From Planctomycetaceae bacterium (lineage in GTDB: Bacteria > Planctomycetota > Planctomycetia > Pirellulales > Pirellulaceae): a DNA stretch of 64,000 nucleotides. The notes beneath the pieces are model-generated. The model was not told the DNA's origin and ran no database searches. It saw only the letters and a list, made by a program, of their open reading frames with translations. Each line of letters starts with the position of its first letter. Position 1 is the stretch's first letter. Shown here piece by piece: positions 1 to 64,000 of this stretch. Both the position numbers and the translations under genes were made by a program. The stretch covers positions 62,001-126,000 of the forward strand of contig JAJTFC010000020.1 in the NCBI GenBank assembly GCA_021298315.1, read 5' to 3'.

Positions 1-342
1 AGCCAACGGTAAATCCATCAGGAAAAGAAAAACCACCAAAACGCAAGCGATCAGCCCCCACAAAACCATTTGACCAAACAGTGTCGAAGACAAATATCGA
101 CGCGCTAGCCGATCATCTCCTACACCCAACGATTCAATCAACTTGTTGCGAAGCCCCTTGCCAATCCCCAATTCCAAAACCATAACCCATATCACCAACG
201 ACTGGAGCACCACCCAGACCCCATACTCGCCCTTACCCAAAGCTTTCATCAAAAGTGGCAGCATCGCAAACTGCAACACAAACGTGCTGAGTTTGAGCAC
301 CGTCGACAATCCAACGTTCCGTAAGAAAACATCCCGCAACAT
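1..342 (-). CDS. Oligosaccharide flippase (Wzx/MATE-like), N-terminal part, cut by window edge
   Basis: The minus strand is open from an ATG at 342 to the left edge, giving 114 codons of a membrane protein whose C-terminus lies outside the window. Three hydrophobic stretches are visible, at about residues 8-30, 38-58 and 85-110. The second runs into the motif LGIGKGLRNKL, which resembles the segment after the second helix of Wzx-type polysaccharide flippases. Such proteins move lipid-linked glycans across the inner membrane. The next in-frame stop upstream is at 382-384, and ATG 342 is the first ATG after it. The family call comes from the N-terminal pattern only, so another MATE-like exporter remains possible. 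Confidence 0.65.
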   Translation of the reverse strand, partial: MLRDVFLRNVGLSTVLKLSTFVLQFAMLPLLMKALGKGEYGVWVVLQSLVIWVMVLELGIGKGLRNKLIESLGVGDDRLARRYLSSTLFGQMVLWGLIACVLVVFLFLMDLPLA

Positions 343-571
343 CGTCAATACCCAGAGCCCCCAATCCAAACCGCCACAGAATCAACTAGGCTTATACAAA
401 GCTACGCCACGGTCGGTGGCACACGAGCCAACGATTTCTCTGATTCAGCCAGGGACTTAGACTCCCAATACCAATTTAGGTCACCCTTTAGTTCGGTAAA
501 GCAGTACCAAACAGTTTCGCCAGAACAGGCAGAAAATTCTCTCCGGTCAGAAAACTTCCAAGTTCCTTAGG

Positions 572-2092
572 CTAAGCAAGCAACTCGGTCAAAACATGGC
601 CGTGAACGTCCGTCAAACGCCGGTCAATTCCGTTGTGTCGGACTGTAAGCTTTGTATGATCGATTCCAAGAAGATGCAGAATGGTCGCATGGATGTCGTA
701 GACCTGGGTCGGATTCTCCCGATCTAAAGGCTTGTATCCGAACGCATCACTTGGGCCGTAGCTTACCCCTCCTCGAATCCCGCCCCCGCACAACCAGTTC
801 GTGAAGCAGTAAGGGTTATGGTCCCGTCCCCTACCCCCTTGGGAACTGGGCATCCGCCCGAATTCCGTTGTCCATAAAATCAGCGTATCCTCGAGCATCC
901 CTCGTTGCTTGAGGTCCTGAATCAACGCCGCTGCTCCCTTGGCCATCCCCGTCGAGAGCGGTCCATGGTCCCGCTGTATATCCTCGTGAGAATCCCAATT
1001 ACGCCTCGGAAACCCATTGTCATTACCCGACCAAATCTGGATGAATCGAACTCCTCGTTCAAGCATCCTACGGGCCGCAAGACACTTACGCGAAAAATGG
1101 ACGGTCTCCTCCCGTGCATTGATTTCCTTTTCAAACGCCCCAGGGTTTTGATCGAGCCCGTAGAGCTTGAGGATATGCTCAGGCTCCTGAGAAAAATCGA
1201 GCGATTCAGGAGCGGCCAACTGCATCCTGGCTGCCAGCTCGTAGCTGCGAATGCGGGATTCGAGCCGTTGGTCTCCCGATCGCTCTTGCGCGTGGCGAGC
1301 GTTCAGTTCGGCCAACAACACCTGTCCGTCGGCCTGACTTCCGCCTGTGATGTAGGTGCCAGACTTGTGCGGACGCAGGTCTGCAATCGGATTTTCCGAA
1401 CCCGGATAAATGACCGTCCCACTGTGCTGGGCCGCCAAAAAAGCTGAATCCCAATTCTTTGTTCCGTTGCTTGCCAGCCCGCGGTGATCTGGAAAAACTA
1501 CGAATGTCGGCAGGTTATCGTTCAAGCTCCCGAGCCCGTAGCTAACCCATGCACCCATGCCAGGGAATCCTGGCAACTGAAAACCGGTCGCATGCAACAA
1601 GGTTGCTTGGCTGTGCACCCCGGTTTTTCCAACCACATTGTGGACAAATGCTAGCTCGTCTGCCACTTTCCCCAACTCGGACACTGGCTCGGAGAGCAAC
1701 CTGCCACTCTCGCCGTATCGCTTGAAATCCCATACGGGCTTGAGCCACGGTCCTAGTCCGTTCTGGAACGCTTCGACCGGTTCCCCAAAGTCACTTTCCT
1801 GCCCGTGTCGCTTGACCAACTCCTCTTTGAAATCGAACAAGTCCAGGTGGCTCGCCGCCCCTGCCATGAACAACTGCACGACACGCTTGGCCTTGGGCCT
1901 GTGATGCAATGCACTAAGACTCCCTCCGCTGCCGAGGCTATTTCCTGCGGCCTGATCCCCCATGGCACTACTAGCCCCGGCCTTATCGCGATCGAGCATC
2001 GTCCCGAGAACCAGCCCTCCGAAACCCTGCCCCAACGACTCGATCCAATGCCTTCGAGAAACGATTCGATCTTCCATCGGCTTGGTTTGCAT
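572..2092 (-). CDS. DUF1501 domain-containing protein (planctomycete secreted sulfatase-like fold)
   Basis: 506 residues. The N-terminus contains SRRHWIESLGQGFGGL, a twin-arginine-like export signal. The body carries typical DUF1501 landmarks: the VQLFMAGAASHLDLFD segment, the region with GNDNGFPRRNWDSH, and TTEFGRMPSSQG followed by GRDHNP. DUF1501 proteins share the alkaline phosphatase/sulfatase fold and are abundant in planctomycetes, but their substrate is unknown. The gene starts 57 bp after the PSD1 gene at 2150-5179 on the same strand, the usual pairing for this family. A second start, MEDRI, lies 5 codons further in. The family is certain; the biochemical role is not. Confidence 0.9.
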   Translation of the reverse strand: MQTKPMEDRIVSRRHWIESLGQGFGGLVLGTMLDRDKAGASSAMGDQAAGNSLGSGGSLSALHHRPKAKRVVQLFMAGAASHLDLFDFKEELVKRHGQESDFGEPVEAFQNGLGPWLKPVWDFKRYGESGRLLSEPVSELGKVADELAFVHNVVGKTGVHSQATLLHATGFQLPGFPGMGAWVSYGLGSLNDNLPTFVVFPDHRGLASNGTKNWDSAFLAAQHSGTVIYPGSENPIADLRPHKSGTYITGGSQADGQVLLAELNARHAQERSGDQRLESRIRSYELAARMQLAAPESLDFSQEPEHILKLYGLDQNPGAFEKEINAREETVHFSRKCLAARRMLERGVRFIQIWSGNDNGFPRRNWDSHEDIQRDHGPLSTGMAKGAAALIQDLKQRGMLEDTLILWTTEFGRMPSSQGGRGRDHNPYCFTNWLCGGGIRGGVSYGPSDAFGYKPLDRENPTQVYDIHATILHLLGIDHTKLTVRHNGIDRRLTDVHGHVLTELLA

Positions 2093-2149
2093 CTGATTAC
2101 TTCCTGGATTCCTCGTGCTTGGCTCAATCGCCGATGGATCTCTTAGCGA

Positions 2150-5100
2150 TCAATCGACAAATGAAAACTCATTGAGATTGAAAACCAAACGACAAGCGTT
2201 GGCCAATCCATGTTCGGCAATGTAAGGCTCAAAGGCCGACCGCTCCAACTCGGTCGGCTTTCTGCCAAAAGCCAAAAGAAACATCTCATCGATGGGCTTT
2301 CCCCTTCCGGCATCTTGTATCTCAATCCGCTTGGCGAAATGCCCGGACATACTCACCATGAAACCGTTGTTGAGCAGAGCGAGGGCCTGGAGCGGGCTAA
2401 GTGACTCATTCCGCTTATCGACTCGCATCGATGGATCGGCGCAGTCCAAAGTTGCCATGAATGGCTGGGGCTGCGACCGTACCAAAAACCGGTACACACT
2501 TCTGCGATGGGTTCTGACATCCTCGGGATCATGCAAATGGTATTCGTAATGGGGCGAGTGTTCGGGATGTTCGATGACAAAATCCTGGAAGCTCGGACCT
2601 CCCATCGTTAAATCCAACTTGCCGGCAACCTGCAATACCATATCTCGAAGCGCTTCGGCCTCGAGTCGACGTCGATTCGATCGCCACAAATAACGGTTAT
2701 CGATATCGATCGACTCGGCTCCGAGTTCCCGGGCACGATCGGTGACTCTCGATACTTGCTGATAAGTATGACTCGTCACAATCAGCCTATGGAGACCCTT
2801 GATCGATTGCCCCTGATCGCGAAACTCAACTGCAAGCCAATCGAGCAACTCTCGATGGGTTGGCTCGGTGCCCATGCGTCCAAGATCGTTAGCCGTCTCC
2901 ACGATCCCGCGACCGAAATGATATTGCCAAACCCGATTGACGATACTTCGCCAAGTCAGCGGATTGCGGTCGTCGGAAATCCAATGCGCTAAGGCCGCAC
3001 GTCGATCCGACTCGCTGTGCCCTTGAGGCAAATCAAACCAACTCCTTAACTCGACAAAGCAATCCAGCGCACCGCTGCTGACCTCGTCCTTAGGTTGCGT
3101 CACACTCCCTCGATCCAACACATAGATCGACCGCGGTTTACCTCCACTACCTCCTGTACCTATAAATGCTCCACTGCCGCTATGCACCACCCCCGCATAG
3201 ACTAATTGCTGCGGTGGCAATCCGGCCCTCGACTGCTGGGCCTTGTTCAAGAGACCATCCAATTCCTCCCGCCGTTGCTTGGTGGATGGATCGAGTATCC
3301 CTTCGACCATCGCAGAACGCTCGGTCTGTAGACTCTTCAAATCGGTATCTACCCACTTAGAACGGCCATAAAAGTACCCATCGACGAGGTTCTTTCGTTG
3401 CCATCGCGGTCCGGCTTCAATCGAATCCAATGCCGTCACGGGTCGGTTCGACGCAACGTTTTCTCCTTCTTCCGATAAGACAGAAAGTTCGCCCAAGGCA
3501 AATATGTAATCGGTCGGCATTCTCTTAGCAAGCTTCGTTGCCGTCACCCGAACATACCGACCCTTGGTCGTGGAACCCTCCGGAGCCTCACTTTGAAATC
3601 GCTGTGGAACAACGCCTGGATTAGGATAATCTCGATCCGTACGATCGACCCATAAGATCACACCATTTCGAAACTCCGGATCGTCGCTGATGTGGATCGA
3701 GAATCGAACCGGGAACCCAAAACCTGCACCAATCCCGTTGAACGTGTCATGACACGCAACCAACTCCAAACCAAGAATGCTCTGTGATTCGCCCAAATCG
3801 ACCTGCACCCACTTCGGAATGTCCTCTTTGGTCTCGATTTGACTGTGGTACCCAAACTCAGGTAGCTCGTCGCCACTTAATGACTTGGTCGCTTCGGCAA
3901 TCCGCTGATCCAACTCCGCAAGTGGCTTGCCCCCTCGCTCGTAGATCTGTGCATCGATCTGGCGGATCTCTGAGGCGAGCTTAGCGATCTGCTGATCCAA
4001 TCCGATGCGTTTCCTCGAGATCTCAGGATCGCGATCGTAAGCTCGATCGGCTCGATCCAACGCGGCGAAAACAGCCTGCAAACGATAATAGTCCCTCTGG
4101 GATATCGGGTCGAATTTGTGATTATGGCACTGGGCACAACTGACCGTCATGCTGTTGAAACTTCCCATCACCGTGGCAATCATGTCGTCGCGATCTAAGT
4201 GCCGAGCCACCTTGCCATCGATCTTGGTCTCGGGAACTTCAGCATGTCCGATGAAATCCCAAGGCCCAGCGGCGATCATCCCAAGAGCTTCGATGCCATC
4301 GGATGTACCTGGATACAGTACGTCTCCTGCAATCTGCTCCTGGATGAACCTGCGATAAGGCTTATCGCTATTGAACGCCCCGATGACGTAATCTCTATAA
4401 GGCCAAGCGTTGGGTCGCATTTTGTCTTTGTCGTAACCATGGGTCTCGCCAAAATGCACCACATCAAGCCAGTGCCTAGCCCAACGCTCTCCGTAACGAG
4501 GGGAATCCAGCAACTCATCGACGACCCTTCGGTAAGCTTCATCATCAGTTCCAGGATCGCCGATGAAAGCCGATAGCTGTTCGGGGGTTGGCAGGAGTCC
4601 GATCAAGTCCAGGTAGAGTCGTCGCAACAACGTATGCCGGTCCGCTCTCGGGGATTGCTCCAATCCTTTTTCGATCAATCGAGCAACAACAAATGCATCG
4701 ATCGGGTTGGAAACCACGTATCGCTCCTGGCTCACCCAAGGGACCCCAGGGCGTTCCAAAGGCTTCAGCGACCACCAATCCGAATCCGGTACATGGCGGT
4801 CCTCCAACTTTTTACCCTCAGGCCACTTGGCCCCGGTTTTGACCCAATCCCTTAACGCCTCGAGTTCCGCATCCGACAGCGGTTTTCCTCCTTTGGGCAT
4901 CTGGGGTTGCGAGCCACTTACATAATCCAACAGAACGCTCTTCTCGGGATGAACGATGTCGATCGATGGACCGCTTTCTCCTCCCTGAAGAACTGCCCCC
5001 AAAGTTTCCAGACCCAACCCGCCTTTGGGCTTGGCTCCCGAATGGCAACTGACGCATCGGCGCTCGAACACCTCGACAACTGCTCCAAAGGAATCCTCCT

Positions 5101-5179
5101 GCGAGTACCCTCGGCTAGCCATCTGGATAACCAACAGCGCCCAGAACATCGAAACAAAGCGTTGGTAGGAGTTGTGCAT
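2150..5179 (-). CDS. PSD1/DUF1549-DUF1553 cytochrome c domain protein
   Basis: About 1009 residues from ATG 5179. I preferred this start to the longer open frame reaching 5488, because it places a signal-peptide-like segment (FWALLVIQMASRGYSQ) at the N-terminus and avoids overlap with the methyltransferase gene. Order of parts: a planctomycete cytochrome c domain with CVSCH at residues 42-46; DUF1549 with the CAQCHNHKFDP motif; a central discoidin-like insert; and a C-terminal DUF1553 with HRELLDWLAVEF and the TSHTYQQ motif. It probably acts in the periplasm or on the cell surface together with the downstream DUF1501 protein, in polysaccharide turnover or redox, but no member of the pair has a well-defined reaction. 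Confidence 0.9.
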   Translation of the reverse strand: MHNSYQRFVSMFWALLVIQMASRGYSQEDSFGAVVEVFERRCVSCHSGAKPKGGLGLETLGAVLQGGESGPSIDIVHPEKSVLLDYVSGSQPQMPKGGKPLSDAELEALRDWVKTGAKWPEGKKLEDRHVPDSDWWSLKPLERPGVPWVSQERYVVSNPIDAFVVARLIEKGLEQSPRADRHTLLRRLYLDLIGLLPTPEQLSAFIGDPGTDDEAYRRVVDELLDSPRYGERWARHWLDVVHFGETHGYDKDKMRPNAWPYRDYVIGAFNSDKPYRRFIQEQIAGDVLYPGTSDGIEALGMIAAGPWDFIGHAEVPETKIDGKVARHLDRDDMIATVMGSFNSMTVSCAQCHNHKFDPISQRDYYRLQAVFAALDRADRAYDRDPEISRKRIGLDQQIAKLASEIRQIDAQIYERGGKPLAELDQRIAEATKSLSGDELPEFGYHSQIETKEDIPKWVQVDLGESQSILGLELVACHDTFNGIGAGFGFPVRFSIHISDDPEFRNGVILWVDRTDRDYPNPGVVPQRFQSEAPEGSTTKGRYVRVTATKLAKRMPTDYIFALGELSVLSEEGENVASNRPVTALDSIEAGPRWQRKNLVDGYFYGRSKWVDTDLKSLQTERSAMVEGILDPSTKQRREELDGLLNKAQQSRAGLPPQQLVYAGVVHSGSGAFIGTGGSGGKPRSIYVLDRGSVTQPKDEVSSGALDCFVELRSWFDLPQGHSESDRRAALAHWISDDRNPLTWRSIVNRVWQYHFGRGIVETANDLGRMGTEPTHRELLDWLAVEFRDQGQSIKGLHRLIVTSHTYQQVSRVTDRARELGAESIDIDNRYLWRSNRRRLEAEALRDMVLQVAGKLDLTMGGPSFQDFVIEHPEHSPHYEYHLHDPEDVRTHRRSVYRFLVRSQPQPFMATLDCADPSMRVDKRNESLSPLQALALLNNGFMVSMSGHFAKRIEIQDAGRGKPIDEMFLLAFGRKPTELERSAFEPYIAEHGLANACRLVFNLNEFSFVD

Positions 5180-5325
5180 AGTTCTAGAGCCTGCGTCAGT
5201 GCGGCGAAGTTGCAGCGAAGTTGCAGCGAAGTTAACGATGGCACCCTCATGGGAGCCTCTGGCGCCCGGGCCCTGGATCATTTTACCCGGTTTGAGAGCC
5301 CAAGAGCGCACCAAGCCTCTAGTCA

Positions 5326-6258
5326 CTAGCTTTTCTTTCGCCCATAAACCCGTATCACCATCCCCAATCGACCAAGGTCGACCCCCTGCAACGCCAAACC
5401 AGTACCCAGGTGAACCAGGGGAAGAATTGGCCTTGCGAAACCTGGACAGCGTTTCTCGAAAGTCGATTTGGGTAATCGCGACACCCATTCGATCTTTTCC
5501 ACCTCAAATCCATGCTTTCTTAGCAAACTGGAAAGACTTCGAGGGCTGAAAAAATTCAAATGGGTCGGTGGACAGACAAAAGGATCTCGCTCCTGAAGTA
5601 AACGTCGGGTGATGCTACCATAATTCGGCAGAGCGATGGCCAAAATACCACCCGGCTCAAGCAAACGATTCGCCTTGTCAACCCACAAATTGACATCCAA
5701 AACGTGCTCGAGTATCTGGCTCATGAGAACCACCCCCAAAGAGGATGGTTCGCAATCATACCCCTCGAACGATGAGGCCGTCGGATCCAATCCGGTCATC
5801 CGGTGGGCGATCTGACGCTCGATCTGCGCTAACTCCAAAGCTTGAACGTCAAAGCCCGCTCGCTGGGCCTCTCGCGAGAAGAATCCATATCCACAACCGA
5901 CATCCAGAAAACGGTTGCTGATCCTCTGCGCCGTGGCTGATCGACTCAACAGCGATTGGATCGTCTTGACCAAACATTTCGCATCCACCGTGGAGTTCGG
6001 ATACATTCTCTCGCGTTCTTCCACCGATTCAAGCGTCGGCTTTTCCCGAGCGATCTCTGCGTCTCCATGCCCGAACGTTGCGTAATAGTCCATCAAAAAC
6101 TCTAACGACGGACGAGGGTTTACAAAGCAATAACCACAGCCTTGGCATAGATCCATGCGGTATTGATGATCTCCTACCTGCTTAGAACGCCAGGGTTTAT
6201 AAGTCGACGAGCAAACAGGACATGCGGAGTAATAGGTTTGATCTTTATCCGTTGTCAT
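5326..6258 (-). CDS. Class I SAM-dependent methyltransferase with N-terminal zinc ribbon
   Basis: 310 residues from ATG 6258; an in-frame ATG at 6312 would add 18 basic residues without family similarity. A four-cysteine zinc ribbon is visible at C13, C16, C38 and C41. It is followed by NPRPS and then a Methyltransf_23-type Rossmann domain with the SAM-binding motif LDVGCGYGFF near residue 118 and QILEHV as the post-II motif. Proteins of this architecture often methylate sugars or lipid-linked intermediates in surface glycan clusters. The gene lies 146 bp upstream of the PSD1 gene on the same strand. The substrate cannot be inferred from the sequence. Confidence 0.85.
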   Translation of the reverse strand: MTTDKDQTYYSACPVCSSTYKPWRSKQVGDHQYRMDLCQGCGYCFVNPRPSLEFLMDYYATFGHGDAEIAREKPTLESVEERERMYPNSTVDAKCLVKTIQSLLSRSATAQRISNRFLDVGCGYGFFSREAQRAGFDVQALELAQIERQIAHRMTGLDPTASSFEGYDCEPSSLGVVLMSQILEHVLDVNLWVDKANRLLEPGGILAIALPNYGSITRRLLQERDPFVCPPTHLNFFSPRSLSSLLRKHGFEVEKIEWVSRLPKSTFEKRCPGFARPILPLVHLGTGLALQGVDLGRLGMVIRVYGRKKS

Positions 6259-6405
6259 CGCGCATCTTCCCCCTAAAACCAAACGGTTTCGTCTATCTTT
6301 CGCCTTCGCCAAGTCCCTGAATCCTAATTAATCGGCTGAAGAAGTTCAACCAAACTCCATTGCGCGGAGAGACTCAAGGAAGCCTATGGGTATTTCGTCC
6401 CCAAA

Positions 6406-8241
6406 TCATAGGGTCTTGAGATAAACGATCAGATCCTGTGTCTCTTCCGAGGTTAAGGCCTGACCGTGGACCTTATCCGGGGAATGCTCGCCCTTGAGCA
6501 CCTCTTCGAGCGTCGATGCCCGCCCGTCGTGCAATAATTGGACCTTGCGAAATACCCCCTGGAGACTCGGAGTGTTGTAACCTTGGTAAGCGTCGTTTGA
6601 CGTTCCTAGACCAAGATCATGGATCTGATTATCGGTCCATGCCGTTCCGGAATGGCAATCCGCGCAAGCTCCTTTTGGGCCGAAGAAAATTTCTTTGCCG
6701 CGAGCGGCAGCCTGACTCATCGGTTCGCTGTCGAGTCGATTGGGGTTCGGGGGGGAGCGCATGGACGAGAGAAAAGCCGCAAGCGCTTGTGCGTCCTCCT
6801 CGGTCGGATCGGGGCCTACCATCGTCGTCTTGAGCGAATGCTCCATCGCGTCGATCAACCCCTTTTGCCAACCATGCCATGTCCATGGCCCGGATTGATC
6901 GAGGGCGTAAAGAGGCAAAACGGTCTTGAATGTAAACGCGCTACCATCGTTGAATGTATCCATAGCCACTGCATTGGATCCTCCAAGATAGTGGCAAGAG
7001 TGACAACTGTACCATTGGTCCAAACTCCGTCTTGCATCAAAGAAAATCGCTTCGCCTCGTCGAGCCAACGAAGCGGTTTGGTTTCCACCTAAAAAAATCC
7101 GTTGAGCGATTTTCCGCTCGATCAAATCGACCACCTGAACCGAGTTGTCCAAATAGTTCGCAACATAAGCGGTCCGATCGTCCGCAGAAACTTTTAGCCC
7201 CATCGGACGCCCACCGAGTTCGATCCGGTCAAACCTATCACGGTCCTTGAGCAGCTCAGGATCGACATGGTCGGTGCTGCCCCGATCCATGAAAGGGAGA
7301 CCCGAGTTCCGGTAGATCAACAACTCATGGGAACCCGATGCGGTGACTAGAACCTTCTGCTCATCGTGAGTCAGCGCCAAACCATGTGGATCCGCAATTG
7401 CCTTGCCAGGCGGATCTAGCGAAAACGCTTCACGATGCGCACCGTCGGTAAAACCGATTCGCCCAAGTCGACTTGCCATAACCCAGCCGAGTCGAATATT
7501 TCGATCATTGATCGGGTTACGACGGTAAACCATCCATGGAAAGTAGACTTGATCCGAAATCCTCGATGTCTGCATGTGGCCTATGTTCAGACCGACGAAT
7601 CGATCGACATGAAGCAATTTGCACTCTTGCAGGTCCACGATCGAAATACCGCGATCGCCGCTTGTTCCCACCGCGAGGCGGGTGCCATCGTTGGAGATCG
7701 CTAGAGAACGAGGCCAACGTCCTACTGGGATTTCCCTTACCACACGGCAACTTTGGAAATCGACGACAGCGATCGCATCGGCATCGGTTAGGCAGACGTA
7801 CACCATGGCTCCATCTGCCGACAAGGCTAACCCCGTGGGTTGAAAACCAAGTTGCAGTTCGCCAGCGTGTTGAAGCTTTTGTCCTTCAACACGCAACCAA
7901 TGCAACTTGCCCGCATAACTTGAACTGACCAACAAGTGCTTTCCATCGGGATGGAGCACGATAGAACTCGGGTGTTGACCGACGCTTACCTCATCCAATA
8001 AACTTCGATCGCTGAGGCCCACAAGCGAGACGGTGCTGGAGGTCTGATTGGCGGTTGCAATCCACCGTGCATCGTGGGCGATTACAAGATCCACCGGAGA
8101 ACGGCCTTGATTCGGATCATCTCCGGGAAGCGGTCGCTCAGCGGCCCGTGTCATACCAAGACTTGCCAGAAGGACAAATGCGGCAAGAAACGCGGAGTAG
8201 TGCCTAGAGGAGGACCGAAAGATAGCTTGTGAGGTTCGCAT
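6406..8241 (-). CDS. YVTN-type beta-propeller fused to di-heme cytochrome c peroxidase-like domain
   Basis: 611 residues with an N-terminal signal peptide (FLAAFVLLASLGMTRA followed by AERP). Residues of roughly 40-390 contain repeated propeller blades such as VVDFQSCRVVREIPVG and VANYLDNSVQVVDL. The C-terminal third has two c-type heme motifs, CHSCH and CADCH, arranged as in MauG/CcpA-like di-heme proteins. It is expected to be periplasmic and to take part in electron transfer or peroxide reduction. Fusions of a propeller with a cytochrome c peroxidase domain are known in planctomycetes, but their substrate is undefined. The gene stands alone between the methyltransferase gene and rplS. Confidence 0.85.
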   Translation of the reverse strand: MRTSQAIFRSSSRHYSAFLAAFVLLASLGMTRAAERPLPGDDPNQGRSPVDLVIAHDARWIATANQTSSTVSLVGLSDRSLLDEVSVGQHPSSIVLHPDGKHLLVSSSYAGKLHWLRVEGQKLQHAGELQLGFQPTGLALSADGAMVYVCLTDADAIAVVDFQSCRVVREIPVGRWPRSLAISNDGTRLAVGTSGDRGISIVDLQECKLLHVDRFVGLNIGHMQTSRISDQVYFPWMVYRRNPINDRNIRLGWVMASRLGRIGFTDGAHREAFSLDPPGKAIADPHGLALTHDEQKVLVTASGSHELLIYRNSGLPFMDRGSTDHVDPELLKDRDRFDRIELGGRPMGLKVSADDRTAYVANYLDNSVQVVDLIERKIAQRIFLGGNQTASLARRGEAIFFDARRSLDQWYSCHSCHYLGGSNAVAMDTFNDGSAFTFKTVLPLYALDQSGPWTWHGWQKGLIDAMEHSLKTTMVGPDPTEEDAQALAAFLSSMRSPPNPNRLDSEPMSQAAARGKEIFFGPKGACADCHSGTAWTDNQIHDLGLGTSNDAYQGYNTPSLQGVFRKVQLLHDGRASTLEEVLKGEHSPDKVHGQALTSEETQDLIVYLKTL

Positions 8242-8354
8242 GATCCGACTACCGGGTCTTCACAGTTCAAGCACCACTCTGATCCGGAGTTTCCACTGAC
8301 AACGCCACGCGGTACCAGGGCCGGGAAGACACGGTTTAGATGCTGTGTTGTGCT

Positions 8355-8380
8355 CCGTGTAGGCCTAATAGCCAACACGG
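8355..8380. terminator. Hairpin between rplS and the propeller gene, possible terminator
   Basis: CCGTGT at 8355-8360 pairs with ACACGG at 8375-8380, with an inner GGC/GCC extension. It lies 57 bp beyond the rplS stop codon. No T tract follows on either strand, so this is only a weak candidate. Confidence 0.25.
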
Positions 8381-8436
8381 ATGCGCTGATTCGACCTGAG
8401 TCCGAACCCCCAGGTGGTAGCGTGCCAACAGGTCGC

Positions 8437-8790
8437 TTAGTATTCGCGACGTTCGCGAAGCTTCACACCCTTGCCGATTCGGTCTCGCAAGAAGTAGAGC
8501 TTGGCCCGACGGACCACCGAGTGGCGTTGAACAACAATCTTTTCGATCTTAGGCGAATGTAGGGGAAACTTTCGCTCAACCCCCTCGCCTGCCACAATGC
8601 GGCGGACGACGAACATTTCACGGGAGCCCGAACCGCTCTTGGCGATCACTGTGCCGGTGAAAATCTGAATGCGCTCTTTAACGCCTTCCTGAATCTTCGT
8701 GTGCACGTCCACGGTGTCTCCAATCTCGAAGGCATCCACATTTTCCTTGAGATAAGGCTGTTCAACGGCTTGAAGGATTTGTTGGCTCAT
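8437..8790 (-). CDS. rplS: 50S ribosomal protein L19
   Basis: 117 residues, the usual length for bL19. The family signature is clear: FEIGDTVDVHTKIQEG near the N-terminus, IQIFTGTVIA, the FVVRRI stretch, GVERKFPLHSPKI, and the basic C-terminus RRAKLYFLRDR. L19 sits at the 30S-50S interface. The gene commonly lies with rimM and trmD, but here no such neighbours are present: the upstream gene is a divergent ceramidase-type fusion and the downstream gene encodes a secreted cytochrome. The start ATG at 8790 gives the expected N-terminus. Confidence 0.97.
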   Translation of the reverse strand: MSQQILQAVEQPYLKENVDAFEIGDTVDVHTKIQEGVKERIQIFTGTVIAKSGSGSREMFVVRRIVAGEGVERKFPLHSPKIEKIVVQRHSVVRRAKLYFLRDRIGKGVKLRERREY

Positions 8791-9035
8791 GATCGACGAA
8801 CACTTCCAATGTACTTTGTCCTGAAATGAAACGGGGCAATATCATTGACAAAGAATCGGTTCATGGAAAGGCCAAATCGTGCAAAAACCGTCGGTTTCCA
8901 TCGAGTTAAAACCGCTTTTAGAACGTAAAACAGCCAACTTGTGCCCCCTGAACCTGATAAAATCGAGTCCTTCGCACCCCCAAAAACGAGCTGCGATTCC
9001 CTCCCTGCAACCCCCGCCTAACCCCTGTATTCCTT

Positions 9036-12000
9036 ATGTTCAGCCTCGGTTTTACCGCAGTTCGTCGACAGTTGCTCAAGGGCATCTGCTCGCTTTTTTC
9101 CGGGTTTCTTTTCTCAAGACTGAGGCTGCCAAACCCCAACCTTCCAGCGCTGACGCTCGCTGTGCTTGCGAACACAGCGGCCCTCGGATGGACTCAAATC
9201 GATGGAAACCGAACTGATTCTGGACCGACCAACCGACTTTTGGCTGGAGTTTACGCGAAAAATATCGATCCTGAATCGTTTCCGGTCTGGGTAAGCGGCG
9301 GAATTGTCGCGAGCAAGTCCGAGCGTATCGTCGACTCGTTGTTCGCTCGATCGCTCGTCATCGAGCAAGAGCAACCGGGGACGGGCCACGAAGCGATCGC
9401 TGTCTGTGTCGTCGATAGCCTAGGAGTGCCCGGTTGGATTGTCGAACAAGCCAAAGCGATCGTTGCCAAAGAGATTCCCCTTGCGCCCCATCAGGTGCTC
9501 ATCAGCGCCACCCATTCGCACTCCGCACCGGCCCTTATGGGGGCCCATGGGACGCCCGCCCAAGACGACTACGCTGAGAAAATGCCGGTTTGGATCGCCG
9601 AATCGATTATCGAGGCCTATCGAAAAAGAATCCCGGCCAAAATCGGAAGTGGCGTTTCCAATGCAGATCGCTTTATCCACTGCCGGCGCTGGTTCATGGA
9701 ACCAGGACGCGCCGGTGGGGTGCTTTTCAGCGGCCGAGAAACCAACCTCGTGGCGATGAATCCCGGTCACGACTCTCCTTACAAGATCCGACAGACCGCT
9801 GAAGTCGATCGAACGATACCCATCCTTTCGGTACAAACCCAAGAAGGCAAACCGCTAGCCATCTTGGCCTCGTTCTCGACGCATTACGCGGGCGCACCTG
9901 CTTTATCCTCCGATTACTTCGGGGTGGTCGCCAAGGAGCTTGCTCAAGAACTCCGTCCCGATAATCCGAACGCGTTTGTCGGCATCATGGCCAATGCCAC
10001 CAGCGGAGACGCCAACTGCATCGACTTTGCCAGACCGGCTAAAGCCTTCGATTACCGAGAGGTCGGTTCGTATGTCGCCGCGCGGATCCTGAGCGTTTTG
10101 CCATCGATCGAATACGAGGATCGTTCCGTGCTCGGAGGAAGACTCGAATTCCTCTCTGCGAACGTTCGTCTCGCCGACCCGGCCGAACTGGCGCAGGCGA
10201 CTGCCTATGTCGAATCAAAACTCGCTGATCGACTGCCGAGCAACATCGAGGAAAACTACGCCCGGGAAACCGTGCTCCTTGCGAAGATGCCTCCGACTCG
10301 CCAAGTTCCACTCCAGGCGCTGAGAGTCGGCGATATGGCGATCGTCGGCTATCCGACCGAGACCTACAACGCGACCGGACTTGCGGTACGCGCTTCGAGC
10401 CCGTTCCGAGTGACGCTCAATATCGGGCTTGCAAATGATTTGCTGGGTTATTTGCCCCCGGCCGACCAATTCCCACTCGGTGGCTATACCACCTGGAGGG
10501 CCCGAACAAGCTGCCTCGAAGAGGCGACCGAAGCCCGCGTCGTTGAGTCCCTTTCGTCCTTGGTCCATCAGTTGAGCACACCAAAAAACACGCCGAAACA
10601 AAGCAACCCAGGCGATCAACCCCTTCGCATCGAAAACTCTCTGCGACCCGACCTGCCAACGCCCAAACAGGTCGTTTTGCATCAGGGGCCTGATTCGGCC
10701 GTCAGCCCAGAGGATTCTCTGAGTCACTTTGAACTCCTCGCGCACCAACGGATCGAATTGGCCGCGTCTGAACCCTATGTGATCGACCCGGTCGCCATCC
10801 GCTTCGATGACGCTGGGAAACTATGGGTGGTCGAAATGAGTGATTACCCGACGAACCCAACAAACGAAGGACTTGGACGAATCCGGGTCCTGACGGATGA
10901 AAATCACGACGGTCGCTACGATCGGGCCACGGTTTTTGCCCAAGGTCTCTTGTTTCCAACCGGGATGCAATTGCACCGCGATGGGGCTTTGGTAAGCGTC
11001 GGCGGGAAGTTGATTTTCCTACGAGACACCGACCGCGATGGAAAGGCGGATCGGACCGAGGAGTGGCTCGAAGGTTTCGCCGTCGAGAATCCGCAGTTGC
11101 GATTCAATGATCCGGATTTTGGAATCGACGGTGCGCTCTATCTGGCCAACGGGCTGCGAAGCTCGAAGATCTCGCACCGAAGCGATTCATCCTCGCCTGA
11201 TGCAGCCGAGAGCTCAAGGACCATTTCGATCTCCAATAGCGACCTCCGCTGGGACTGGATCGGCCAGACGGGTCGAGCCATCGGGGGGCCGTCTCAGTTC
11301 GGTATGAGCTGGGATCGTTTTGGAAACCGATACTTCTGCAGCAACCGAAATCCCTGTGACTCGGTCGTCATCGAACCCCAGCAAGCAGCCCTGAGTCCAC
11401 TGGCCGGTCTGGCTCCCATGACAACTCCGGTTCTCCCACCCGGAGAGAAATCCACCGTGCGCCCCCTGGTCTCGGCTTGGACCACCTCCAACCTCCATGC
11501 CGGTCAGTTTACGGCCGCTTGCGGGGTCTTGATCAGCCAAAGCCCGCACCTTCCAGGCGCCTCCTTAGGAAATGCTCTCACCTGCGAACCGACCGGAAGC
11601 CTTGTTCACCGAGTCGGGATCGGGAGAGTCGGCGGCCGAACAGTTCCCGAGGAGCCCCAGCGCGATGCGGAGTGGCTCGCCAGCCGCGATCCTTGGTTCC
11701 GACCCGTCAACCTCGAAGAAGGCCCCGACGCGGGTATCTACGTCGTCGATATGCATCGTGCAGTGATCGAGCATCCGGATTGGGTACCCGAGGAACTCAA
11801 AAAACGCACCGATGAGCGTTGGGGTGACGATTGCGGAAGGATCTACCGGGTCGTCAGCAGCGACGCCCCTGCTGTCGATCCGATCTTCTTGGATTTGCAT
11901 CAACGCCCTCTATCCACAAGGGATACCGGCGAACTTTGCTCCCTGTTGGAGCACCCCAGAGCATGGATGCATCAGACCGCAGCTAGACTCCTTTTCGAAC

Positions 12001-13784
12001 GCGTCGCACAAGGAACCTCGGAGGAAAGGACCACGATTCACAATGCCCTCCTCGAGCATGTCCAAAGGGTAGCAGTTCAACCGAGCAACCCGACAGGAAT
12101 ACTCAGAGCCTTCTACCTGCTGAATGCTTCTGAAGTCTCTGAAGTCGCAGCGCCGCAGCCTACAACGTCTCCCGACCCTGTTTGCTCCGGTTGGCGTGCT
12201 TTGCTCGAAACCTTCTTGATAGACCCGAAAAATCCCTCGCATCGCGAGCCTGCACTCCGCGCTGCGCTTTGGCGTCTGGCAAGCCAAACCAACACGCAAT
12301 CCGAAGCGATCCTACGTACGACACCCATCGTCCTTCGCGACGCTCACCAAGAAGAAGCAACCCATTGCGCTTGGTACCTTGCGGACCTGTTTGCGAAGCA
12401 TCCGACGATCCCCACCGGGGATCTTTCTTCCCGGAAGGATTTGCTCGATGCGGCGGTCGCAAGATCGATCGACCTTGCCGATGATCCAAGCTGGCTCATG
12501 GCCATCAGCTCGGTATACCGCAGCGAACCAGAACTTTTTGCTTTGCCTTGGATCGAACAATCTGCAAAAGCGCTGGACGAGAAAAAGATGATCCGAACGT
12601 TTTCAACCACCGCTTTTGAATCCTTAGTCGCAAAGGTCGCGGCCCCCGCAGACTCTCGTTGGATCACGGCTCGCGATACCTGGTCTTCGCTTGCACTCAA
12701 AAGGCTCGAGTCGGGGCCGCCCCAAGACGAAACGCAACGACGCATAATCTTCGAGCCGCAGATGATCCTTCAATTAGCCGTCGCACGAGGGATCGCCAAA
12801 TCCACGGATTCCGCCTGGTTGGCGACCCAGAGCTCTCTTTGGACCGCTTGGGCAAACTCCCTTTCCAATCCACAGTTCTCTCCAAATATCCAATCGGGGA
12901 TCGCAGAGCTTCTCGCCATGCCGATTGCACCTGAACAATCCCGATTGTGCAAGAGGGCACTGCGTAGGGCGCTCGAGCAATGCGAGGATCCAGACCGGCG
13001 TCGAGCATACCTTGCAGCCTGGACTAAACATACCGAGGAACCGGAACTCGACGAGAAATCGAGTATCGACTGGATCTTGGAAAACTTTGACGGCGAAACT
13101 CCCGCGATGCGCGCGGTGATGTTCCAAGCGATCCGAAGTAGACCCGATCGGCTCGCGAAGTGGCTCGATGCAATCGATCGCCAACAGATCTCCAGTACAG
13201 GACTAGATGCGAGTCAAATCCAATCGCTGATGCAAGTCACCGGAGATCTGCAACCGAGAGTTGCTAAGTGGCTCTCAGGCCGAGTCCAACCCGACCGGCA
13301 GAAGGTCATCGATCGCTACACGGATTGCCTGAGCCTTGAGGCCAACCTGGAGCGAGGTAAGCAACACTTCATCCAGCATTGCTCGGCCTGCCACCGGATC
13401 GATGGATTGGGCTTAGGAATCGGCCCAGACATTTCAGACTCACGCACCCAAACCCCGACACAATTGCTCGTTGCAATCTTGGATCCAAATCGCGCGATCG
13501 ACAACAACTACTATCGCGTGAGAGTCCAATTGAAAGAAGGAACGATCCACGACGGAATCGTCGTCGAGGAATCTTCGGAACACCTGATCTTGAAAAACCA
13601 ACATTCAGCCCGCACAGTGCTCAGCCAAAGCCAAATCGAGGCGATCAAATCCAGCGGAGTGTCGCTTATGCCCGAAGGCATCGAGGCCCAGTTGGACCAA
13701 CAAGCCATGGCGGATTTGATCGGATACATCAAAAACTGGCGCTATATCGGAGGAGAGTCCCCCGCTTTGCAAAAATCCCGTTAG
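9036..13784 (+). CDS. Neutral ceramidase-like domain fused to PVC-type dehydrogenase and cytochrome c
   Basis: 1582 residues. A hydrophobic export segment is seen at about residues 37-53. Residues of about 60-510 form a neutral/alkaline ceramidase-like hydrolase with the metal-binding pattern THSHSAP and later THYAGAP. From about 561 a PVC-type beta-propeller dehydrogenase domain begins (ELAASEPYVIDPVAIRFDD), followed by a helical HEAT-like region. The C-terminus has a cytochrome c motif, CSACH near residue 1449, and GLGIGPDIS. Ceramidase-like and PVC dehydrogenase domains are normally encoded separately; one polypeptide with both plus a heme is unusual. The protein should be periplasmic or surface located. 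The exact start is uncertain because the first 35 residues look atypical. Confidence 0.85.
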   Translation: MFSLGFTAVRRQLLKGICSLFSGFLFSRLRLPNPNLPALTLAVLANTAALGWTQIDGNRTDSGPTNRLLAGVYAKNIDPESFPVWVSGGIVASKSERIVDSLFARSLVIEQEQPGTGHEAIAVCVVDSLGVPGWIVEQAKAIVAKEIPLAPHQVLISATHSHSAPALMGAHGTPAQDDYAEKMPVWIAESIIEAYRKRIPAKIGSGVSNADRFIHCRRWFMEPGRAGGVLFSGRETNLVAMNPGHDSPYKIRQTAEVDRTIPILSVQTQEGKPLAILASFSTHYAGAPALSSDYFGVVAKELAQELRPDNPNAFVGIMANATSGDANCIDFARPAKAFDYREVGSYVAARILSVLPSIEYEDRSVLGGRLEFLSANVRLADPAELAQATAYVESKLADRLPSNIEENYARETVLLAKMPPTRQVPLQALRVGDMAIVGYPTETYNATGLAVRASSPFRVTLNIGLANDLLGYLPPADQFPLGGYTTWRARTSCLEEATEARVVESLSSLVHQLSTPKNTPKQSNPGDQPLRIENSLRPDLPTPKQVVLHQGPDSAVSPEDSLSHFELLAHQRIELAASEPYVIDPVAIRFDDAGKLWVVEMSDYPTNPTNEGLGRIRVLTDENHDGRYDRATVFAQGLLFPTGMQLHRDGALVSVGGKLIFLRDTDRDGKADRTEEWLEGFAVENPQLRFNDPDFGIDGALYLANGLRSSKISHRSDSSSPDAAESSRTISISNSDLRWDWIGQTGRAIGGPSQFGMSWDRFGNRYFCSNRNPCDSVVIEPQQAALSPLAGLAPMTTPVLPPGEKSTVRPLVSAWTTSNLHAGQFTAACGVLISQSPHLPGASLGNALTCEPTGSLVHRVGIGRVGGRTVPEEPQRDAEWLASRDPWFRPVNLEEGPDAGIYVVDMHRAVIEHPDWVPEELKKRTDERWGDDCGRIYRVVSSDAPAVDPIFLDLHQRPLSTRDTGELCSLLEHPRAWMHQTAARLLFERVAQGTSEERTTIHNALLEHVQRVAVQPSNPTGILRAFYLLNASEVSEVAAPQPTTSPDPVCSGWRALLETFLIDPKNPSHREPALRAALWRLASQTNTQSEAILRTTPIVLRDAHQEEATHCAWYLADLFAKHPTIPTGDLSSRKDLLDAAVARSIDLADDPSWLMAISSVYRSEPELFALPWIEQSAKALDEKKMIRTFSTTAFESLVAKVAAPADSRWITARDTWSSLALKRLESGPPQDETQRRIIFEPQMILQLAVARGIAKSTDSAWLATQSSLWTAWANSLSNPQFSPNIQSGIAELLAMPIAPEQSRLCKRALRRALEQCEDPDRRRAYLAAWTKHTEEPELDEKSSIDWILENFDGETPAMRAVMFQAIRSRPDRLAKWLDAIDRQQISSTGLDASQIQSLMQVTGDLQPRVAKWLSGRVQPDRQKVIDRYTDCLSLEANLERGKQHFIQHCSACHRIDGLGLGIGPDISDSRTQTPTQLLVAILDPNRAIDNNYYRVRVQLKEGTIHDGIVVEESSEHLILKNQHSARTVLSQSQIEAIKSSGVSLMPEGIEAQLDQQAMADLIGYIKNWRYIGGESPALQKSR

Positions 13785-13799
13785 GAGCTTCGATAACCA

Positions 13800-15212
13800 A
13801 TGGTAGAGCACATCCGAATGAAACTCACCGCGTTGTTGGTGTCGCTTTGCTTGGGGGGCAATGGCCAAGCCATCGCGGAACAACCAGCTTCGAACCAACG
13901 CGCGTCTGAACCCAAACTCGGACATTTTAAGATCGACGCGACGATCCCGCTTGGACATCGTTGTATGGGCATACTCCCCACGAAGTCGCAATCGATCAGC
14001 GATGGATTGGAATTGCACGGGTTTGTCCTCTTGGGACAGCAACCCCCGATCGTCGTCGTCGCGATCGACTGGTGCGAGATCCGAAATCAATCGTACGACG
14101 AATGGCGATCGAGATTGGCCAAGGTTGCAGGTACACAGCCAGAGCGAGTGCTCGTCAGTTCGTTGCACCAACACGATGCACCGGTGATCGACTCCGAAGC
14201 CCAAGACTTGCTCGATCAGGTCGGGTTGCAAAACGAATTGTTCGACCGTTCTTTTCACGAAGATGTCCTTACACGAGCCGAGAAGGCCTTGTCTTCCGCA
14301 ATCGAAGATGCCCAGCCGGTGTCGCATGTCGGATACGCCCAATCCGTCGTGATCGATGTCGCATCGAATCGACGAGTCGTCGATGCCTCGGGAAATGTAA
14401 GCTTTTCCCGAGGAAGTAGCAGCGGTCGAGATCCACGGTTTCAACAAGCTCCAGAAGGCCTAATCGATCCGCTTTTACGCACGATTTCATTTTGGAGTCA
14501 GAATCAGTGCTTGGTCGAGTACCATGCTTATGCGACCCATCCGATGAGCTATTACGGCAAAGGGGAAGTGACCTCAGATTTCGTCGGTCTTGCTCGCAAA
14601 CGACTCGCTAGGCTCGACCGCTCAATCCATCCGATCTACGCATCCGGATGCAGCGGGGATGTCACGGCGGGCAAGTTCAATGATGGCTCGCCAGAAGCGC
14701 GCGAGGAACTCACTCGAAAGATCTACGAAGCGATGCTTGCGAATCGCAAAGGGGTCAAAAAGGATCCTGTGCCCGAGACGTGGGGCTTTCGAAACCTCCC
14801 GTTGGAACTTACCTATTCGCACGCCGAGCCATTGCAAAAGGAACCCATGGAGCGAGCCCTCCATGACGGATCGTTGTCGGTCGAGAAGAGAATTCTAGCG
14901 GCCATGGGTTTGGCCTCATGGAACAGGGGCCAAGTCCGAAAGCAGCCGATCGATATGCCTTGCATCGATTTGGGCATTGCTCGGTTGGTACTTTTTCCTG
15001 GGGAAAGCTTTGTGGGGTACCAGCACATCGCCCAAGAAGCCAGCGGAGCATTGCCGCTACTACCGGTCGGCTATGGAGAATGCTGGACCGGGTATGTGCC
15101 GACCGATGCGGCATTCGCGGACGGGTTTGACGAGTCCTGGTTATGGGTAGCACCCGGTGCGCAAAGTCGAATCGAGCGGGTTTTGCAAGACCTGCTCGAT
15201 TCGAAGCTTTGA
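13800..15212 (+). CDS. Neutral/alkaline non-lysosomal ceramidase-like secreted protein
   Basis: 470 residues, with a signal peptide (LTALLVSLCLGGNGQAIA). The ceramidase-like zinc site is suggested by LHQHDAP, THPMSYYGKGE and the GCSGDVT motif. The gene begins 15 bp after the large ceramidase-dehydrogenase fusion and is almost certainly co-transcribed. An AGGAG at 13783-13787 precedes ATG 13800 by 12 bp; an in-frame ATG at 13818 is an alternative that leaves the signal peptide intact. Ceramidases hydrolyse N-acyl sphingosines, but planctomycete members of this family are poorly characterised, so the substrate remains open. Confidence 0.8.
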   Translation: MVEHIRMKLTALLVSLCLGGNGQAIAEQPASNQRASEPKLGHFKIDATIPLGHRCMGILPTKSQSISDGLELHGFVLLGQQPPIVVVAIDWCEIRNQSYDEWRSRLAKVAGTQPERVLVSSLHQHDAPVIDSEAQDLLDQVGLQNELFDRSFHEDVLTRAEKALSSAIEDAQPVSHVGYAQSVVIDVASNRRVVDASGNVSFSRGSSSGRDPRFQQAPEGLIDPLLRTISFWSQNQCLVEYHAYATHPMSYYGKGEVTSDFVGLARKRLARLDRSIHPIYASGCSGDVTAGKFNDGSPEAREELTRKIYEAMLANRKGVKKDPVPETWGFRNLPLELTYSHAEPLQKEPMERALHDGSLSVEKRILAAMGLASWNRGQVRKQPIDMPCIDLGIARLVLFPGESFVGYQHIAQEASGALPLLPVGYGECWTGYVPTDAAFADGFDESWLWVAPGAQSRIERVLQDLLDSKL

Positions 15213-15229
15213 GAACGGAGCTGGGGCGA

Positions 15230-16660
15230 TCAAACCGCGTCTGAATGGATGATCGTGACAGTCGCTAGGCTTGCTTGCCCGTCGGGAGTGCGGAGAGTGT
15301 AAGCGAATTGATCTCCTTGCCTAACGTTGTAGGCCCCTAAGAAGCCTGGCGTGTAGACGATTTTGCGTGTCACAGGGTCCCACTCGACGGTCGCATCGGA
15401 ATGCGCCCAAGGTGTAATCTCAACGGATACCGCGCTTGGGTCGGTTGCGAAAGCCTTCAAATCGTCATTCGCAAAAATATCCAACGAGACAGAATCAGTG
15501 CGGCTTACAGAGGTGAAGACGTCGTCGACGGCAACCGGATCGACGGGATTGGTCGGCTTGGTGACTCGTACGAGAGTTTCGGCAAACACAGCACCGTAGT
15601 TGACTCCGATGCTACTGTAGAGGAAACCATAACCGTTGAGTCGAATGCCGGTTTTCGATGAGTAACCATCGGCTGGTCGGAAGAAGAGGTTCGCAAGAAT
15701 TAGGTTCACATCGGAAACGTCACCAAAAATCCAAACGCCGTTGGCGCCAGGATACAAAGTTCCCGACTCTGTAGTGCTCCGAGAGGACAATTCTCCCACA
15801 AATCGCTGACCGACCGAGAAACCCTCTGTAAACTCCCACGACAGGTAAACACCCGCCTTGGCCCCGTCGAAGCCTGAGTAATCGAACTGAATCAATGGGG
15901 CAAAGTCCGCTCCACGGAAGCTAAGTTCTTGTCCTGCTGAACCCTCGATAGTCTCTGGCATACGCAAAGCGTACCTGACGGATTCATCCACTGCGGCTTC
16001 ATATTTGATCGAAGCAAAAGCCGACGAGCGACGCCCATCGCTCGATTCGATCATGTAGAGGAAGCGGTCGTAGTTGGCGCTCGATTCGTTCGGGGTATAC
16101 ACCACCACCATCTTGTCTGGGTTGCTCGACGATGCTCGCACAGCGACCGTTCCTGTTCCAGGCAACCCTAGTTCGACGATCCTGAGACCTTCTCCGATAT
16201 CATTCATCAGCACATCGATCTCGATCTCCGGTTTCTGGGCCGCATCGGATGCCACATAGACAAGTTCCCCATCGTCCACAGCGATAACCTCGCCTTGGGT
16301 ACCTTCGCCTGATCCACCACGCGGCGATGACGATGGCATATAAGTCATAAATCCCTCGTTAAGCGCATCGATGACCACCAACGCGTCGATCGGGCTGACA
16401 AAGCCGTCGTTGTTGGTGTCGGCCATCATCGAAATGCTTGAACCGATGCCTCGGTCCGATCGATTTAATTCATCGATGACCGCCAGTGCATCGATCGGAG
16501 AAGAAAAACCGTCCATGTTGACATCCGATGGATTCAACCAGTTGTGCCGAATTTCGATAAAACCATCGACGGCCATCAAGGCCCGGGACTCAAGTCGCTC
16601 CAGCACCAAACGTCGACGGAGGTTGTTTCTATCCGATTTCTTCTTCGATGTGTTGGGCAT
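15230..16660 (-). CDS. Dockerin type I/cadherin-like surface protein with planctomycete N-terminal motif
   Basis: 476 residues. It opens with a basic stretch and LERLESRALMA, an N-terminal motif common in large secreted planctomycete proteins. Two dockerin-like calcium loops follow, DVNMDGFSSPIDALAVIDEL near residue 48 and DTNNDGFVSPIDALVVIDAL near residue 85. The rest has bacterial Ig/cadherin-like segments, e.g. VDDGELVYVASDA and VDDVFTSVSRTDSVSLDIF. It probably is an extracellular structural or adhesion protein; dockerin repeats suggest assembly with a partner, but no cohesin is visible here. The gene is convergent with the ceramidase operon, with a gap of only 17 bp. Confidence 0.8.
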   Translation of the reverse strand: MPNTSKKKSDRNNLRRRLVLERLESRALMAVDGFIEIRHNWLNPSDVNMDGFSSPIDALAVIDELNRSDRGIGSSISMMADTNNDGFVSPIDALVVIDALNEGFMTYMPSSSPRGGSGEGTQGEVIAVDDGELVYVASDAAQKPEIEIDVLMNDIGEGLRIVELGLPGTGTVAVRASSSNPDKMVVVYTPNESSANYDRFLYMIESSDGRRSSAFASIKYEAAVDESVRYALRMPETIEGSAGQELSFRGADFAPLIQFDYSGFDGAKAGVYLSWEFTEGFSVGQRFVGELSSRSTTESGTLYPGANGVWIFGDVSDVNLILANLFFRPADGYSSKTGIRLNGYGFLYSSIGVNYGAVFAETLVRVTKPTNPVDPVAVDDVFTSVSRTDSVSLDIFANDDLKAFATDPSAVSVEITPWAHSDATVEWDPVTRKIVYTPGFLGAYNVRQGDQFAYTLRTPDGQASLATVTIIHSDAV

Positions 16661-16830
16661 AAATCACTCCATAAATTCCATGAAAGCGTGGCGCGTTCGA
16701 AGCCTGAAATGTGTCAAATTGTCGTATCGCGACTACATAGGATAACACTTCGTCAACCGGCGGGATAACAAAATCTTAATTTCCTGGAGAATCGAACCTG
16801 CTTTGAGATTTTTTGCTACCTATTTGCTCC

Positions 16831-18558
16831 CTAGAAGATGTCCGGTTCTTTTCCGTAATCGCCACCTTCGAGAAAATCGAAATCGCAGCCCCGGTCCGCT
16901 TGCGTCACATGCTTGGTGTAGAGCCAGGTATATCCTCGGGAGGCGTGCTCAGGGGCCGGTCTCCAGTGCTCCTTGCGTTGGGAGAGGATTTCCTCGGAGA
17001 CCAAAAGCGATATGCGTCTGGCCGGAACGTCAAGTTCGATGATATCGCCGGTTTGTACCCAGGCTAAGGGACCGCCTAGACGCGACTCCGGAGAGACGTG
17101 CAGGACGCAGGTTCCGTAGCTCGTTCCGCTCATCCGAGCGTCGGAGATTCGGACCATATCGCGTACCCCAGCTTTGAGCAGTTTCTCCGGGATCGGAAGC
17201 ATCCCCCACTCGGGGAACCCAGGGGCGCCTAAGGGACCGGCATCTTTGAGGACCAGGACCGAATCGGCCGTGACGGGTAAATCCGGATCGTGGATTCGTT
17301 TTTTGAGATCCGGATAGTTTTCGAAAACCACCGCTGGACCTCGGTGTTGCAGCAACCGGGCGGTCGAGGCTGAAGCTTTGATCACACACCCATTGGGAGC
17401 CAGATTGCCTCGCAATACGCAAGTTCCTCCCTGTTCCACGATAGGATCGCTCGTGGTTCGGATCACATCCGGGTCGATCCTTTGCGATTGGGCGATCGAG
17501 TCGGCCAGAGTCCGACCATCGACCTGTTTGGCCGACGTATCGAGCAGGCCCTGCAATCCGGTCCAGAGAGCTCGCAAACCACCTGCCCTATGGAAATCCT
17601 CCATCAAGTACTTGCCGCTTGGGCGAATATTCGCAAGGACAGGAACTTTTCTGGACCAGGCATCGAAATCATCCAAGGAAACTTTGAGGCCTGCTCGGCC
17701 CGCCATGGCGATCAAATGGACGATGGCGTTGGTCGACCCGCCGATAGCCAGTTGGGTGATCATGGCATTGATAAACGAGCCGGCCGAGAGCAACCGCGAG
17801 GGTTTCCGATCGGTCCAGGCCAGTTCGACGGCGAGTCGGCCGGTAGCGACGGCAAGTCGGGAGTGTTCGGCCACGACGGCCGGGATGGAGCTAGCTCCCG
17901 GCAGGGTCATCCCGAGGGCTTCGGCGATGCAGGCCATGGTCGACGCGGTGCCCATGGTCATGCAGGTTCCCGCCGAGCGGGCGATGCAGTTTTCGATTTC
18001 TTTCCATTCACCGTCGCAAAGGTTCCCCGCGCAGCGCTCTGCCCAGTACTTCCAAGCGTCGGTGCCGCTGCCCAAAGTGGTATCGCGCCAATGGGCATTG
18101 AGCATCGGACCGGCAGGGAGAAAAACGCTCGGGATATCGGCGCTCAGAGCCCCCATGAGCATCGCAGGAACTGTCTTATCGCACCCCCCCATCAAAACCG
18201 CAGCATCGATGGGGTGGCACCGCAGGACCTCTTCGGTCTCCATCGCCAACAGATTGCGATAGAGCATGGTGGTGGGTTTCATGAGCATTTCGCCAAGGCT
18301 CATTACAGGGATTTCCACTGGAAATCCTCCGGCTTGGAGCACCCCGCGTTTGACCTCTTGAACCCGCTCGCGGAAATGCGAGTGGCAGGTATTCATCTCG
18401 CTCCAGGTATTGAGCACTCCGACGATCGGCTTGTTCTCGAAGTCTTGATCGTCGAGCCCCATCCCTTTGAATCGCGATCGGTGTCCGAAGCTGCGCAGAT
18501 CATCCGGTCCAAACCAGCGATGGGAACGGAGTTTACTTGGGTCATTCGGGGAATTCAT
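16831..18558 (-). CDS. IlvD/EDD family dehydratase, L-arabinonate dehydratase type
   Basis: 575 residues. The [2Fe-2S] ligand cysteines are visible at C58 (NTCHSHF), C126 (MGGCDKT) and C199 (AGTCMTMG); Mg-binding candidates are E90, D127 and K128, and the catalytic serine lies in RMSGTSYGT. From memory, these positions are offset by one from the ligands reported for the Rhizobium L-arabinonate dehydratase. That favours a sugar-acid dehydratase making a 2-keto-3-deoxy acid over the branched-chain enzyme IlvD, though IlvD activity cannot be excluded. It follows the upp gene by 36 bp on the same strand and may share its transcript. The window also holds mannonate dehydratase, so hexuronate/aldonate use is plausible. 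Confidence 0.85.
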   Translation of the reverse strand: MNSPNDPSKLRSHRWFGPDDLRSFGHRSRFKGMGLDDQDFENKPIVGVLNTWSEMNTCHSHFRERVQEVKRGVLQAGGFPVEIPVMSLGEMLMKPTTMLYRNLLAMETEEVLRCHPIDAAVLMGGCDKTVPAMLMGALSADIPSVFLPAGPMLNAHWRDTTLGSGTDAWKYWAERCAGNLCDGEWKEIENCIARSAGTCMTMGTASTMACIAEALGMTLPGASSIPAVVAEHSRLAVATGRLAVELAWTDRKPSRLLSAGSFINAMITQLAIGGSTNAIVHLIAMAGRAGLKVSLDDFDAWSRKVPVLANIRPSGKYLMEDFHRAGGLRALWTGLQGLLDTSAKQVDGRTLADSIAQSQRIDPDVIRTTSDPIVEQGGTCVLRGNLAPNGCVIKASASTARLLQHRGPAVVFENYPDLKKRIHDPDLPVTADSVLVLKDAGPLGAPGFPEWGMLPIPEKLLKAGVRDMVRISDARMSGTSYGTCVLHVSPESRLGGPLAWVQTGDIIELDVPARRISLLVSEEILSQRKEHWRPAPEHASRGYTWLYTKHVTQADRGCDFDFLEGGDYGKEPDIF

Positions 18559-18594
18559 ATTTGGGTATCGGTCGCTGCGTTGGATTCTTAGTTT

Positions 18595-19224
18595 TCACTG
18601 TCGGGTATTAAAGATACGATCGCCGGCATCGCCCAATCCCGGCACGATAAATTTCTGTTCGTTGAGCTCCTGATCGACCGCCCCGACGTAGATGGATACA
18701 TCGGGGTGCTCTTCGTGCAAAGCGCGGATCCCCTCAGGGGCGGCAATGACGCTCAAGACCCGCACATCGGTAACGCCCCAGCGTTTCAAGGCCGCGACGG
18801 CCACGCGGATCGAACCACCCGTGGCGAGCATCGGGTCGAGGACAAAGCCCACCTGGGCCGGATCGTCCTTGGGAAGTTTACAATAGTATTCGATCGGCTT
18901 GGCGGTCTGTTCGTCACGGTACATGCCCAAGTGCCAGACTTCGGCGTTGGGGATCAGTTCGAGGATCGGTTCGACGAGTCCGAGTCCGGCTCGAAGGATT
19001 GGGATAATCGCGATGCGCTGAGCGATTCTCGAGACCCGCATCCGAGTCAGTGGAGTTTCGATTTCGAACCCTGTTAAACTCAAGTCTTCGGTGGCCCGGA
19101 CGGCCAGGAGCATCGAGAGCAATCGGATTTGGTTGCGGAAAAGCACCGGTGGGGTCGATCGGTCTCTGAGGATGGCCAAATGGTGTTTTGCCAGGGGGTG
19201 ATGCAATTCGACGATCTTGGACAT
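18595..19224 (-). CDS. upp: Uracil phosphoribosyltransferase
   Basis: 209 residues, the normal UPRTase length. The enzyme converts uracil and PRPP to UMP in pyrimidine salvage. Visible signatures are the N-terminal HHPLAKHHLAILRD, the RAGLGLVEPILELIP segment, and the PRPP-binding loop LDPMLATGGS, plus the C-terminal FIVPGLGDAGDR motif that contacts uracil. It lies between the VWA protein gene (14 bp upstream) and the sugar-acid dehydratase gene (36 bp downstream), a probable operon without an obvious shared pathway. Confidence 0.96.
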   Translation of the reverse strand: MSKIVELHHPLAKHHLAILRDRSTPPVLFRNQIRLLSMLLAVRATEDLSLTGFEIETPLTRMRVSRIAQRIAIIPILRAGLGLVEPILELIPNAEVWHLGMYRDEQTAKPIEYYCKLPKDDPAQVGFVLDPMLATGGSIRVAVAALKRWGVTDVRVLSVIAAPEGIRALHEEHPDVSIYVGAVDQELNEQKFIVPGLGDAGDRIFNTRQ

Positions 19225-19238
19225 TCTCTACGAGCTTT

Positions 19239-20312
19239 CTATTCGAGTCCTGAAATATCGATGTAGCGGTAGGTACCGCGGTTGCGTTCTGCAAGTTCGC
19301 GGATCCAAGTTCCATCGTTGGGGGCGGGCCCTCGATTGAATTGGATGGTATGGATGGTCGTCGAGGAACGATCGGCGCGGTTTTGAATTTCGACCAGTTG
19401 CGATTCGGTGAGCGAAGGCTCGGCCGCATCGGTAAGAAAGAACAGCACGTCCGGAGCAAAGGATAGACCCATTTTGAGTCCGGGGATGTGCTCGGTACCA
19501 CCTGAAGGTTTGATGGCTTTGACGAAACGCGAAGCTTTTTCTTTGTTGATGTCGTTGGCTGCAAGGAGTCTGCCCCCGGACGCCCCGTTGCTCAGAGATC
19601 CCGGAGATTCATTGTAGAAGACGATTTGAAATTGGTTCTTTTCGGCCAACGAAGCGATGCTTTTGAGCAACTCACTTCGAGCAAACCGCATCGGCGCCCC
19701 ATCGAATTCTTCCATCGATGCTGAGCGATCAAGAACGTAGACGAAATTGGATCCGGAACCCCGAAGCCCCATAAAGGTGGCCGAACTCGAGCCCCCTTGG
19801 CCTTGACCGCTGTTTCCCTGGTTTGCCGACCCCTGAATGCCCGTTCCCGAAATACCTTGGCCTAGTTTACCCACCGCGTTGGAGGTCGCACCGGCGTCGG
19901 CCGAATATCCGATCAGATCCTTCGTCAGTTCGCTCAGGTCCAAAGGAGCGGCCGTCTCGGCTCGAGCCGCTTGCATCGCCGCGCTCGCCGGTTGGCTTCC
20001 CGAGTTGCTATCGGTCAAGGAGTACAGATCACCGGTTTTGGCTTCGTGGAAAACGGCGATCCCGACCGGGCGGTCGATCAGGTCAGTCGTCCCATGTCGG
20101 GTTGGCTGCCATAGCAAAGACAGTGTGACCAACAAGATCGCATGGGTTGCCGAGCTGATAATCCAGGCTTTTGCTCCCCTCCAGGGATTGGGCCTGTAAG
20201 CAAAGCCCTCGCTATTGCGACGGACCATCAATTTCCCAGCACCCAGCGCAGGCACAGGTGGCTCGCAAGGGGGCGTGGGGCTTGAAGATTCCGGCGAGGG
20301 GGACTCTGGCAT
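19239..20312 (-). CDS. VWA domain membrane protein
   Basis: 357 residues. A proline-rich N-terminus precedes one transmembrane segment near residues 50-68 (AWIISSATHAILLVTLSLLW), a linker rich in Gly/Ser/Gln, and a C-terminal von Willebrand factor A domain. The metal-ion-dependent adhesion site is intact as DRSASM, with later FFLTDAAEP. The single helix with a long low-complexity linker places the VWA domain outside the membrane. It heads the operon with upp and the dehydratase gene and is divergent from the nuclease-like gene at 20455. The ligand is unknown. Confidence 0.8.
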   Translation of the reverse strand: MPESPSPESSSPTPPCEPPVPALGAGKLMVRRNSEGFAYRPNPWRGAKAWIISSATHAILLVTLSLLWQPTRHGTTDLIDRPVGIAVFHEAKTGDLYSLTDSNSGSQPASAAMQAARAETAAPLDLSELTKDLIGYSADAGATSNAVGKLGQGISGTGIQGSANQGNSGQGQGGSSSATFMGLRGSGSNFVYVLDRSASMEEFDGAPMRFARSELLKSIASLAEKNQFQIVFYNESPGSLSNGASGGRLLAANDINKEKASRFVKAIKPSGGTEHIPGLKMGLSFAPDVLFFLTDAAEPSLTESQLVEIQNRADRSSTTIHTIQFNRGPAPNDGTWIRELAERNRGTYRYIDISGLE

Positions 20313-20454
20313 GGCTCAGCGGGTTAGCATTTCGAAGGAAAATTGAGGAACCAGCGATCGGGGTCCGGTAGAATGATATAGTATAGGACGCTTGTTTACA
20401 GGCTTGGAAGCCTTCGGGCATCATCCCTTTTTCTACTAACATCGAGATTCCGTC

Positions 20455-21009
20455 ATGAAGCGCTTGGTCATTGGCTGCTGGCTTACCGCATCGCTCCTTT
20501 GGGCAAATACGCTCTTGGGGCAGACGGCTGATCCATCCAAAGAAACCGCAACAAAGCAGGATGTCAAGGAAAAGGACGAGGAGATCACCGCTAAGGTCAC
20601 CAAAGTGATCGATGGCGATTCGATCAAAGTCCGCTCGGCCGACGGTAAAGAGATTGAGGTTCAGCTCGAGGGGACCGATGCACCGGAGGCCAAACAAGAG
20701 CACGGCAAGGAGTCCAGTGACGCTTTGAAAAAGCTGCTTTTTGACTCCGATGTCCGGGTCACTTGGAAAAAGAAAGACAATTTCGATAGGCCATTGGCTC
20801 AAGTCTACCGAGGCGAAACACACGTCAACGCCGAAATGATCCGCACCGGAAACGCTTGGCATTTCAAACGCTACAACCAGTCCAAGGCCTTGGCAGACCT
20901 TGAGATTGAGGCGAAAAAAGAGAAACGCGGGCTTTGGAAAGCCGAAAACCCAGTCGCCCCTTGGGACTATCGAAAAGAAAACCGCACTCCCGATAAACCG
21001 GATCGATAA
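20455..21009 (+). CDS. Secreted thermonuclease (SNase)-like protein with substituted catalytic Arg
   Basis: 184 residues with a signal peptide (LTASLLWANTLLGQ). The SNase fold is recognisable: KVIDGDSI, then LEGTDAPE, then FDRPLAQVY and KKEKRGLWK. When aligned by eye with staphylococcal nuclease, E43 (DAPE) and R87 (FDRPLA) are present, but the residue at the R35 position is Gln (EVQLEG). That Arg helps bind the phosphate, so activity may be reduced or altered. It is divergent from the VWA gene. Many planctomycete secreted SNase-like proteins have an unknown substrate; nuclease activity is inferred from the fold only. Confidence 0.85.
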   Translation: MKRLVIGCWLTASLLWANTLLGQTADPSKETATKQDVKEKDEEITAKVTKVIDGDSIKVRSADGKEIEVQLEGTDAPEAKQEHGKESSDALKKLLFDSDVRVTWKKKDNFDRPLAQVYRGETHVNAEMIRTGNAWHFKRYNQSKALADLEIEAKKEKRGLWKAENPVAPWDYRKENRTPDKPDR

Positions 21010-21233
21010 CCCAAGCTACCTCGGTTAGACCCTGCCCAAAATCCGCTCAGCCGGATACACTTCCTGCGGAAATAGTTCGATCGACCGAAGACATCCCCGA
21101 ATGCCTCTATGCAATCCTCCTATTCGATCCGACCAATCAATTCGTCTTGCCACCCTTCGGAATGCTCCGGCGGGAAGGCCGGCCATTCGTTTATGGGTAA
21201 TTCATCGATGGGCAAGCTGGTCCTGGAGGTCCG

Positions 21234-21986
21234 ATGAGACAGGCGTTGATCAGCGACATCCATGGCAATCTTGAAGCTCTAAACGCAGTTCTTGCCGACA
21301 TCACCTCGCAGTCGATCGATGAGATCATCTGTTTGGGCGATGTCGTGGGCTATGGCCCCAACCCAATCGAATGCTTAGAGCTCGTGATGAAGAAAGCCAA
21401 ACTGACGATCTTGGGGAATCACGATCAAGCCACCGTGTTCGACCCCAACGGCTTTAACCCCATCGCCATGCGCGCAATCCTCTGGACCCGCGAGGAATTG
21501 GGCAAAGGGAACTCCAAGGCGGTCAATAAGCGTTGGGACTTCATCAATGATCTGCCCAGGTCGCATCAGATGGACAAGACACTTTTTGTCCATGGATCGC
21601 CCTGCGATGCGACCAACGAATACGTCTTCCCCGAAACAGCCTATGACAAAAACAAAATGGACCGCCTTTTCTCAAAGGTCCCCTTGTTCTGCTTCCAAGG
21701 CCATACGCACATCGCAGGGGTCTTTACCCCCGATCCGGGTTTCATCTACGCCGAGGAATGCGACCACAACTTTACCCTCGGACGCGAAAAACTGATGATC
21801 AATATCGGCAGCGTCGGCCAACCTCGCGATGAAGACCCAAGAGCTTGCTACACCATCGTCGACCAGGAAGCCAAAAAGGTTTTCTTTCGCAGAGTCCAAT
21901 ACGATATCGATACGACGATCGCTAAAATCTACAAAATTCCCGAGCTGGATAACCAACTGGGGGACCGCTTGCGGTCAGGAAAATAA
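21234..21986 (+). CDS. Calcineurin-like metallophosphoesterase (copy 1 of tandem pair)
   Basis: 250 residues. All metal-binding motifs of the family are present: SDIHGN at the N-terminus, GDVVGYGPNP, GNHD and GHTH. It belongs to the compact YfcE/MJ0936-like group of cytoplasmic phosphodiesterases. The protein is closely related to the next gene (21986 to 22023, a 36 bp gap), and both share the unusual segment CLGDV-GYGPNP-ECL and the NVGSVGQPRDED-type C-terminal motif, so they arose by tandem duplication. The physiological substrate cannot be predicted. Confidence 0.9.
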   Translation: MRQALISDIHGNLEALNAVLADITSQSIDEIICLGDVVGYGPNPIECLELVMKKAKLTILGNHDQATVFDPNGFNPIAMRAILWTREELGKGNSKAVNKRWDFINDLPRSHQMDKTLFVHGSPCDATNEYVFPETAYDKNKMDRLFSKVPLFCFQGHTHIAGVFTPDPGFIYAEECDHNFTLGREKLMINIGSVGQPRDEDPRACYTIVDQEAKKVFFRRVQYDIDTTIAKIYKIPELDNQLGDRLRSGK

Positions 21987-22022
21987 GCCCAGTCCTCGGA
22001 CGAAACACGGAAAGCATCCATC

Positions 22023-22769
22023 TTGAGAACCGCAATCCTCAGCGATATCCATGGCAATCTCGAAGCCCTCGAGGCGGTGCTCAAGGACATTGAATCTCAA
22101 AAAGTCGACCGAATCATCTGCTTAGGCGATGTCATCGGGTACGGTCCCAACCCAAGAGAGTGTTTGGACCTCGTCATGCAGATGTCCGTATGCGTCATAG
22201 GGAACCACGATTATGGAGCGGTCAACGATCCAGAAGGGTTCAGCGCATCGGCCGAACGCGCCATTTTTTGGACCCGTCAACAAATCGAGCAAAGCGAGAA
22301 TCCCGACGATGCCCGACGCCGAATCCTTTTCCTACTGAAATTACCACGGATTCATAGCGAAGAAGGACTTCTATTTGTCCACGGCTCGATCCGCGATCCG
22401 ATCAACGAATATGTCTTTCCCGACGATGTGTTCAACCGCCGCAAGATGGAGAAACTCTTCGGCATGATCCAAAACTTTTGCTTCCAAGGACATACCCACA
22501 CCCCTGGCATATTCACCCCCGATTACCAGTTCCTCTCCCCCGACTCCTTCAACTACAGATACCGGCTTACCGAGCCCAAAGCGATGATCAACGTTGGAAG
22601 CGTTGGGCAACCACGCGACGAAGACTGGAGAAGTTGCTATGCGATCTTCGACCCACCCTTTTTGGAATATCGCCGAATCGAATACGATGTCGATGCAACC
22701 GCCGAGAAAATCTTCCAAATCCCTGAACTCGATCGCTTCCTCGGCGAACGGCTTTTCCGAGGAAATTAA
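22023..22769 (+). CDS. Calcineurin-like metallophosphoesterase (copy 2 of tandem pair)
   Basis: 248 residues, beginning with a TTG codon at 22023 that aligns exactly with the first residue of the neighbouring copy (RTAILSDIHGN versus RQALISDIHGN). Motifs SDIHGN, GDVIGYGPNP, GNHD and GHTH are intact. Differences from copy 1 concentrate between GNHD and the HGS motif, where the two genes would bind different substrates. It is 30 bp upstream of the DUF447 gene, so three genes probably form one operon with copy 1. Confidence 0.9.
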   Translation: MRTAILSDIHGNLEALEAVLKDIESQKVDRIICLGDVIGYGPNPRECLDLVMQMSVCVIGNHDYGAVNDPEGFSASAERAIFWTRQQIEQSENPDDARRRILFLLKLPRIHSEEGLLFVHGSIRDPINEYVFPDDVFNRRKMEKLFGMIQNFCFQGHTHTPGIFTPDYQFLSPDSFNYRYRLTEPKAMINVGSVGQPRDEDWRSCYAIFDPPFLEYRRIEYDVDATAEKIFQIPELDRFLGERLFRGN

Positions 22770-22799
22770 GACCAATCCACGGATCAGAGGGACCGACAA

Positions 22800-23375
22800 A
22801 TGATCCTCGAAGGCATCCTCACGACCGAATCGGCCGACGAGCGGTTGCACGTATCGCCCATCGGACCGCATGTCGATCGTCGCTTGGAAACCTGGGTTCT
22901 TCAACCCTTCAAAACATCGACGACCTTCTCGAATCTCCATCGAACCCATCGGGCTGTCTTCCATATCGTCGATGACGCATTGCTCATGGTCCAGGCCGTC
23001 TTGGGTATCTGCAATACCCAAGAGGGAACTCCTCGAGCCGATTACCAAACCTCGGTGGGCTGGGTTCTTCGAAACGCATGCCGCGCCATTCCTCTGCAAA
23101 TTCACCGGTGGGATCTATCCAAAGATCGAGCCGTCGCAGATTGCCGTGCCGCAGAGTGCATCGACATCCGCCCATTCTGGGGCTGGAATCGTGCAGCCAA
23201 CAGCTTGCTCGAACTGTCGATCCTTTGGAGCAGACGCGACATGCTCGAACATGCCTTTCTCAGCGCAGAATTTGAAAGGCACAAGGTCGTGATCCAAAAG
23301 ACCGCTGGGGACCGCGAGTTCGAAGCCCTCGCACTCTTGGAGCGATCGTTGGCCGACCGCTCCACGACGTGGTGA
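22800..23375 (+). CDS. DUF447 family protein, probable flavin-binding
   Basis: 191 residues. The N-terminus has the DUF447 pattern MILEGILTTES, followed by PIGPHVD and LQPFKTSTTFSNL, and AVFHIVDDALLMVQA. DUF447 members resemble split-barrel FMN-binding proteins and, in methanogens, appear near tetrahydromethanopterin pathways. Planctomycetes often carry one copy, which fits the presence of a methylene-H4MPT dehydrogenase at the right edge of this window. The gene follows the phosphoesterase pair closely and probably shares its transcript. The enzymatic role is not known to me. Confidence 0.75.
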   Translation: MILEGILTTESADERLHVSPIGPHVDRRLETWVLQPFKTSTTFSNLHRTHRAVFHIVDDALLMVQAVLGICNTQEGTPRADYQTSVGWVLRNACRAIPLQIHRWDLSKDRAVADCRAAECIDIRPFWGWNRAANSLLELSILWSRRDMLEHAFLSAEFERHKVVIQKTAGDREFEALALLERSLADRSTTW

Positions 23376-23417
23376 CGCTCGAAAGGTCCCTGCAATGCTT
23401 AGAAATTTCTCAGCCGA

Positions 23418-24428
23418 TCAAGGCAACGTAACGATGATGCCATCGTTGCGGCCAGCCATCGCCCGATAGACCTGCATATCCACTGTGCTGGAGATCGTAT
23501 GCGTCGATCCATCCATCAGCAGAAACAAGCAACCACCGGTGTGCGGACTCCAAAATCCCCCTGGACTACCCGTTGGAGCGTTGGGCCCACCAGTCCGCAC
23601 GTGAACCGTGGCCATCGTGATCGCAGGGCGGGCGGTTTGCCCTACGGTCTGCTGCCGCATCTGGGCGATTGCCGGTGAAAAAACCGTTTGGGCTGTCGGA
23701 ATCACTCCGGCCCAACCGTTGGGGGCAAACATGCTGGCCCTTTCGCCGATCCCGATGGTGTTGGATGTCCCATCGGTGATGTCCGCATGTCGGATCGCTT
23801 GATTGCGATGAAACATCCCATTGAAAGGGGACTCCTCGTAGAGCGCCGAATAGCGCGGTACGTTTGCCGGATCTCCCCCCCCTAGCGAGCCGATGTAACT
23901 GCAATGCGCAAGATCCCGGATACCGATCGACGTCGGCCACACCGTAACCGGCTCATTCCAAGCGTCCGAGGGACATTGGTAGGAGGAAACTCGGGTGCTG
24001 CGGGCAACTTGATTCACCGCAGCGGTGATAGGGGCCCCAAACTGGATCGATTGATGGAGGCTTGCCAACTCCATGTTCGGCAAGATCATCGCAAAGAGAC
24101 TCCAACCTGGCCCCGCTTCAGGGACCGGATCATTTCCAACCCCAGACCAAGTCCCCGTGACCCGCGAAATAAAACCTGGAGCAAACCTCTTGTGGGCCCC
24201 CTCGTAGTTGTGCAGTGCCAAACCTATCTGCTTGAGATTGTTAGCACACTGCATGCGGCGTGCCGCCTCCCGGGCAGCTTGGACGGCCGGGAGCAAAAGC
24301 CCGACTAGGATGCCGATGATGGCGATGACGACCAAGAGTTCCACAAGGGTAAAACCGCTTGGGCGGCCTCTGTCCGACTTCGCGTTGCGAAGTGTTCTTG
24401 GTAAAGCAACAAACTGAAACTTGGACAT
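23418..24428 (-). CDS. DUF1559 domain-containing pseudopilin-like protein
   Basis: 336 residues. A type IV pilin-like leader has its cleavage site at G25/F26 with Glu at +5 (GFTLVELLVVIAIIGILVG). Then comes QAAREAARRMQC, typical of DUF1559, and the C-terminal H-X9-DG-like region around SPHTGGCLFLLMDGST. These proteins are highly amplified in planctomycetes and probably are exported through a pilus or type II secretion-like system; function is unknown. The gene is divergent from hemP, with the 24541-24561 palindrome between them. Confidence 0.92.
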   Translation of the reverse strand: MSKFQFVALPRTLRNAKSDRGRPSGFTLVELLVVIAIIGILVGLLLPAVQAAREAARRMQCANNLKQIGLALHNYEGAHKRFAPGFISRVTGTWSGVGNDPVPEAGPGWSLFAMILPNMELASLHQSIQFGAPITAAVNQVARSTRVSSYQCPSDAWNEPVTVWPTSIGIRDLAHCSYIGSLGGGDPANVPRYSALYEESPFNGMFHRNQAIRHADITDGTSNTIGIGERASMFAPNGWAGVIPTAQTVFSPAIAQMRQQTVGQTARPAITMATVHVRTGGPNAPTGSPGGFWSPHTGGCLFLLMDGSTHTISSTVDMQVYRAMAGRNDGIIVTLP

Positions 24429-24540
24429 GGAGAAAACTCCTAACAGCTAAAAACGATGGGTATCGAATCGTCCATTTGGCTGGCTAGGGCCCCTGTTCGT
24501 ATCGAACGAGTCCCGATGGCTTGCTCCTGCCACCTATTGT

Positions 24541-24561
24541 TACTGAGACTCAGTCTCAGTA
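24541..24561. promoter_or_regulatory. 21-bp perfect palindrome, Fur-box-like operator
   Basis: Bases 24541-24561 read as a perfect inverted repeat of 10-1-10, with the core TGAGACTCAGTCTCA. This core has the 7-1-7 layout of the Fur box (compare TGATAATNATTATCA; positions TGA, A, T, A, T and TCA match). It lies 94 bp before the hemP start and 113 bp before the divergent DUF1559 start. Iron or heme control of hemP is a reasonable inference; binding by another dimeric regulator is possible. Confidence 0.5.
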
Positions 24562-24654
24562 CAATCCACCCCAAGTACCTTTTCGCATAATTTCTTGTGA
24601 AAAGTCGTTAGCCTCGAAGCGTCACCGATGCGTGGGACGGAGAAACGAAAAACC

Positions 24655-24864
24655 ATGGAAAAAGACGCTGGCCCACAAGACGCTCAACCTGAACCTAAAC
24701 CAACCCAGGACGACTCGATCGAGAAATCCTCAGGGCCACGACTCCCAAAGATCGTTCCGTTCCGGGATCTGTGCCGATGCGGCGACGAGGTCTGGATCGA
24801 ACACGCCGGGCAGCTCTATCGCCTCAGGTGCACCAAGCAAGGGAAACTCTTGCTGACGAAATAG
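24655..24864 (+). CDS. hemP: Hemin uptake protein HemP
   Basis: 69 residues from ATG 24655; an upstream in-frame ATG at 24628 would add nine residues. The C-terminal half matches the HemP family: a short acidic/Pro-rich lead, FRDLCRCGDEVWIEH, GQLYRLR and the ending TKQGKLLLTK. HemP is a small protein co-occurring with heme/iron uptake genes and is often iron controlled. The CRC pair within the conserved block is not usual and could add a metal or redox contact. No heme receptor lies next to it here. Confidence 0.8.
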   Translation: MEKDAGPQDAQPEPKPTQDDSIEKSSGPRLPKIVPFRDLCRCGDEVWIEHAGQLYRLRCTKQGKLLLTK

Positions 24865-24889
24865 CCCTGCAAAACATTCCTTCAAAACA

Positions 24890-26547
24890 TTACCGTGAGG
24901 CTTTTGAATCCACCTCTAAAAACTCATCGATGAATCCCCCGAGCATTTCGTAAAACTTCGTGGTTTCTGGCTTCAACGCAGAGAGCCCTGCCGAATCCCC
25001 ATACGATCCGGTCTGGAAGAAATCGGGCGCCTGGGATTTGAGTTCCTGGAACCTTGCCTGGAATTTCTGATTCTTAACCTCGAGTCTGGGGTTCGCTTTG
25101 GAAACATTCGCAAGATCGTCAAAGTACATTTCCAGAGTCCAATAGGTTTGGGTCGCAACCGATCGGTTCCCTAGCATGCCCTGGCGTTGCTGAAGGAACC
25201 CCCGGAGCCACTGGTCGGCGGCGATAGGATCGAGAGGCTCTGATGCCAAAGCGATCAATTGGGAATCTGCTTTGGATCTCTCGGATGCAAATCCCTCGAT
25301 CGCAGCTTGGATCTTACCCCTATCTCCGAACGGCTTGGCATTGAGCGCCTCATCGATCAAATCTTGTAGAGTCTCGAGTTGCTTGAATTGCGATTCTCCC
25401 TGTGAGCTTAGCATCGGCTTGGCCCAAAGCGGCCCTTGAGGTCGCCCCGGCACTCTCCTTGGAGATCCGACGCTTCCTTGTATCTTCTTGTAGAGGGTTT
25501 GATGGCAACCAGCGCAATCGTACAGAGCATAGTCTCCCCAATTCACTGCGGCACGAGCTTGTTGGTCCAACAGATCGTGGTAGTTCAGGTTCGCGGTCCA
25601 CTGGCCGATTCGGCTTTGCTGGGTTTTCCGGAAATGGGTTTGAATCGTCTGTTCCAAGTCCGAGTGATCCGAGTGATCCGAGTGATCCGACTTATTGGCC
25701 GAAAGGTGAATCCTAAGGTAGTTCATGCGATCTTTTTCAAGCTGCTGATCGATATCGCTTTTCGGTGGGGCAAGTTTGTTCCATTTTTCGTTGAGCGTCA
25801 TCCAGTGCTTGTTGGAGGTCCCGTCGAGGAATTTACCAAGATCCAACGGTGGCAAGGGCGGGTGGCCAGCAGCGTACATTTCATGAGTGACCCATTTGGA
25901 CTCCTCTGGGTTTCCAAAGTGGCAACTCAAGCAAACCCGTGCCGCAAGGGCACTGTTTTCAAGATCGTAGAACCCTTTGTCGAGTTTTTCGTTCGGATCG
26001 CTGCGGAGCCAACCCGAGCGATGGGCTCTCCCTCCGATCGGAACTGGGCGTAAGTTCGACCTGGAGTTGTCATGCTGCTTTGATCGGACCGCAAGCCTGC
26101 ATGGCAGGTTAAACACTGGGCCCGAAAACCTTCGGAATCCTTATCGATGTTGAGATTATCGAGGATCGATTCAAAAGCCTTGGTTAGCGGTCCGTTCCTA
26201 TCCCCGTTTTGGTACACCTTGTTCAACGCGATTGCATGGATATCGGGTTGAGCCGAAACGTTCGTTTCTGAGTGCGGAACGAGCCCGAAAAACGTACTTG
26301 CTTGGTGTAGACCGATCCACCGATGCTGCTCTTGGGGATTCAGGTTGCTATGGCATGTGACGCAAGTTTTGTCATAGGCTTGAACAGAGCCTTCCCCAAA
26401 ACTGTTCTTGTCCTTGAACGAGGGGGGATCCTCCAAACCAACTGCTGGTGCTGCAAGCATCGAAAGTGCAACAGCTACGACACAAATCGCGCGAAACGCA
26501 AAGATCATCGATGGACAGCAAAGCCTGAGGCAGCAAGTTTGAATCAT
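24890..26547 (-). pseudogene. Multiheme cytochrome c, disrupted by frameshift/deletion near 26030
   Basis: The N-terminal part starts at ATG 26547 (alternative 26511) with a signal peptide (ICVVAVALSMLAAPAVG) and has CVTCH and CLTCH hemes, reading in one frame to about 26029. The C-terminal part, open from there to 24890 in another frame, has CLSCH, AAGHPPLPPLDLG and CAGCH. In the intact neighbour (26589-28061) the segment at this junction is EGVGCEACHGPAEAW; here the first frame ends in RSEG and the second resumes at RAHRSGW, so a third CxxCH appears to have been deleted with a non-triplet number of bases. Either a decayed gene or an assembly error. It follows the neighbouring cytochrome by 41 bp. 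Confidence 0.75.
25661..25690. repeat. 9-bp tandem repeat inside the broken cytochrome gene
   Basis: The unit CGAGTGATC is repeated just over three times from 25661 to 25690, preserving the reading frame and encoding repeated Ser-Asp-His. It lies in a linker between heme domains. Slippage in such a tract could change copy number without frameshift. Confidence 0.8.
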
Positions 26548-26588
26548 GATCTTCGCACGTAAAAAGGGTGTTAGAGATTCGGGACCGC

Positions 26589-28061
26589 TCAGGGGCCTAA
26601 GACCTTGAGTAAAAGAGCCAGGTCCGCTACCCACGAGTCCGATTGTAATCCGTCGGAATTCACCTCGCCTGATTTGCCCGTCGGGAAAATCGGAGACTGC
26701 GTCGATTCGGGAAAAACAAACCGATTTCGTAAACGTTGCATAGGAGCTATGGCCTCCTCGGGCGGAGAACTCGCAAGGGTGGAAAGGTAAGCCAAAGCGG
26801 CTTGTTCCCAATTGCCCGAGTCCATAGCCAAATTCCATTTTTCTCGTGTCCATGCACGATGTTGCTCCTGGGTCCAGATCGGCACCATGGAACCCGATCT
26901 AGCGTTGCTTGTTCGGGGATACACTCCTTGCAATTGCAATCGCTTGGCCTCGATCTTCTCACGGAGCCCTTCGAGATCCTCCGTCGTAGTGTAGCCTCCG
27001 GAGAGGGAACGTTGGAGCGAATCGAGCAACTCGTTGGTGCCGACCGAATCAGAGCCCTGAACTCGATCGATCGATAAGAGGCCTTCGAGGTTCCACATTC
27101 GGATCGACGCTTTCCCGAGTGGCAGGGGTGTTCCGGGAGTTGCCCGCGCTGCTGGAATGAATGGATTCCGCGTTGGTTTCTCGAGCGGCTGGTGGCACGA
27201 AGTGCATTGCTGATTGGAAAACTCTGGCCAAGTCGAGTGAGGGTGAGCCGATGCGATGCGCGTTTCAATGAGTTCCAGCTCAGAATCGGCCTTGGTGACC
27301 TGGCCAATCAACCAACGCTCCAGAGAGAGAGCCGACGGGTTATGCGGTTCCTCGCGCCAATGTTTTGGATAGGCCTTAAGGTACGTTGCGTAATCAAAGT
27401 ATAGCGCCGGATGTCCTGCAGCGATGATGTCATGGTTCATATCGCGGTCAGGACCGCCGACATGGCACAGCGAGCAGGCTTTCGCCCGAACCCGTTCCGA
27501 TGCCGTATTGACCATTCCAAGTTGTTCGATTGCCGCTTGCACACTCCCGGGACCTTGGTAATGCGAATCCCTCCACGCCTCGGCCGGACCGTGACAGGCT
27601 TCGCATCCGACGCCCTCAGGAATTGCCGGCAGGATTCCATCGCTGGTCAATGCGGTCGATGTGTTGTGGCAAGCTAAACAGTTTTGATAGGCTGAGGGAT
27701 TCGCGATTTTGCCATCGATGAGAATTTGCAAACGCTCGAGGATCTCGACGGAGCGATCGGAGTTGAGGGTCCTCCAGGATCGAGCATGAGGATCGCTCTC
27801 GATCCAAAGCGGGTATTCGGAACCTCTCAAAGCATGGACCGAGGAAACTCCCGCCGCAGGCCCGCCATGGCAAGCCGAAGCCGAGCAGGAAGGTGCACCG
27901 AGCGCTCGATTCGATGCTTGGGTCAGGGGCACCACGCCCCAAGGATCGGCGGATTCCACTGGCCCCGGCGGGGTTTGATACGCCTGCGACGGTAAAGTCG
28001 CCCCAACGAGCACAACCGCAATCCATCCCCAAAACAAAGGTTGATTTATTGACATTGCCAA
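26589..28061 (-). CDS. Pentaheme cytochrome c family protein with CX4CH motif
   Basis: 490 residues with a signal peptide (IAVVLVGATLPSQAYQ). Heme motifs in order: an atypical CSASACH (residues 59-65, CX4CH), CLACH at 128, CEACH at 153, CSLCH at 196 and CTSCH near 300. AAGHPALYFDYATYL follows the fourth. The order, spacing and the CX4CH are the same as in the protein at 41366-42952, so they are paralogs. The protein should be a periplasmic electron carrier. It heads the minus-strand pair with the broken cytochrome and is divergent from the cyclase at 28284. Confidence 0.88.
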   Translation of the reverse strand: MAMSINQPLFWGWIAVVLVGATLPSQAYQTPPGPVESADPWGVVPLTQASNRALGAPSCSASACHGGPAAGVSSVHALRGSEYPLWIESDPHARSWRTLNSDRSVEILERLQILIDGKIANPSAYQNCLACHNTSTALTSDGILPAIPEGVGCEACHGPAEAWRDSHYQGPGSVQAAIEQLGMVNTASERVRAKACSLCHVGGPDRDMNHDIIAAGHPALYFDYATYLKAYPKHWREEPHNPSALSLERWLIGQVTKADSELELIETRIASAHPHSTWPEFSNQQCTSCHQPLEKPTRNPFIPAARATPGTPLPLGKASIRMWNLEGLLSIDRVQGSDSVGTNELLDSLQRSLSGGYTTTEDLEGLREKIEAKRLQLQGVYPRTSNARSGSMVPIWTQEQHRAWTREKWNLAMDSGNWEQAALAYLSTLASSPPEEAIAPMQRLRNRFVFPESTQSPIFPTGKSGEVNSDGLQSDSWVADLALLLKVLGP

Positions 28062-28283
28062 GGTTCGAATCCTTGTTCATCGATGGACATTCATGGATTT
28101 CGCTTCCTTGGGACGTCCATTCGATAAAGGGCGATAAGATTCTCGAAAAGTTGTACAGTCCGAAGCGATTTTCAGACGTTTCGATACGATTATAGTAAGA
28201 TCCATCCTGCAGGTTGCAATACTGCGAGGCCGCAGACGGCCTGATGTAGATCGGTCCACTCCCCATCAAGAAGCTAACGAAAG

Positions 28284-30197
28284 ATGCCAATACGAATCGA
28301 TCTAATCAAGGATGGGGTGAATGTAGGGAATATCCTAGTCGACCAGTACGTGGAATTGGGCCGTCGAGACAAATACGATGTCGGAGAGGTCATTCCTTTT
28401 TTTACACAGTCCGGGGATATAGCCCGTTGGGTAATAGCAGACACCGGCGGCGCTAACAAACTTCCTCGGAAAGTATGTGGATTAGAACCACTCGATGGCA
28501 ATAACATTCGGGTAGCTAACATTCATTCCACAAATAGGGAGCTCTGGATCCAAAAAGGAGAATTGAAAACCCAGATTCTTCCGGGTGAATCGATTGAACA
28601 TGCCTTGCCCAGCCAAATTCGACTGCCCGAAGGACTTTCCGTCGAAGTCGCACGGGTCGAGATTTCGGAAATCGAAGCGGAGAACACAAGCGCTCATCCG
28701 GAATTCGACGACCAACTCAAGTCCATTCTCGGTGGAACAGGAACGTCGCTCTCTTTTTCCAGCGGTTCGAGTTTCTTATCACAGAGCACCACAGGAGGAA
28801 CCCATTCGGTTTTCTCCCAAGAATCTGAGTCTGGTGAAAATGGTCGCCTGTTTATACAGGCCATGAAGCATGTGATCCCGGCACTTCAGGAGCCAATCTA
28901 CTCCCCGAAGTACCTCCAAGGCATCGCTCAGGCGGTCATCAACGTGATGGATATGGATCGCGTGGAGATTATCACACGCAAGGACGGGAAATGGATTTAC
29001 GATGAAGAAAATCAATTCCTAAGATCTCGATCGATCGAACCAGAACTTCCGTCTCGCAGCCTACTCGAACGGGTTTTAGCTTCGGGAAAATTATCCACTT
29101 TTCCCGACGAAGCAGATGATGGTCCATCCGAAAGCTTGATGGAGATGCAGTCCGCAATTGCAAGCCCCCTGTTAGATCCCACGGATGACAAAGGTGGATT
29201 GCTCGGAGTTCTCTACGCCGATCGTCGATGCAAAATGGGGTCCGGTCGATCCGCCTCGATCACCAAGGATGAACAAGAGTTTATCGCGATCCTTAGCGTC
29301 GCGACTGCCAACCGTTTGGGGAACGTCAAAAAAGAACAAGAGCTTCATACTTACCAGCAATTCTTCTCCCAAAAAGTCATCTCGAGTCTGCTGGACAAAG
29401 GAGATGCATTTCTCGATGGTAAAGATACCGAGGTAAGTGTTCTTTTCTGTGACATACGCGGCTTTAGTAAAGCGACCGATACGATGGAAGCCAATGCAGC
29501 GATGCAATGGCTTAGCGATACCCTGAGCGAACTTTCCCAGGTCGTTCTCGACGCCGATGGAGTCCTCGTTGACTATGTCGGGGATGAACTCTTCGCCATG
29601 TGGGGTGCGCCCGACGAAGACCCCTCACACGGATACAGCGCGATCCGTGCTGCGATCAAGATGATGGAGATTAAAAGGATGCTCAATGAACGCTACAAGG
29701 GAAAAATCCGATTCAAAATCGATTTCGGAATCGGGCTCAATACCGGCATGGCTCGGGTCGGAAACACCGGCTCAAGGCAAAAATTCAAATACGGACCGAT
29801 GGGCCGAACCGTCAACCTAGGGAGTCGGATCCAAGGTCTGACCAAGCAGTGGCAGGTCTCCACCCTCATGGCCGAAACAACTGCAGCATTCGTGCCACCA
29901 GACACCCCCAAAAGACGCCTTTGCCAAGCCAAGGTCGTCGGACTCGATGGCCACGTAAGCCTCTACCAATTGATGAGCCAACAAGAAGCAAACGACGATT
30001 TGATTTCGCGGTATGCAGAAGGACTTGCGCTTTTTGAATCAGGTCAACAATTCCGGCAAGCGGCAAAACTATTCGGAGAATTGGTCCAAAAATACCCTGA
30101 GGATGGCCCATCGCTCATCATGCTCGATCGCTCGGTCAATCAACTGGTTCATCCCATAGGCGAGTTTTCGCCTGTTTGGGAAGCTTTTACCAAGTGA
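28284..30197 (+). CDS. Class III nucleotide cyclase with FHA-like and GAF domains
   Basis: 637 residues. Residues 1-125 resemble a divergent FHA domain (GRRDK, NNIRVANIHSTNRELWI, LPSQIRLPEG). A GAF-type sensor follows at about 190-350, then a class III cyclase catalytic domain at about 385-560: metal Asp residues in LFCDIRGFS and YVGDELFAMWG, and the transition-state Asn/Arg in TVNLGSRIQ. The substrate-specifying Lys and Asp of adenylate cyclases are replaced by Asp (VDYVGD) and Gly (YGPMGR), so the product nucleotide cannot be predicted. The C-terminus is TPR-like. A soluble cytoplasmic signalling enzyme. Confidence 0.88.
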   Translation: MPIRIDLIKDGVNVGNILVDQYVELGRRDKYDVGEVIPFFTQSGDIARWVIADTGGANKLPRKVCGLEPLDGNNIRVANIHSTNRELWIQKGELKTQILPGESIEHALPSQIRLPEGLSVEVARVEISEIEAENTSAHPEFDDQLKSILGGTGTSLSFSSGSSFLSQSTTGGTHSVFSQESESGENGRLFIQAMKHVIPALQEPIYSPKYLQGIAQAVINVMDMDRVEIITRKDGKWIYDEENQFLRSRSIEPELPSRSLLERVLASGKLSTFPDEADDGPSESLMEMQSAIASPLLDPTDDKGGLLGVLYADRRCKMGSGRSASITKDEQEFIAILSVATANRLGNVKKEQELHTYQQFFSQKVISSLLDKGDAFLDGKDTEVSVLFCDIRGFSKATDTMEANAAMQWLSDTLSELSQVVLDADGVLVDYVGDELFAMWGAPDEDPSHGYSAIRAAIKMMEIKRMLNERYKGKIRFKIDFGIGLNTGMARVGNTGSRQKFKYGPMGRTVNLGSRIQGLTKQWQVSTLMAETTAAFVPPDTPKRRLCQAKVVGLDGHVSLYQLMSQQEANDDLISRYAEGLALFESGQQFRQAAKLFGELVQKYPEDGPSLIMLDRSVNQLVHPIGEFSPVWEAFTK

Positions 30198-30246
30198 TTC
30201 CCAAGGAACGGTCCCTTATCAATCCGTCACGTAAGCCAAACCTTAA

Positions 30247-31674
30247 ATGCCAAACCGTCCTCATTTAGCACTGCTCCTTGCCGGTCTGATACATGCCCTC
30301 TGTGCACCCATTGCCGTCGCCCAAACAAGCAACAAACTTACTTACCAACCCGCACCTGTAGATAATCCATTGAAAGGGCTGGTTCCCTACCAAGGGGACG
30401 TTCGAAGCCGGTTCCCGCATTCTTTGGAATTCAACTACATCGCTTACTCGGATCTCGTCAAAGACTTTGACGTCTACGACTGGGATCCTTTAGAGCGACT
30501 CCTCAATGATACCGCTAGCCGTGGACATCAAGCTGTCATCCGCATCTACTTGGAGTACCCGAAAAAGTCAGGGGTGATTCCGCCATTCCTCATCGACGCA
30601 GGGCTCAAGGTGCATCGTTACTTGAATACCAACACGCAGCCCTTTCCACCCGCCGAAGTCGAAACACCCCATTACGAAGATGTGCACCTACGCCGATCCT
30701 TAAGGGAATTCATCGCGGCGTTTGGAAAGCGGTACGATAACGACCCTCGCCTTGGCTTCATCACCGCCGGACTACTCGGTACCTGGGGTGAATGGCATAC
30801 GTACCCCCGCGATGATCTCTTTGCTAGCAAGACCGTGCAGCAGGAGGTCATGGACGCCTATGAATCGGCGTTCCGAATCACACCCGTCCTTCTGCGGTAC
30901 CCGGCTGGACCGCACGATGAGCGAAAATCAGCCAACACGGATCGAAAATTCGGATACCATGACGACTCCTTCGCTTGGGCAACCCTCCACACCGGAAAAC
31001 AAGACGAGGACTGGTTCTTCATGACCGCGTTGAAACAAGCAGGGGAGCAAGCCGAAGTGAAATGGAAAAGCCAACCTATCGGAGGAGAGATTCGCCCCGA
31101 AGCATGGGGAATCGTATTTGACGAGAACCCCTCGAACCCTCAGGTCCAAGATTTCCAAGACTGCGTCCAGGCCACCCATGCTAGCTGGTTGCTCGACAGC
31201 GGTATGTTTGCGAAACAGCAATCACCGAATCGGATTCAGCGAGCCATCGAACAGGTTCGTAAAATGGGATATGAGTTCTATATCCGCTCTGCAACGATCG
31301 AGCTTGTAGTGCCCACGGATTCAGCGTCGAGCTCAGGTTTGCTCAAGGCGAGCGTTGAAGTCGAGAACCGTGGCATCGCCCCCTTCTATTATCCCTGGAT
31401 CACCGAGTACGCTCTCATTAAAGCAGAAACGAAATTGCCGTCTAAAACATTCCAGGGTAACGGGCGGCTAATCGGGTTACTCCCAGCTCAACAACCAAAG
31501 CGATGGCAAGAGACCTTCGATCTCCAAGGGATACCCTCAGGACGTTATACCCTTGCGGTTCGCGTCCCGAATCCATTGAAGCAAGGCAATCCGGTACGGT
31601 TTGCAAATGCCGAACAAGATCAAGACAGCCCAACTTGGTGCTCCTTGGGAGTTGTAGAGGTCCCTAAATGGTAG
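30247..31674 (+). CDS. DUF4832 domain-containing secreted protein
   Basis: 475 residues with a signal peptide (LALLLAGLIHALCAPIAVAQ). The N-terminal half carries the DUF4874-like start NPLKGLVPY, and RIYLEYP with GLLGTWGEWHTYP; the C-terminal half matches DUF4832 with the GGEIRPEAWG segment. Such proteins look like glycoside-hydrolase-type barrels and are found in polysaccharide-using bacteria; the substrate is unknown. It lies 49 bp downstream of the cyclase gene on the same strand. Confidence 0.75.
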   Translation: MPNRPHLALLLAGLIHALCAPIAVAQTSNKLTYQPAPVDNPLKGLVPYQGDVRSRFPHSLEFNYIAYSDLVKDFDVYDWDPLERLLNDTASRGHQAVIRIYLEYPKKSGVIPPFLIDAGLKVHRYLNTNTQPFPPAEVETPHYEDVHLRRSLREFIAAFGKRYDNDPRLGFITAGLLGTWGEWHTYPRDDLFASKTVQQEVMDAYESAFRITPVLLRYPAGPHDERKSANTDRKFGYHDDSFAWATLHTGKQDEDWFFMTALKQAGEQAEVKWKSQPIGGEIRPEAWGIVFDENPSNPQVQDFQDCVQATHASWLLDSGMFAKQQSPNRIQRAIEQVRKMGYEFYIRSATIELVVPTDSASSSGLLKASVEVENRGIAPFYYPWITEYALIKAETKLPSKTFQGNGRLIGLLPAQQPKRWQETFDLQGIPSGRYTLAVRVPNPLKQGNPVRFANAEQDQDSPTWCSLGVVEVPKW

Positions 31675-31752
31675 ATCGATTGTCCCCAATCGATCAGCGC
31701 CCGAAGCCACCGCCACCAGCAAGTCCAACAGCCAAAAACCAAAAGAACCCGA

Positions 31753-31828
31753 CGCTAGCGCATCGGGCAGAGCCATTGGGGACAATGGCTCTACCATGTT
31801 GGAACACGCCGCCGCTTGCGCGTCGGGC
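31753..31828. repeat. Two copies of a 16-bp intergenic motif flanking a hairpin
   Basis: CGCTAGCGCATCGGGC at 31753-31768 and CGCTTGCGCGTCGGGC at 31813-31828 match at 14 of 16 positions. They lie in the 181-bp gap between convergent genes. Between them sits a perfect 10-bp stem at 31769-31792. The element may be a dispersed intergenic repeat of this genome. Confidence 0.6.
31769..31792. terminator. Perfect hairpin between convergent genes, possible bidirectional terminator
   Basis: AGAGCCATTG at 31769-31778 pairs with CAATGGCTCT at 31783-31792 around a four-base loop. It lies 94 bp beyond the DUF4832 stop and 63 bp beyond the kinase stop, but no T tract follows. Confidence 0.4.
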
Positions 31829-31855
31829 GAATCGAAAATCCCCGAAAAGCTCAGA

Positions 31856-34810
31856 TCAGCGAGCTAGCCACAGGCCAACCGATTTCAGTTTCGCCTCTGA
31901 CGTATTTGCCAGTTCTAGGTCGTTTGCAGTTCGCATCGCATCGATGCCTCGCTGCAACTGCTGGATCGCCGAAGTGAGTTCTTGACTCTCGGGTTGTGTC
32001 ACTGCTTTGAGCCGTTGGCTTGCCTCCAATGCCCGCTCAAAAATGGACTCGGCCTGGTCCTCAGACCCGAGTAAGTAATGCAACTGCAGCAGATGCATTT
32101 CCAACTCCACCTTTTGGTAGACTAGCCTAGGGCTCGTAATCATCGCCTCAGCAGCTTGTTGATATATCAAGAGCGCTTTACGGTATCGATCCAGGGCCAC
32201 GTCGCTATGATTCATCTGCTGGTCCAAATGACCAGCAAAGTGGTTTGCTTGGACTGCACAATGGATAACAGGTTCGCTTTGCGGGTGATCAAAGACGAGC
32301 TTTTCTGCGGTTTCGATCCTGGTGCGACATACATCGACGGCTTCGGACTGTCGGCCTGTTTGCACGTAGAGCCCTTGCAAGAAGTTTGCGGTACGCTCAT
32401 AGGCTTCCAGGATGATCTGATTCGACTGGAAGTCGCTGACGGCCTGAGTGTCCATCTGCAATTGCTGCTTGAGGATCTCGATGGCACGCAAGGGTTGATT
32501 CTGGGATACGAGTAGATTGCTTCGATTGTAAGCAAACTGCGATCGATAGGCGAGGAATTCCAATGGGAGAGCGACTTGGCTGAGTTTCTCCGCAAGCACG
32601 AGTGCATCCGAGGTTCGTTCAAACTGTTCGATGGCTTGTTCGGGCTCCTGACTTTGGACGTGGAGGATCGCCATCCCATAATGAGCTTGTGCACTTGCCA
32701 TGGCCGCTGTAAAAGTGTTTGGATCCTGGCTGTCGAGCAATTCCAGTGCTCGCAATTGATCCGCTTTGGCATTGTCAATCTTGCCTTGGGTCTGCTTGAT
32801 CGAGGAAAGCGCGGTGTAGGATTGCACAAGGGTTACAACGGCTTCTTTTTTAACTTCCATACCGAGTCTATCGGATTTTACTAACCCAGAGATTCGGGTG
32901 ATCGACTCTTCGACGGCCGGTATGGCCTGTGCGACGTTGTTGCTTAGCATCGCGATGTTACCTTGCAGGCTACGAAGTGCCCCGATGCGCATTTGTAGAT
33001 CCGCTTCGATGGCATCTGGAAGTTCCGGGATACCCAAGCATCGTTGCATCCATGCACAGGCTTGATCGATGGCCACGAGGGCTTGGTCGGGTCGTCCGGC
33101 GAGTCTTTCCATGGCTGCGAGGCGATGGGTCAAAACCTGCAGATACTGGAGGGTCTGGGGTTGAGGCGAGGAATTTCCTGAGAGATTATTGAGAATCCCT
33201 GCAAACGTTTCCTTAGTCTGCGTAACGAGTTGCTCTTGTACTCCATAGAGTTTCTCGGATTGAAACGCCGCTTGATTGGCAAGCAGGATGTCTTGGAACC
33301 GCAAAAGCCCTTCGAACGCAAGTCCTTCTCGTTTTTGGGCGACTTCCTTTCTCTCTTCAGCAAGCCTTCGAGCCTTCTGAGCGTCCTGATTGGCCTGTTC
33401 GGCCAGTGTCTTTGCATCGCGGGTTTCGTTCAGCAAGCGGGCTGAATCATCGAGAGCCAATTGAAGCTGTTTTGCCTGTCTGTTTAGCAGGCTCTTTTGA
33501 GCGGATTGATACCACAGGAAACAGGCACCTGCCAAAAAAGTGATAGCAAGTGCGCTTGCCATTCCCGTCGCCGATGCCCGATGCCTAGAAGGCCAAAGGA
33601 TCGCTTGTTCCCAATACCCCTCACGTTGCGCACTGATCGGCTCCCCTGCAATCCAGCTCTGCAGATCCATACGCAGTTCTTGTGCCGATGCATACCGCTG
33701 CGTTAAATCGTTGGCCATCGCTTTGTGTGCGATCGCTTCTAGGTAACGTACCGTTGGACAAAACTCCGCCAATTTTGCAGTGTTTTTGCGATTGCCCAAC
33801 GAGTCTTGCGAATGTTCAATGGGTGATGAACCGTGAAGAATGCAATGAAGGGTTGCTCCGAGCGAATAGATGTCGGCTAGTCGTAAAGAGGGACTCCCAA
33901 TGGCTGATGAAATTTCGGGGGCGGCGTACCCAGGCGTCCCAACGCCGGTAGTCGACGATGTGGTTTCATTTGGGTTTTGATTCAAAGGAGAGTTCGAGTT
34001 TCCCGATAGATCGGACAAGTCATGTATGAGCGAAACATCGATTCGCTTAGCCAGTCCCCAATCGGCGATGAGTGTTTCGCCGTAGGGACCGAGGAGTATG
34101 TTTGCAGGTTTAAGATCACGATGAACGATGCCATAGGAGTGAGTATAAGCGATCGTATCGGCAACATTGACAAGGTTTCGTATCAGTTGTCGAAACTTGT
34201 CTATGCGATCCGTTCGATGTTCGTGGTCGGGTCTTGTCGCCCGGCTCAAGCCATCATGGAATTCATGGATGGCCATCGACAAGGTGCTCGCACCACTTTG
34301 TCGGATCAAACGCATGGCATAGAAGTCTTCCCCCTGAGCATCTACCCCTCTGGCGTAGATAGGGATAATGCCAGGATGTTCCAGCCCTGCGGTCAGATCT
34401 GCTTCGGCATGGAAGCGACCTATCACAAGCGGGTCGTTTCGGAGTTCCGGACGAATTTTCTTGATCGCAACTTGGCGATTGCAATCGTGGTCATACGCGA
34501 GGTAAACCACCCCCATCCCACCGGATCGCAGTGTTTTGATGATTGAAAAACGATGAGCGGTCTGTGACGAGGGGACGGAATCAAGATGGTAAGTAGCCAG
34601 TTCATCGCGAAGCCGGATAAGTTCCTGGCTGAGGATATCCTGGGGGATATCTGGGTGACTTTTCGCAAACGCTACGGGATCGATTGATCGGTCTTGGTAC
34701 CAAGCTTCCTCGTACGTGTTAGCGATCGCCAGCACACCACGCCACAGGTGCGACTCGATACCGTCGTCGGATTCATTCAGCGGGCCTTTACTAGGTCGCG
34801 GGGTAATCAT
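31856..34810 (-). CDS. Membrane-anchored Ser/Thr protein kinase with TPR-like C-terminus
   Basis: 984 residues. The kinase domain spans about 88-390: Gly-rich loop SGGMGVVYLAYD, VAIKKI, catalytic HRDLKPANILL, and ADWGLAKR, where DWG replaces the usual DFG, plus GYAAPEI. One transmembrane segment lies near 415-437 (GMASALAITFLAGACFLWY), followed by a coiled coil and a long TPR-like helical region. The 5' end overlaps the ECF sigma factor gene by the sequence ATGA (34807-34810), so translation is likely coupled. An ECF factor paired with such a kinase is a known planctomycete signalling arrangement. Confidence 0.92.
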   Translation of the reverse strand: MITPRPSKGPLNESDDGIESHLWRGVLAIANTYEEAWYQDRSIDPVAFAKSHPDIPQDILSQELIRLRDELATYHLDSVPSSQTAHRFSIIKTLRSGGMGVVYLAYDHDCNRQVAIKKIRPELRNDPLVIGRFHAEADLTAGLEHPGIIPIYARGVDAQGEDFYAMRLIRQSGASTLSMAIHEFHDGLSRATRPDHEHRTDRIDKFRQLIRNLVNVADTIAYTHSYGIVHRDLKPANILLGPYGETLIADWGLAKRIDVSLIHDLSDLSGNSNSPLNQNPNETTSSTTGVGTPGYAAPEISSAIGSPSLRLADIYSLGATLHCILHGSSPIEHSQDSLGNRKNTAKLAEFCPTVRYLEAIAHKAMANDLTQRYASAQELRMDLQSWIAGEPISAQREGYWEQAILWPSRHRASATGMASALAITFLAGACFLWYQSAQKSLLNRQAKQLQLALDDSARLLNETRDAKTLAEQANQDAQKARRLAEERKEVAQKREGLAFEGLLRFQDILLANQAAFQSEKLYGVQEQLVTQTKETFAGILNNLSGNSSPQPQTLQYLQVLTHRLAAMERLAGRPDQALVAIDQACAWMQRCLGIPELPDAIEADLQMRIGALRSLQGNIAMLSNNVAQAIPAVEESITRISGLVKSDRLGMEVKKEAVVTLVQSYTALSSIKQTQGKIDNAKADQLRALELLDSQDPNTFTAAMASAQAHYGMAILHVQSQEPEQAIEQFERTSDALVLAEKLSQVALPLEFLAYRSQFAYNRSNLLVSQNQPLRAIEILKQQLQMDTQAVSDFQSNQIILEAYERTANFLQGLYVQTGRQSEAVDVCRTRIETAEKLVFDHPQSEPVIHCAVQANHFAGHLDQQMNHSDVALDRYRKALLIYQQAAEAMITSPRLVYQKVELEMHLLQLHYLLGSEDQAESIFERALEASQRLKAVTQPESQELTSAIQQLQRGIDAMRTANDLELANTSEAKLKSVGLWLAR

Positions 34811-35394
34811 GCGTCTTCGTGCTCTTGCCAGATACTTCGGATCAATCGCAAGCTGATTAAGATATTCGTCTTCCTTTTGTGGAGTAGCTTAGCGATCGAA
34901 CTGGCGGAATGATCGTCTAGATAGAGCAAGGCAATTTGACGTAGCAAGTGGCTTGGGTCCTCCAAGTCCAATCGACTCAGCAGGTACTCGATCAGGTCGG
35001 CCGCTTGCGCTTCTGCAAAGGGAGTTTGGAGGTCTGCGAGGATTGATGGATCGATGGCCTGACTGGAAGAAATGTGAAAACGCTTAAGCGCCCTTCGTTC
35101 ACGGTAATGCTCTCGTACTCGGTTGACGGTCGCAATGTAGAGCAGCCCCCAGAGATCCTCGCGGTTGTCGATGTCTGGATACTTGCCATTTTGGACCGCC
35201 AAGCAAACGTTTCCAAAGGAGCTCTGGACAAGATCCTCCCCATCGACGGAACAATCGGGGTTCTCGTCGAGCTGTTGCCTGGCGATCGAGACCAGTTTCG
35301 CTTGGTAGCGTTTCCAGATCGGTTCTGCGGCCTGGGCTTGGCCAGCCTGGAGCTTGCTAAGCCAATGGGTAATCGAACCTGGTTCTTGCTGCAT
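34807..35394 (-). CDS. ECF-type RNA polymerase sigma factor
   Basis: 195 residues. Region 2 is visible around DLVQSSFGNVCLAV and LWGLLYIATVNRVREHYR; region 4 around ALLYLDDHSASSIAKLL, where the helix-turn-helix sits. It belongs to the planctomycete ECF group associated with Ser/Thr kinases rather than with an anti-sigma factor. The gene overlaps the kinase gene by four bases. The kinase probably controls the sigma factor by phosphorylation; direct targets are unknown. No conserved -35/-10 for its own regulon is evident nearby. Confidence 0.88.
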   Translation of the reverse strand: MQQEPGSITHWLSKLQAGQAQAAEPIWKRYQAKLVSIARQQLDENPDCSVDGEDLVQSSFGNVCLAVQNGKYPDIDNREDLWGLLYIATVNRVREHYRERRALKRFHISSSQAIDPSILADLQTPFAEAQAADLIEYLLSRLDLEDPSHLLRQIALLYLDDHSASSIAKLLHKRKTNILISLRLIRSIWQEHEDA

Positions 35395-35602
35395 CGATGC
35401 AACCTGTAAGCGATGAAGAGGTCGGGGCCGAGGTAGTCTGACCTGAAGAAAATTTAATTGTAAGAAAAAATGTCGGCAACGGGAACCGATGCGGATTGCT
35501 TTTGCATTTTCAGTAATGCATGGATGTGCTCTCTCATCGTGGGAGTTGTTGGCATTTCAGACCAAGGATGGAAGCAGATTTTTCAAGAAACGAAGGTTTC
35601 GA

Positions 35603-36233
35603 ATGAGGGTTGCAAGAAAAAATGACCGTTCTTCCGCACGAAGAGCGAGTTTGGGAGCTTACCTGGCAACGGGAGTTGGCGCAATTGGGCTAGGAACATC
35701 CTCCCGCTGGTAGAGGGAGTTTTAGTAATCTTATTCCAGGAAGCACGCTTTTAGCGTTTAACAACGTGTACGGGATGTACACTGGCCTATCGGTACAAGG
35801 GGGTCCTGCATCCGGAATTTTAGCAACCACCGGTAATGGTGGTGATGATGTCCCAATTTACGTTGGACCGGGCGTCGCTATAGGCCCATCCAGTGGCGTA
35901 TTTGAAGACGGGTATTTATCGACCGTTTTCAAAAATTCTCGTAGATCCGTACCCGATTTTGGCCCAAACTCTTTTCTTGGCTTCAGGACTACTACGGGTC
36001 AATACGGCTACATCGAAGTCCTTTGGACGGCTTCGACCAACACGTTCAAATTGGTCAGTGCGGCTTATGAGTCGGACGTCGGCGTAGCGATCCAAACACC
36101 CGGTGGTGCGCCTGTACCAGAGCCAGCGAGCGGTGCTGTCGTGGCGCTACTCATGGGTGGCACTGCACTGCGTCAATGGCGTAAGAAGCGTCGCGATCAA
36201 GAAACTGCCTGTGACGAGAGCTTGGCCTCATAA
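35603..36233 (+). pseudogene. PEP-CTERM sorting-domain protein, frameshifted near 35705
   Basis: From ATG 35603 (AAGG about 8 bp upstream) one frame encodes an export signal (RRASLGAYLATGVGAIGLG) but stops at 35711-35713. The rest, in a frame open from 35694, continues as GRGSFSNLIPGSTLL and ends with the PEP-CTERM signal: VPEPASGAVVALLMGGTAL and a basic tail (RQWRKKRR). Adding one base near the TCCTCCCGCTGG stretch would join both parts into a protein of about 210 residues. A sorting signal of this type needs an exosortase, none of which is present in the window. A sequencing error is as likely as real decay. Confidence 0.7.
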
Positions 36234-36516
36234 TTTACTACAAATTCCCCAGGGAATCGTGGTTGGGAGGGTCGGAGTTGGTTTCGCCCAAACCAACGCC
36301 GATGACGTTTTGATCGTCTGGCGAATCATTGGGGAGCTGAAGTTGGGGGCTCACGACGAGCTTCTTGCCAGGCTCTTCGGCTTGGCGAACTTGGCGCCTT
36401 TGCGGTGAGTTTGGGACGCTTTCCGACAGGCTCGCGCCGTTGCGCTAACGCCACGCCATCGTGCGTGAAGCCGAGTCTGAATCAGTCAATCGGTTTTTGC
36501 TTTGATGGAACTGTCC

Positions 36517-38333
36517 ATGACCAAGAAAAGACTACTACTTGTCGGTTGGGATTCCGCCGATTGGAAACTAATCCATCCCCTGATGGCCACCGGCAAAATG
36601 GCTTATCACCACGGTGTCCCAGGCTTTACCGAAGTCGAGCCTCAATCGGGTGCTATCGTTCCGGTCTCTGCAGCCACGCGCAAATGCAAGACGGTCTGGG
36701 AAATCCTGGCCGAGCGGGGACTCAAAAGCCACATTGTCAGTTGGTTTGCGACCCAAGGCGAACGGGACATTCCCGACAAGATGGTCTCAAACATGTATTG
36801 CCACGTCCCCGATGTCCCGGCGGATTCTGATCCAGCGAATTGGCCCCCCCTCCACCAGGTACCTACTTTCCTGATGAGCTTGCTGAACTCCTGAACGAAG
36901 ACCGCATCAGTACCCACGATATCGATCCCGATTATGTGGTTCGACTGTTCGTTCCCAATGCCCCCAAAGTCGATCAGGCGAAAAACCTGCGTTTATGGCA
37001 ACTTGCAAAACTAGTGACTATGTCCAGGTGCTTGCGAATTGCCAATTCCAATTAAAAATGCTCGAAGAGGCCGATGCGACGATCGATCAGGCTCGTAACC
37101 ATTTCGGTCGTACCGAAAATGCGGATTCGATCAAAGCTTCGATTGCGATCGAGAAAGCGGATTTCAAAACCGCATTGGATCTATTGCACGGTGTGCAGGA
37201 CAAGATGCCACAAGAGGTCCAGATACAATGGTTTTTTGGCTCGTTGCTATGCGGCGCTTCGGAGTTGGGACGAAGGCTTAGCGGCGGTTGGACGCGTGCT
37301 TGAGGCCGACCCAGACAATGCCCACGCGTATTTGGTCAAGACCCGCATCGAATTGCATCAACAACGAGCCCATGAGGCGATCGATTCGGCGCTGGCAGCG
37401 ATCGGCTTGCAGTATGGCAACCCGATGGGTCATTTCCTATTGGGAACGACTCTTCTGCAATTGAACAAGTTGCGTGAGGCAGAGAAAGCGCTGCGCAATT
37501 GCCATCAGCTAGCGCCTCGATTTCTACCAGCCATGCGCATGCTGGCGCGAATTTATCACCGGCTCGGAGAGTTCGACAAATTCACACAGATCGAGAATCT
37601 TAGAACTCAGACAGCCGTGGAGATCCGAGAGTCCCATCATCGTGAGTTGGCAAGGTTGCGATTGCTGGCAGCACAGCGCAAATCCGATCGCGACGCGATG
37701 GATCGCGAAAAGCAAGCGCAGTTCGATCGAAAAGAGGCCGAGATCGCAGCCATCGAGCCTCTGGAGATTTTGGTCGTCTCTGGACTACCTCGATCCGGGA
37801 CGTCGCTCATGATGCAGATGCTAAATGCCGCTGGCATCGAACCGATGACCGATGGCAAGCGGACTGCCGATGACGATAATCCCGAAGGGTATTGGGAGTG
37901 GGAAGAGATCAAGCAGTTGCCCAGGAATCCTAGGATCATCGAGCAAACTGCCGGTAAAGTCGTGAAGGTGATTTCGGCGGTTTTGCCGTCTTTGCCAAGA
38001 CCCCATCGCTACAAGATCATTTACATGGTCAGGCCTACGCAGCAGGTGGTTGATTCCCAGATGGTGATGCTCGATCGTCAGGGTAAAAAGGCCCGATCGG
38101 AAAAGCAGCATTTGATCGAGGTGCAGGAATCTCACAGTAGGCAGATACGTCATGTGCTCAGCCAAAGCGACCGTGTGGATTTGCTCGAGGCTGCGTACCC
38201 GGATTTGGTGGCCGATCCACAACCGGTCATCGAGCAGATAGACAAACTCCTGGGTAGCCGATTCCAAGCTTCGCCTGCGGTACGTGCCTGCATTAAGCCG
38301 AAGCTATTTCGAAATCGCCAACCCTACTTCTAG
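36517..38333 (+). pseudogene. Remnant of alkaline phosphatase-TPR-sulfotransferase gene
   Basis: The N-terminal part starts with MTKKRLLLVGWDSADWKLIH, a type I phosphodiesterase/phosphatase N-terminus, but jumps from ATGKMA straight to YHHGVPGFTE, losing about 35-40 residues present in relatives. A run of seven C near 36843 then shifts the frame (PPPPGTYFPDELAELL continues in another frame), and the phosphatase stops around 37010, without its catalytic remainder. TPR repeats follow in a third frame, with another shift at a T run near 37230. From there to 38333 one open frame encodes TPRs and a sulfotransferase domain with the PAPS-binding GLPRSGTS motif. The full gene is clearly not functional as read. 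Confidence 0.75.
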
Positions 38334-38748
38334 GTGCTGAATCGTACTGAATCGTTATAAATCCGGCGAATGATTGCTTTCGAATCCCATGCTGCTGACT
38401 CAGGTTGCGGCGGTACGGCTGGAATAACTGGATTCAGCCGGCGATCCTTCGGGTTGCTCCCGGTCAGCCAACTCGCCGCCCCCCTGCCTTAATTGCAATA
38501 TCAACAAGACTAATGGAGAAGCGGGGGGGTGAGAAACTGATTCTCCAAGATTGCGCCGAGTTCGGCTTAGAAATGCGCTGCGATTCACGATATAGTATTG
38601 AGAGACGCCAAAACGGACTACGATCTAACTTGGGATGCTAAAACCAGTCTGAAAAATACCGGGGCGTCGTGGACTCGTTCTACAAACGGGACCGAAACGG
38701 TTGCCTTAGAATGTATCGAACTCGTCTTCCGCTGGAAGGTTTACTGTC
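38334..38748. other. Intergenic stretch upstream of the redox operon
   Basis: No protein with family similarity is recognised in these 415 bp. The sequence GATATAGTATTG (38589-38600) contains a TATAGT resembling a -10 element about 150 bp before the cytochrome b-like gene, but no good -35 stands at the right distance. A similar GATATAGTAT occurs at 20376-20385 upstream of the nuclease-like gene. Confidence 0.4.
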
Positions 38749-39795
38749 GTGTTGCTGGCTCGCAAAATGCACCTTCATTACGGCCCGATCGCTTTGGCCA
38801 GCCTGCTGATTATCAGCGGTGGCGTGTGGCAGTATTCCTTGGGCACCAAAGACAGCCCTGCGACGGGAAGTTCACCGGCAGGATTGGTCGTCGGAAGCAT
38901 CGCCGCTGGAATCATCCTCTTTGAACTGCTGCTATGGCCAAGGAAGCGATTAAGAAAACATAAACTGGGGCGAACCAAATTTTGGGTCGCTTATCATCTC
39001 TGGCTCGGACTCGCCTGCGGCCCCCTAGCCTTCATCCACTCAGGATTTCGCTTTGGGGGTACCTTCACCACCATTCTGATGGCACTTCTAGGGCTGGTGC
39101 TCACAAGCGGTGTCTTTGGCTGGGTGATGCAGGTGTTTATCCCACGTTGGATGCTCGGCAACCTCCCCCAGGAAACAATCCCTAGCCAAATCGACGATGT
39201 CTCCTTGCTCAGCGCACTGGAAAATCGCCAAATGCTCACCGTTGCGCTGGGCACCAAACCACCCAATACCGGAAAACTCGTCGCTCTCGAGGACCAACTA
39301 TCCGCTTTGAAATCAGGGCTCTCTGTCTCCTCGATGAAATACGCCGATGCGACACCGGGACTCGACAAGAGCAACGCAATCGTCGTCGGAGCTAGGCAGC
39401 GGCGGGATCCGCAACGGGCGAGTTTTGGACAAGACTTGGCCGATGATCTGAATGCAGCAGATCGCATTGAAATATGGAAACAGTACACCCTGGTGATCGA
39501 ACCTTTCTTGCTGAAAAACATCGTCCCAAACAGCACGAGATCGACAAGCCGCTCGCCGATTGGCAATCTGCAACGTACCCAGGAGTGGTTCAAGAATCTT
39601 CAGGCCTCCTGCTCCGACTCCGCCTACCCAATCCTCATAGCCTTGCAGTCAACCGTCGAAGAGCGACTGCAATTCGACGCACAGCGGATGGCACACGCCT
39701 GGTTGCATCGCTGGATCGCTTTTCATGCAGGCATCAGCGTTATGCTCGGTGTCCTGCTGATCGTCCATATCATTCAATCCCTTCGCTACATGTAA
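38749..39795 (+). CDS. Predicted diheme cytochrome b-type membrane protein
   Basis: 348 residues. Hydrophobic helices are seen at about 12-30, 43-62, 77-98, 107-130 and 323-342. Two helices each hold a pair of His residues 14 apart: H83 and H97 (AYHLWLGLACGPLAFIH) and H326 and H340 (AFHAGISVMLGVLLIVH). Such pairs are the typical way diheme b-type cytochromes hold a heme near each face of the membrane. A soluble loop of about 180 residues lies between. No standard family name came to mind; a distant PepSY or ferric-reductase relative is possible. It is first in the five-gene redox operon, 29 bp before the decaheme gene. Confidence 0.7.
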   Translation: MLLARKMHLHYGPIALASLLIISGGVWQYSLGTKDSPATGSSPAGLVVGSIAAGIILFELLLWPRKRLRKHKLGRTKFWVAYHLWLGLACGPLAFIHSGFRFGGTFTTILMALLGLVLTSGVFGWVMQVFIPRWMLGNLPQETIPSQIDDVSLLSALENRQMLTVALGTKPPNTGKLVALEDQLSALKSGLSVSSMKYADATPGLDKSNAIVVGARQRRDPQRASFGQDLADDLNAADRIEIWKQYTLVIEPFLLKNIVPNSTRSTSRSPIGNLQRTQEWFKNLQASCSDSAYPILIALQSTVEERLQFDAQRMAHAWLHRWIAFHAGISVMLGVLLIVHIIQSLRYM

Positions 39796-39824
39796 CCGAT
39801 TGAGGCTCTAGGACCTATTAAGTT

Positions 39825-41369
39825 ATGGCGATCACAGGTAAGCAGCGTTCACGTCGAATCGACCGGAACTACACCTCGTCTCAGGATCCATCGATCCTCT
39901 GGAAGAGGTGGTTCGGCTGGGCCGGTCTGATCCTTGGGGGCCTTTACGGTCTTTGGTTGCTTACCCCCTCCGCGGCCAAACAACTCAGTACCGGCACACT
40001 CTCAAAAGCCCACCACGCCTGGAACGAAACAGGATGCGACCAATGCCATGCACCATGGAGTCCTATCAACACCACGAGCTTCGCAAGATCCCCTGAGGTC
40101 ATTGCCGATAACAATCGGCGCTGCAACGACTGCCACAAGATGGCAGACCATTACCCCGGTGCGACGGAACACAGTCTCCTCGCCCTCGAATCGTGTGTTC
40201 AATGCCACCACGAGCATTTAGGGATCAACCACAACCTGTTGGACATCGCCGATGAATCCTGCGTCCGCTGCCACGCTGATCTCGCTAAATTCGTCATCGA
40301 TGCGAATCGACCTCTCTCCAAAGTGACCAGCTTCGACTCAACCAACGGTATCCCTGGACATCCACACTTCCAAGGGTTAGTCCGTGACCCAGGAACCATC
40401 CAATTCAGCCACACCCAACACTTGCGGCCAGGACAAGCCCTGAGACCTGGCGATCTATCCGCCAAAACCTGGGACTCGCTCCCCCTCGCATTCCAAGATC
40501 AATACCAAAAACCGAAAAAAGGCTCCGATCCGATTCAATTGACTTGTAGCGATTGCCACGAAAGAGATCATCCCATTGCAGGATTCGAAACGCTCGAGGG
40601 TCCGAACGCGACTTCAGCAACCAATTCTCTAGGCCGCCAAACCAACGCGCATGTACTCTACAAGCCGATCGAGTTTAGCAAGCACTGCGAAGCATGCCAC
40701 CAATTGGATCTACCTCATAAACTCGATTTCAAGGACAAGAACCAGCTTCTGGATATCGTCGCTACAAGCCAACAGCAACGCTTGGCTCGATCCGAGCGTT
40801 TGCAAAGCACCTCCAATCCATCCGAATCGTCCGTCGATGAAGAAAACCGACTTCGAATTGCAGGGACGGCTTCGGGCCAAGATCTCATCGGGCTCATTAA
40901 ACAGAACAACCCGCTGGCAAAGACCGAGATCTTCAAAACCTACGCTTGCTCCAAGTGCCATCAACCGGCCACCGATCTAGCCTTCAATAACAACCTTGAG
41001 TCCATCGTCGCCCCAAGCTCCCTGCCCACGCAATGGCTCAAAAAAGCGAGCTTTTCTCACGGTCCACATATCAATATTCAATGCGATGAATGCCACAAAA
41101 TCAGGCTCGATTCAAACGATTTATCCTTAGGCAACCTTGCAAGCGATGTCCTTATCGATGGAATCCAAGGATGCCAAAAATGCCACATCGTCGATGAAGC
41201 GAAACGAAGGGAGGCGCAAGTTGACGGGGTTAAAATCATCGCTCGGGCCGATTGCATCGATTGCCACCGATACCACGATCACGGACCGCAAGGAACGGCA
41301 ACCGGATCAGGACAAACCGGATTAGGACAAACCGTAACTCAGGGATCCACAGGGACCGCTTCCCCATGA
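39825..41369 (+). CDS. Membrane-anchored decaheme cytochrome c
   Basis: 514 residues. A single N-terminal helix (FGWAGLILGGLYGLWLLTP, about 30-48) likely anchors it with the hemes in the periplasm. Ten CxxCH motifs are visible in order: CDQCH, CNDCH, CVQCH, CVRCH, CSDCH, CEACH, CSKCH, CDECH, CQKCH and CIDCH. Spacing with HxxH-type His residues suggests the cytochrome c3/NapC superfamily of multiheme folds. The C-terminus has a Gly/Thr/Gln-rich tail from an imperfect 15-bp repeat. Its stop overlaps the next start as ATGA (41366-41369). It probably passes electrons between the membrane cytochrome b and the pentaheme protein. Confidence 0.88.
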   Translation: MAITGKQRSRRIDRNYTSSQDPSILWKRWFGWAGLILGGLYGLWLLTPSAAKQLSTGTLSKAHHAWNETGCDQCHAPWSPINTTSFARSPEVIADNNRRCNDCHKMADHYPGATEHSLLALESCVQCHHEHLGINHNLLDIADESCVRCHADLAKFVIDANRPLSKVTSFDSTNGIPGHPHFQGLVRDPGTIQFSHTQHLRPGQALRPGDLSAKTWDSLPLAFQDQYQKPKKGSDPIQLTCSDCHERDHPIAGFETLEGPNATSATNSLGRQTNAHVLYKPIEFSKHCEACHQLDLPHKLDFKDKNQLLDIVATSQQQRLARSERLQSTSNPSESSVDEENRLRIAGTASGQDLIGLIKQNNPLAKTEIFKTYACSKCHQPATDLAFNNNLESIVAPSSLPTQWLKKASFSHGPHINIQCDECHKIRLDSNDLSLGNLASDVLIDGIQGCQKCHIVDEAKRREAQVDGVKIIARADCIDCHRYHDHGPQGTATGSGQTGLGQTVTQGSTGTASP

Positions 41370-42952
41370 ACCAGATTTGGACCCGAGTTATCCTCAGCCT
41401 GATTTTCGCTTCGGTTGCCACCCTATCTGTTGCGCGGGCCCAATCCAATTCGATCCATCGAGCCAATCCCGATTTCGCCAATCCCGATTTCTTCGTCAAG
41501 CGCGATTGCAACTCATCCAACTGCCACGGAAACACCGTTGAGAACTCTTTTCTATGGAACCAATCTGGCGAAATTTGGTTCCAGCACGATCCCCATGCGA
41601 ACGCTTATGCCCGGCTTCTGAATGCCGATTCCCAGCGAATCGTCCAAGCCCTCTGGGACCATAACAAATCCTTCCCGAAAACGACCACAGACCCAGCGTT
41701 TCGTGAGTTTTTGGAAACGCGCTGTGTGGCTTGCCATGCGAGCGAATTGGCCCCAAAGACCCAACGTATCCAAGGTATCGATTGCCAAGCCTGCCACGGC
41801 TCGGCGATCCATTGGGACGACTCCCACTTCTCAAGCTCTTGGAAAACCTTAGGAGCCCGGCGCTTTTACGATCATCCCTCGGCCCAAGGCCGAGTCAATA
41901 CCGAATCGACTTGGCAACTCGCTCAAGTGTGCGGATCGTGCCATATCGGGCAACTCGGAAGAACCGATAAGGTGCAATTCAACGACCAGCCCCCCATCCC
42001 CATGGGCCAACAAGAAGTTTCTCACCAACTGATGGCCGCCGGCCACCCTCCGACCTATTTCGAGTTGAGCAATTTTTTGACCCGTTACCCAAAACACTGG
42101 TGGGACAACAAAAATGTTGCCGCACCGACGGCCACGCCAGACGTCGGCCCAAACATCACAACAAACCCCGTGGCCGAATCGCTCGATACTTGGCGGATTG
42201 GTAAATTGGTCAATGCGAAACAACGCCTCGAACTCCTTATGAATCGCCTGGGCAAACCCGAATGGCCCGAGTTGACCGAGCATCGATGTACAAGCTGCCA
42301 CCATCCGATCGACGCAAATCGAAAAACAATCGCTCCTGCAAGTCAACCCTTCGCGGAATGGGATGGATGGTACCTCGAACACATCGATCTGGCCCTTGCT
42401 CTGACCCAATTTCCCAATACCCATTCCGCCAGTACCGATTCGACCCGTACCGACTCTCCCTGCGGCCCCATGGGAGAATCCCCGATCCCTTTCTCGCACC
42501 CGAGTGTGCAATCCTGGGTTTCGCACTACAAGCCCCTTAAGCAATTGCTTTTGAATCCTCTTGCCAATCATCCAACGGGACAAACGGACGAAATTCGGAA
42601 ACGCATCGACGCGATGCTCGAGCTTCTTGAACCGATTCTCGAATGCCAATATCCGATCGTTATGCCCGGTCAGATTCCACCGATCCGAGAGGCTTGGAAA
42701 AGTAGGATCTGGCCTTCATTTAGCCACGGACCCTCCTGGGAGTCTGCCGTGCAATGGAGACTTGCAAACCAAGCCCTCTGCGAGGTCGAAATCCCCGGTC
42801 AAATCATCCTACCCTTCGAACCCCAAAAATGGGATTTTCCCACAACCATGTGGACACGGACTCAGCAGATGCCCTACCAAGCTTCCCGCTTTTTCAATCC
42901 AGAAGATTTCAAAAAGCAGCTTCTTGATAACATCGACTCCCTCAAACGATAA
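41366..42952 (+). CDS. Pentaheme cytochrome c family protein with CX4CH motif
   Basis: 528 residues from ATG 41366, chosen because it overlaps the previous stop (ATGA) and places a signal peptide (LSLIFASVATLSVARAQ) at the N-terminus; the frame is open upstream to 41252 but in coding sequence of the decaheme gene. Heme motifs in order: CNSSNCH (CX4CH, residues 48-54), CVACH, CQACH, CGSCH and CTSCH, the same pattern as the protein at 26589-28061. AAGHPPTYFELSNFL follows the fourth. A periplasmic electron carrier, part of the redox operon; the next gene begins 3 bp later. Confidence 0.88.
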   Translation: MNQIWTRVILSLIFASVATLSVARAQSNSIHRANPDFANPDFFVKRDCNSSNCHGNTVENSFLWNQSGEIWFQHDPHANAYARLLNADSQRIVQALWDHNKSFPKTTTDPAFREFLETRCVACHASELAPKTQRIQGIDCQACHGSAIHWDDSHFSSSWKTLGARRFYDHPSAQGRVNTESTWQLAQVCGSCHIGQLGRTDKVQFNDQPPIPMGQQEVSHQLMAAGHPPTYFELSNFLTRYPKHWWDNKNVAAPTATPDVGPNITTNPVAESLDTWRIGKLVNAKQRLELLMNRLGKPEWPELTEHRCTSCHHPIDANRKTIAPASQPFAEWDGWYLEHIDLALALTQFPNTHSASTDSTRTDSPCGPMGESPIPFSHPSVQSWVSHYKPLKQLLLNPLANHPTGQTDEIRKRIDAMLELLEPILECQYPIVMPGQIPPIREAWKSRIWPSFSHGPSWESAVQWRLANQALCEVEIPGQIILPFEPQKWDFPTTMWTRTQQMPYQASRFFNPEDFKKQLLDNIDSLKR

Positions 42953-42955
42953 ACC

Positions 42956-44827
42956 ATGAAATCTCTCGTTGAACGACAAGTGGGAACCCGGATCGCCAAG
43001 ATGCTCCAAGAAGTGCAGCATCGTCAAGGGTACATCAACGACAACGATATCGCGAGGATCGCCGGTCAAGTCGGTGAACCGTCGCGTGTGATCCAAGACG
43101 TGGTGAGCTTCTTCCCACATTACAGCCGGCAAGCTCCCGCCAAGTGCCGCGTCGCCATCTGCCGAGACATGAGCTGCCGTCTCCGAGGCTCGGTCCAAAT
43201 CGCTCAGCAACTCCAGGAGCTTGCTGACCAAGTTGGCCATGAGAACTTGCACGTTCACGAAGCCTCTTGCCTTGGTCGATGCGACCGTGCACCGGCGATG
43301 ATCATCGAGGGCTCAAATTCGAATGCGACGGCACATGGCCAATCGCTCTTCGTCGGCCGCAAGGTCGATGAGTACCGCCGAATCATCCAAAGCGTACTCG
43401 AAGGAGAGCATCCTCAAGGCGATTCGGATCAAGCCCTTGCACAAGCGACGATGGACCGCTCGGAAATCGATTGCTACCGAAGCGGTACGATCCAACAGAA
43501 ATACGCGGCGGTGAAGGGCTTTTTGCTAGACCCGAGCAACGACCGCGTAATCCAAGCCCTCAAAAATGCCGGTTTGCTCGGTATGGGGGGAGCCGGCGCT
43601 CCTGCTTTTTCTAAATGGGAAGAAGCTCGTACAGCACCTGGTGAGACCAAGTACGTTGTGTGCAACGCCGACGAAAGCGAACCGGGAACCTTTAAAGATC
43701 GCGAGATACTCCTTGCCGCTCCCCATTTGGTGATCGAAGGCATGACGATGGCCGCTTTGGTAAGCGGAGCAAAGCAAGGATACATCTATATCAGGCACGA
43801 ATATCAGGAGCAAATCGATCAGCTACAGGAAGCGATCGAACAAGCCGAGCGGCTCGGAGCGCTGGGATCCAACATATTCCAAAGCGGCCGAACCTTTCGG
43901 CTCGAGGTGTTTATCAGTCCAGGTGGTTACGTGTGCGGTGAACAAACCGCGTTGATCGAGGCGCTCGAGGGAAAACGATCGGAACCTCGAAATCGTCCAC
44001 CTGAATTGCAGACCAACGGACTTTACGACCAACCGACCATTCTCAACAACGTCGAAACCTTTGCATGGGTGCCATCGATTCTTTTGAAAGTACCCTCCGA
44101 AGGCAACCTGCTCAAAGAGCAAGCAAAGGATCCATCGGCGACGAATCAAACGCCAGGCCTTTGGTACAAGTATGCAGGTCGCAATCGATCCAAAGGAAGA
44201 AGGTACTTCAGCATCAGCGGCGATTTGAATCGCCCCGGAGCCTATGAGGTTCCTTGCGGTATCACACTCGGGGAATTGATCGACGATTACGCCGGCGGGA
44301 TGAAGGATGGAGTCCCCTTGCTGGCCGTAGCGCTCAGCGGCCCTTCCGGAGGCTTTCTACCTGCCATGCTGCCCGAGAAATCGATTCGTCTGCCGAAACT
44401 TACCGATAAAGAAGGGAAGGAAACGGCCGATTTCAAGTATCCCGCGTTATCCAAAACTCCCACCGATATCCGATTGCTACCCCTTGATATCGATGCGTCA
44501 CGCGAGATCGGATTCATGCTCGGAGCCGGGATCGTCGTTTACGGCGAGACCGCAGATCTGCTCGATCAAGCGATCGCATGTAGCCAGTTTTATCAACGCG
44601 AGTCCTGTGGCAAGTGCGTCCCTTGCCGTTTGGGCTCGAGAAAAATCGTCGATATGGCTCAGCAACTTGCAAATACCAAGAGCCCCGAGAGTATCGTTCC
44701 GCAGTTCATCGACCACGCGAACCTGCTCTCGCGCATCATGCGCACAACAAGCATCTGCGGGTTGGGACAAGTGGCCAGCGAACCGTTTCGTACCTACCTG
44801 CGGTACTTCCACACGAACGACCGATAA
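42956..44827 (+). CDS. Fused NuoE-NuoF-like NADH dehydrogenase subunit
   Basis: 623 residues. The NuoE part shows the [2Fe-2S] ligand set C69-x4-C74 and C105-x3-C109. The NuoF part follows with GLLGMGGAGAPAFSKW and CNADESEPGTFKDRE, which bind FMN and NAD(P)H, GGYVCGEQTALIEALEG, and the N3-type 4Fe-4S motif SCGKCVPCRLGSRK near residue 550 plus a late Cys in TSICGLGQ. The layout is like HydB/HndC-type flavoprotein subunits and complex I diaphorase modules. It should be cytoplasmic, oxidising (or reducing) NAD(P)H and passing electrons to the next gene product. No hydrogenase or complex I membrane subunit lies nearby. Confidence 0.92.
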   Translation: MKSLVERQVGTRIAKMLQEVQHRQGYINDNDIARIAGQVGEPSRVIQDVVSFFPHYSRQAPAKCRVAICRDMSCRLRGSVQIAQQLQELADQVGHENLHVHEASCLGRCDRAPAMIIEGSNSNATAHGQSLFVGRKVDEYRRIIQSVLEGEHPQGDSDQALAQATMDRSEIDCYRSGTIQQKYAAVKGFLLDPSNDRVIQALKNAGLLGMGGAGAPAFSKWEEARTAPGETKYVVCNADESEPGTFKDREILLAAPHLVIEGMTMAALVSGAKQGYIYIRHEYQEQIDQLQEAIEQAERLGALGSNIFQSGRTFRLEVFISPGGYVCGEQTALIEALEGKRSEPRNRPPELQTNGLYDQPTILNNVETFAWVPSILLKVPSEGNLLKEQAKDPSATNQTPGLWYKYAGRNRSKGRRYFSISGDLNRPGAYEVPCGITLGELIDDYAGGMKDGVPLLAVALSGPSGGFLPAMLPEKSIRLPKLTDKEGKETADFKYPALSKTPTDIRLLPLDIDASREIGFMLGAGIVVYGETADLLDQAIACSQFYQRESCGKCVPCRLGSRKIVDMAQQLANTKSPESIVPQFIDHANLLSRIMRTTSICGLGQVASEPFRTYLRYFHTNDR

Positions 44828-44839
44828 CCTTCCGAACGA

Positions 44840-47365
44840 ATGTCTTCAAATATGGCTTCAAATCAAGACCTCTTGGATGGCAATGAGTACATCAGCGCCC
44901 GTGAGGAAGCGCTCTTTGCTCGCGATGTCGATGGCCAACTGATCCGTAGAGCAGATGCGTCGTTGACCGATTTGGAATTGGATGTTCGCATCACCATCGA
45001 CGGCCAGGCGATGGTGGTCAAGAAAGCGGTTCCACTCCGAAACTCTCAAGGAGTTGTGTTGGTCAACGATCGAGGTGAGGTCATTCCAAGGCCGACGACG
45101 ATCTATGATGCGGTGACTCGAATGTATGTGCGAAGCGTCCAGGACATCAATCCCGTGCCTGTACTGTGCCATCGTGAGCACCTTCAACCCGTCGGGGTTT
45201 GCCGCGTTTGCATGGTCGAAATCCAAGAGCAACGCAAAAGTGGACGGGTCAAAAAGGACTTGGTCTCTGCGTGCACTTATCATGTCAAAGAGGGGATGGT
45301 CATCACCACGTTGGCAAGCACCGAGAGCCCAAAGACGGTCGAGGTCCTCAAGGATTCCGTCGGAGTGATCGTCGAACTGCTCGCATCGGAACACATGAGC
45401 CAACAAGATCGCGAAAGCTTGGTCGACTCGCCCAAGCGATACGAACCGAACGAGTTGAAAAAACTCGTCCATCGATTTGTGCCGGACCCAGTCCAATTGC
45501 GGTACCCTCCAAGCGAACTCGCAGGCAAAAGGGGCTTGGATCCATCCTCGGAAATCATCTCGGTCGACCACGACGCATGCATTCTGTGCCAGCGTTGCAC
45601 GCGCGCATGCAACGAAATCAAACACAACGATGTCATGGCCCGTGATGGCAAAGGCTATCCGACGAGAATCGCTTTCGATACCAACCTACCCATGCTCGAA
45701 AGCTCCTGCGTTTCCTGCGGCGAATGCGTCATTTCATGCCCTACCGATGCGCTGCAATTTCGACCGCTGGTCATCGAAAAGCAAATTGCAAAACTGTCCG
45801 ACGATCTGCATCTGGACACCAGCCAAAGCGGCGATCCATCCACGGAAGTTCTTTCCCCCGAACAAATGCTCGACATCCCTATCTTCACCGGGATTCCTTA
45901 TAAGTTTCTACAGTTCAACGGCGGAGCTTGCGTACGCCGCATCCTGCAACCCGGCGACGTACTATGCAAAGAAGGCGAATACGGTTCGACCGCCTTCTTG
46001 ATCCAACGCGGAAAATTCGAAATTCAAATCTCTCGATCTCGCAGCAAAGCAGTCAAAAAGCCCGCCGAACGAAAAGGCTTTTTCAATCGCATGCTATCAA
46101 GCGGATCCAAGGGGGTCGCCACCCTGGCTACCGGATCGGACACCTCGAATTCCAAGGGTGAAACAAGACTTTTCCGAGGCCCCGAGGACGTCATCCTCGG
46201 AGAAATGGCTTGTTTGAATCGAAGCCCACGAAGCGCAACGGTCGTGGCCGTTGAGGAATCCGAGGTCATCGAAATCGGAAGCAACGTCCTGTACATGCTC
46301 CAACGCAACAGCGCTAGCCTCAAACTGCTCAACGAAGCTTACCGCCGCCATGCTCTGAACTCGAACCTTAGCCGTACCCCACTGTGTCGCTCGCTAACGC
46401 CAGTGGAATTGGATCGACTGGCACAAGCTGTTGAGCTGATCAGTGTCGAACCAGGTCAACCGATCTTCAAAGAAGGGGAACTCGGTGATGAGGTCTACAT
46501 GATACGACTCGGTTACGTGAAATTTTCCCGTATGCAAGGGATGCGGGATCAGGTCATTACCTACATGGGGCCGCCAAACATCGAAGGAGAAGTCGGGGTG
46601 TTTGGGGAAGTGGCCGTTTTATCGAAACTCTACGAGAGCGAATTGGCTGATGAACTGCAAGCCTTGAATTTTGCGCCAGGGATTCGAACCTCAAGCTGCA
46701 CAGCGTTGGACCACGTCGAGTTGGTTCGGATCCCCGGATCGATTATCCGGGAACTGACCGAAGCAAATTCCGAATTTCGAAAAACGCTACTGGATCGTGC
46801 CGAGACGCTCTTGCGCCGCGATGCGACTCGGGATGTCTCCGAGAATACGCTCAAAGCGAATTTCGTCGCGCAAGGGCTCTACAACGCTCAGAGCCTTCTG
46901 GTCCTGGACCTTGAATCATGCACCCGTTGCGATGAATGCTCGAAAGCTTGCGCCGATGCTCACGAAGGGCAAACCCGTCTGGTACGCGAAGGACTTCGCT
47001 TCGAGAACTTCCTGGTCGCCACAAGCTGTCGCTCTTGTACCGATCCGTACTGCTTAGTCGGTTGCCCGGTCAATGCAATCTTCCGAGAGGGAGACAAGGA
47101 GATCGTCATCGAAGACCACTGCATCGGCTGTGGGCAATGCGCCACGAATTGCCCCTATGGCAACATCACCATGTATGGGCATCAAGACGGATATCGCCAA
47201 GAGGGAAACCAAAAGATACCCGTTGTACGGCAACGGGCGACTACCTGCGACCAATGCAAAAGCATCGGTGGTACGCCCCGCTGTGTTTATGCTTGCCCTC
47301 ATGAAGCTGCTTACCGAATGTCAGGCGAGCAACTCACGACGATGGTCTCGGAACGAAACAATTAG
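44840..47365 (+). CDS. NuoG-type Fe-S / double cyclic-nucleotide-binding / DmsB-like Fe-S fusion protein
   Basis: 841 residues. N-terminus: 2Fe-2S ferredoxin domain (C110, C121, C124, C145) as in NuoG, then two 4Fe-4S sets (C247, C250, C253, C257 and C290, C293, C296, C300). Residues of about 350-500 and 515-675 are two cyclic-nucleotide-binding domains; the first keeps the phosphate-binding cassette GEMACLNRSPRSATV with Glu and Arg, the second is degenerate. Residues of about 690-830 form a DmsB/HybA-like ferredoxin domain with four clusters (CTRCDECSKAC, CRSCTDPYCLVGC, CIGCGQCATNC, CDQCKS...CVYAC). No molybdopterin domain is present. The protein can link the NuoEF module to a membrane partner; ligand control is inferred. 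Confidence 0.88.
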   Translation: MSSNMASNQDLLDGNEYISAREEALFARDVDGQLIRRADASLTDLELDVRITIDGQAMVVKKAVPLRNSQGVVLVNDRGEVIPRPTTIYDAVTRMYVRSVQDINPVPVLCHREHLQPVGVCRVCMVEIQEQRKSGRVKKDLVSACTYHVKEGMVITTLASTESPKTVEVLKDSVGVIVELLASEHMSQQDRESLVDSPKRYEPNELKKLVHRFVPDPVQLRYPPSELAGKRGLDPSSEIISVDHDACILCQRCTRACNEIKHNDVMARDGKGYPTRIAFDTNLPMLESSCVSCGECVISCPTDALQFRPLVIEKQIAKLSDDLHLDTSQSGDPSTEVLSPEQMLDIPIFTGIPYKFLQFNGGACVRRILQPGDVLCKEGEYGSTAFLIQRGKFEIQISRSRSKAVKKPAERKGFFNRMLSSGSKGVATLATGSDTSNSKGETRLFRGPEDVILGEMACLNRSPRSATVVAVEESEVIEIGSNVLYMLQRNSASLKLLNEAYRRHALNSNLSRTPLCRSLTPVELDRLAQAVELISVEPGQPIFKEGELGDEVYMIRLGYVKFSRMQGMRDQVITYMGPPNIEGEVGVFGEVAVLSKLYESELADELQALNFAPGIRTSSCTALDHVELVRIPGSIIRELTEANSEFRKTLLDRAETLLRRDATRDVSENTLKANFVAQGLYNAQSLLVLDLESCTRCDECSKACADAHEGQTRLVREGLRFENFLVATSCRSCTDPYCLVGCPVNAIFREGDKEIVIEDHCIGCGQCATNCPYGNITMYGHQDGYRQEGNQKIPVVRQRATTCDQCKSIGGTPRCVYACPHEAAYRMSGEQLTTMVSERNN

Positions 47366-47371
47366 AGATCT

Positions 47372-48520
47372 TTACTCGGTTAATTCCAGGAGCAAAATCT
47401 CAGCATGTAGCCCAGGCCCAAAACCGAACACCAACCAATACCCAGCCCTAGGGCCGTAAAGCTCCCGAGTGTTCGAATACAGGATCTCCTCGATGATAAA
47501 GAGGATCGTAGGCGAGGACATATTTCCGTAGTTGGCTAATGTTCGACGGGATGCGGAGAGCTTCGTTTCGTCCAGCCCCATCGCCTTATCGACCGAATCG
47601 AGAATTCTGGGGCCTCCAGGATGAACAACCCATTGCCGAATATCGTCTGTTGAAATCCCCAGTCCGGCAAGCCAAGCTTCGATAGGCTCTTTAAGCCTCT
47701 CCTCGATGCGCGAGGGTACAAGCGACGAGAGGGTCATTTGAAATCCATGATCTCCGATCTTCCAGGTCATCAAATCGGCCGAGTCGGGGATCTTCAATGA
47801 CAAAGACGAGACGATGCGCAAGTGAACTTGGCCCGGTTGGCGGATGGATGCCGAGGCGTTGGTGACCACGGCCGCTGCCGCTCCATCGGAGAAGAGCGAA
47901 TTGGCGACAATTTGCTCTGGGTCTTCCGTGTATTGCTGATGGATGCTGCACAGTTCAACCGCTCCTACCAGAACAACCGCTCTTGTGTCGGATTCTGCGA
48001 TCGCTTGGGCCACTCGCAGACCGTTTACCATCGCATGGCACCCCATAAACCCGATGTGCGATCGCTGAGTCGTCAAGCTCAAACCAAGCGACTCAAACAG
48101 AACATGATCGAGCCCTGGGGCACAGAATCCTGTGCACGAAACGGTAATCAAATGCGTGATCGCCGATGCTTCAATTCCTGCTCGTTGAATCGCAGCTTGG
48201 CAGGTTTTTGTGAGCAAAGGTCCAGCGTGCGTCGCGTAAACTTCCATGCGTTCGGCAGTGGTCGGGCCAAACGGTGCTTCCGCTGTCGGGGGCTTGTAAA
48301 AGGATTGCCGCGCGTCGGGATCGTCTCCCGCAGCACTCAGCAGGACGCTCGCTCGACGCAAAACTCCGGATTTGAGATACAGCTTTGGCAGGACCTTATT
48401 CCAGCGTTGGGTCAGGCCTAATCTCTGGATCACCCCAGCGGCGACCTCTTGGTCAATCACCCCCTCGGGAATTCTCGTGCCGGTCCCAAGAATCACCGCT
48501 CCGGATTGCCTGTTGATCAT
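47372..48520 (-). CDS. Type III polyketide synthase (chalcone/stilbene synthase family)
   Basis: 382 residues from ATG 48520, which overlaps the previous stop as TGATG; an upstream ATG at 48634 is less likely. The catalytic triad is visible: Cys in VSCTGFCAPGLDH, His in WVVHPGGPRIL and Asn in YGNMSSPTILF. These enzymes condense malonyl-CoA on acyl starters to give alkylresorcinols, alkylpyrones or related products. It is last in a three-gene operon with a methyltransferase and an FAD oxidoreductase, the same trio as in the Streptomyces srs phenolic-lipid cluster. The starter acyl group cannot be read from the sequence. Confidence 0.93.
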   Translation of the reverse strand: MINRQSGAVILGTGTRIPEGVIDQEVAAGVIQRLGLTQRWNKVLPKLYLKSGVLRRASVLLSAAGDDPDARQSFYKPPTAEAPFGPTTAERMEVYATHAGPLLTKTCQAAIQRAGIEASAITHLITVSCTGFCAPGLDHVLFESLGLSLTTQRSHIGFMGCHAMVNGLRVAQAIAESDTRAVVLVGAVELCSIHQQYTEDPEQIVANSLFSDGAAAAVVTNASASIRQPGQVHLRIVSSLSLKIPDSADLMTWKIGDHGFQMTLSSLVPSRIEERLKEPIEAWLAGLGISTDDIRQWVVHPGGPRILDSVDKAMGLDETKLSASRRTLANYGNMSSPTILFIIEEILYSNTRELYGPRAGYWLVFGFGPGLHAEILLLELTE

Positions 48521-49776
48521 CACTGTACCGCCTTTTTCAAAATGCGAGTTCGGAACCCTGGGATCCAATGACAAGCTTGGACTACCCATTGCGAGCGGGT
48601 CGGATGCCTCGCTTGCTTGGCGACCCAACGGCATACACGGTGCCGGAATCGCCTCTGCTTTTGGACATAAACTTCCCAGTCCCTAACTGCTTGCGTTTTG
48701 GTTCGGGGATCTTGCACAATCCGAACAAGGTTCGGAGCGAGCGTTTCAGCGTTGTCCAACGCCCATGACATCCCCTCGCCTGTAAAAGGCTCGATGTAGC
48801 CCAATGCATCTCCGACGAGAAAAATCCCCGGCTTGGCGACGACCTTGGAAGTCCGTGTCAGAAGACTGGTAGCCATCCAATGGCAATCGGCAAAGGATTG
48901 TTGTGTCTTGATTCCGCAGTCCCCGAGGATTTCGCAGACCGCTTGGCCGATTCCCCCGGCACTCGATACTCTCTTGGGATCCAAAGCAGCGGCCAAGTCG
49001 ATGAGTTCCCCATCGGTCAAGCAAATTCCGACGTAGCCATGATGGGACGATAGCATGTGCAGACGGCCGCGATCGCTCTGGAGCATTCGATGCAATTCCG
49101 GCTCCGATTCGGCAAGACTCTCAAGCGACACCAGGGATTGGACTCCGATGCGGGAATCAGGAGCGATGACCGAAGGCCAATCCCGCTGAAGTCGTAACGC
49201 CGAACGGTTCAAACCCGCAGCAATCACCAAACAACGCGCCTGCGCCGCTTTGGGCTTGAATTGGCCCGAGGGATCCGACGGGTGGGAGCCCTCGCTAGAT
49301 CGAAGCTCAACCTCTAGGCGATCTAGGACCTGGCCATGATCGGCAGGCAACACCGCAGTCGTGTTTTGCAAAAAATCGGCTCCCGATTTGATCGCGCGCC
49401 GGACCAAAATCGCATCGAGTGTCGAGCGCCGAATGCTCAAGAGTGATGGGATCGGCCAAATGTGCCCTACGCCTTTGACTTGGACGTGCAGTTCGCTAAG
49501 CCTTACCGATCCGGCGGCTCGTAGATCGTGCTCCACTCCTAGTCTTTCCAACGCATCTTGGGCTCGCACATTCAAGCAGCCACCACAAACCTTTTCGCGA
49601 GGGAAGGACTTCGACTCGACTAAGAGTACCTTCAAACCCGATTTCGCGGCGAGGATGGCGGTTGCACAACCAGCAACTCCAGCCCCGACGATGATCACAT
49701 CCCAAATACAATCGATAGCCGATTCGTAGCCGAGAGTCGAACTCAAGGAATCGAGGGGTTCTTTCAGGGAGCTCAT
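48520..49776 (-). CDS. FAD-dependent oxidoreductase (geranylgeranyl reductase/PHBH-like)
   Basis: 418 residues from ATG 49776, preferred because it overlaps the methyltransferase stop as ATGA (a longer frame starts at 49800). The FAD-binding GxGxxG is seen in VIIVGAGVAGCATAI, and a second FAD motif in GDALGYIEPFTGEGMSWAL. The middle has RSTLDAILVRRAIKSG, typical of the geranylgeranyl reductase and aromatic hydroxylase superfamily. In this operon it probably hydroxylates or reduces the polyketide product, perhaps turning a resorcinol into a quinone, as SrsC does in Streptomyces. That assignment is inference from context. Confidence 0.85.
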   Translation of the reverse strand: MSSLKEPLDSLSSTLGYESAIDCIWDVIIVGAGVAGCATAILAAKSGLKVLLVESKSFPREKVCGGCLNVRAQDALERLGVEHDLRAAGSVRLSELHVQVKGVGHIWPIPSLLSIRRSTLDAILVRRAIKSGADFLQNTTAVLPADHGQVLDRLEVELRSSEGSHPSDPSGQFKPKAAQARCLVIAAGLNRSALRLQRDWPSVIAPDSRIGVQSLVSLESLAESEPELHRMLQSDRGRLHMLSSHHGYVGICLTDGELIDLAAALDPKRVSSAGGIGQAVCEILGDCGIKTQQSFADCHWMATSLLTRTSKVVAKPGIFLVGDALGYIEPFTGEGMSWALDNAETLAPNLVRIVQDPRTKTQAVRDWEVYVQKQRRFRHRVCRWVAKQARHPTRSQWVVQACHWIPGFRTRILKKAVQ

Positions 49777-50537
49777 GATCTCACAGGTGGCCTTCTCCAC
49801 ACCAACGCATAGCGTTCAGGCCAATGCTTCGTTATGCGATAGTTCTCTAGACCGGCGAGATCCGCAATCGATACGATTTCCGTGCAGGTAAATGCGGCCC
49901 GGACCGATTGCGGTCCATCGAAGTGAACGACACGGGAGCGTGAAAGAAGCCAGCAACCGGTTTTAGCGAGGAACCACCCGAGTCGCGTGCGGTTTAGATC
50001 GTCCGCCACTACGGCCACGCGTGCCAATTGGGCGCTGCGGCTCAACAAACTCACCACCGCCGATTCCTCGAAATGGTGCATGAACAACGAATTGATGACT
50101 ATGTCCGCTAGAGGTGTTGGATCGATTTGACCGAGCGCATCGACAACCTCGAATCGAACTTGATCCTCCGAGAGCCCAGAAGATAAGGCCAATTCCTGGG
50201 CGTTCTGAATCGCAAAGGGGCTTATGTCCCACCCGACGCAACGGACGGACACGTGTTTCGCCAAATGTCGATAAAGAGCGATAAGGTTTTCCCCGTTGGC
50301 ACATCCAATATCCAGCAGCACCCAAGGGGATTCGTCCGAGATCGGCACACTGGCTACCGGAGATTGCTGTCTGGCCAAATCGAGAATCGTCGATGAAAGA
50401 TAAGAAACGGTTCCCGAGAATCGATTGATCCTACGTAGTCCACGCAGGGCAAGTTGGTGATCTGCTGGCGGCAGATTCGGATCGTCCATCAGCTCGGGGA
50501 CAAGATGCCTGGATTTCAGGTCAGGAAAAAACAACAT
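49773..50537 (-). CDS. Class I SAM-dependent methyltransferase, polyketide operon
   Basis: 254 residues. Motif I is LLDIGCANGENLIAL, followed by the acidic WDIS and the downstream MHHF motif. The C-terminal part has an extra basic region ending in YALVWRRPP. It is first in the operon with the FAD oxidoreductase (4-bp ATGA overlap) and type III polyketide synthase, so the likely task is O- or C-methylation of the ring product. Its promoter must lie in the 344-bp gap it shares with the divergent YceI gene. Confidence 0.85.
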   Translation of the reverse strand: MLFFPDLKSRHLVPELMDDPNLPPADHQLALRGLRRINRFSGTVSYLSSTILDLARQQSPVASVPISDESPWVLLDIGCANGENLIALYRHLAKHVSVRCVGWDISPFAIQNAQELALSSGLSEDQVRFEVVDALGQIDPTPLADIVINSLFMHHFEESAVVSLLSRSAQLARVAVVADDLNRTRLGWFLAKTGCWLLSRSRVVHFDGPQSVRAAFTCTEIVSIADLAGLENYRITKHWPERYALVWRRPPVRS

Positions 50538-50881
50538 GCTTGCAAGGATCCCTCGCAGGATACGGTCCGGACTCGAACTTCAAGATAACAGGTTCGATGG
50601 CGTTGGATAAGTGCCACCTCGGGGGATAACCCCCGAAGTACCGGTATACGATCGGGCTATTCTTCGCCACAACATTCCCTAAAGATCCCAAAAGCGAACG
50701 ATACTTTGCGGCCAGATACCTTTCCAACTTGTTAAAAACACTCTTGCGTGTTTTAAAACGTTTTTAGATTCAAGACCCTGTAGTGGGATTTTGCGAGGTG
50801 ACATAAACGGTCTATACTCTTGGTCGAACCCTGAGGGAAAAAGGGCCGATCTAAAAACTTCTCACGAATGGGGGTACAGGG
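50538..50881. other. Divergent control region of the polyketide and YceI operons
   Basis: No gene is recognised in these 344 bp. They hold a good promoter toward YceI (50791-50818) and a 7-bp stem, AAAACAC at 50735-50741 with GTGTTTT at 50748-50754, which may be an operator. The region is AT-richer than flanking genes around 50730-50770. Confidence 0.5.
50791..50818 (+). promoter_or_regulatory. Sigma-70-like promoter for the YceI operon
   Basis: TTGCGA at 50791-50796 and TATACT at 50813-50818 are separated by 16 bp and match four and five of six consensus bases. Transcription would start near 50825, leaving a leader of about 57 bases before the YceI ATG at 50882. Confidence 0.5.
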
Positions 50882-51610
50882 ATGTTGCTTAACGTTTTCA
50901 AGCGAATACTCCGAAGCGATCGCGGACGAGTTCTTGGAATCCTCTCGAACGTCACCCTGGGTTTCTCGATACTTCTAGCACCTGAACTCACGCATCCATG
51001 CCATGGGCAAGAAGCGGGCGGACAGGCTCGAAAACCAGCGGAGTATCGACCAGGCGACTTGAATCTGGAGTTCAGTCGTGTGTATATCTTTGTCGACAAA
51101 ACCAACAACCTTGGTCACTCCCATGGCGTCGAGGGCAAGCTCAAGAGCGGTCGGTTAAAGGCCGACGTTCAAGAACCCGTTTCTTTGGTTTTTGATATGA
51201 AGTCGTTTGTCGCCGACACTCCTACGGCTCGCAAGGTGTTTGCCATCGATGCAGAGATCGATGCGGCAACGGTGCGAAAAGTCAACCAAAACATGTTGGG
51301 CAAGGAAATTCTGGATGTCCAGGGATTCCCTGAGGCGGTCTTCCAAAAGGCATCGATGAAGAAAACGGGCAATCAATCGGCGCGCGGGCTCCCCGAGTAC
51401 CAGCTCGAAGGTGAATTCACGCTGCATGGTGTCACACGACCCGTGACGATCCTGTGCGACATGGAGGACAAGGATGGCTGGCATCATGTTCGAGGCAAGT
51501 TCACGATCAAACAGACCGATTTTGGTATCAAGCCTTATACCAAAGCCTTTGGTGCCGTCGGGATCAAAGATGAATTGGTGATTCAAGGCGATTTATGGGT
51601 GGTACCCTAA
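50882..51610 (+). CDS. YceI family polyisoprenoid-binding-like protein
   Basis: 242 residues with a signal peptide (LGFSILLAPELTHPCHGQ). The lipocalin-like YceI fold is suggested by NNLGHSHGVEGKLKSG, the central VFQKASM strand, GEFTLHGVTRPVTI and the C-terminal GIKDELVIQGDLWV. YceI proteins bind long isoprenoid or lipid chains in the periplasm. Its gene overlaps or nearly touches the next two methyltransferase genes and is divergent from the type III polyketide operon; a role in carrying a long-chain product of that operon is inferred. Confidence 0.88.
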   Translation: MLLNVFKRILRSDRGRVLGILSNVTLGFSILLAPELTHPCHGQEAGGQARKPAEYRPGDLNLEFSRVYIFVDKTNNLGHSHGVEGKLKSGRLKADVQEPVSLVFDMKSFVADTPTARKVFAIDAEIDAATVRKVNQNMLGKEILDVQGFPEAVFQKASMKKTGNQSARGLPEYQLEGEFTLHGVTRPVTILCDMEDKDGWHHVRGKFTIKQTDFGIKPYTKAFGAVGIKDELVIQGDLWVVP

Positions 51611-51612
51611 CG

Positions 51613-52452
51613 ATGATTGAATTTCCTGATGTAGCCAAGGGAGTGATTCGCAATCACTACGACATTATCACTCCCTTCTACCGGTTGTTTTGGGGACCAC
51701 ATATCCACCACGGATATTGGGAGGGGGGTGAGAGCTCTGCGCGAGCCCAGGTTCAACTGACCGAAAAGCTGGCGAAAATCGCGAGGATAGCCCCTTCGAG
51801 CACCGTCTACGACATCGGTTGCGGGATGGGAGGCTCAAGCGTTTGGCTTGCTCGCAATCTTCAGTGCCAAGTCACCGGGGTGACCCTCAGTCCTGTCCAG
51901 CGAATGTACGCTGCAAGCGGCGCGACGCTTCGAGGGGTCAGACCGCGTCCGAAATTTCTTTGTGCCGATGCCGAGAAGATCGAGTTTGCGTCCGATTCGG
52001 CAGACGTCGTATGGAGCATCGAATGCACCGAGCATCTGTTCGATAAACCTGCTTTTTTTCGCAAAGCGGCGACCTGGATCAAACCCGGCGGACGGTTCGC
52101 GCTCTGCGCTTGGTTGGCCGGCGAACCACCTCTGAGTCAAGAACAGATCGCGTTGACACAAAAAGTCTGCCGTGGCATGTTTTGCCCGTCGCTCGGAACT
52201 CAGGCCGACTACTGCCAATGGTTTGAGGATGCCGGACTAACAGTCACTTACCAATCCCTTTGGACCAAGCAGGTTGAGAAGACTTGGGAGATTTGCTTGG
52301 AGCGAGTTAACCGAACGGGGATTAGGCACTTGGCAAAAGTCTTTGGCGCCAACCATGTTCTGTTCTTGGATCACTTCCAAGCGATCCTCGATGCGTATCG
52401 GACAGGCGCGATGGAGTATGGATGTTTCCTAGCAGAGCGAGGCGGTCGGTGA
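51613..52452 (+). CDS. SAM-dependent methyltransferase (tocopherol/cyclopropane-synthase-like)
   Basis: 279 residues from ATG 51613, 2 bp after the YceI stop. The N-terminus contains the HYDIITPFYRLFWGPHIHHG pattern seen in tocopherol O-methyltransferase and related lipid or quinone methyltransferases. Motif I is VYDIGCGMGGSSVWLA, and IECTEHL is the acidic post-II element. It ends overlapping the next gene's GTG start. The hydrophobic surroundings and the operon suggest methylation of a lipid-like or aromatic product. Confidence 0.85.
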   Translation: MIEFPDVAKGVIRNHYDIITPFYRLFWGPHIHHGYWEGGESSARAQVQLTEKLAKIARIAPSSTVYDIGCGMGGSSVWLARNLQCQVTGVTLSPVQRMYAASGATLRGVRPRPKFLCADAEKIEFASDSADVVWSIECTEHLFDKPAFFRKAATWIKPGGRFALCAWLAGEPPLSQEQIALTQKVCRGMFCPSLGTQADYCQWFEDAGLTVTYQSLWTKQVEKTWEICLERVNRTGIRHLAKVFGANHVLFLDHFQAILDAYRTGAMEYGCFLAERGGR

Positions 52453-53222
52453 GTCAGGCAAGCGTAAAGACCCAAGCGTTTACTTCCCCGATGCTGCAAC
52501 GACGGCTCGGCAGGCTTGCCGGGATCGCATTTGGGATAGGAACCCAGCTCCTGTTTTTGTGGACGGTTGTCTATTTGTTTCTGTTTCTGCGGTACGGCGG
52601 GTGGAGCGAGTACCCAGGAGCATGGATCCTCGATACATCGCTTGCGGTTTGCTTTGCAGTGCCACATAGTATCCTGCTAGCCCCCCCGACCTCGCGATGG
52701 TTGAGACAGTGGATCCCTAGTGGTTTGCTGGGGTGTTTGCACTGCGCGACGAGTTGCTTGAGCTTGCTTGCGATGTTCCACTATTGGGGACGCATGCCGA
52801 CGGAGATTTGGCACGCCACAGGTTGGACGGAACAGGTCCTCTTGGCGTGCTTTTACGGATCTTGGATCGGCTTGCTCTACAGTCTGTATTGGACTGGCTT
52901 TGGGTACCAAACCGGCTTGACCCAGTGGTGGTATTGGTTTCGAGACCAACAGCCTCCCAAGCGGGCGTTTGTAACCCGGGGCGCTTTCCGGTACATGCGG
53001 CATCCTGTTTACATGAGCTTCCTAGGACTGATTTGGTTTACACCCGTCATGACTCTTGATCATGCGATCCTGACGGCGGTTTGGACACTGTATATCTATG
53101 CAGGAAGCTACTTCAAAGACCGTCGACTTTTGAAGTTCATCGGCGAACCGTACTATGAGTACGGCAAACGTATCGCTGGACTACCTATCATTGGATTTGG
53201 GTCTTTGCGGTTCTTTCGATAG
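52449..53222 (+). CDS. NnrU/MddA-like integral membrane methyltransferase
   Basis: 257 residues from GTG 52449, which overlaps the previous stop as GTGA; an ATG at 52422 is an alternative. About six hydrophobic segments are present. The C-terminal half has the isoprenylcysteine-methyltransferase-type motif FVTRGAFRYMRHPVYMSF, FKDRRLLKFIGEPYYEYGKR and the final IIGF, closely resembling methanethiol S-methyltransferase MddA. It thus should use SAM at the membrane. Its true acceptor, thiol or lipid, cannot be told from sequence. Confidence 0.8.
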   Translation: MSQASVKTQAFTSPMLQRRLGRLAGIAFGIGTQLLFLWTVVYLFLFLRYGGWSEYPGAWILDTSLAVCFAVPHSILLAPPTSRWLRQWIPSGLLGCLHCATSCLSLLAMFHYWGRMPTEIWHATGWTEQVLLACFYGSWIGLLYSLYWTGFGYQTGLTQWWYWFRDQQPPKRAFVTRGAFRYMRHPVYMSFLGLIWFTPVMTLDHAILTAVWTLYIYAGSYFKDRRLLKFIGEPYYEYGKRIAGLPIIGFGSLRFFR

Positions 53223-53241
53223 CCGCCATCGCACGGAAAGG

Positions 53242-53377
53242 GGATCTTGCAAAAGATCCAGCTGTTCGGCCCTCCGGGCTAAATCCAAGCAGCCGGATCT
53301 CTGCGGGAGATCCACTACCTTTGCGTCTTTGCGCCCTGGCGTCTTTGCGTTCTCTTCTTCCAAACAGCCGGATCTCT
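53242..53377. repeat. Intergenic hairpins and 18-bp direct repeat
   Basis: A perfect 7-bp stem with a four-base loop (GGATCTT/AAGATCC, 53242-53259) lies 20 bp after the membrane methyltransferase stop; a second one (GGATCTC/GAGATCC) is at 53295-53313. CCAAGCAGCCGGATCTCT at 53285-53302 recurs at 53360-53377 with one mismatch. Between them is a CTTTGCG-rich tract (53319-53350). It may act as terminator for both convergent genes. Confidence 0.55.
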
Positions 53378-53412
53378 ATCAAAGCTTCAGACCAAACAAA
53401 TCTCCACCGTGG

Positions 53413-54984
53413 CTAGGACCGGTGCCGCCACGAAGCGGGCCTTGGAATTTCTTGACGGCACTGTCGCGTTTGACGATCTCCGGTTCGGCTTCGTCCTTGA
53501 CCTCGGACTGCGAAGCACCAGGCTTGGCCTGCGTTGCCTTGAGCGACCGAAACACTGCTGACTCGGCGATGGGCTAACTCCGAAATGTGGATGAGCCCTT
53601 CGATCCCAGTGGATATCTTTACAAACGCGCCGAATTCGGCCAAGCGCGATACGGCACCCTTGACGGTAGATCCCACTGGAAAGCGAGCCTCGACGTCACT
53701 CCAAGGATCATCTTGCAAGGAGCGGTAAGACAAGGAAATCTTGGCCGTTTTGGGATCGAATCTTTCGATCCGAACCTGAACCTTGTCCCCCTCGTTGAGC
53801 ACCTCCGATGGATGCTTGATTTTCTCCCAGGAAAGCTGCGTGATATGAATCAGTCCATCGAGCCCTCCGATATCGACAAACGCGCCAAAATCCATAAGCT
53901 TGCGGACCGTACCCTCGCAAAGCTGACCGATTTCGAGGGTCGCGAGTCGCTCTTGTTTTTTCTCCTGCTTTTCTCGCTCCAATACCGAGCGATGCGAAAG
54001 GACCAGATTTCCACGTCGTTGGTTCGCTTCGGTTACGACGCAAAGAAGTTTCTGTCCGATGTAATCGGCGGCCGATTCGATTCGGTATTCGGAAAGCTGA
54101 CTCATGGGAATGAACCCACGGATGTTTCCGACTTTGCACTCGACACCACCGGTATTGGCGCTCTCGATCTTCGCCTCGACAACGGCGCCCTCTTCGAGAT
54201 CGGCCCAGTCGTTGGCCGTGACGGCCTCGCCTGGCAATCCCAACTCATAGAGGCCTTCTTCGGCGTTAAAAGAGCGGATCATGACATCGATCTGCTGGCC
54301 CTCAGTCGGCATGTCCAGGAATTGCAACAAGGGCACAACGCCTTCGTTCGGTCCGCCCAAACTCACAAATACATTTGCATTATGAACCTTGATCACCCGG
54401 GCTTGGTATCGATTGCCGATCTCCAAGGCGACCCCGACACGGCCGGCGTTCTTTTCCCCGATCATCAGGTGCTCGAGGTCGGCGCCCTCGAGCGCTTCGG
54501 CCAATTCCGAGTCCTCTTGTTGGTCCCTACGCCGCGAGGTCGGAACTGGGACCTTGGCCGCGACGCTGGGTGCTGAATCCTTGTTGGAGCGATATCGCTC
54601 GGGCATCGATTCGGCGTCGATTTTTTCTGCGTCGATTTTTTCTGCGGCGATATTCTGAGCATCCATCGCGTCGGTTCGGCCCGCGGTATTCTCATTCGAG
54701 CCCTTCGCGGTAGCTTGTGCACCGACAGACTCTTCTTGGCGTTTGTTCGGGGGTGGGCCCGACCTTCCGGATGGGTTGCCCTGCGGACCGTTAGGACCTT
54801 TGCGACGCTTGGATTCGGGTTGAGAATCCCTGGTGGATTGCTCCTGGGCCATCCTAGCTCGGCGAATGGCCTCAAGGTTCAGGGGACCCGCAGCGCCTTG
54901 TTTTTGCCCATTTTGGGCCCCAGAATTGGCCGTTGGAGAACTGGCCGTTGAGGAATCCGGGGTTTGCTCTTCGTTTTCTGCCAT
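53413..54984 (-). CDS. S1 RNA-binding domain protein (RpsA-like), C-terminus damaged by frameshift
   Basis: 523 residues as read. A long low-complexity, Gln/Pro/charged N-terminus of about 190 residues (with a 15-bp repeat coding AEKID) precedes S1 domains: ARVIKVHNANVFVSLGG, AKIESANTGGVECKVG, GTVRKLMDFGAFVDIGG and GAVSRLAEFGAFVKIS. The fourth domain breaks after ELAHRRVSSVS: the frame then yields a 50-residue unrelated tail. In the alternative frame the expected continuation RSLKATQAKPGAS runs on to a stop at 53379-53381. About 60-80 bp of the last S1 strands appear to be missing at about 53550. It may still bind RNA through three domains. Confidence 0.8.
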   Translation of the reverse strand: MAENEEQTPDSSTASSPTANSGAQNGQKQGAAGPLNLEAIRRARMAQEQSTRDSQPESKRRKGPNGPQGNPSGRSGPPPNKRQEESVGAQATAKGSNENTAGRTDAMDAQNIAAEKIDAEKIDAESMPERYRSNKDSAPSVAAKVPVPTSRRRDQQEDSELAEALEGADLEHLMIGEKNAGRVGVALEIGNRYQARVIKVHNANVFVSLGGPNEGVVPLLQFLDMPTEGQQIDVMIRSFNAEEGLYELGLPGEAVTANDWADLEEGAVVEAKIESANTGGVECKVGNIRGFIPMSQLSEYRIESAADYIGQKLLCVVTEANQRRGNLVLSHRSVLEREKQEKKQERLATLEIGQLCEGTVRKLMDFGAFVDIGGLDGLIHITQLSWEKIKHPSEVLNEGDKVQVRIERFDPKTAKISLSYRSLQDDPWSDVEARFPVGSTVKGAVSRLAEFGAFVKISTGIEGLIHISELAHRRVSSVSVAQGNAGQAWCFAVRGQGRSRTGDRQTRQCRQEIPRPASWRHRS

Positions 54985-55206
54985 GCCATCGATCCGTTGA
55001 ATACCGGAAATTGAACGTCAAAGAATACTTCGGCCGTTGCCGACTGCTCAAGCCTCCAGTTTATCAATGAAACGCGAAGTTTCCAGTGACTCCAGGTTAT
55101 CCGGGGTGCCGAAACGGCTATCCTTAGGTATCCTCTTGCACCGGCAAATCTCCCGCGAGCCCCTTGCATCCTTACATTCCAGCTACCGAACCGACCAATA
55201 AACGAA

Positions 55207-56304
55207 ATGATAGACTTTTTTTCGGTTTTTCCCTTAGCGATCAACATTTTCGGACAAAGCGTCGAAAGCTCCGATTTGGTGGTCATCGGCTTGCTGATCG
55301 TCCTGGAAGGTCTTTTATCGATCGACAACGCTTTGGTGCTGGGGATGCTCGTCAAGCGTTTGCCCAAACACCAGCGGGCCAAGGCCCTTTCCTACGGATT
55401 GATCGGGGCGTTTGTTTTTCGAGTGATCGCCATTTGCTTGTCGGCCTACCTCCTCCAATGGACGATTGTCAAATTCATTGGCGGTGCCTATTTGGTCTAC
55501 ATTGCGGTCAAACACCTTTTTTGGGACGACGCCGAAGAGGAATTGGTCGTCCTGGACAAAGAAGGCCAACCGGGCCTCGTCGATGCGTACACCGGTGAGG
55601 AACTCACAGAAGAACGTCTCAAAACCGAAATCGAGCAGCGGGTTCCGATCGCCGCGAGCCTTGTTACAGAAGAGAGCATCGAAACACCGGCGGCCAACAC
55701 CCCGCCTGAACAAGCTGTCTGCGACGTGCCGTCTCACAACAATTGGAAATTCTGGAAAACCGTCGCGGTCATCGAACTGACTGATATCGCCTTTGCCGTC
55801 GATTCGATCCTGGCTGCCATGGCATTGGCCGGCTCGAAAAGCGATAAGCTCTGGGTGGTTGTCGCTGGCGGTATTCTCGGCGTGATCCTGATGCGTTTTG
55901 CCGCTTCGATCTTCGTACGGCTCCTCGAACGCTACCCTCGCTTCGAAGTGTCCGCCTACCTTCTGGTCATCGTCATCGGTTTGAAACTCCTAGCCGATTG
56001 GGCCTTCAACAGCGATTGGAGTTTCCGTGGTTGGAATGTCCTAGGCTCTTGGCAGGAAACATTCTCAGCGATTGAAAGCCACCGTCGATCCTTGACCGAA
56101 GCCTACCTGCACTGGATTGACTCCTCATGGTTCTTGGGTCGGGCTGCTGAACAGCATATCGACGGTATCGAACATATCCCACACCTTTTGGATTTCCATG
56201 ACCTCCGAAGGCCAGAGTGTATCGCGTTTTGGTTGACCATGCTCACCTGTTTCGTGTACGGTTTTATGCCTCGAAACGCACCCCCCAAAAATCCAGTATC
56301 CTGA
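55207..56304 (+). CDS. TerC family integral membrane protein
   Basis: 365 residues with multiple helices. The TerC signature is visible: LEGLLSIDNALVLGMLVKRL, and later LTDIAFAVDSILAAMAL with the paired acidic residues in the membrane that bind metal. A hydrophilic insert of about 65 residues (near 115-175) separates the two halves, longer than in many TerC proteins. Members are linked to tellurite resistance and to Mn2+ export. The gene precedes ispD by 21 bp on the same strand, without obvious functional link. Confidence 0.9.
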   Translation: MIDFFSVFPLAINIFGQSVESSDLVVIGLLIVLEGLLSIDNALVLGMLVKRLPKHQRAKALSYGLIGAFVFRVIAICLSAYLLQWTIVKFIGGAYLVYIAVKHLFWDDAEEELVVLDKEGQPGLVDAYTGEELTEERLKTEIEQRVPIAASLVTEESIETPAANTPPEQAVCDVPSHNNWKFWKTVAVIELTDIAFAVDSILAAMALAGSKSDKLWVVVAGGILGVILMRFAASIFVRLLERYPRFEVSAYLLVIVIGLKLLADWAFNSDWSFRGWNVLGSWQETFSAIESHRRSLTEAYLHWIDSSWFLGRAAEQHIDGIEHIPHLLDFHDLRRPECIAFWLTMLTCFVYGFMPRNAPPKNPVS

Positions 56305-56325
56305 AAACTATCTGAGCAATCCCCG

Positions 56326-57036
56326 ATGAAAGACGTCGCTGTCATCCTGGCTGCCGCCGGACGGAGCACCCGCTTTAATGACCCTTATCAAAAAAAGGTC
56401 TACGCCACCGTCCACGGGAAACCCGTCTGGCAATACAGCGCCCAACTGTTTGCCGACCATCCCCGTGTCGCACAAATCATCATGACCATCGCGATGGAAG
56501 ACCAAGCGATGGTGCAGGAGAAATTTGCTGGTAACTTGACCCTTTTTGGAGTCGAGGTCGTCCTCGGCGGACAAGAACGCTCCGAGAGCGTTCGCAACGC
56601 GCTCCAACGGATCCGACCAGGGATCGCTCTGGTCGCCATCCACGACGCGGCTCGCCCGTGCCTCTCGCGCCAAAGCCTCAATCAAGTCATCGAAGAGGCC
56701 AGCAAACACCGGGCCGCGATTCTCGCCTCGCCCATCCGAGCTACGGTCAAACGGGTCGATCCGACCAACCACCAAATCCTCGAAACAGTCCCGCGCGACG
56801 GGCTTTGGCAAGCTCAAACGCCACAGGTCTTCCGAACCGAAGATCTCCAACGCGGTTACGCAAATGCGAAAGGAAACCCCACCGATGACGCCCAGGTCAT
56901 CGAAAAGATGGGGATTGCCATCCGAGTCGTCGAAGGCCACGAAAGCAATATCAAGATCACCACCAAGGAGGACCTCAGGACCGTCGAAGGGATCCTGAAG
57001 TCTCCGGCCAGAACCCGGGACAACCCCTTTTTCTAA
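56326..57036 (+). CDS. ispD: 2-C-methyl-D-erythritol 4-phosphate cytidylyltransferase
   Basis: 236 residues, the normal IspD length. The enzyme joins MEP and CTP in the non-mevalonate isoprenoid pathway. Signatures: ILAAAGRSTRF with the CTP-binding loop, VLGGQERSESVRNAL, VAIHDAARPCL, and the C-terminal DDAQVIEKMG and NIKITTKEDL. It is convergent with the mannonate dehydratase gene, with a 21-bp gap. Confidence 0.95.
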   Translation: MKDVAVILAAAGRSTRFNDPYQKKVYATVHGKPVWQYSAQLFADHPRVAQIIMTIAMEDQAMVQEKFAGNLTLFGVEVVLGGQERSESVRNALQRIRPGIALVAIHDAARPCLSRQSLNQVIEEASKHRAAILASPIRATVKRVDPTNHQILETVPRDGLWQAQTPQVFRTEDLQRGYANAKGNPTDDAQVIEKMGIAIRVVEGHESNIKITTKEDLRTVEGILKSPARTRDNPFF

Positions 57037-57057
57037 TCCCACCCACCCTAGCCCGCT

Positions 57058-58032
57058 CTACGAACGTCTCGCTTCGGTCGCTTGCATCAAACCTCGCATG
57101 TATCCATACGCAAAAAGACGTCCAAGCATCGTGTAGCCCGGTTCGCCATCATCCTCGCCGACCATCTGCGGCACATGGTCCGGTCGCATTGGACCCTCGA
57201 AACCTACCTCCCTCAGAGCTCGCATCGCTGCGACCATATCGGTCGGCCCATTGTCATGGAACGTCTCCTCGAACGCTTCGGGCGTCCCTCGCACATCTCG
57301 GAAATGGACGTATCCAATCCGATTTCCAAAGCGATGGATCGTCGAGGGTATATCGCATCCCATGGTCGCAAACGTTCCCTGACAGAAACAAATCGAATTG
57401 CTGGGCGAATCGTACCTCTGGAGCAACCGATCAAAACACTCGACATTGTGCATGATCCGCGGCTTTTCCAATAAAGTGGCCAAAGGTGGATCGTCCGGAT
57501 GCATCGCCATCGTAACTCCGCACGACTCGGCAATCGGCAAAAGCTGATCCAGCATCCGATCCAGATGCTCCCAGAGCTTCTGGGGTGTCTGGGATCTGGC
57601 GATTTGCTCATGCTGCTCATCGCTAGGCCGAGCCCCGAGCATCACGGAAGCTTCGACATCCTTGAGATAAAACGCCGTCACCTTGGCACCACCTCGCTCC
57701 GGTGCGTCGAGCCTCGTGCGGGCCCAATCGGTACCTGCCATAAAGTTATAGCAAAGCAATCCCACGGAGTTGTCGCTCATCGAGCGGAGCAGATCCTTCA
57801 TCGCGCGCAGCTCCGATCCGTCGTCGATCCCGAGCTTGAGCCTCTCGATCGGCAAGTAGCCCTCGACGACCCCGATCTCCAACCCATGGACCTTTGCGCG
57901 TTGGACCCATTGGGCGATCGCACCGGGTTGGTTACCTGGATAACGAATCACCAAATCATTCACCCCGCACTGGGCCGCAAGCTGCAGGTTTTCTTCCGAA
58001 ACCGGGGTTAGAACCGTGGCAAGTCGCATCAT
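57058..58032 (-). CDS. uxuA: Mannonate dehydratase
   Basis: 324 residues from ATG 58032, shortly after the MFS stop; an ATG at 58140 in the same frame would overlap the transporter gene by 85 bp. Metal-site motifs are visible: MAMHPDDPP, FCQGTFATMG, YVHFRDVRGT and RPDHVPQM. The enzyme dehydrates D-mannonate to 2-keto-3-deoxygluconate in hexuronate breakdown. It lies 23 bp downstream of an MFS transporter gene in a two-gene operon. Confidence 0.9.
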   Translation of the reverse strand: MMRLATVLTPVSEENLQLAAQCGVNDLVIRYPGNQPGAIAQWVQRAKVHGLEIGVVEGYLPIERLKLGIDDGSELRAMKDLLRSMSDNSVGLLCYNFMAGTDWARTRLDAPERGGAKVTAFYLKDVEASVMLGARPSDEQHEQIARSQTPQKLWEHLDRMLDQLLPIAESCGVTMAMHPDDPPLATLLEKPRIMHNVECFDRLLQRYDSPSNSICFCQGTFATMGCDIPSTIHRFGNRIGYVHFRDVRGTPEAFEETFHDNGPTDMVAAMRALREVGFEGPMRPDHVPQMVGEDDGEPGYTMLGRLFAYGYMRGLMQATEARRS

Positions 58033-58055
58033 GTCATACCGATCGCTAAAGGTGA

Positions 58056-59588
58056 CTAAGCCGCAGGGCTTGAGGATGTCTGAAGCGGCTTGGTCGCATC
58101 CATCCCTAAAGCCGCGCAGCCTGCAATGAAAAAAGCACATGCGCAGGTGATGAATACCAAACTTTGCCCAGAACCGGAACTCGAACCGTAAGCGAGCAAA
58201 AGAGGTACCACTTTCGAACTAACCGATGCGCCGAAGTTCCCCCACATGTTTGCCCACCCAAAGATCGCGCCGGTATTGCGACCTCCTACATCCTGCATGA
58301 ACGCCCAAATCGAGGGGTTGGCAAAGTCCGTCATCAGCGAAACGATCGCGCAGCATATCACCACTCCCCAGACCGAATCGATCATCAAGCACCCCAAGTA
58401 AGAGCAACCTGCAATGCAATTGGCTAGGGCAATCGGAAAGACTCGCCCTTTGCGCAACCCGAATCGCTTGACACTCCAATCGGTTGCCCGCCCTCCGAGC
58501 AACTGGCCGAGCATCCCCGTTGCCAATACGAGCGTGACCATGAATGCACCCTGTTGCTCAGAAACCTTATGGGTTTCCTTGAGGTAGGTGGGTAACCAAG
58601 TGACCAGAAACGCCCAACCGATGTTGACGCAAAACTGACCTAGCGAATTGAGCCATAGACTCCGACTACCACAGTACAATCCAATCATCTTGGCGATGTC
58701 ACGCAATTCGGGTTTCGCATCGTCAGGAATCTGGCCAATCAATTCCTGCTCGGATCGACTGCAAGCCGGATGCTCCGAGGGCCGATCCCTGACGATCCAA
58801 TAGTAAGCCCCAGCGATGGCGATTCCAAGCAATCCGTAGACCGATAACACCGTTCGCCATGAACCTACTTGCAGGATCAACAGAGTCGTCAAGAATGGGG
58901 CCAAAGCCCCTCCCAACCGACCACCGAATGCAATCAACCCACTGGCGCGACCACGGCTTGAAACGGGAAACCATCGGCGCACGATCGCACTGCTGGTCGG
59001 ATAAGCTCCCGACTGGGCAAAACCAAAAAAGAACCTTGCGAACATCAATCCATAGAGACTTCCGACCCAGCCGGTCATCCAAGTCAGGATCGACCATACG
59101 AGGATGTACAGCGTCAGCATCCGTCGAGCACCGAGCCGATCGCTAAACCATCCAGCAGGTACCTGAAAAAGCGCGTACGAAAAAAAGAATGCCCCGAGAA
59201 TACTCCCTATCTGATTTTTCGAGATCCTCCGAAAACCTCTAGCCCCCTGCGATTCGAGTTCCGTAACCAACGCATCGGCTTGGTCGGATCTCAATTGATC
59301 GGCGACCATGTAAGGCAATTTGATCCGTTCAAAATCCAATGGCTTATCGCCGGGGGGCTGCCTCGATCGCAGCCAAGATCGGACTTGGTCATTCTCGATC
59401 CCATCGGTCAATTCCACTGAAAATCGTGTAGAAGAAGCTTGCACTAACGCGGAATCCTTCAAAAAGGATTCCGATTTGACGATCTCACCTAGCGAGTTTC
59501 GCGTCAGGTACAATCCAAGTGCCATCAGCACGCTGACCCAAACAATCTGCAAACGAACCGATGTCGTCGATGGTGTAGATGAATTCAT
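58056..59588 (-). CDS. MFS transporter, ACS-type, with large periplasmic insert
   Basis: 510 residues. Helix 1 (VWVSVLMALGLYLTRNSLG) is followed by an insert of about 85 hydrophilic residues before ISKNQIGSILGAFFFSYAL, then GWFSDRLGARRML, the MFS motif A, and ten further helices. The insert between helices 1 and 2 is not standard and would face the periplasm. ACS-type members take up organic anions such as hexuronates; the adjacent mannonate dehydratase gene supports that. The gene starts 80 bp from the divergent DUF1080 gene. Confidence 0.9.
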   Translation of the reverse strand: MNSSTPSTTSVRLQIVWVSVLMALGLYLTRNSLGEIVKSESFLKDSALVQASSTRFSVELTDGIENDQVRSWLRSRQPPGDKPLDFERIKLPYMVADQLRSDQADALVTELESQGARGFRRISKNQIGSILGAFFFSYALFQVPAGWFSDRLGARRMLTLYILVWSILTWMTGWVGSLYGLMFARFFFGFAQSGAYPTSSAIVRRWFPVSSRGRASGLIAFGGRLGGALAPFLTTLLILQVGSWRTVLSVYGLLGIAIAGAYYWIVRDRPSEHPACSRSEQELIGQIPDDAKPELRDIAKMIGLYCGSRSLWLNSLGQFCVNIGWAFLVTWLPTYLKETHKVSEQQGAFMVTLVLATGMLGQLLGGRATDWSVKRFGLRKGRVFPIALANCIAGCSYLGCLMIDSVWGVVICCAIVSLMTDFANPSIWAFMQDVGGRNTGAIFGWANMWGNFGASVSSKVVPLLLAYGSSSGSGQSLVFITCACAFFIAGCAALGMDATKPLQTSSSPAA

Positions 59589-59668
59589 TCGGACTAAGAT
59601 ATCACATTCGAAAACACGATGCGAACCTGTACCTGATTTTCAATACGCAAGCCTGGAGAATACTTTGC

Positions 59669-60364
59669 ATGGTCAACCCTAGAAACCCAAACAATCGCAA
59701 TCGAGCCCTGCGTCTGATTCCCCTTTCCCCGAGTGCGATTTCCTGGGCCATAGTCCTGCTGACCTCGGCCACAGGGCCTATGGCCTTAGTCGCACAAGAT
59801 GCAAAACCGCTTTTCGATGGCAAGACCTTCGAAGGCTGGGAAGGGGACACCAAGACGGTTTGGAGAATTGAGGAGGGTGCCCTGACGGCAGGCTCCTTGA
59901 AGGATCGCCAAAAAGAGAACGACTTCCTTGCCACGGTCTCGGAGTACCAAAACTTTGAACTCGAACTCGAATGGAAACTCGAAGGGACCGAAGGCTTCAT
60001 CAACGGGGGCGTTCAGTTCCGTACCAAAAGGATTCCAAACCATCACGAAGTGTCCGGTTACCAAGCCGACCTTGGAGCCGGTTTCGATGGCGCTCTTTAC
60101 GATGAGAGCCGAAGGAACAAAATCCTAGCCAAGCCCGACGAAGCAACCCTCAAGAAAGCCGCCAAACCCTTGGGCCAGTGGAATCACTATCGGATCCGAG
60201 CCCAAGGAAATCGCATCGAGCTGTGGCTTAACGGAACCAAAACGGTCGACTACACCGAAACCGATCCCGATATCGCTTCTCGCGGGATCATCGCAGTCCA
60301 AATCCACGGCGGCGCGACCGCAATCGCCCGCTACCGAAAACTGACCATCAAGGAACTACCCTAA
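59669..60364 (+). CDS. DUF1080 (3-keto-disaccharide hydrolase-like) protein, copy 1
   Basis: 231 residues from ATG 59669; an upstream ATG at 59579 overlaps the MFS gene's 5' end and lacks signal features. A signal peptide (ISWAIVLLTSATGPMALVAQ) is present. The concanavalin-like domain shows LFDGKTFEGWEG, NFELELEWKLEG, GGVQFRTKRI and the ending IAVQIHGG. Recent work places such proteins among 3-keto-glycoside processing enzymes, abundant in planctomycetes; the substrate is undefined. Next to it, 80 bp downstream, is a second copy. Confidence 0.85.
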   Translation: MVNPRNPNNRNRALRLIPLSPSAISWAIVLLTSATGPMALVAQDAKPLFDGKTFEGWEGDTKTVWRIEEGALTAGSLKDRQKENDFLATVSEYQNFELELEWKLEGTEGFINGGVQFRTKRIPNHHEVSGYQADLGAGFDGALYDESRRNKILAKPDEATLKKAAKPLGQWNHYRIRAQGNRIELWLNGTKTVDYTETDPDIASRGIIAVQIHGGATAIARYRKLTIKELP

Positions 60365-60444
60365 TCCCATTTTTGCCCGATCTCCAACATCGAATTCGAA
60401 ACGTGGAAACCCTCCTCTCCGGCTCTGCTAATAAGCAACAAAAA

Positions 60445-61584
60445 ATGACCATGCGAATCGACTACAAGCGAAACCCAAAGCACCTCGCGATGATGTTCCA
60501 AACCCTATGGATTGGCCTAGCCCTGCTTGCGATTTCCGAACATGCCTCAGCACAGCTTTCCACCGGATGGAAGCAGCACGACATGAAACGACCCTTACCC
60601 CCAACGGTTCAGCCCGGTGAGAGCAAGCCCGGTGAGAGCCAGCTACCAACACCACCTCCGTCCGATGCCGTCGTCCTTTTCGACGGCAAATCTCTCGACG
60701 CATGGCGTAACAGCGACGGTGGACCAGCCAAATGGATCGTCCGCGATGGAGCCATGGAACCGGTCAATGGGGGTGGCTATGCGTATTCAGCCCAAGGCTT
60801 TGAAGATTGCCAACTCCACATCGAATGGGCCTCCCCCGAGGTTCCTAAAGGCAAAAGTCAGAACCGAGGAAACAGCGGAGTGTTCCTGCAAAGCCTATTC
60901 GAAGTCCAAATCCTCGATTCCTTCGACAACGTGACGTACGCCGACGGCCAAGCCGCATCGATCTACGGCCAGTATCCACCCATGGCCAACGTCAGCCGTA
61001 AGCCGGGCCAATGGCAAGCGTTTGACATTCTCTTCCGCGCGCCAAAGTACAACGACGATGGCTCTTTGTCCTCACCAGCGCGCCTGACGGTTATGCACAA
61101 TGGTGTGTTCGTCCAAGACAACGTCAAGGCGCTCGGACCGACCTCCTGGCTCCAGCATCACCCCTATACGAAACGATCCGACGCCAAGCGACCCGGCAAG
61201 CTTCCGATCGGTTTGCAGGACCATGGAAACCCGGTTCGGTTTCGCAATATTTGGGTACGAGAACTCCCCCCCGAGACCATCGAGCCCCCCAAAGAAGCCT
61301 ATGACCCTGTCATCGTCGAACTGACCGACAGTCAGATCGAAGGGCTCTTAGGAAAGTTCCAGCGCGAAGGGGGAGGGACTTACGAAGTTCTCCGCAAGGA
61401 TGGCAAGCTCTTTTTCACACTTGGCGGACCGCTCTTGGAAATGATTCCTCATAGCCCAACAGAGTTCGGACTTCGGTACACGGCCGGCTTGCTCGAATTC
61501 CAAAGGAACCCAGCGGGACAAGCCCAATCGCTCCGCTTTGAAATGGGGGGTAGTCTCTCCAAAGGCCAACGCGAAACGCCCTAG
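60445..61584 (+). CDS. DUF1080 protein with extra C-terminal domain, copy 2
   Basis: 379 residues from ATG 60445 (a TTG-start frame from 60373 is open but lacks support). Signal peptide: WIGLALLAISEHASAQ. The DUF1080 domain has VVLFDGKSLDAWRNSDGG, LHIEWASP, GNSGVFLQSLFEVQILDSF and a terminal RFRNIWVRELP. About 90 further residues, with FQREGGGTYEVLRKDG, resemble a small beta domain seen at the end of some glycan-processing proteins. A GAGAGC(A/C)AGCCCGGT repeat is found near 60620. Paralog of the previous gene. Confidence 0.85.
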   Translation: MTMRIDYKRNPKHLAMMFQTLWIGLALLAISEHASAQLSTGWKQHDMKRPLPPTVQPGESKPGESQLPTPPPSDAVVLFDGKSLDAWRNSDGGPAKWIVRDGAMEPVNGGGYAYSAQGFEDCQLHIEWASPEVPKGKSQNRGNSGVFLQSLFEVQILDSFDNVTYADGQAASIYGQYPPMANVSRKPGQWQAFDILFRAPKYNDDGSLSSPARLTVMHNGVFVQDNVKALGPTSWLQHHPYTKRSDAKRPGKLPIGLQDHGNPVRFRNIWVRELPPETIEPPKEAYDPVIVELTDSQIEGLLGKFQREGGGTYEVLRKDGKLFFTLGGPLLEMIPHSPTEFGLRYTAGLLEFQRNPAGQAQSLRFEMGGSLSKGQRETP

Positions 61585-61625
61585 TATCGAAGGAATGCCG
61601 ATCGACCTCCAGTTTTTAATCGCGA

Positions 61626-63368
61626 TCACGGCTCGGTCGGTACGTTTTTGGGTAAGGGCCAGGGTGCAACGTTGGCTCTTTTCGCATAAGCCTCGTAGAA
61701 GCCATTGAGCTCAGTAACTTTTTCCGGATAACGTGCCGCTTGGTCGACTTGCTCTGCTCGATCCTGAGCAAGATCATAGAGTTCCCAAGGTCGATTGTGC
61801 TTCGCAACGAGCTTCCAATTTCCAGCGCGCACCGCTCGGTTTCCCTCGTGCTCCCAATACAGAGCGTCTCGCTCGATCGGATGATTCGCAAAAGCCCCTA
61901 GCAGACTTTTTCCCTCCAAGGGAGTTGCGTCCTCAGGGTAGTTGGCTTTCGCAATCTGCACGATCGTCGCTGCGATGTCGATCAGATGGCTGGGCTGATC
62001 GCGCCACTGCCCCTTCGAACCGATTCCAGCCGGCCATGAAACCACCAATGGGCTGCTGATTCCCCCCTCATGCACCCAGTGCTTGTATTCCCTCAAGGGT
62101 GTGTTCGAGACATTGGCCCAATTCTCACCATACGCAACATAGGTATCTGCTGGGCCAGGCATGACCTGCTTGCCCATTCGAACCGGATAACCATCTCGTG
62201 TCTGGGCCGGAACACTGCCGCGTTTGGCGAATTCCTCGGGCTTCATCGGAGCTAGGCTCGGAGCGACTGGTCGCGGTATGTTCGGATGCTCCTTATTCCC
62301 CGTCCTACCCATCCCTTCAGCACATCCGCCGTTGTCCTGCATGTACAGGATCAACGTGTTTTCGAAGGCACCTTGGCGTTTGAGTTGCTCGACGATCTGC
62401 CCGATCCCTTGATCCATCCGATCGACCATCGCGGCGTAGACTTCCATGCATGCCGATTCCCAAGCTTTGTCCTCGACACGTTCCCAATTCCCAACCCCTT
62501 CGGGTAAGACCATGCTCTTTGGATAGAGCCCCAATTCGACCCCCTTTTCGAATCGAGCTCTTCGAATCGGTTCGTAACCGGCATCATAACGGCCTCGATA
62601 ACGCGCGATATCCTCGGGCAGCGCGTGCATTGGCCAATGGGCAGCGGTGTAGGCGACATACAGAAAAAAAGGTTTTTGCGGGTGCTCCTGCGCATGCTCG
62701 CTCAAGAAACGGGTTGCATGATCGCTGATCGCATCGGTGTAGTAATAGGTCTCGGGAGTGTAGTCGGGATCTGCATAAGCGGAAATCTGTGAATTATCGC
62801 GGGTCAACGACGAGGGATCGTAGAAAGATCCCGCGCCGTGGATCGTCCCATAGAAACGATCAAAGCCCCTTTGAAGCGGCCAATTGTGCTTCGGACCGTT
62901 GGGATCGGCGTGACGAGTCACATGCCATTTGCCCACCGCATAGCTTCTATAATCGGCCGGTTTAAGGACTTGAGCGATCGTGCGACAGGATGCGTTGAGA
63001 TCCCCTTGGTAGCCCTCGAGCGGCTTTTTGTCCATCATGTGTCCAACGCCGGCTTGGTGCGGATAAAGGCCCGTCAAGAGACTTGCACGCGTTGGACAGC
63101 ACCGCGCGGTGTTGTAGAACTGGGAGAACCGCAAACCGTCGCGCGCCAGGCGATCGAGATTTTCGGTTCGAATCTCTCCCCCGTAGCACCCAAGATCCGA
63201 GATGCCCATGTCGTCGCTCAGGATGACGACGAAGTTCGTCGGCTTAGGTTCGCTCCCCGAGACGAGGCCTTCGAAACCGACTAGGGCGATCACGATCCGG
63301 AATCCTAGCCAAAATCCATGAATGGTTTTCCATCCCTGGACGGAAGAAGCAGGCCTTGGGTGGATCAT
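61626..63368 (-). CDS. Arylsulfatase, formylglycine type
   Basis: 580 residues with an N-terminal export segment (FWLGFRIVIALVGFEGLVSG). The core has LSDDMGISDLGCYGG and the maturation motif CCPTRASLLTG, where the first Cys would be converted to formylglycine; YVAYTAAHWPMHALPE and the C-terminal WKLVAKHNRPWELYDL are also typical. Metal ligand Asp residues lie in the first motif. Planctomycetes have many such enzymes, used to remove sulfate from algal polysaccharides or host glycans. It is convergent with the second DUF1080 gene (41-bp gap). Confidence 0.93.
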   Translation of the reverse strand: MIHPRPASSVQGWKTIHGFWLGFRIVIALVGFEGLVSGSEPKPTNFVVILSDDMGISDLGCYGGEIRTENLDRLARDGLRFSQFYNTARCCPTRASLLTGLYPHQAGVGHMMDKKPLEGYQGDLNASCRTIAQVLKPADYRSYAVGKWHVTRHADPNGPKHNWPLQRGFDRFYGTIHGAGSFYDPSSLTRDNSQISAYADPDYTPETYYYTDAISDHATRFLSEHAQEHPQKPFFLYVAYTAAHWPMHALPEDIARYRGRYDAGYEPIRRARFEKGVELGLYPKSMVLPEGVGNWERVEDKAWESACMEVYAAMVDRMDQGIGQIVEQLKRQGAFENTLILYMQDNGGCAEGMGRTGNKEHPNIPRPVAPSLAPMKPEEFAKRGSVPAQTRDGYPVRMGKQVMPGPADTYVAYGENWANVSNTPLREYKHWVHEGGISSPLVVSWPAGIGSKGQWRDQPSHLIDIAATIVQIAKANYPEDATPLEGKSLLGAFANHPIERDALYWEHEGNRAVRAGNWKLVAKHNRPWELYDLAQDRAEQVDQAARYPEKVTELNGFYEAYAKRANVAPWPLPKNVPTEP

Positions 63369-63448
63369 TGAAAGTACGCTCCATAAAAGAATGCTTGCGA
63401 TGTTCTACTGACGCACGCGGGTCAAGACTCAGGTTGAGAGATCCAGAC

Positions 63449-64000
63449 TCAGCTAAGTGGTTTTTCCAAGGCCAGAATATCGCGGCCGATGGACATCATT
63501 TCTTGACAATCGATCGTTTTGCCGTTGGATTCGAACAGGCTAGCGACCGACGCTTTATGGATCTTCATCTTGAGACCACCGACGCCCAGAGCACCGTATT
63601 CGATCCGTCCGTCCCGCGAAGCTCCCTTATCAGTCAATCCAATCCCATCGATTCCCAGCGGGGGGACTGCATTCAAATCGATCGCTACCTTGAGCTGACC
63701 GGCTTGTTCAAGCTGCTCGGCGTTCATCAGTCGCACCCCAGCCGCACCGCAAGCAAAGACCATGTGCGATTCGCGAATGGCCTTATCGGTCCAGATTTGG
63801 TCGGCGCTGGAAATCGCAATAAGTCGATTCTGCGGGACACCTTGGGCCACAAGTTGAGCGACGCATTCCTCGGAGCGCTCGAGCGATCGCGACGAGAGAT
63901 ACACCGTGCATTTTTCGTTCGCTAGGATTTTGGCTACCCGTTGACCTACCGGACCGGTGGCAGCTAGCACCAACGCCGTGCTTCCCTCGAGCTCCAGGTG
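63449..64000 (-). CDS. mtdB: Methylene-tetrahydromethanopterin dehydrogenase (C-terminal part)
   Basis: The minus strand is open from 63449 to the right edge, giving 183 codons; the N-terminus lies outside. The Rossmann motif LVLAATGPVGQRVA, the SRS after the second strand, ACGAAGVRL and DLNAVPPLGIDGIG match NAD(P)-dependent methylene-H4MPT dehydrogenases (MtdA/MtdB). The family oxidises methylene-tetrahydromethanopterin in formaldehyde oxidation, a pathway known in planctomycetes. I use mtdB for the non-methylotroph group, but mtdC-like classification is possible. The gene is 80 bp upstream of the sulfatase gene and reads toward it. Confidence 0.75.
   Translation of the reverse strand, partial: HLELEGSTALVLAATGPVGQRVAKILANEKCTVYLSSRSLERSEECVAQLVAQGVPQNRLIAISSADQIWTDKAIRESHMVFACGAAGVRLMNAEQLEQAGQLKVAIDLNAVPPLGIDGIGLTDKGASRDGRIEYGALGVGGLKMKIHKASVASLFESNGKTIDCQEMMSIGRDILALEKPLS

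Follow-up and report, generated by a model that had tools for sequence, protein, structure and literature searches.

A conserved planctomycete operon that may encode the inner-membrane part of a cyclic-nucleotide-controlled electron conduit

Within a 64,000-nucleotide stretch of DNA from a member of the Planctomycetaceae (hereafter the window), five adjacent genes, here called P1 to P5, encode the predicted parts of an electron route from cytoplasmic NAD(P)H to multiheme cytochromes. We are somewhat more inclined to accept than to reject that this operon encodes the inner-membrane engine of an electron conduit that spans the envelope and is under cyclic-nucleotide control. The predicted parts of such a conduit, their conserved linkage and their intact cofactor and ligand motifs can be read from the sequences. 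A broader proposition is put forward tentatively, with our doubts slightly outweighing our confidence: that this is a widespread, undescribed complex whose transfer of NAD(P)H electrons, via P1 and the decahemes and out through an outer-membrane barrel, is gated directly by a cyclic nucleotide. To our knowledge, a ligand-gated electron wire would be the first of its kind. The relevant features of the window are the following (CNB, cyclic-nucleotide-binding).

28284..30197, plus strand: class III nucleotide cyclase (PF00211, E 4.9e-15; catalytic core inspected), putative source of the ligand
30247..31674, plus strand: DUF4832 protein, which sits between the cyclase and P1 in genome G009; membership in the system doubtful
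38749..39795, plus strand: P1 (gene 1; from the open reading frame list), membrane protein with five transmembrane segments, probable bis-His diheme cytochrome b
39825..41369, plus strand: P2 (gene 2), decaheme c-type cytochrome with an N-terminal membrane anchor
41366..42952, plus strand: P3 (gene 3), exported pentaheme cytochrome, Cytochrome_C554-like according to Pfam
42956..44827, plus strand: P4 (gene 4), NuoE-NuoF fusion with the FMN/NAD(P)H module, a [2Fe-2S] cluster and the N3 [4Fe-4S] cluster
44840..47365, plus strand: P5 (gene 5), CNB-FeS protein with a NuoG/HydA-like part, two CNB domains and a HydN-like 4x[4Fe-4S] part
45062..45769, plus strand: HydA/NuoG-like relay, P5 residues about 75-310 (PDB 7q4v_A, E 4.3e-18)
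45887..46354, plus strand: CNB domain 1, P5 residues about 350-505, limits approximate (PF00027)
46367..46834, plus strand: CNB domain 2, P5 residues about 510-665, limits approximate, with E590 and R616 (PF00027)
46886..47344, plus strand: HydN/HycB/DmsB-like ferredoxin with four [4Fe-4S] sites, P5 residues about 683-835 (PDB 7qv7_A, E 7.2e-15)

The five genes follow one another on the plus strand, separated by 29, -4, 3 and 12 bp, and the open reading frame coordinates agree in this with a first-pass annotation of the same DNA. In most aligned orthologues P5 starts four codons further in (MAxxx), and if that start is used the last gap becomes 24 bp. Orthologous operons with identical gene order occur genus-wide, and the same gene set is found beyond the genus, so the arrangement is not a product of chance. 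Gene order had been named in the first-pass annotation as the comparison to make, and the five genes do remain neighbours in close and distant genomes alike; Planctomycetota and Acidobacteriota arrange them in different orders without breaking up the cluster. Counting only loci with at least 6 kb of flank on both sides, 43 loci contain a P5-type CNB-FeS gene (type A). NuoEF is present at 42 of these, the cytochrome b at 38, the decaheme at 37, P3 at 35, a predicted outer-membrane barrel at 18, an LVIVD-decaheme at 12 and the cyclase at 12. The five type A loci without a linked cytochrome b are L148, L158, L162, L172 and L199. The partnership of P1 and P2 is particularly tight: the decaheme accompanies the cytochrome b at 37 of 38 type A loci, and it is present at 29 of 30 type B loci, a three-gene form in which NuoEF is absent (0/30). 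The system as a whole is modular, with NuoEFG-type, flavin-disulfide-reductase-type and input-less versions. A second copy of the operon exists in the same genome (C63/C8); its P1, P4 and P5 are 52-88% identical to those of the compared congeners, which rules out contamination from any of these. The copy may nevertheless come from another contaminant source, the genome being 4.4% contaminated.

At the cytoplasmic end of the predicted route, Pfam and NCBIfam recover the domains of both NuoE and NuoF in P4, as expected from its earlier description as a fusion of the two. The NuoE and N3 cysteines are kept in 90/90 aligned rows and the FMN/NADH loop residues in 86-90 of 90, and the best PDB matches are to HydB (7t2r_B, 7q4v_B). 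Only 19 residues follow the N3 cluster (17-61 in homologues) and Pfam detects no Fer4 match, indicating that P4 lacks a C-terminal 2x[4Fe-4S] domain. P5 had been described as a NuoG/DmsB-like Fe-S fusion. Both Fe-S modules stand, but the two CNB domains that lie between them had been overlooked (cNMP_binding, PF00027, E 5.6e-23). By alignment, the N-terminal relay carries a [2Fe-2S] and two [4Fe-4S] clusters and has lost the His-Cys3 cluster site. All 16 cluster cysteines of the HydN-like domain are invariant in a 22-row alignment; across 79 rows, conservation is 100% for 12 of them and 94-98% for the final four.

CNB domain 1 has the binding cassette GEMACLNRSPRSATVVA, with E455 and R464, and residues 452-565 match PDB 3of1 (E 4.1e-13), the regulatory subunit of PKA, which is the best-scoring solved CNB protein in the PDB sequence search. 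Among type A P5 proteins (79 rows from several phyla) E455 and R464 are each kept in 79/79 and E590 and R616 each in 77/79, so that these proteins have the Glu and Arg of the phosphate-binding cassette of cyclic-nucleotide receptors. Like the PKA regulatory subunit and CRP, P5 has tandem CNB domains with GE...PRxAT-type cassettes, but here they lie between Fe-S relay modules, with no kinase or DNA-binding activity under their control. In type B the CNB1 arginine is displaced in 9/9 rows from this genus and kept in genome G030; ligand control may therefore not be universal. A Sphingobium plasmid version has a Pyr_redox flavin domain in place of the NuoG-like part, and among the plasmid records searched with P5 none covers 80% of the protein in one place.

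P1 is a probable bis-His diheme cytochrome b, judging from its sequence. Its two His pairs, H83/H97 and H326/H340, had been pointed out before; the members of each pair are 14 residues apart, and all four candidate haem ligands are invariant in 123/123 aligned rows. P1 thus has two conserved His pairs, at the 13-14 residue spacing, on two transmembrane helices. A structure model (mean pLDDT 76.9) has helices across all five transmembrane segments, and the His-pair regions fall in the helices spanning residues 76-97 and 290-347. The loop 63-78 is basic (8 K/R, 0 D/E), which by the positive-inside rule places the long 4-5 loop in the cytoplasm. P1 matches no family in Pfam or NCBIfam; a search of PDB sequences returned three matches, none usable (best E 0.085), and a fold search of the PDB gave helical sensor domains at best (E 0.23) and matched no known cytochrome b. 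Within the proposed gated wire, P1 may represent a novel type of diheme cytochrome b.

The c-type cytochromes agree with what had been reported of them. P2 contains 10 CxxCH motifs and one N-terminal transmembrane segment, and matches Cytochrome_C7, Cytochrom_c3_2 and Paired_CXXCH in Pfam; nothing usable was found among PDB sequences. Ten haem motifs are present in its homologues at 95 of the 118 loci counted, and nine at 11. P3 has a signal-peptide-like N-terminus, and its four CxxCH motifs plus one CX4CH at residue 48 make it a pentaheme protein. The CX4CH first motif is found again in most of the homologues listed, in both phyla.

While the five genes of the first-pass annotation were confirmed, it had missed the upstream cyclase and a co-inherited pair of barrel and LVIVD-decaheme genes. 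In the window the cyclase lies 8.5 kb from the operon, beyond a kinase/ECF stretch. In the second copy of the same genome (L021) and in G003 (L040) a homologue immediately precedes P1, and in G009 (L022) one lies two genes upstream. A cyclase lies within 10 kb of a CNB-FeS locus in 13 of 52 genomes, where 0.68 would be expected; this enrichment still leaves a nearby cyclase in the minority of cases (4 of 14 operon-bearing congeners). By family the figures are 5/20 observed and 0.66 expected (P 2.7e-4, shared ancestry ignored). The barrel/LVIVD pair (L218, on G000:C16 in this genome) comprises a predicted 668-aa barrel adjoining a 1359-aa LVIVD decaheme, and its genes are not linked to the operon in this genus. 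The barrel is present in 13/14 operon-bearing congeners and in 1/11 others (Fisher 3.5e-5, shared ancestry ignored), and barrel and operon share 33 of 392 genomes (P 1.6e-15, shared ancestry ignored). Pfam assigns the barrel to no family, and neither it nor the LVIVD decaheme has a usable match among PDB sequences. Its homologues end in F/W/Y in 33/34 cases, compared to 5.2% of 1015 control open reading frames; a crude strand-alternation score separates them weakly (4.5 versus 3.9 per 100 aa). The model contains 18 strands of at least 10 residues between positions 191 and 667, with 275 residues at pLDDT of at least 90. With this model and an outer-membrane-protein-type C-terminus, the pair has the Mtr-type feature of a predicted barrel encoded together with a multiheme cytochrome. 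The MtrB barrel has 26 strands. A barrel of 18 strands would be narrower and may be too small for an enclosed haem chain.

Searches of Pfam, NCBIfam, PDB sequences and the literature revealed no described complex of this make-up, in line with the earlier remark that the combination resembles no named respiratory complex. The absence of complex I pump subunits also held: no proton-pumping subunit (NuoL/M/N/H) is matched by Pfam in P1-P5 and P1 matches no family, so a complex I fragment was rejected. P4 and the P5 N-terminus best match HydB and HydA of the HydABC/Bfu group, and the NuoF-like FMN/NADH core with N3 is present in P4. However, no H-cluster or other catalytic domain follows the P5 relay by Pfam, the His-Cys3 site is missing, and CNB domains and membrane partners have been gained. 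BfuB carries a C-terminal 2x[4Fe-4S] domain beyond N3, and its absence from P4 argues against membership of the group, which was rejected. NrfD-based complexes, such as alternative complex III, were set aside since P1 matches no Pfam family. The Tmc and Hmc complexes of sulfate reducers are transmembrane redox complexes that likewise combine periplasmic multiheme c, membrane b and cytoplasmic Fe-S components; they are not known to include an NAD(P)H module or a CNB domain, and P1 differs in lacking any Pfam match. NADPH oxidases and ferric reductases also combine a cytoplasmic nicotinamide donor with a transmembrane pair of bis-His b haems (predicted here), but in our case Fe-S/FMN input is in separate subunits, output is of the c type, and P1 has no Pfam or fold match. 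In the portion of the source available to us, the anammox gene clusters Kuste4569-4574 and Kustd1480-1485 encode Rieske/cytochrome b complexes with an NAD(P) oxidoreductase (PMC12954380). These too are planctomycete systems that join an NAD(P) module in the cytoplasm to Fe-S, haem b in the membrane and multiheme c on the positive side; as far as that portion describes them, the operon differs in lacking Rieske, b6 and subunit IV components, in a P1 of no known family, in having NuoEF (FMN) rather than an FAD module, and in its added CNB domains. An anammox-type complex was rejected because P1-P5 have no Rieske or b6-type Pfam match. Mtr/porin-cytochrome systems for extracellular electron transfer share the inner-membrane cytochrome, the periplasmic multihemes and the predicted outer-membrane barrel with a multiheme partner. 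In the parts of the sources at hand, their inner-membrane entry is quinol-linked, through CymA, CbcL or ImcH (PMC6295460, PMC5615132), unlike the NAD(P)H entry and built-in putative cyclic-nucleotide receptor proposed here. The present barrel matched no Pfam family and no PDB sequence.

In the proposed mechanism, the FMN of P4 would oxidise NAD(P)H, and the electrons would move by way of the Fe-S clusters in P4 and in the N-terminal part of P5 to the HydN-like clusters of the latter. From there the b-haem pair of P1 would carry them across the membrane to P2, the anchored decaheme, and to the pentaheme P3. Where present, the barrel/LVIVD-decaheme pair encoded elsewhere would receive them from P2/P3. 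The ligand would be made by the nearby class III cyclase, and since the CNB tandem is placed in the chain between the P5 relay modules, its binding would switch electron flow on or off. We infer complex formation, gating, outward direction and outer-membrane exit.

An explanation that we find rather unlikely, albeit with a real chance of being correct, is a constitutive, ungated supply of NAD(P)H electrons to the periplasm, comparable to bacterial NOX or a DsbD-type reductant line. The CNB domains would then be structural linkers, the cyclase would be a neighbour by accident or one without a functional connection, and P2/P3 would feed periplasmic reductases, so that electrons may stay within the cell. 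In its favour, operon-type genes are present in Roseiconus, Rhodopirellula sallentina, Tautonia and Sphingobium, which are aerobes; most loci have no nearby cyclase, type B proteins from this genus have a displaced CNB1 arginine, and the barrel and LVIVD genes are unlinked in this genome. A linker, however, would not be expected to keep four ligand residues near-invariant in type A across phyla, and the cyclase enrichment near the loci and the co-occurrence of barrel and operon also speak against this explanation.

We consider it improbable that electrons run in reverse, from the outside or the periplasm through P2 and P1 to NAD(P)+, in the manner of Fe(II) oxidation. Every cofactor is reversible in principle, but inward electron movement works against the membrane potential and, by Pfam, Rieske, b6-type cytochrome and pump domains are all absent from P1-P5. 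A precedent in favour of reverse flow is the haem c/b/FAD/NAD complex from which, according to the accessible part of the source, NAD(P)H is proposed to come in anammox planctomycetes, the Rieske/b type (PMC12954380). Very improbable, in our view, is a non-pumping NAD(P)H:quinone oxidoreductase, with P1 as the quinone-reducing subunit and P2/P3 accepting electrons on the side. Quinone sites are common in bis-His membrane cytochromes b, which favours it; the near-constant association of P2 with P1, even where NuoEF is absent, does not.

If the gated conduit proposed here is real, lineages of Acidobacteriota, Planctomycetota and Rokubacteria would be able to pass electrons from NAD(P)H to the cell surface without involving quinones, and a second messenger would exert its control on the electron-transfer protein itself, not at the level of transcription. 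The modularity of the system bears on how respiratory complexes were assembled in evolution.

The five plus-strand genes at 38749-47365 (P1 to P5) had been described in the first-pass annotation as a possible cytochrome b, a decaheme and a pentaheme cytochrome, a NuoE-NuoF (NuoEF) fusion and an Fe-S fusion, and our ORF, domain and motif checks returned the same reading frames, strand, spacing and domain types. For P5 (841 aa) the Fe-S parts were as claimed, and the protein also contains cyclic-nucleotide-binding (CNB) domains:

P5 N-terminal part, matching HydA1 (PDB 7q4v_A, E 4.3e-18)
P5 residues ~350 to ~665, cNMP_binding domains (PF00027, E 5.6e-23)
P5 middle, matching a PKA regulatory subunit (PDB 3of1_A, E 4.1e-13)
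P5 C-terminal part, matching HycB3 (PDB 7qv7_A, E 7.2e-15)

None of the five proteins reached a curated NCBIfam cut-off among the matches listed (for P5, the best 25 of 72).

In the genus the genes stay together. At least part of the operon, with a NuoG-like part in P5 and NuoEF (type A), was found in 14 of 25 genus-level genomes, our own (G000) included: G000, G003, G006, G008, G009, G010, G012, G013, G014, G016, G019, G020, G021 and G023. The order is P1-P2-P3-P4-P5 as far as contigs reach; P1 is not visible in G006 and G010, whose contigs start inside P3 and P2, respectively. Nine of the remaining 11 genomes have a reduced version of three genes (type B), for a CNB-FeS protein without the NuoG part, a P1-like protein and a multiheme cytochrome, whose complete examples have 10 CxxCH; NuoEF was not seen in the type B versions of the genus. 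In G022 the CNB-FeS gene sits at a contig end, neither type was seen in G017 (80% complete), and both occur together in G020 and G023. Among the type B loci (L035, L128, L132 and others), several have an extra pentaheme cytochrome of ~620-640 aa nearby. A second type A copy is present in our own genome, split over contigs C63 and C8 (L021, L056), in which P1, P4 and P5 are 78-83% identical to those of the window, P2 and P3 only 48-50%, and a cyclase lies directly upstream of P1. This copy also has two further P3-like multiheme genes, divergent from the operon. The part of the window around the operon is arranged as follows:

28284-30197, upstream of the operon, class III cyclase (PF00211, E 4.9e-15)
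31856-35394, minus strand, Ser/Thr kinase-TPR protein and ECF sigma factor, separating P1 from the cyclase/DUF4832 genes
36502-38333, TPR/sulfotransferase-like ORFs
38749-47365, plus strand, P1 to P5
47372-50537, minus strand, genes for a chalcone/stilbene synthase-like type III polyketide synthase and an FAD-dependent oxidoreductase, plus a third that by eye resembles a methyltransferase

In G009 (L022) the cyclase/DUF4832 genes and P1 are close neighbours, and the kinase-TPR/ECF stretch is possibly an insertion in the window's lineage. The TPR/sulfotransferase-like ORFs have longer counterparts in G019 (L023) and are possibly broken in the window. The polyketide synthase set, convergent with the operon, is kept beside it in G009, G019 and G013.

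Beyond the genus, a P1 profile at E<=1e-6 found matches in 105 of the 392 genomes of the phylum set, and in 56 of these, our own included, the match reached E<=1e-20; the weaker matches are partial and may be no more than related proteins. A P5 profile run over named genomes gave at least 550 relatives, and among the best 80 loci, assigned to phyla by record titles, 43 were from Planctomycetota (including Roseiconus nitratireducens, Rhodopirellula sallentina, Tautonia sociabilis and three MAGs labelled Ca. Kuenenia), 32 from Acidobacteriota, three from Rokubacteria, one from an Actinobacteria MAG and one from Rhodanobacteraceae. All but one (79) had type A P5, linked to NuoEF in 74, cytochrome b in 59, decaheme in 55 and P3 in 56, many of the contigs being short; at the 43 type A loci with 6 kb on both sides, the counts were 42, 38, 37 and 35. 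A linked cytochrome b was not found at L148, L158, L162, L172 and L199, nor NuoEF at L148, in searches of the locus only. In planctomycetes the usual order is P1-P2-[P3]-P4-P5 (rearranged in L154, L155 and L160); in Acidobacteriota and Rokubacteria P4-P5-P1-P2 prevails, with P3 divergent. In a quick, midpoint-rooted P5 tree with two long branches flagged, the Acidobacteriota/Rokubacteria versions nest inside planctomycete diversity.

The residues expected to hold cofactors are strongly conserved. P1 H83, H97, H326, H340 and W79 were present in 123/123 rows (a single row for each locus and one for the window; type A, type B and Sphingobium pooled), the P4 NuoE and N3 cysteines in 90/90 and the FMN/NADH loop residues in 86-90 of 90, and the decaheme had 10 CxxCH at 95 of 118 loci, 9 at 11 and another number at 12; these rows are not all independent, because some named-genome loci are contigs that had also entered through the other genome set. 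All 16 cysteines of the HydN-like clusters in P5 are invariant in a 22-row alignment, and among the 79 type A rows twelve are kept in 100% and the last four in 94-98%. The His-Cys3 cluster motif known from HydA/NuoG survives in part in the acidobacterial rows displayed and is lost in the window. P3 has four CxxCH motifs and one CX4CH. The latter is the first (residue 48, window 41507 on) and keeps this form in most homologues displayed, in both phyla.

The CNB pocket is likewise retained: E455 and R464 occur in 79/79 type A P5 proteins, E590 and R616 in 77/79. The CNB1 Arg is displaced in 9/9 type B rows from the genus (of ten type B rows in the 22-row alignment), with PHRFT and similar in place of PRSAT; the G030 type B row keeps it. 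The aligned core of the window's cyclase retains the N..SR motif and the aspartates of the metal site. In 4/14 type A genomes of the genus (G000, both copies, G003, G009 and G013), P1 and a PF00211 match share a contig and lie no more than 10 kb apart, the contigs of G012 and G019 ending too early to tell; the same holds for G030, from another family. A survey outside the genus covered 52 of the 55 genomes other than our own that have a P1 match at E<=1e-20 (the weakest three, G229, G285 and G377, omitted; ten searched a second time for weak cyclase matches). Such adjacency was found in at least 13/52, a lower bound because any further weak matches elsewhere could only add to it, whereas cyclase counts and genome sizes predict 0.68; counted by family it was at least 5/20 against 0.66 (P 2.7e-4). 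Seven of the 13 belong to one genus and have two cyclases each, one at the locus. With a home-made profile, a cyclase was found at 16 of the 79 type A loci.

An LVIVD multiheme cytochrome of ~1300 aa recurs next to many loci, and in our own genome it adjoins a barrel candidate:

G000:C16, L218:6883-10962, LVIVD cytochrome, 10 CxxCH, sharing 61% identity with the L149 protein
L218:10975-12981, 668-aa barrel candidate, directly adjoining

A Pfam search gave no family for the 668-aa protein, which has homologues in 29 searched loci (L134 weakly, E 7e-17). By sequence and model they look like outer-membrane barrels: the last residue is F/W/Y in 33/34, compared with 5.2% among 1015 control ORFs, a crude strand-alternation score separates them weakly (4.5 vs 3.9), and an AlphaFold2 model of the 668-aa protein shows, from 191 to 667, 18 strands that are >=10 residues long (mean pLDDT 72.2; 275 residues >=90; residues 1-188 below 50), from which we infer closure. 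Barrel and operon are co-inherited: the barrel is present in 13/14 type A congeners vs 1/11 others (Fisher 3.5e-5), the exceptions being G003, without it, whose LVIVD contig is cut at the start, and the 80% complete G017, with it. Across the 392 genomes of the phylum set, the barrel occurs in 39, a P1-profile match of any strength in 105, and both in 33 (1.6e-15); of the 56 with full-length P1, 25 have the barrel (1.3e-14). None of these tests corrects for shared ancestry. The LVIVD family was found in 9/10 type A vs 1/9 other congeners (19 searched; a G001 match in a 5218-aa frame was scored as a different protein), and nine of the ten proteins, G016's left out, were examined and have 10 CxxCH.

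No account of this system turned up in searches of an open-access library, with subscription papers and preprints outside our scope. Going by excerpts, the closest described idea is that of the anammox Rieske/b NAD(P) complexes (PMC12954380), with Rieske, b6-like and subunit-IV-like membrane proteins, none of which was seen in the present operon. Verrucomicrobial porin-multiheme clusters (PMC5615132, in excerpt) share the novel-porin idea, a likeness of description. Inner-membrane entry to extracellular electron transfer is described as quinol-linked in excerpts of another text (PMC6295460), in which the word 'NADH' does not occur.

P1 residues 63-78 form a basic loop; the positive-inside rule would therefore place the 190-residue loop and one haem on the cytoplasmic side, towards P5, and the other haem on the periplasmic side, towards P2, itself presumably anchored N-in. 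Because the CNB pair bridges the two Fe-S relay parts of P5, a ligand-driven rearrangement could link or unlink them. Outward electrons would go down the membrane potential and, for most acceptors, the redox gradient; the outward route would conserve no energy, which would be a good reason for gating. A version on a conjugative Sphingobium megaplasmid (L067, NZ_CP020539.1) comprises a Pyr_redox + CNB x2 + Fe-S protein, a P1-like protein, a decaheme and an LVIVD cytochrome. Metallophosphoesterase genes flank the CNB-FeS/cytochrome b/decaheme trio on both sides, and its decaheme has an N-terminal PF16697 (FHA-like) domain. The Sphingobium version suggests an exchangeable nicotinamide input module and a core made up of the CNB-FeS protein, cytochrome b and decaheme.
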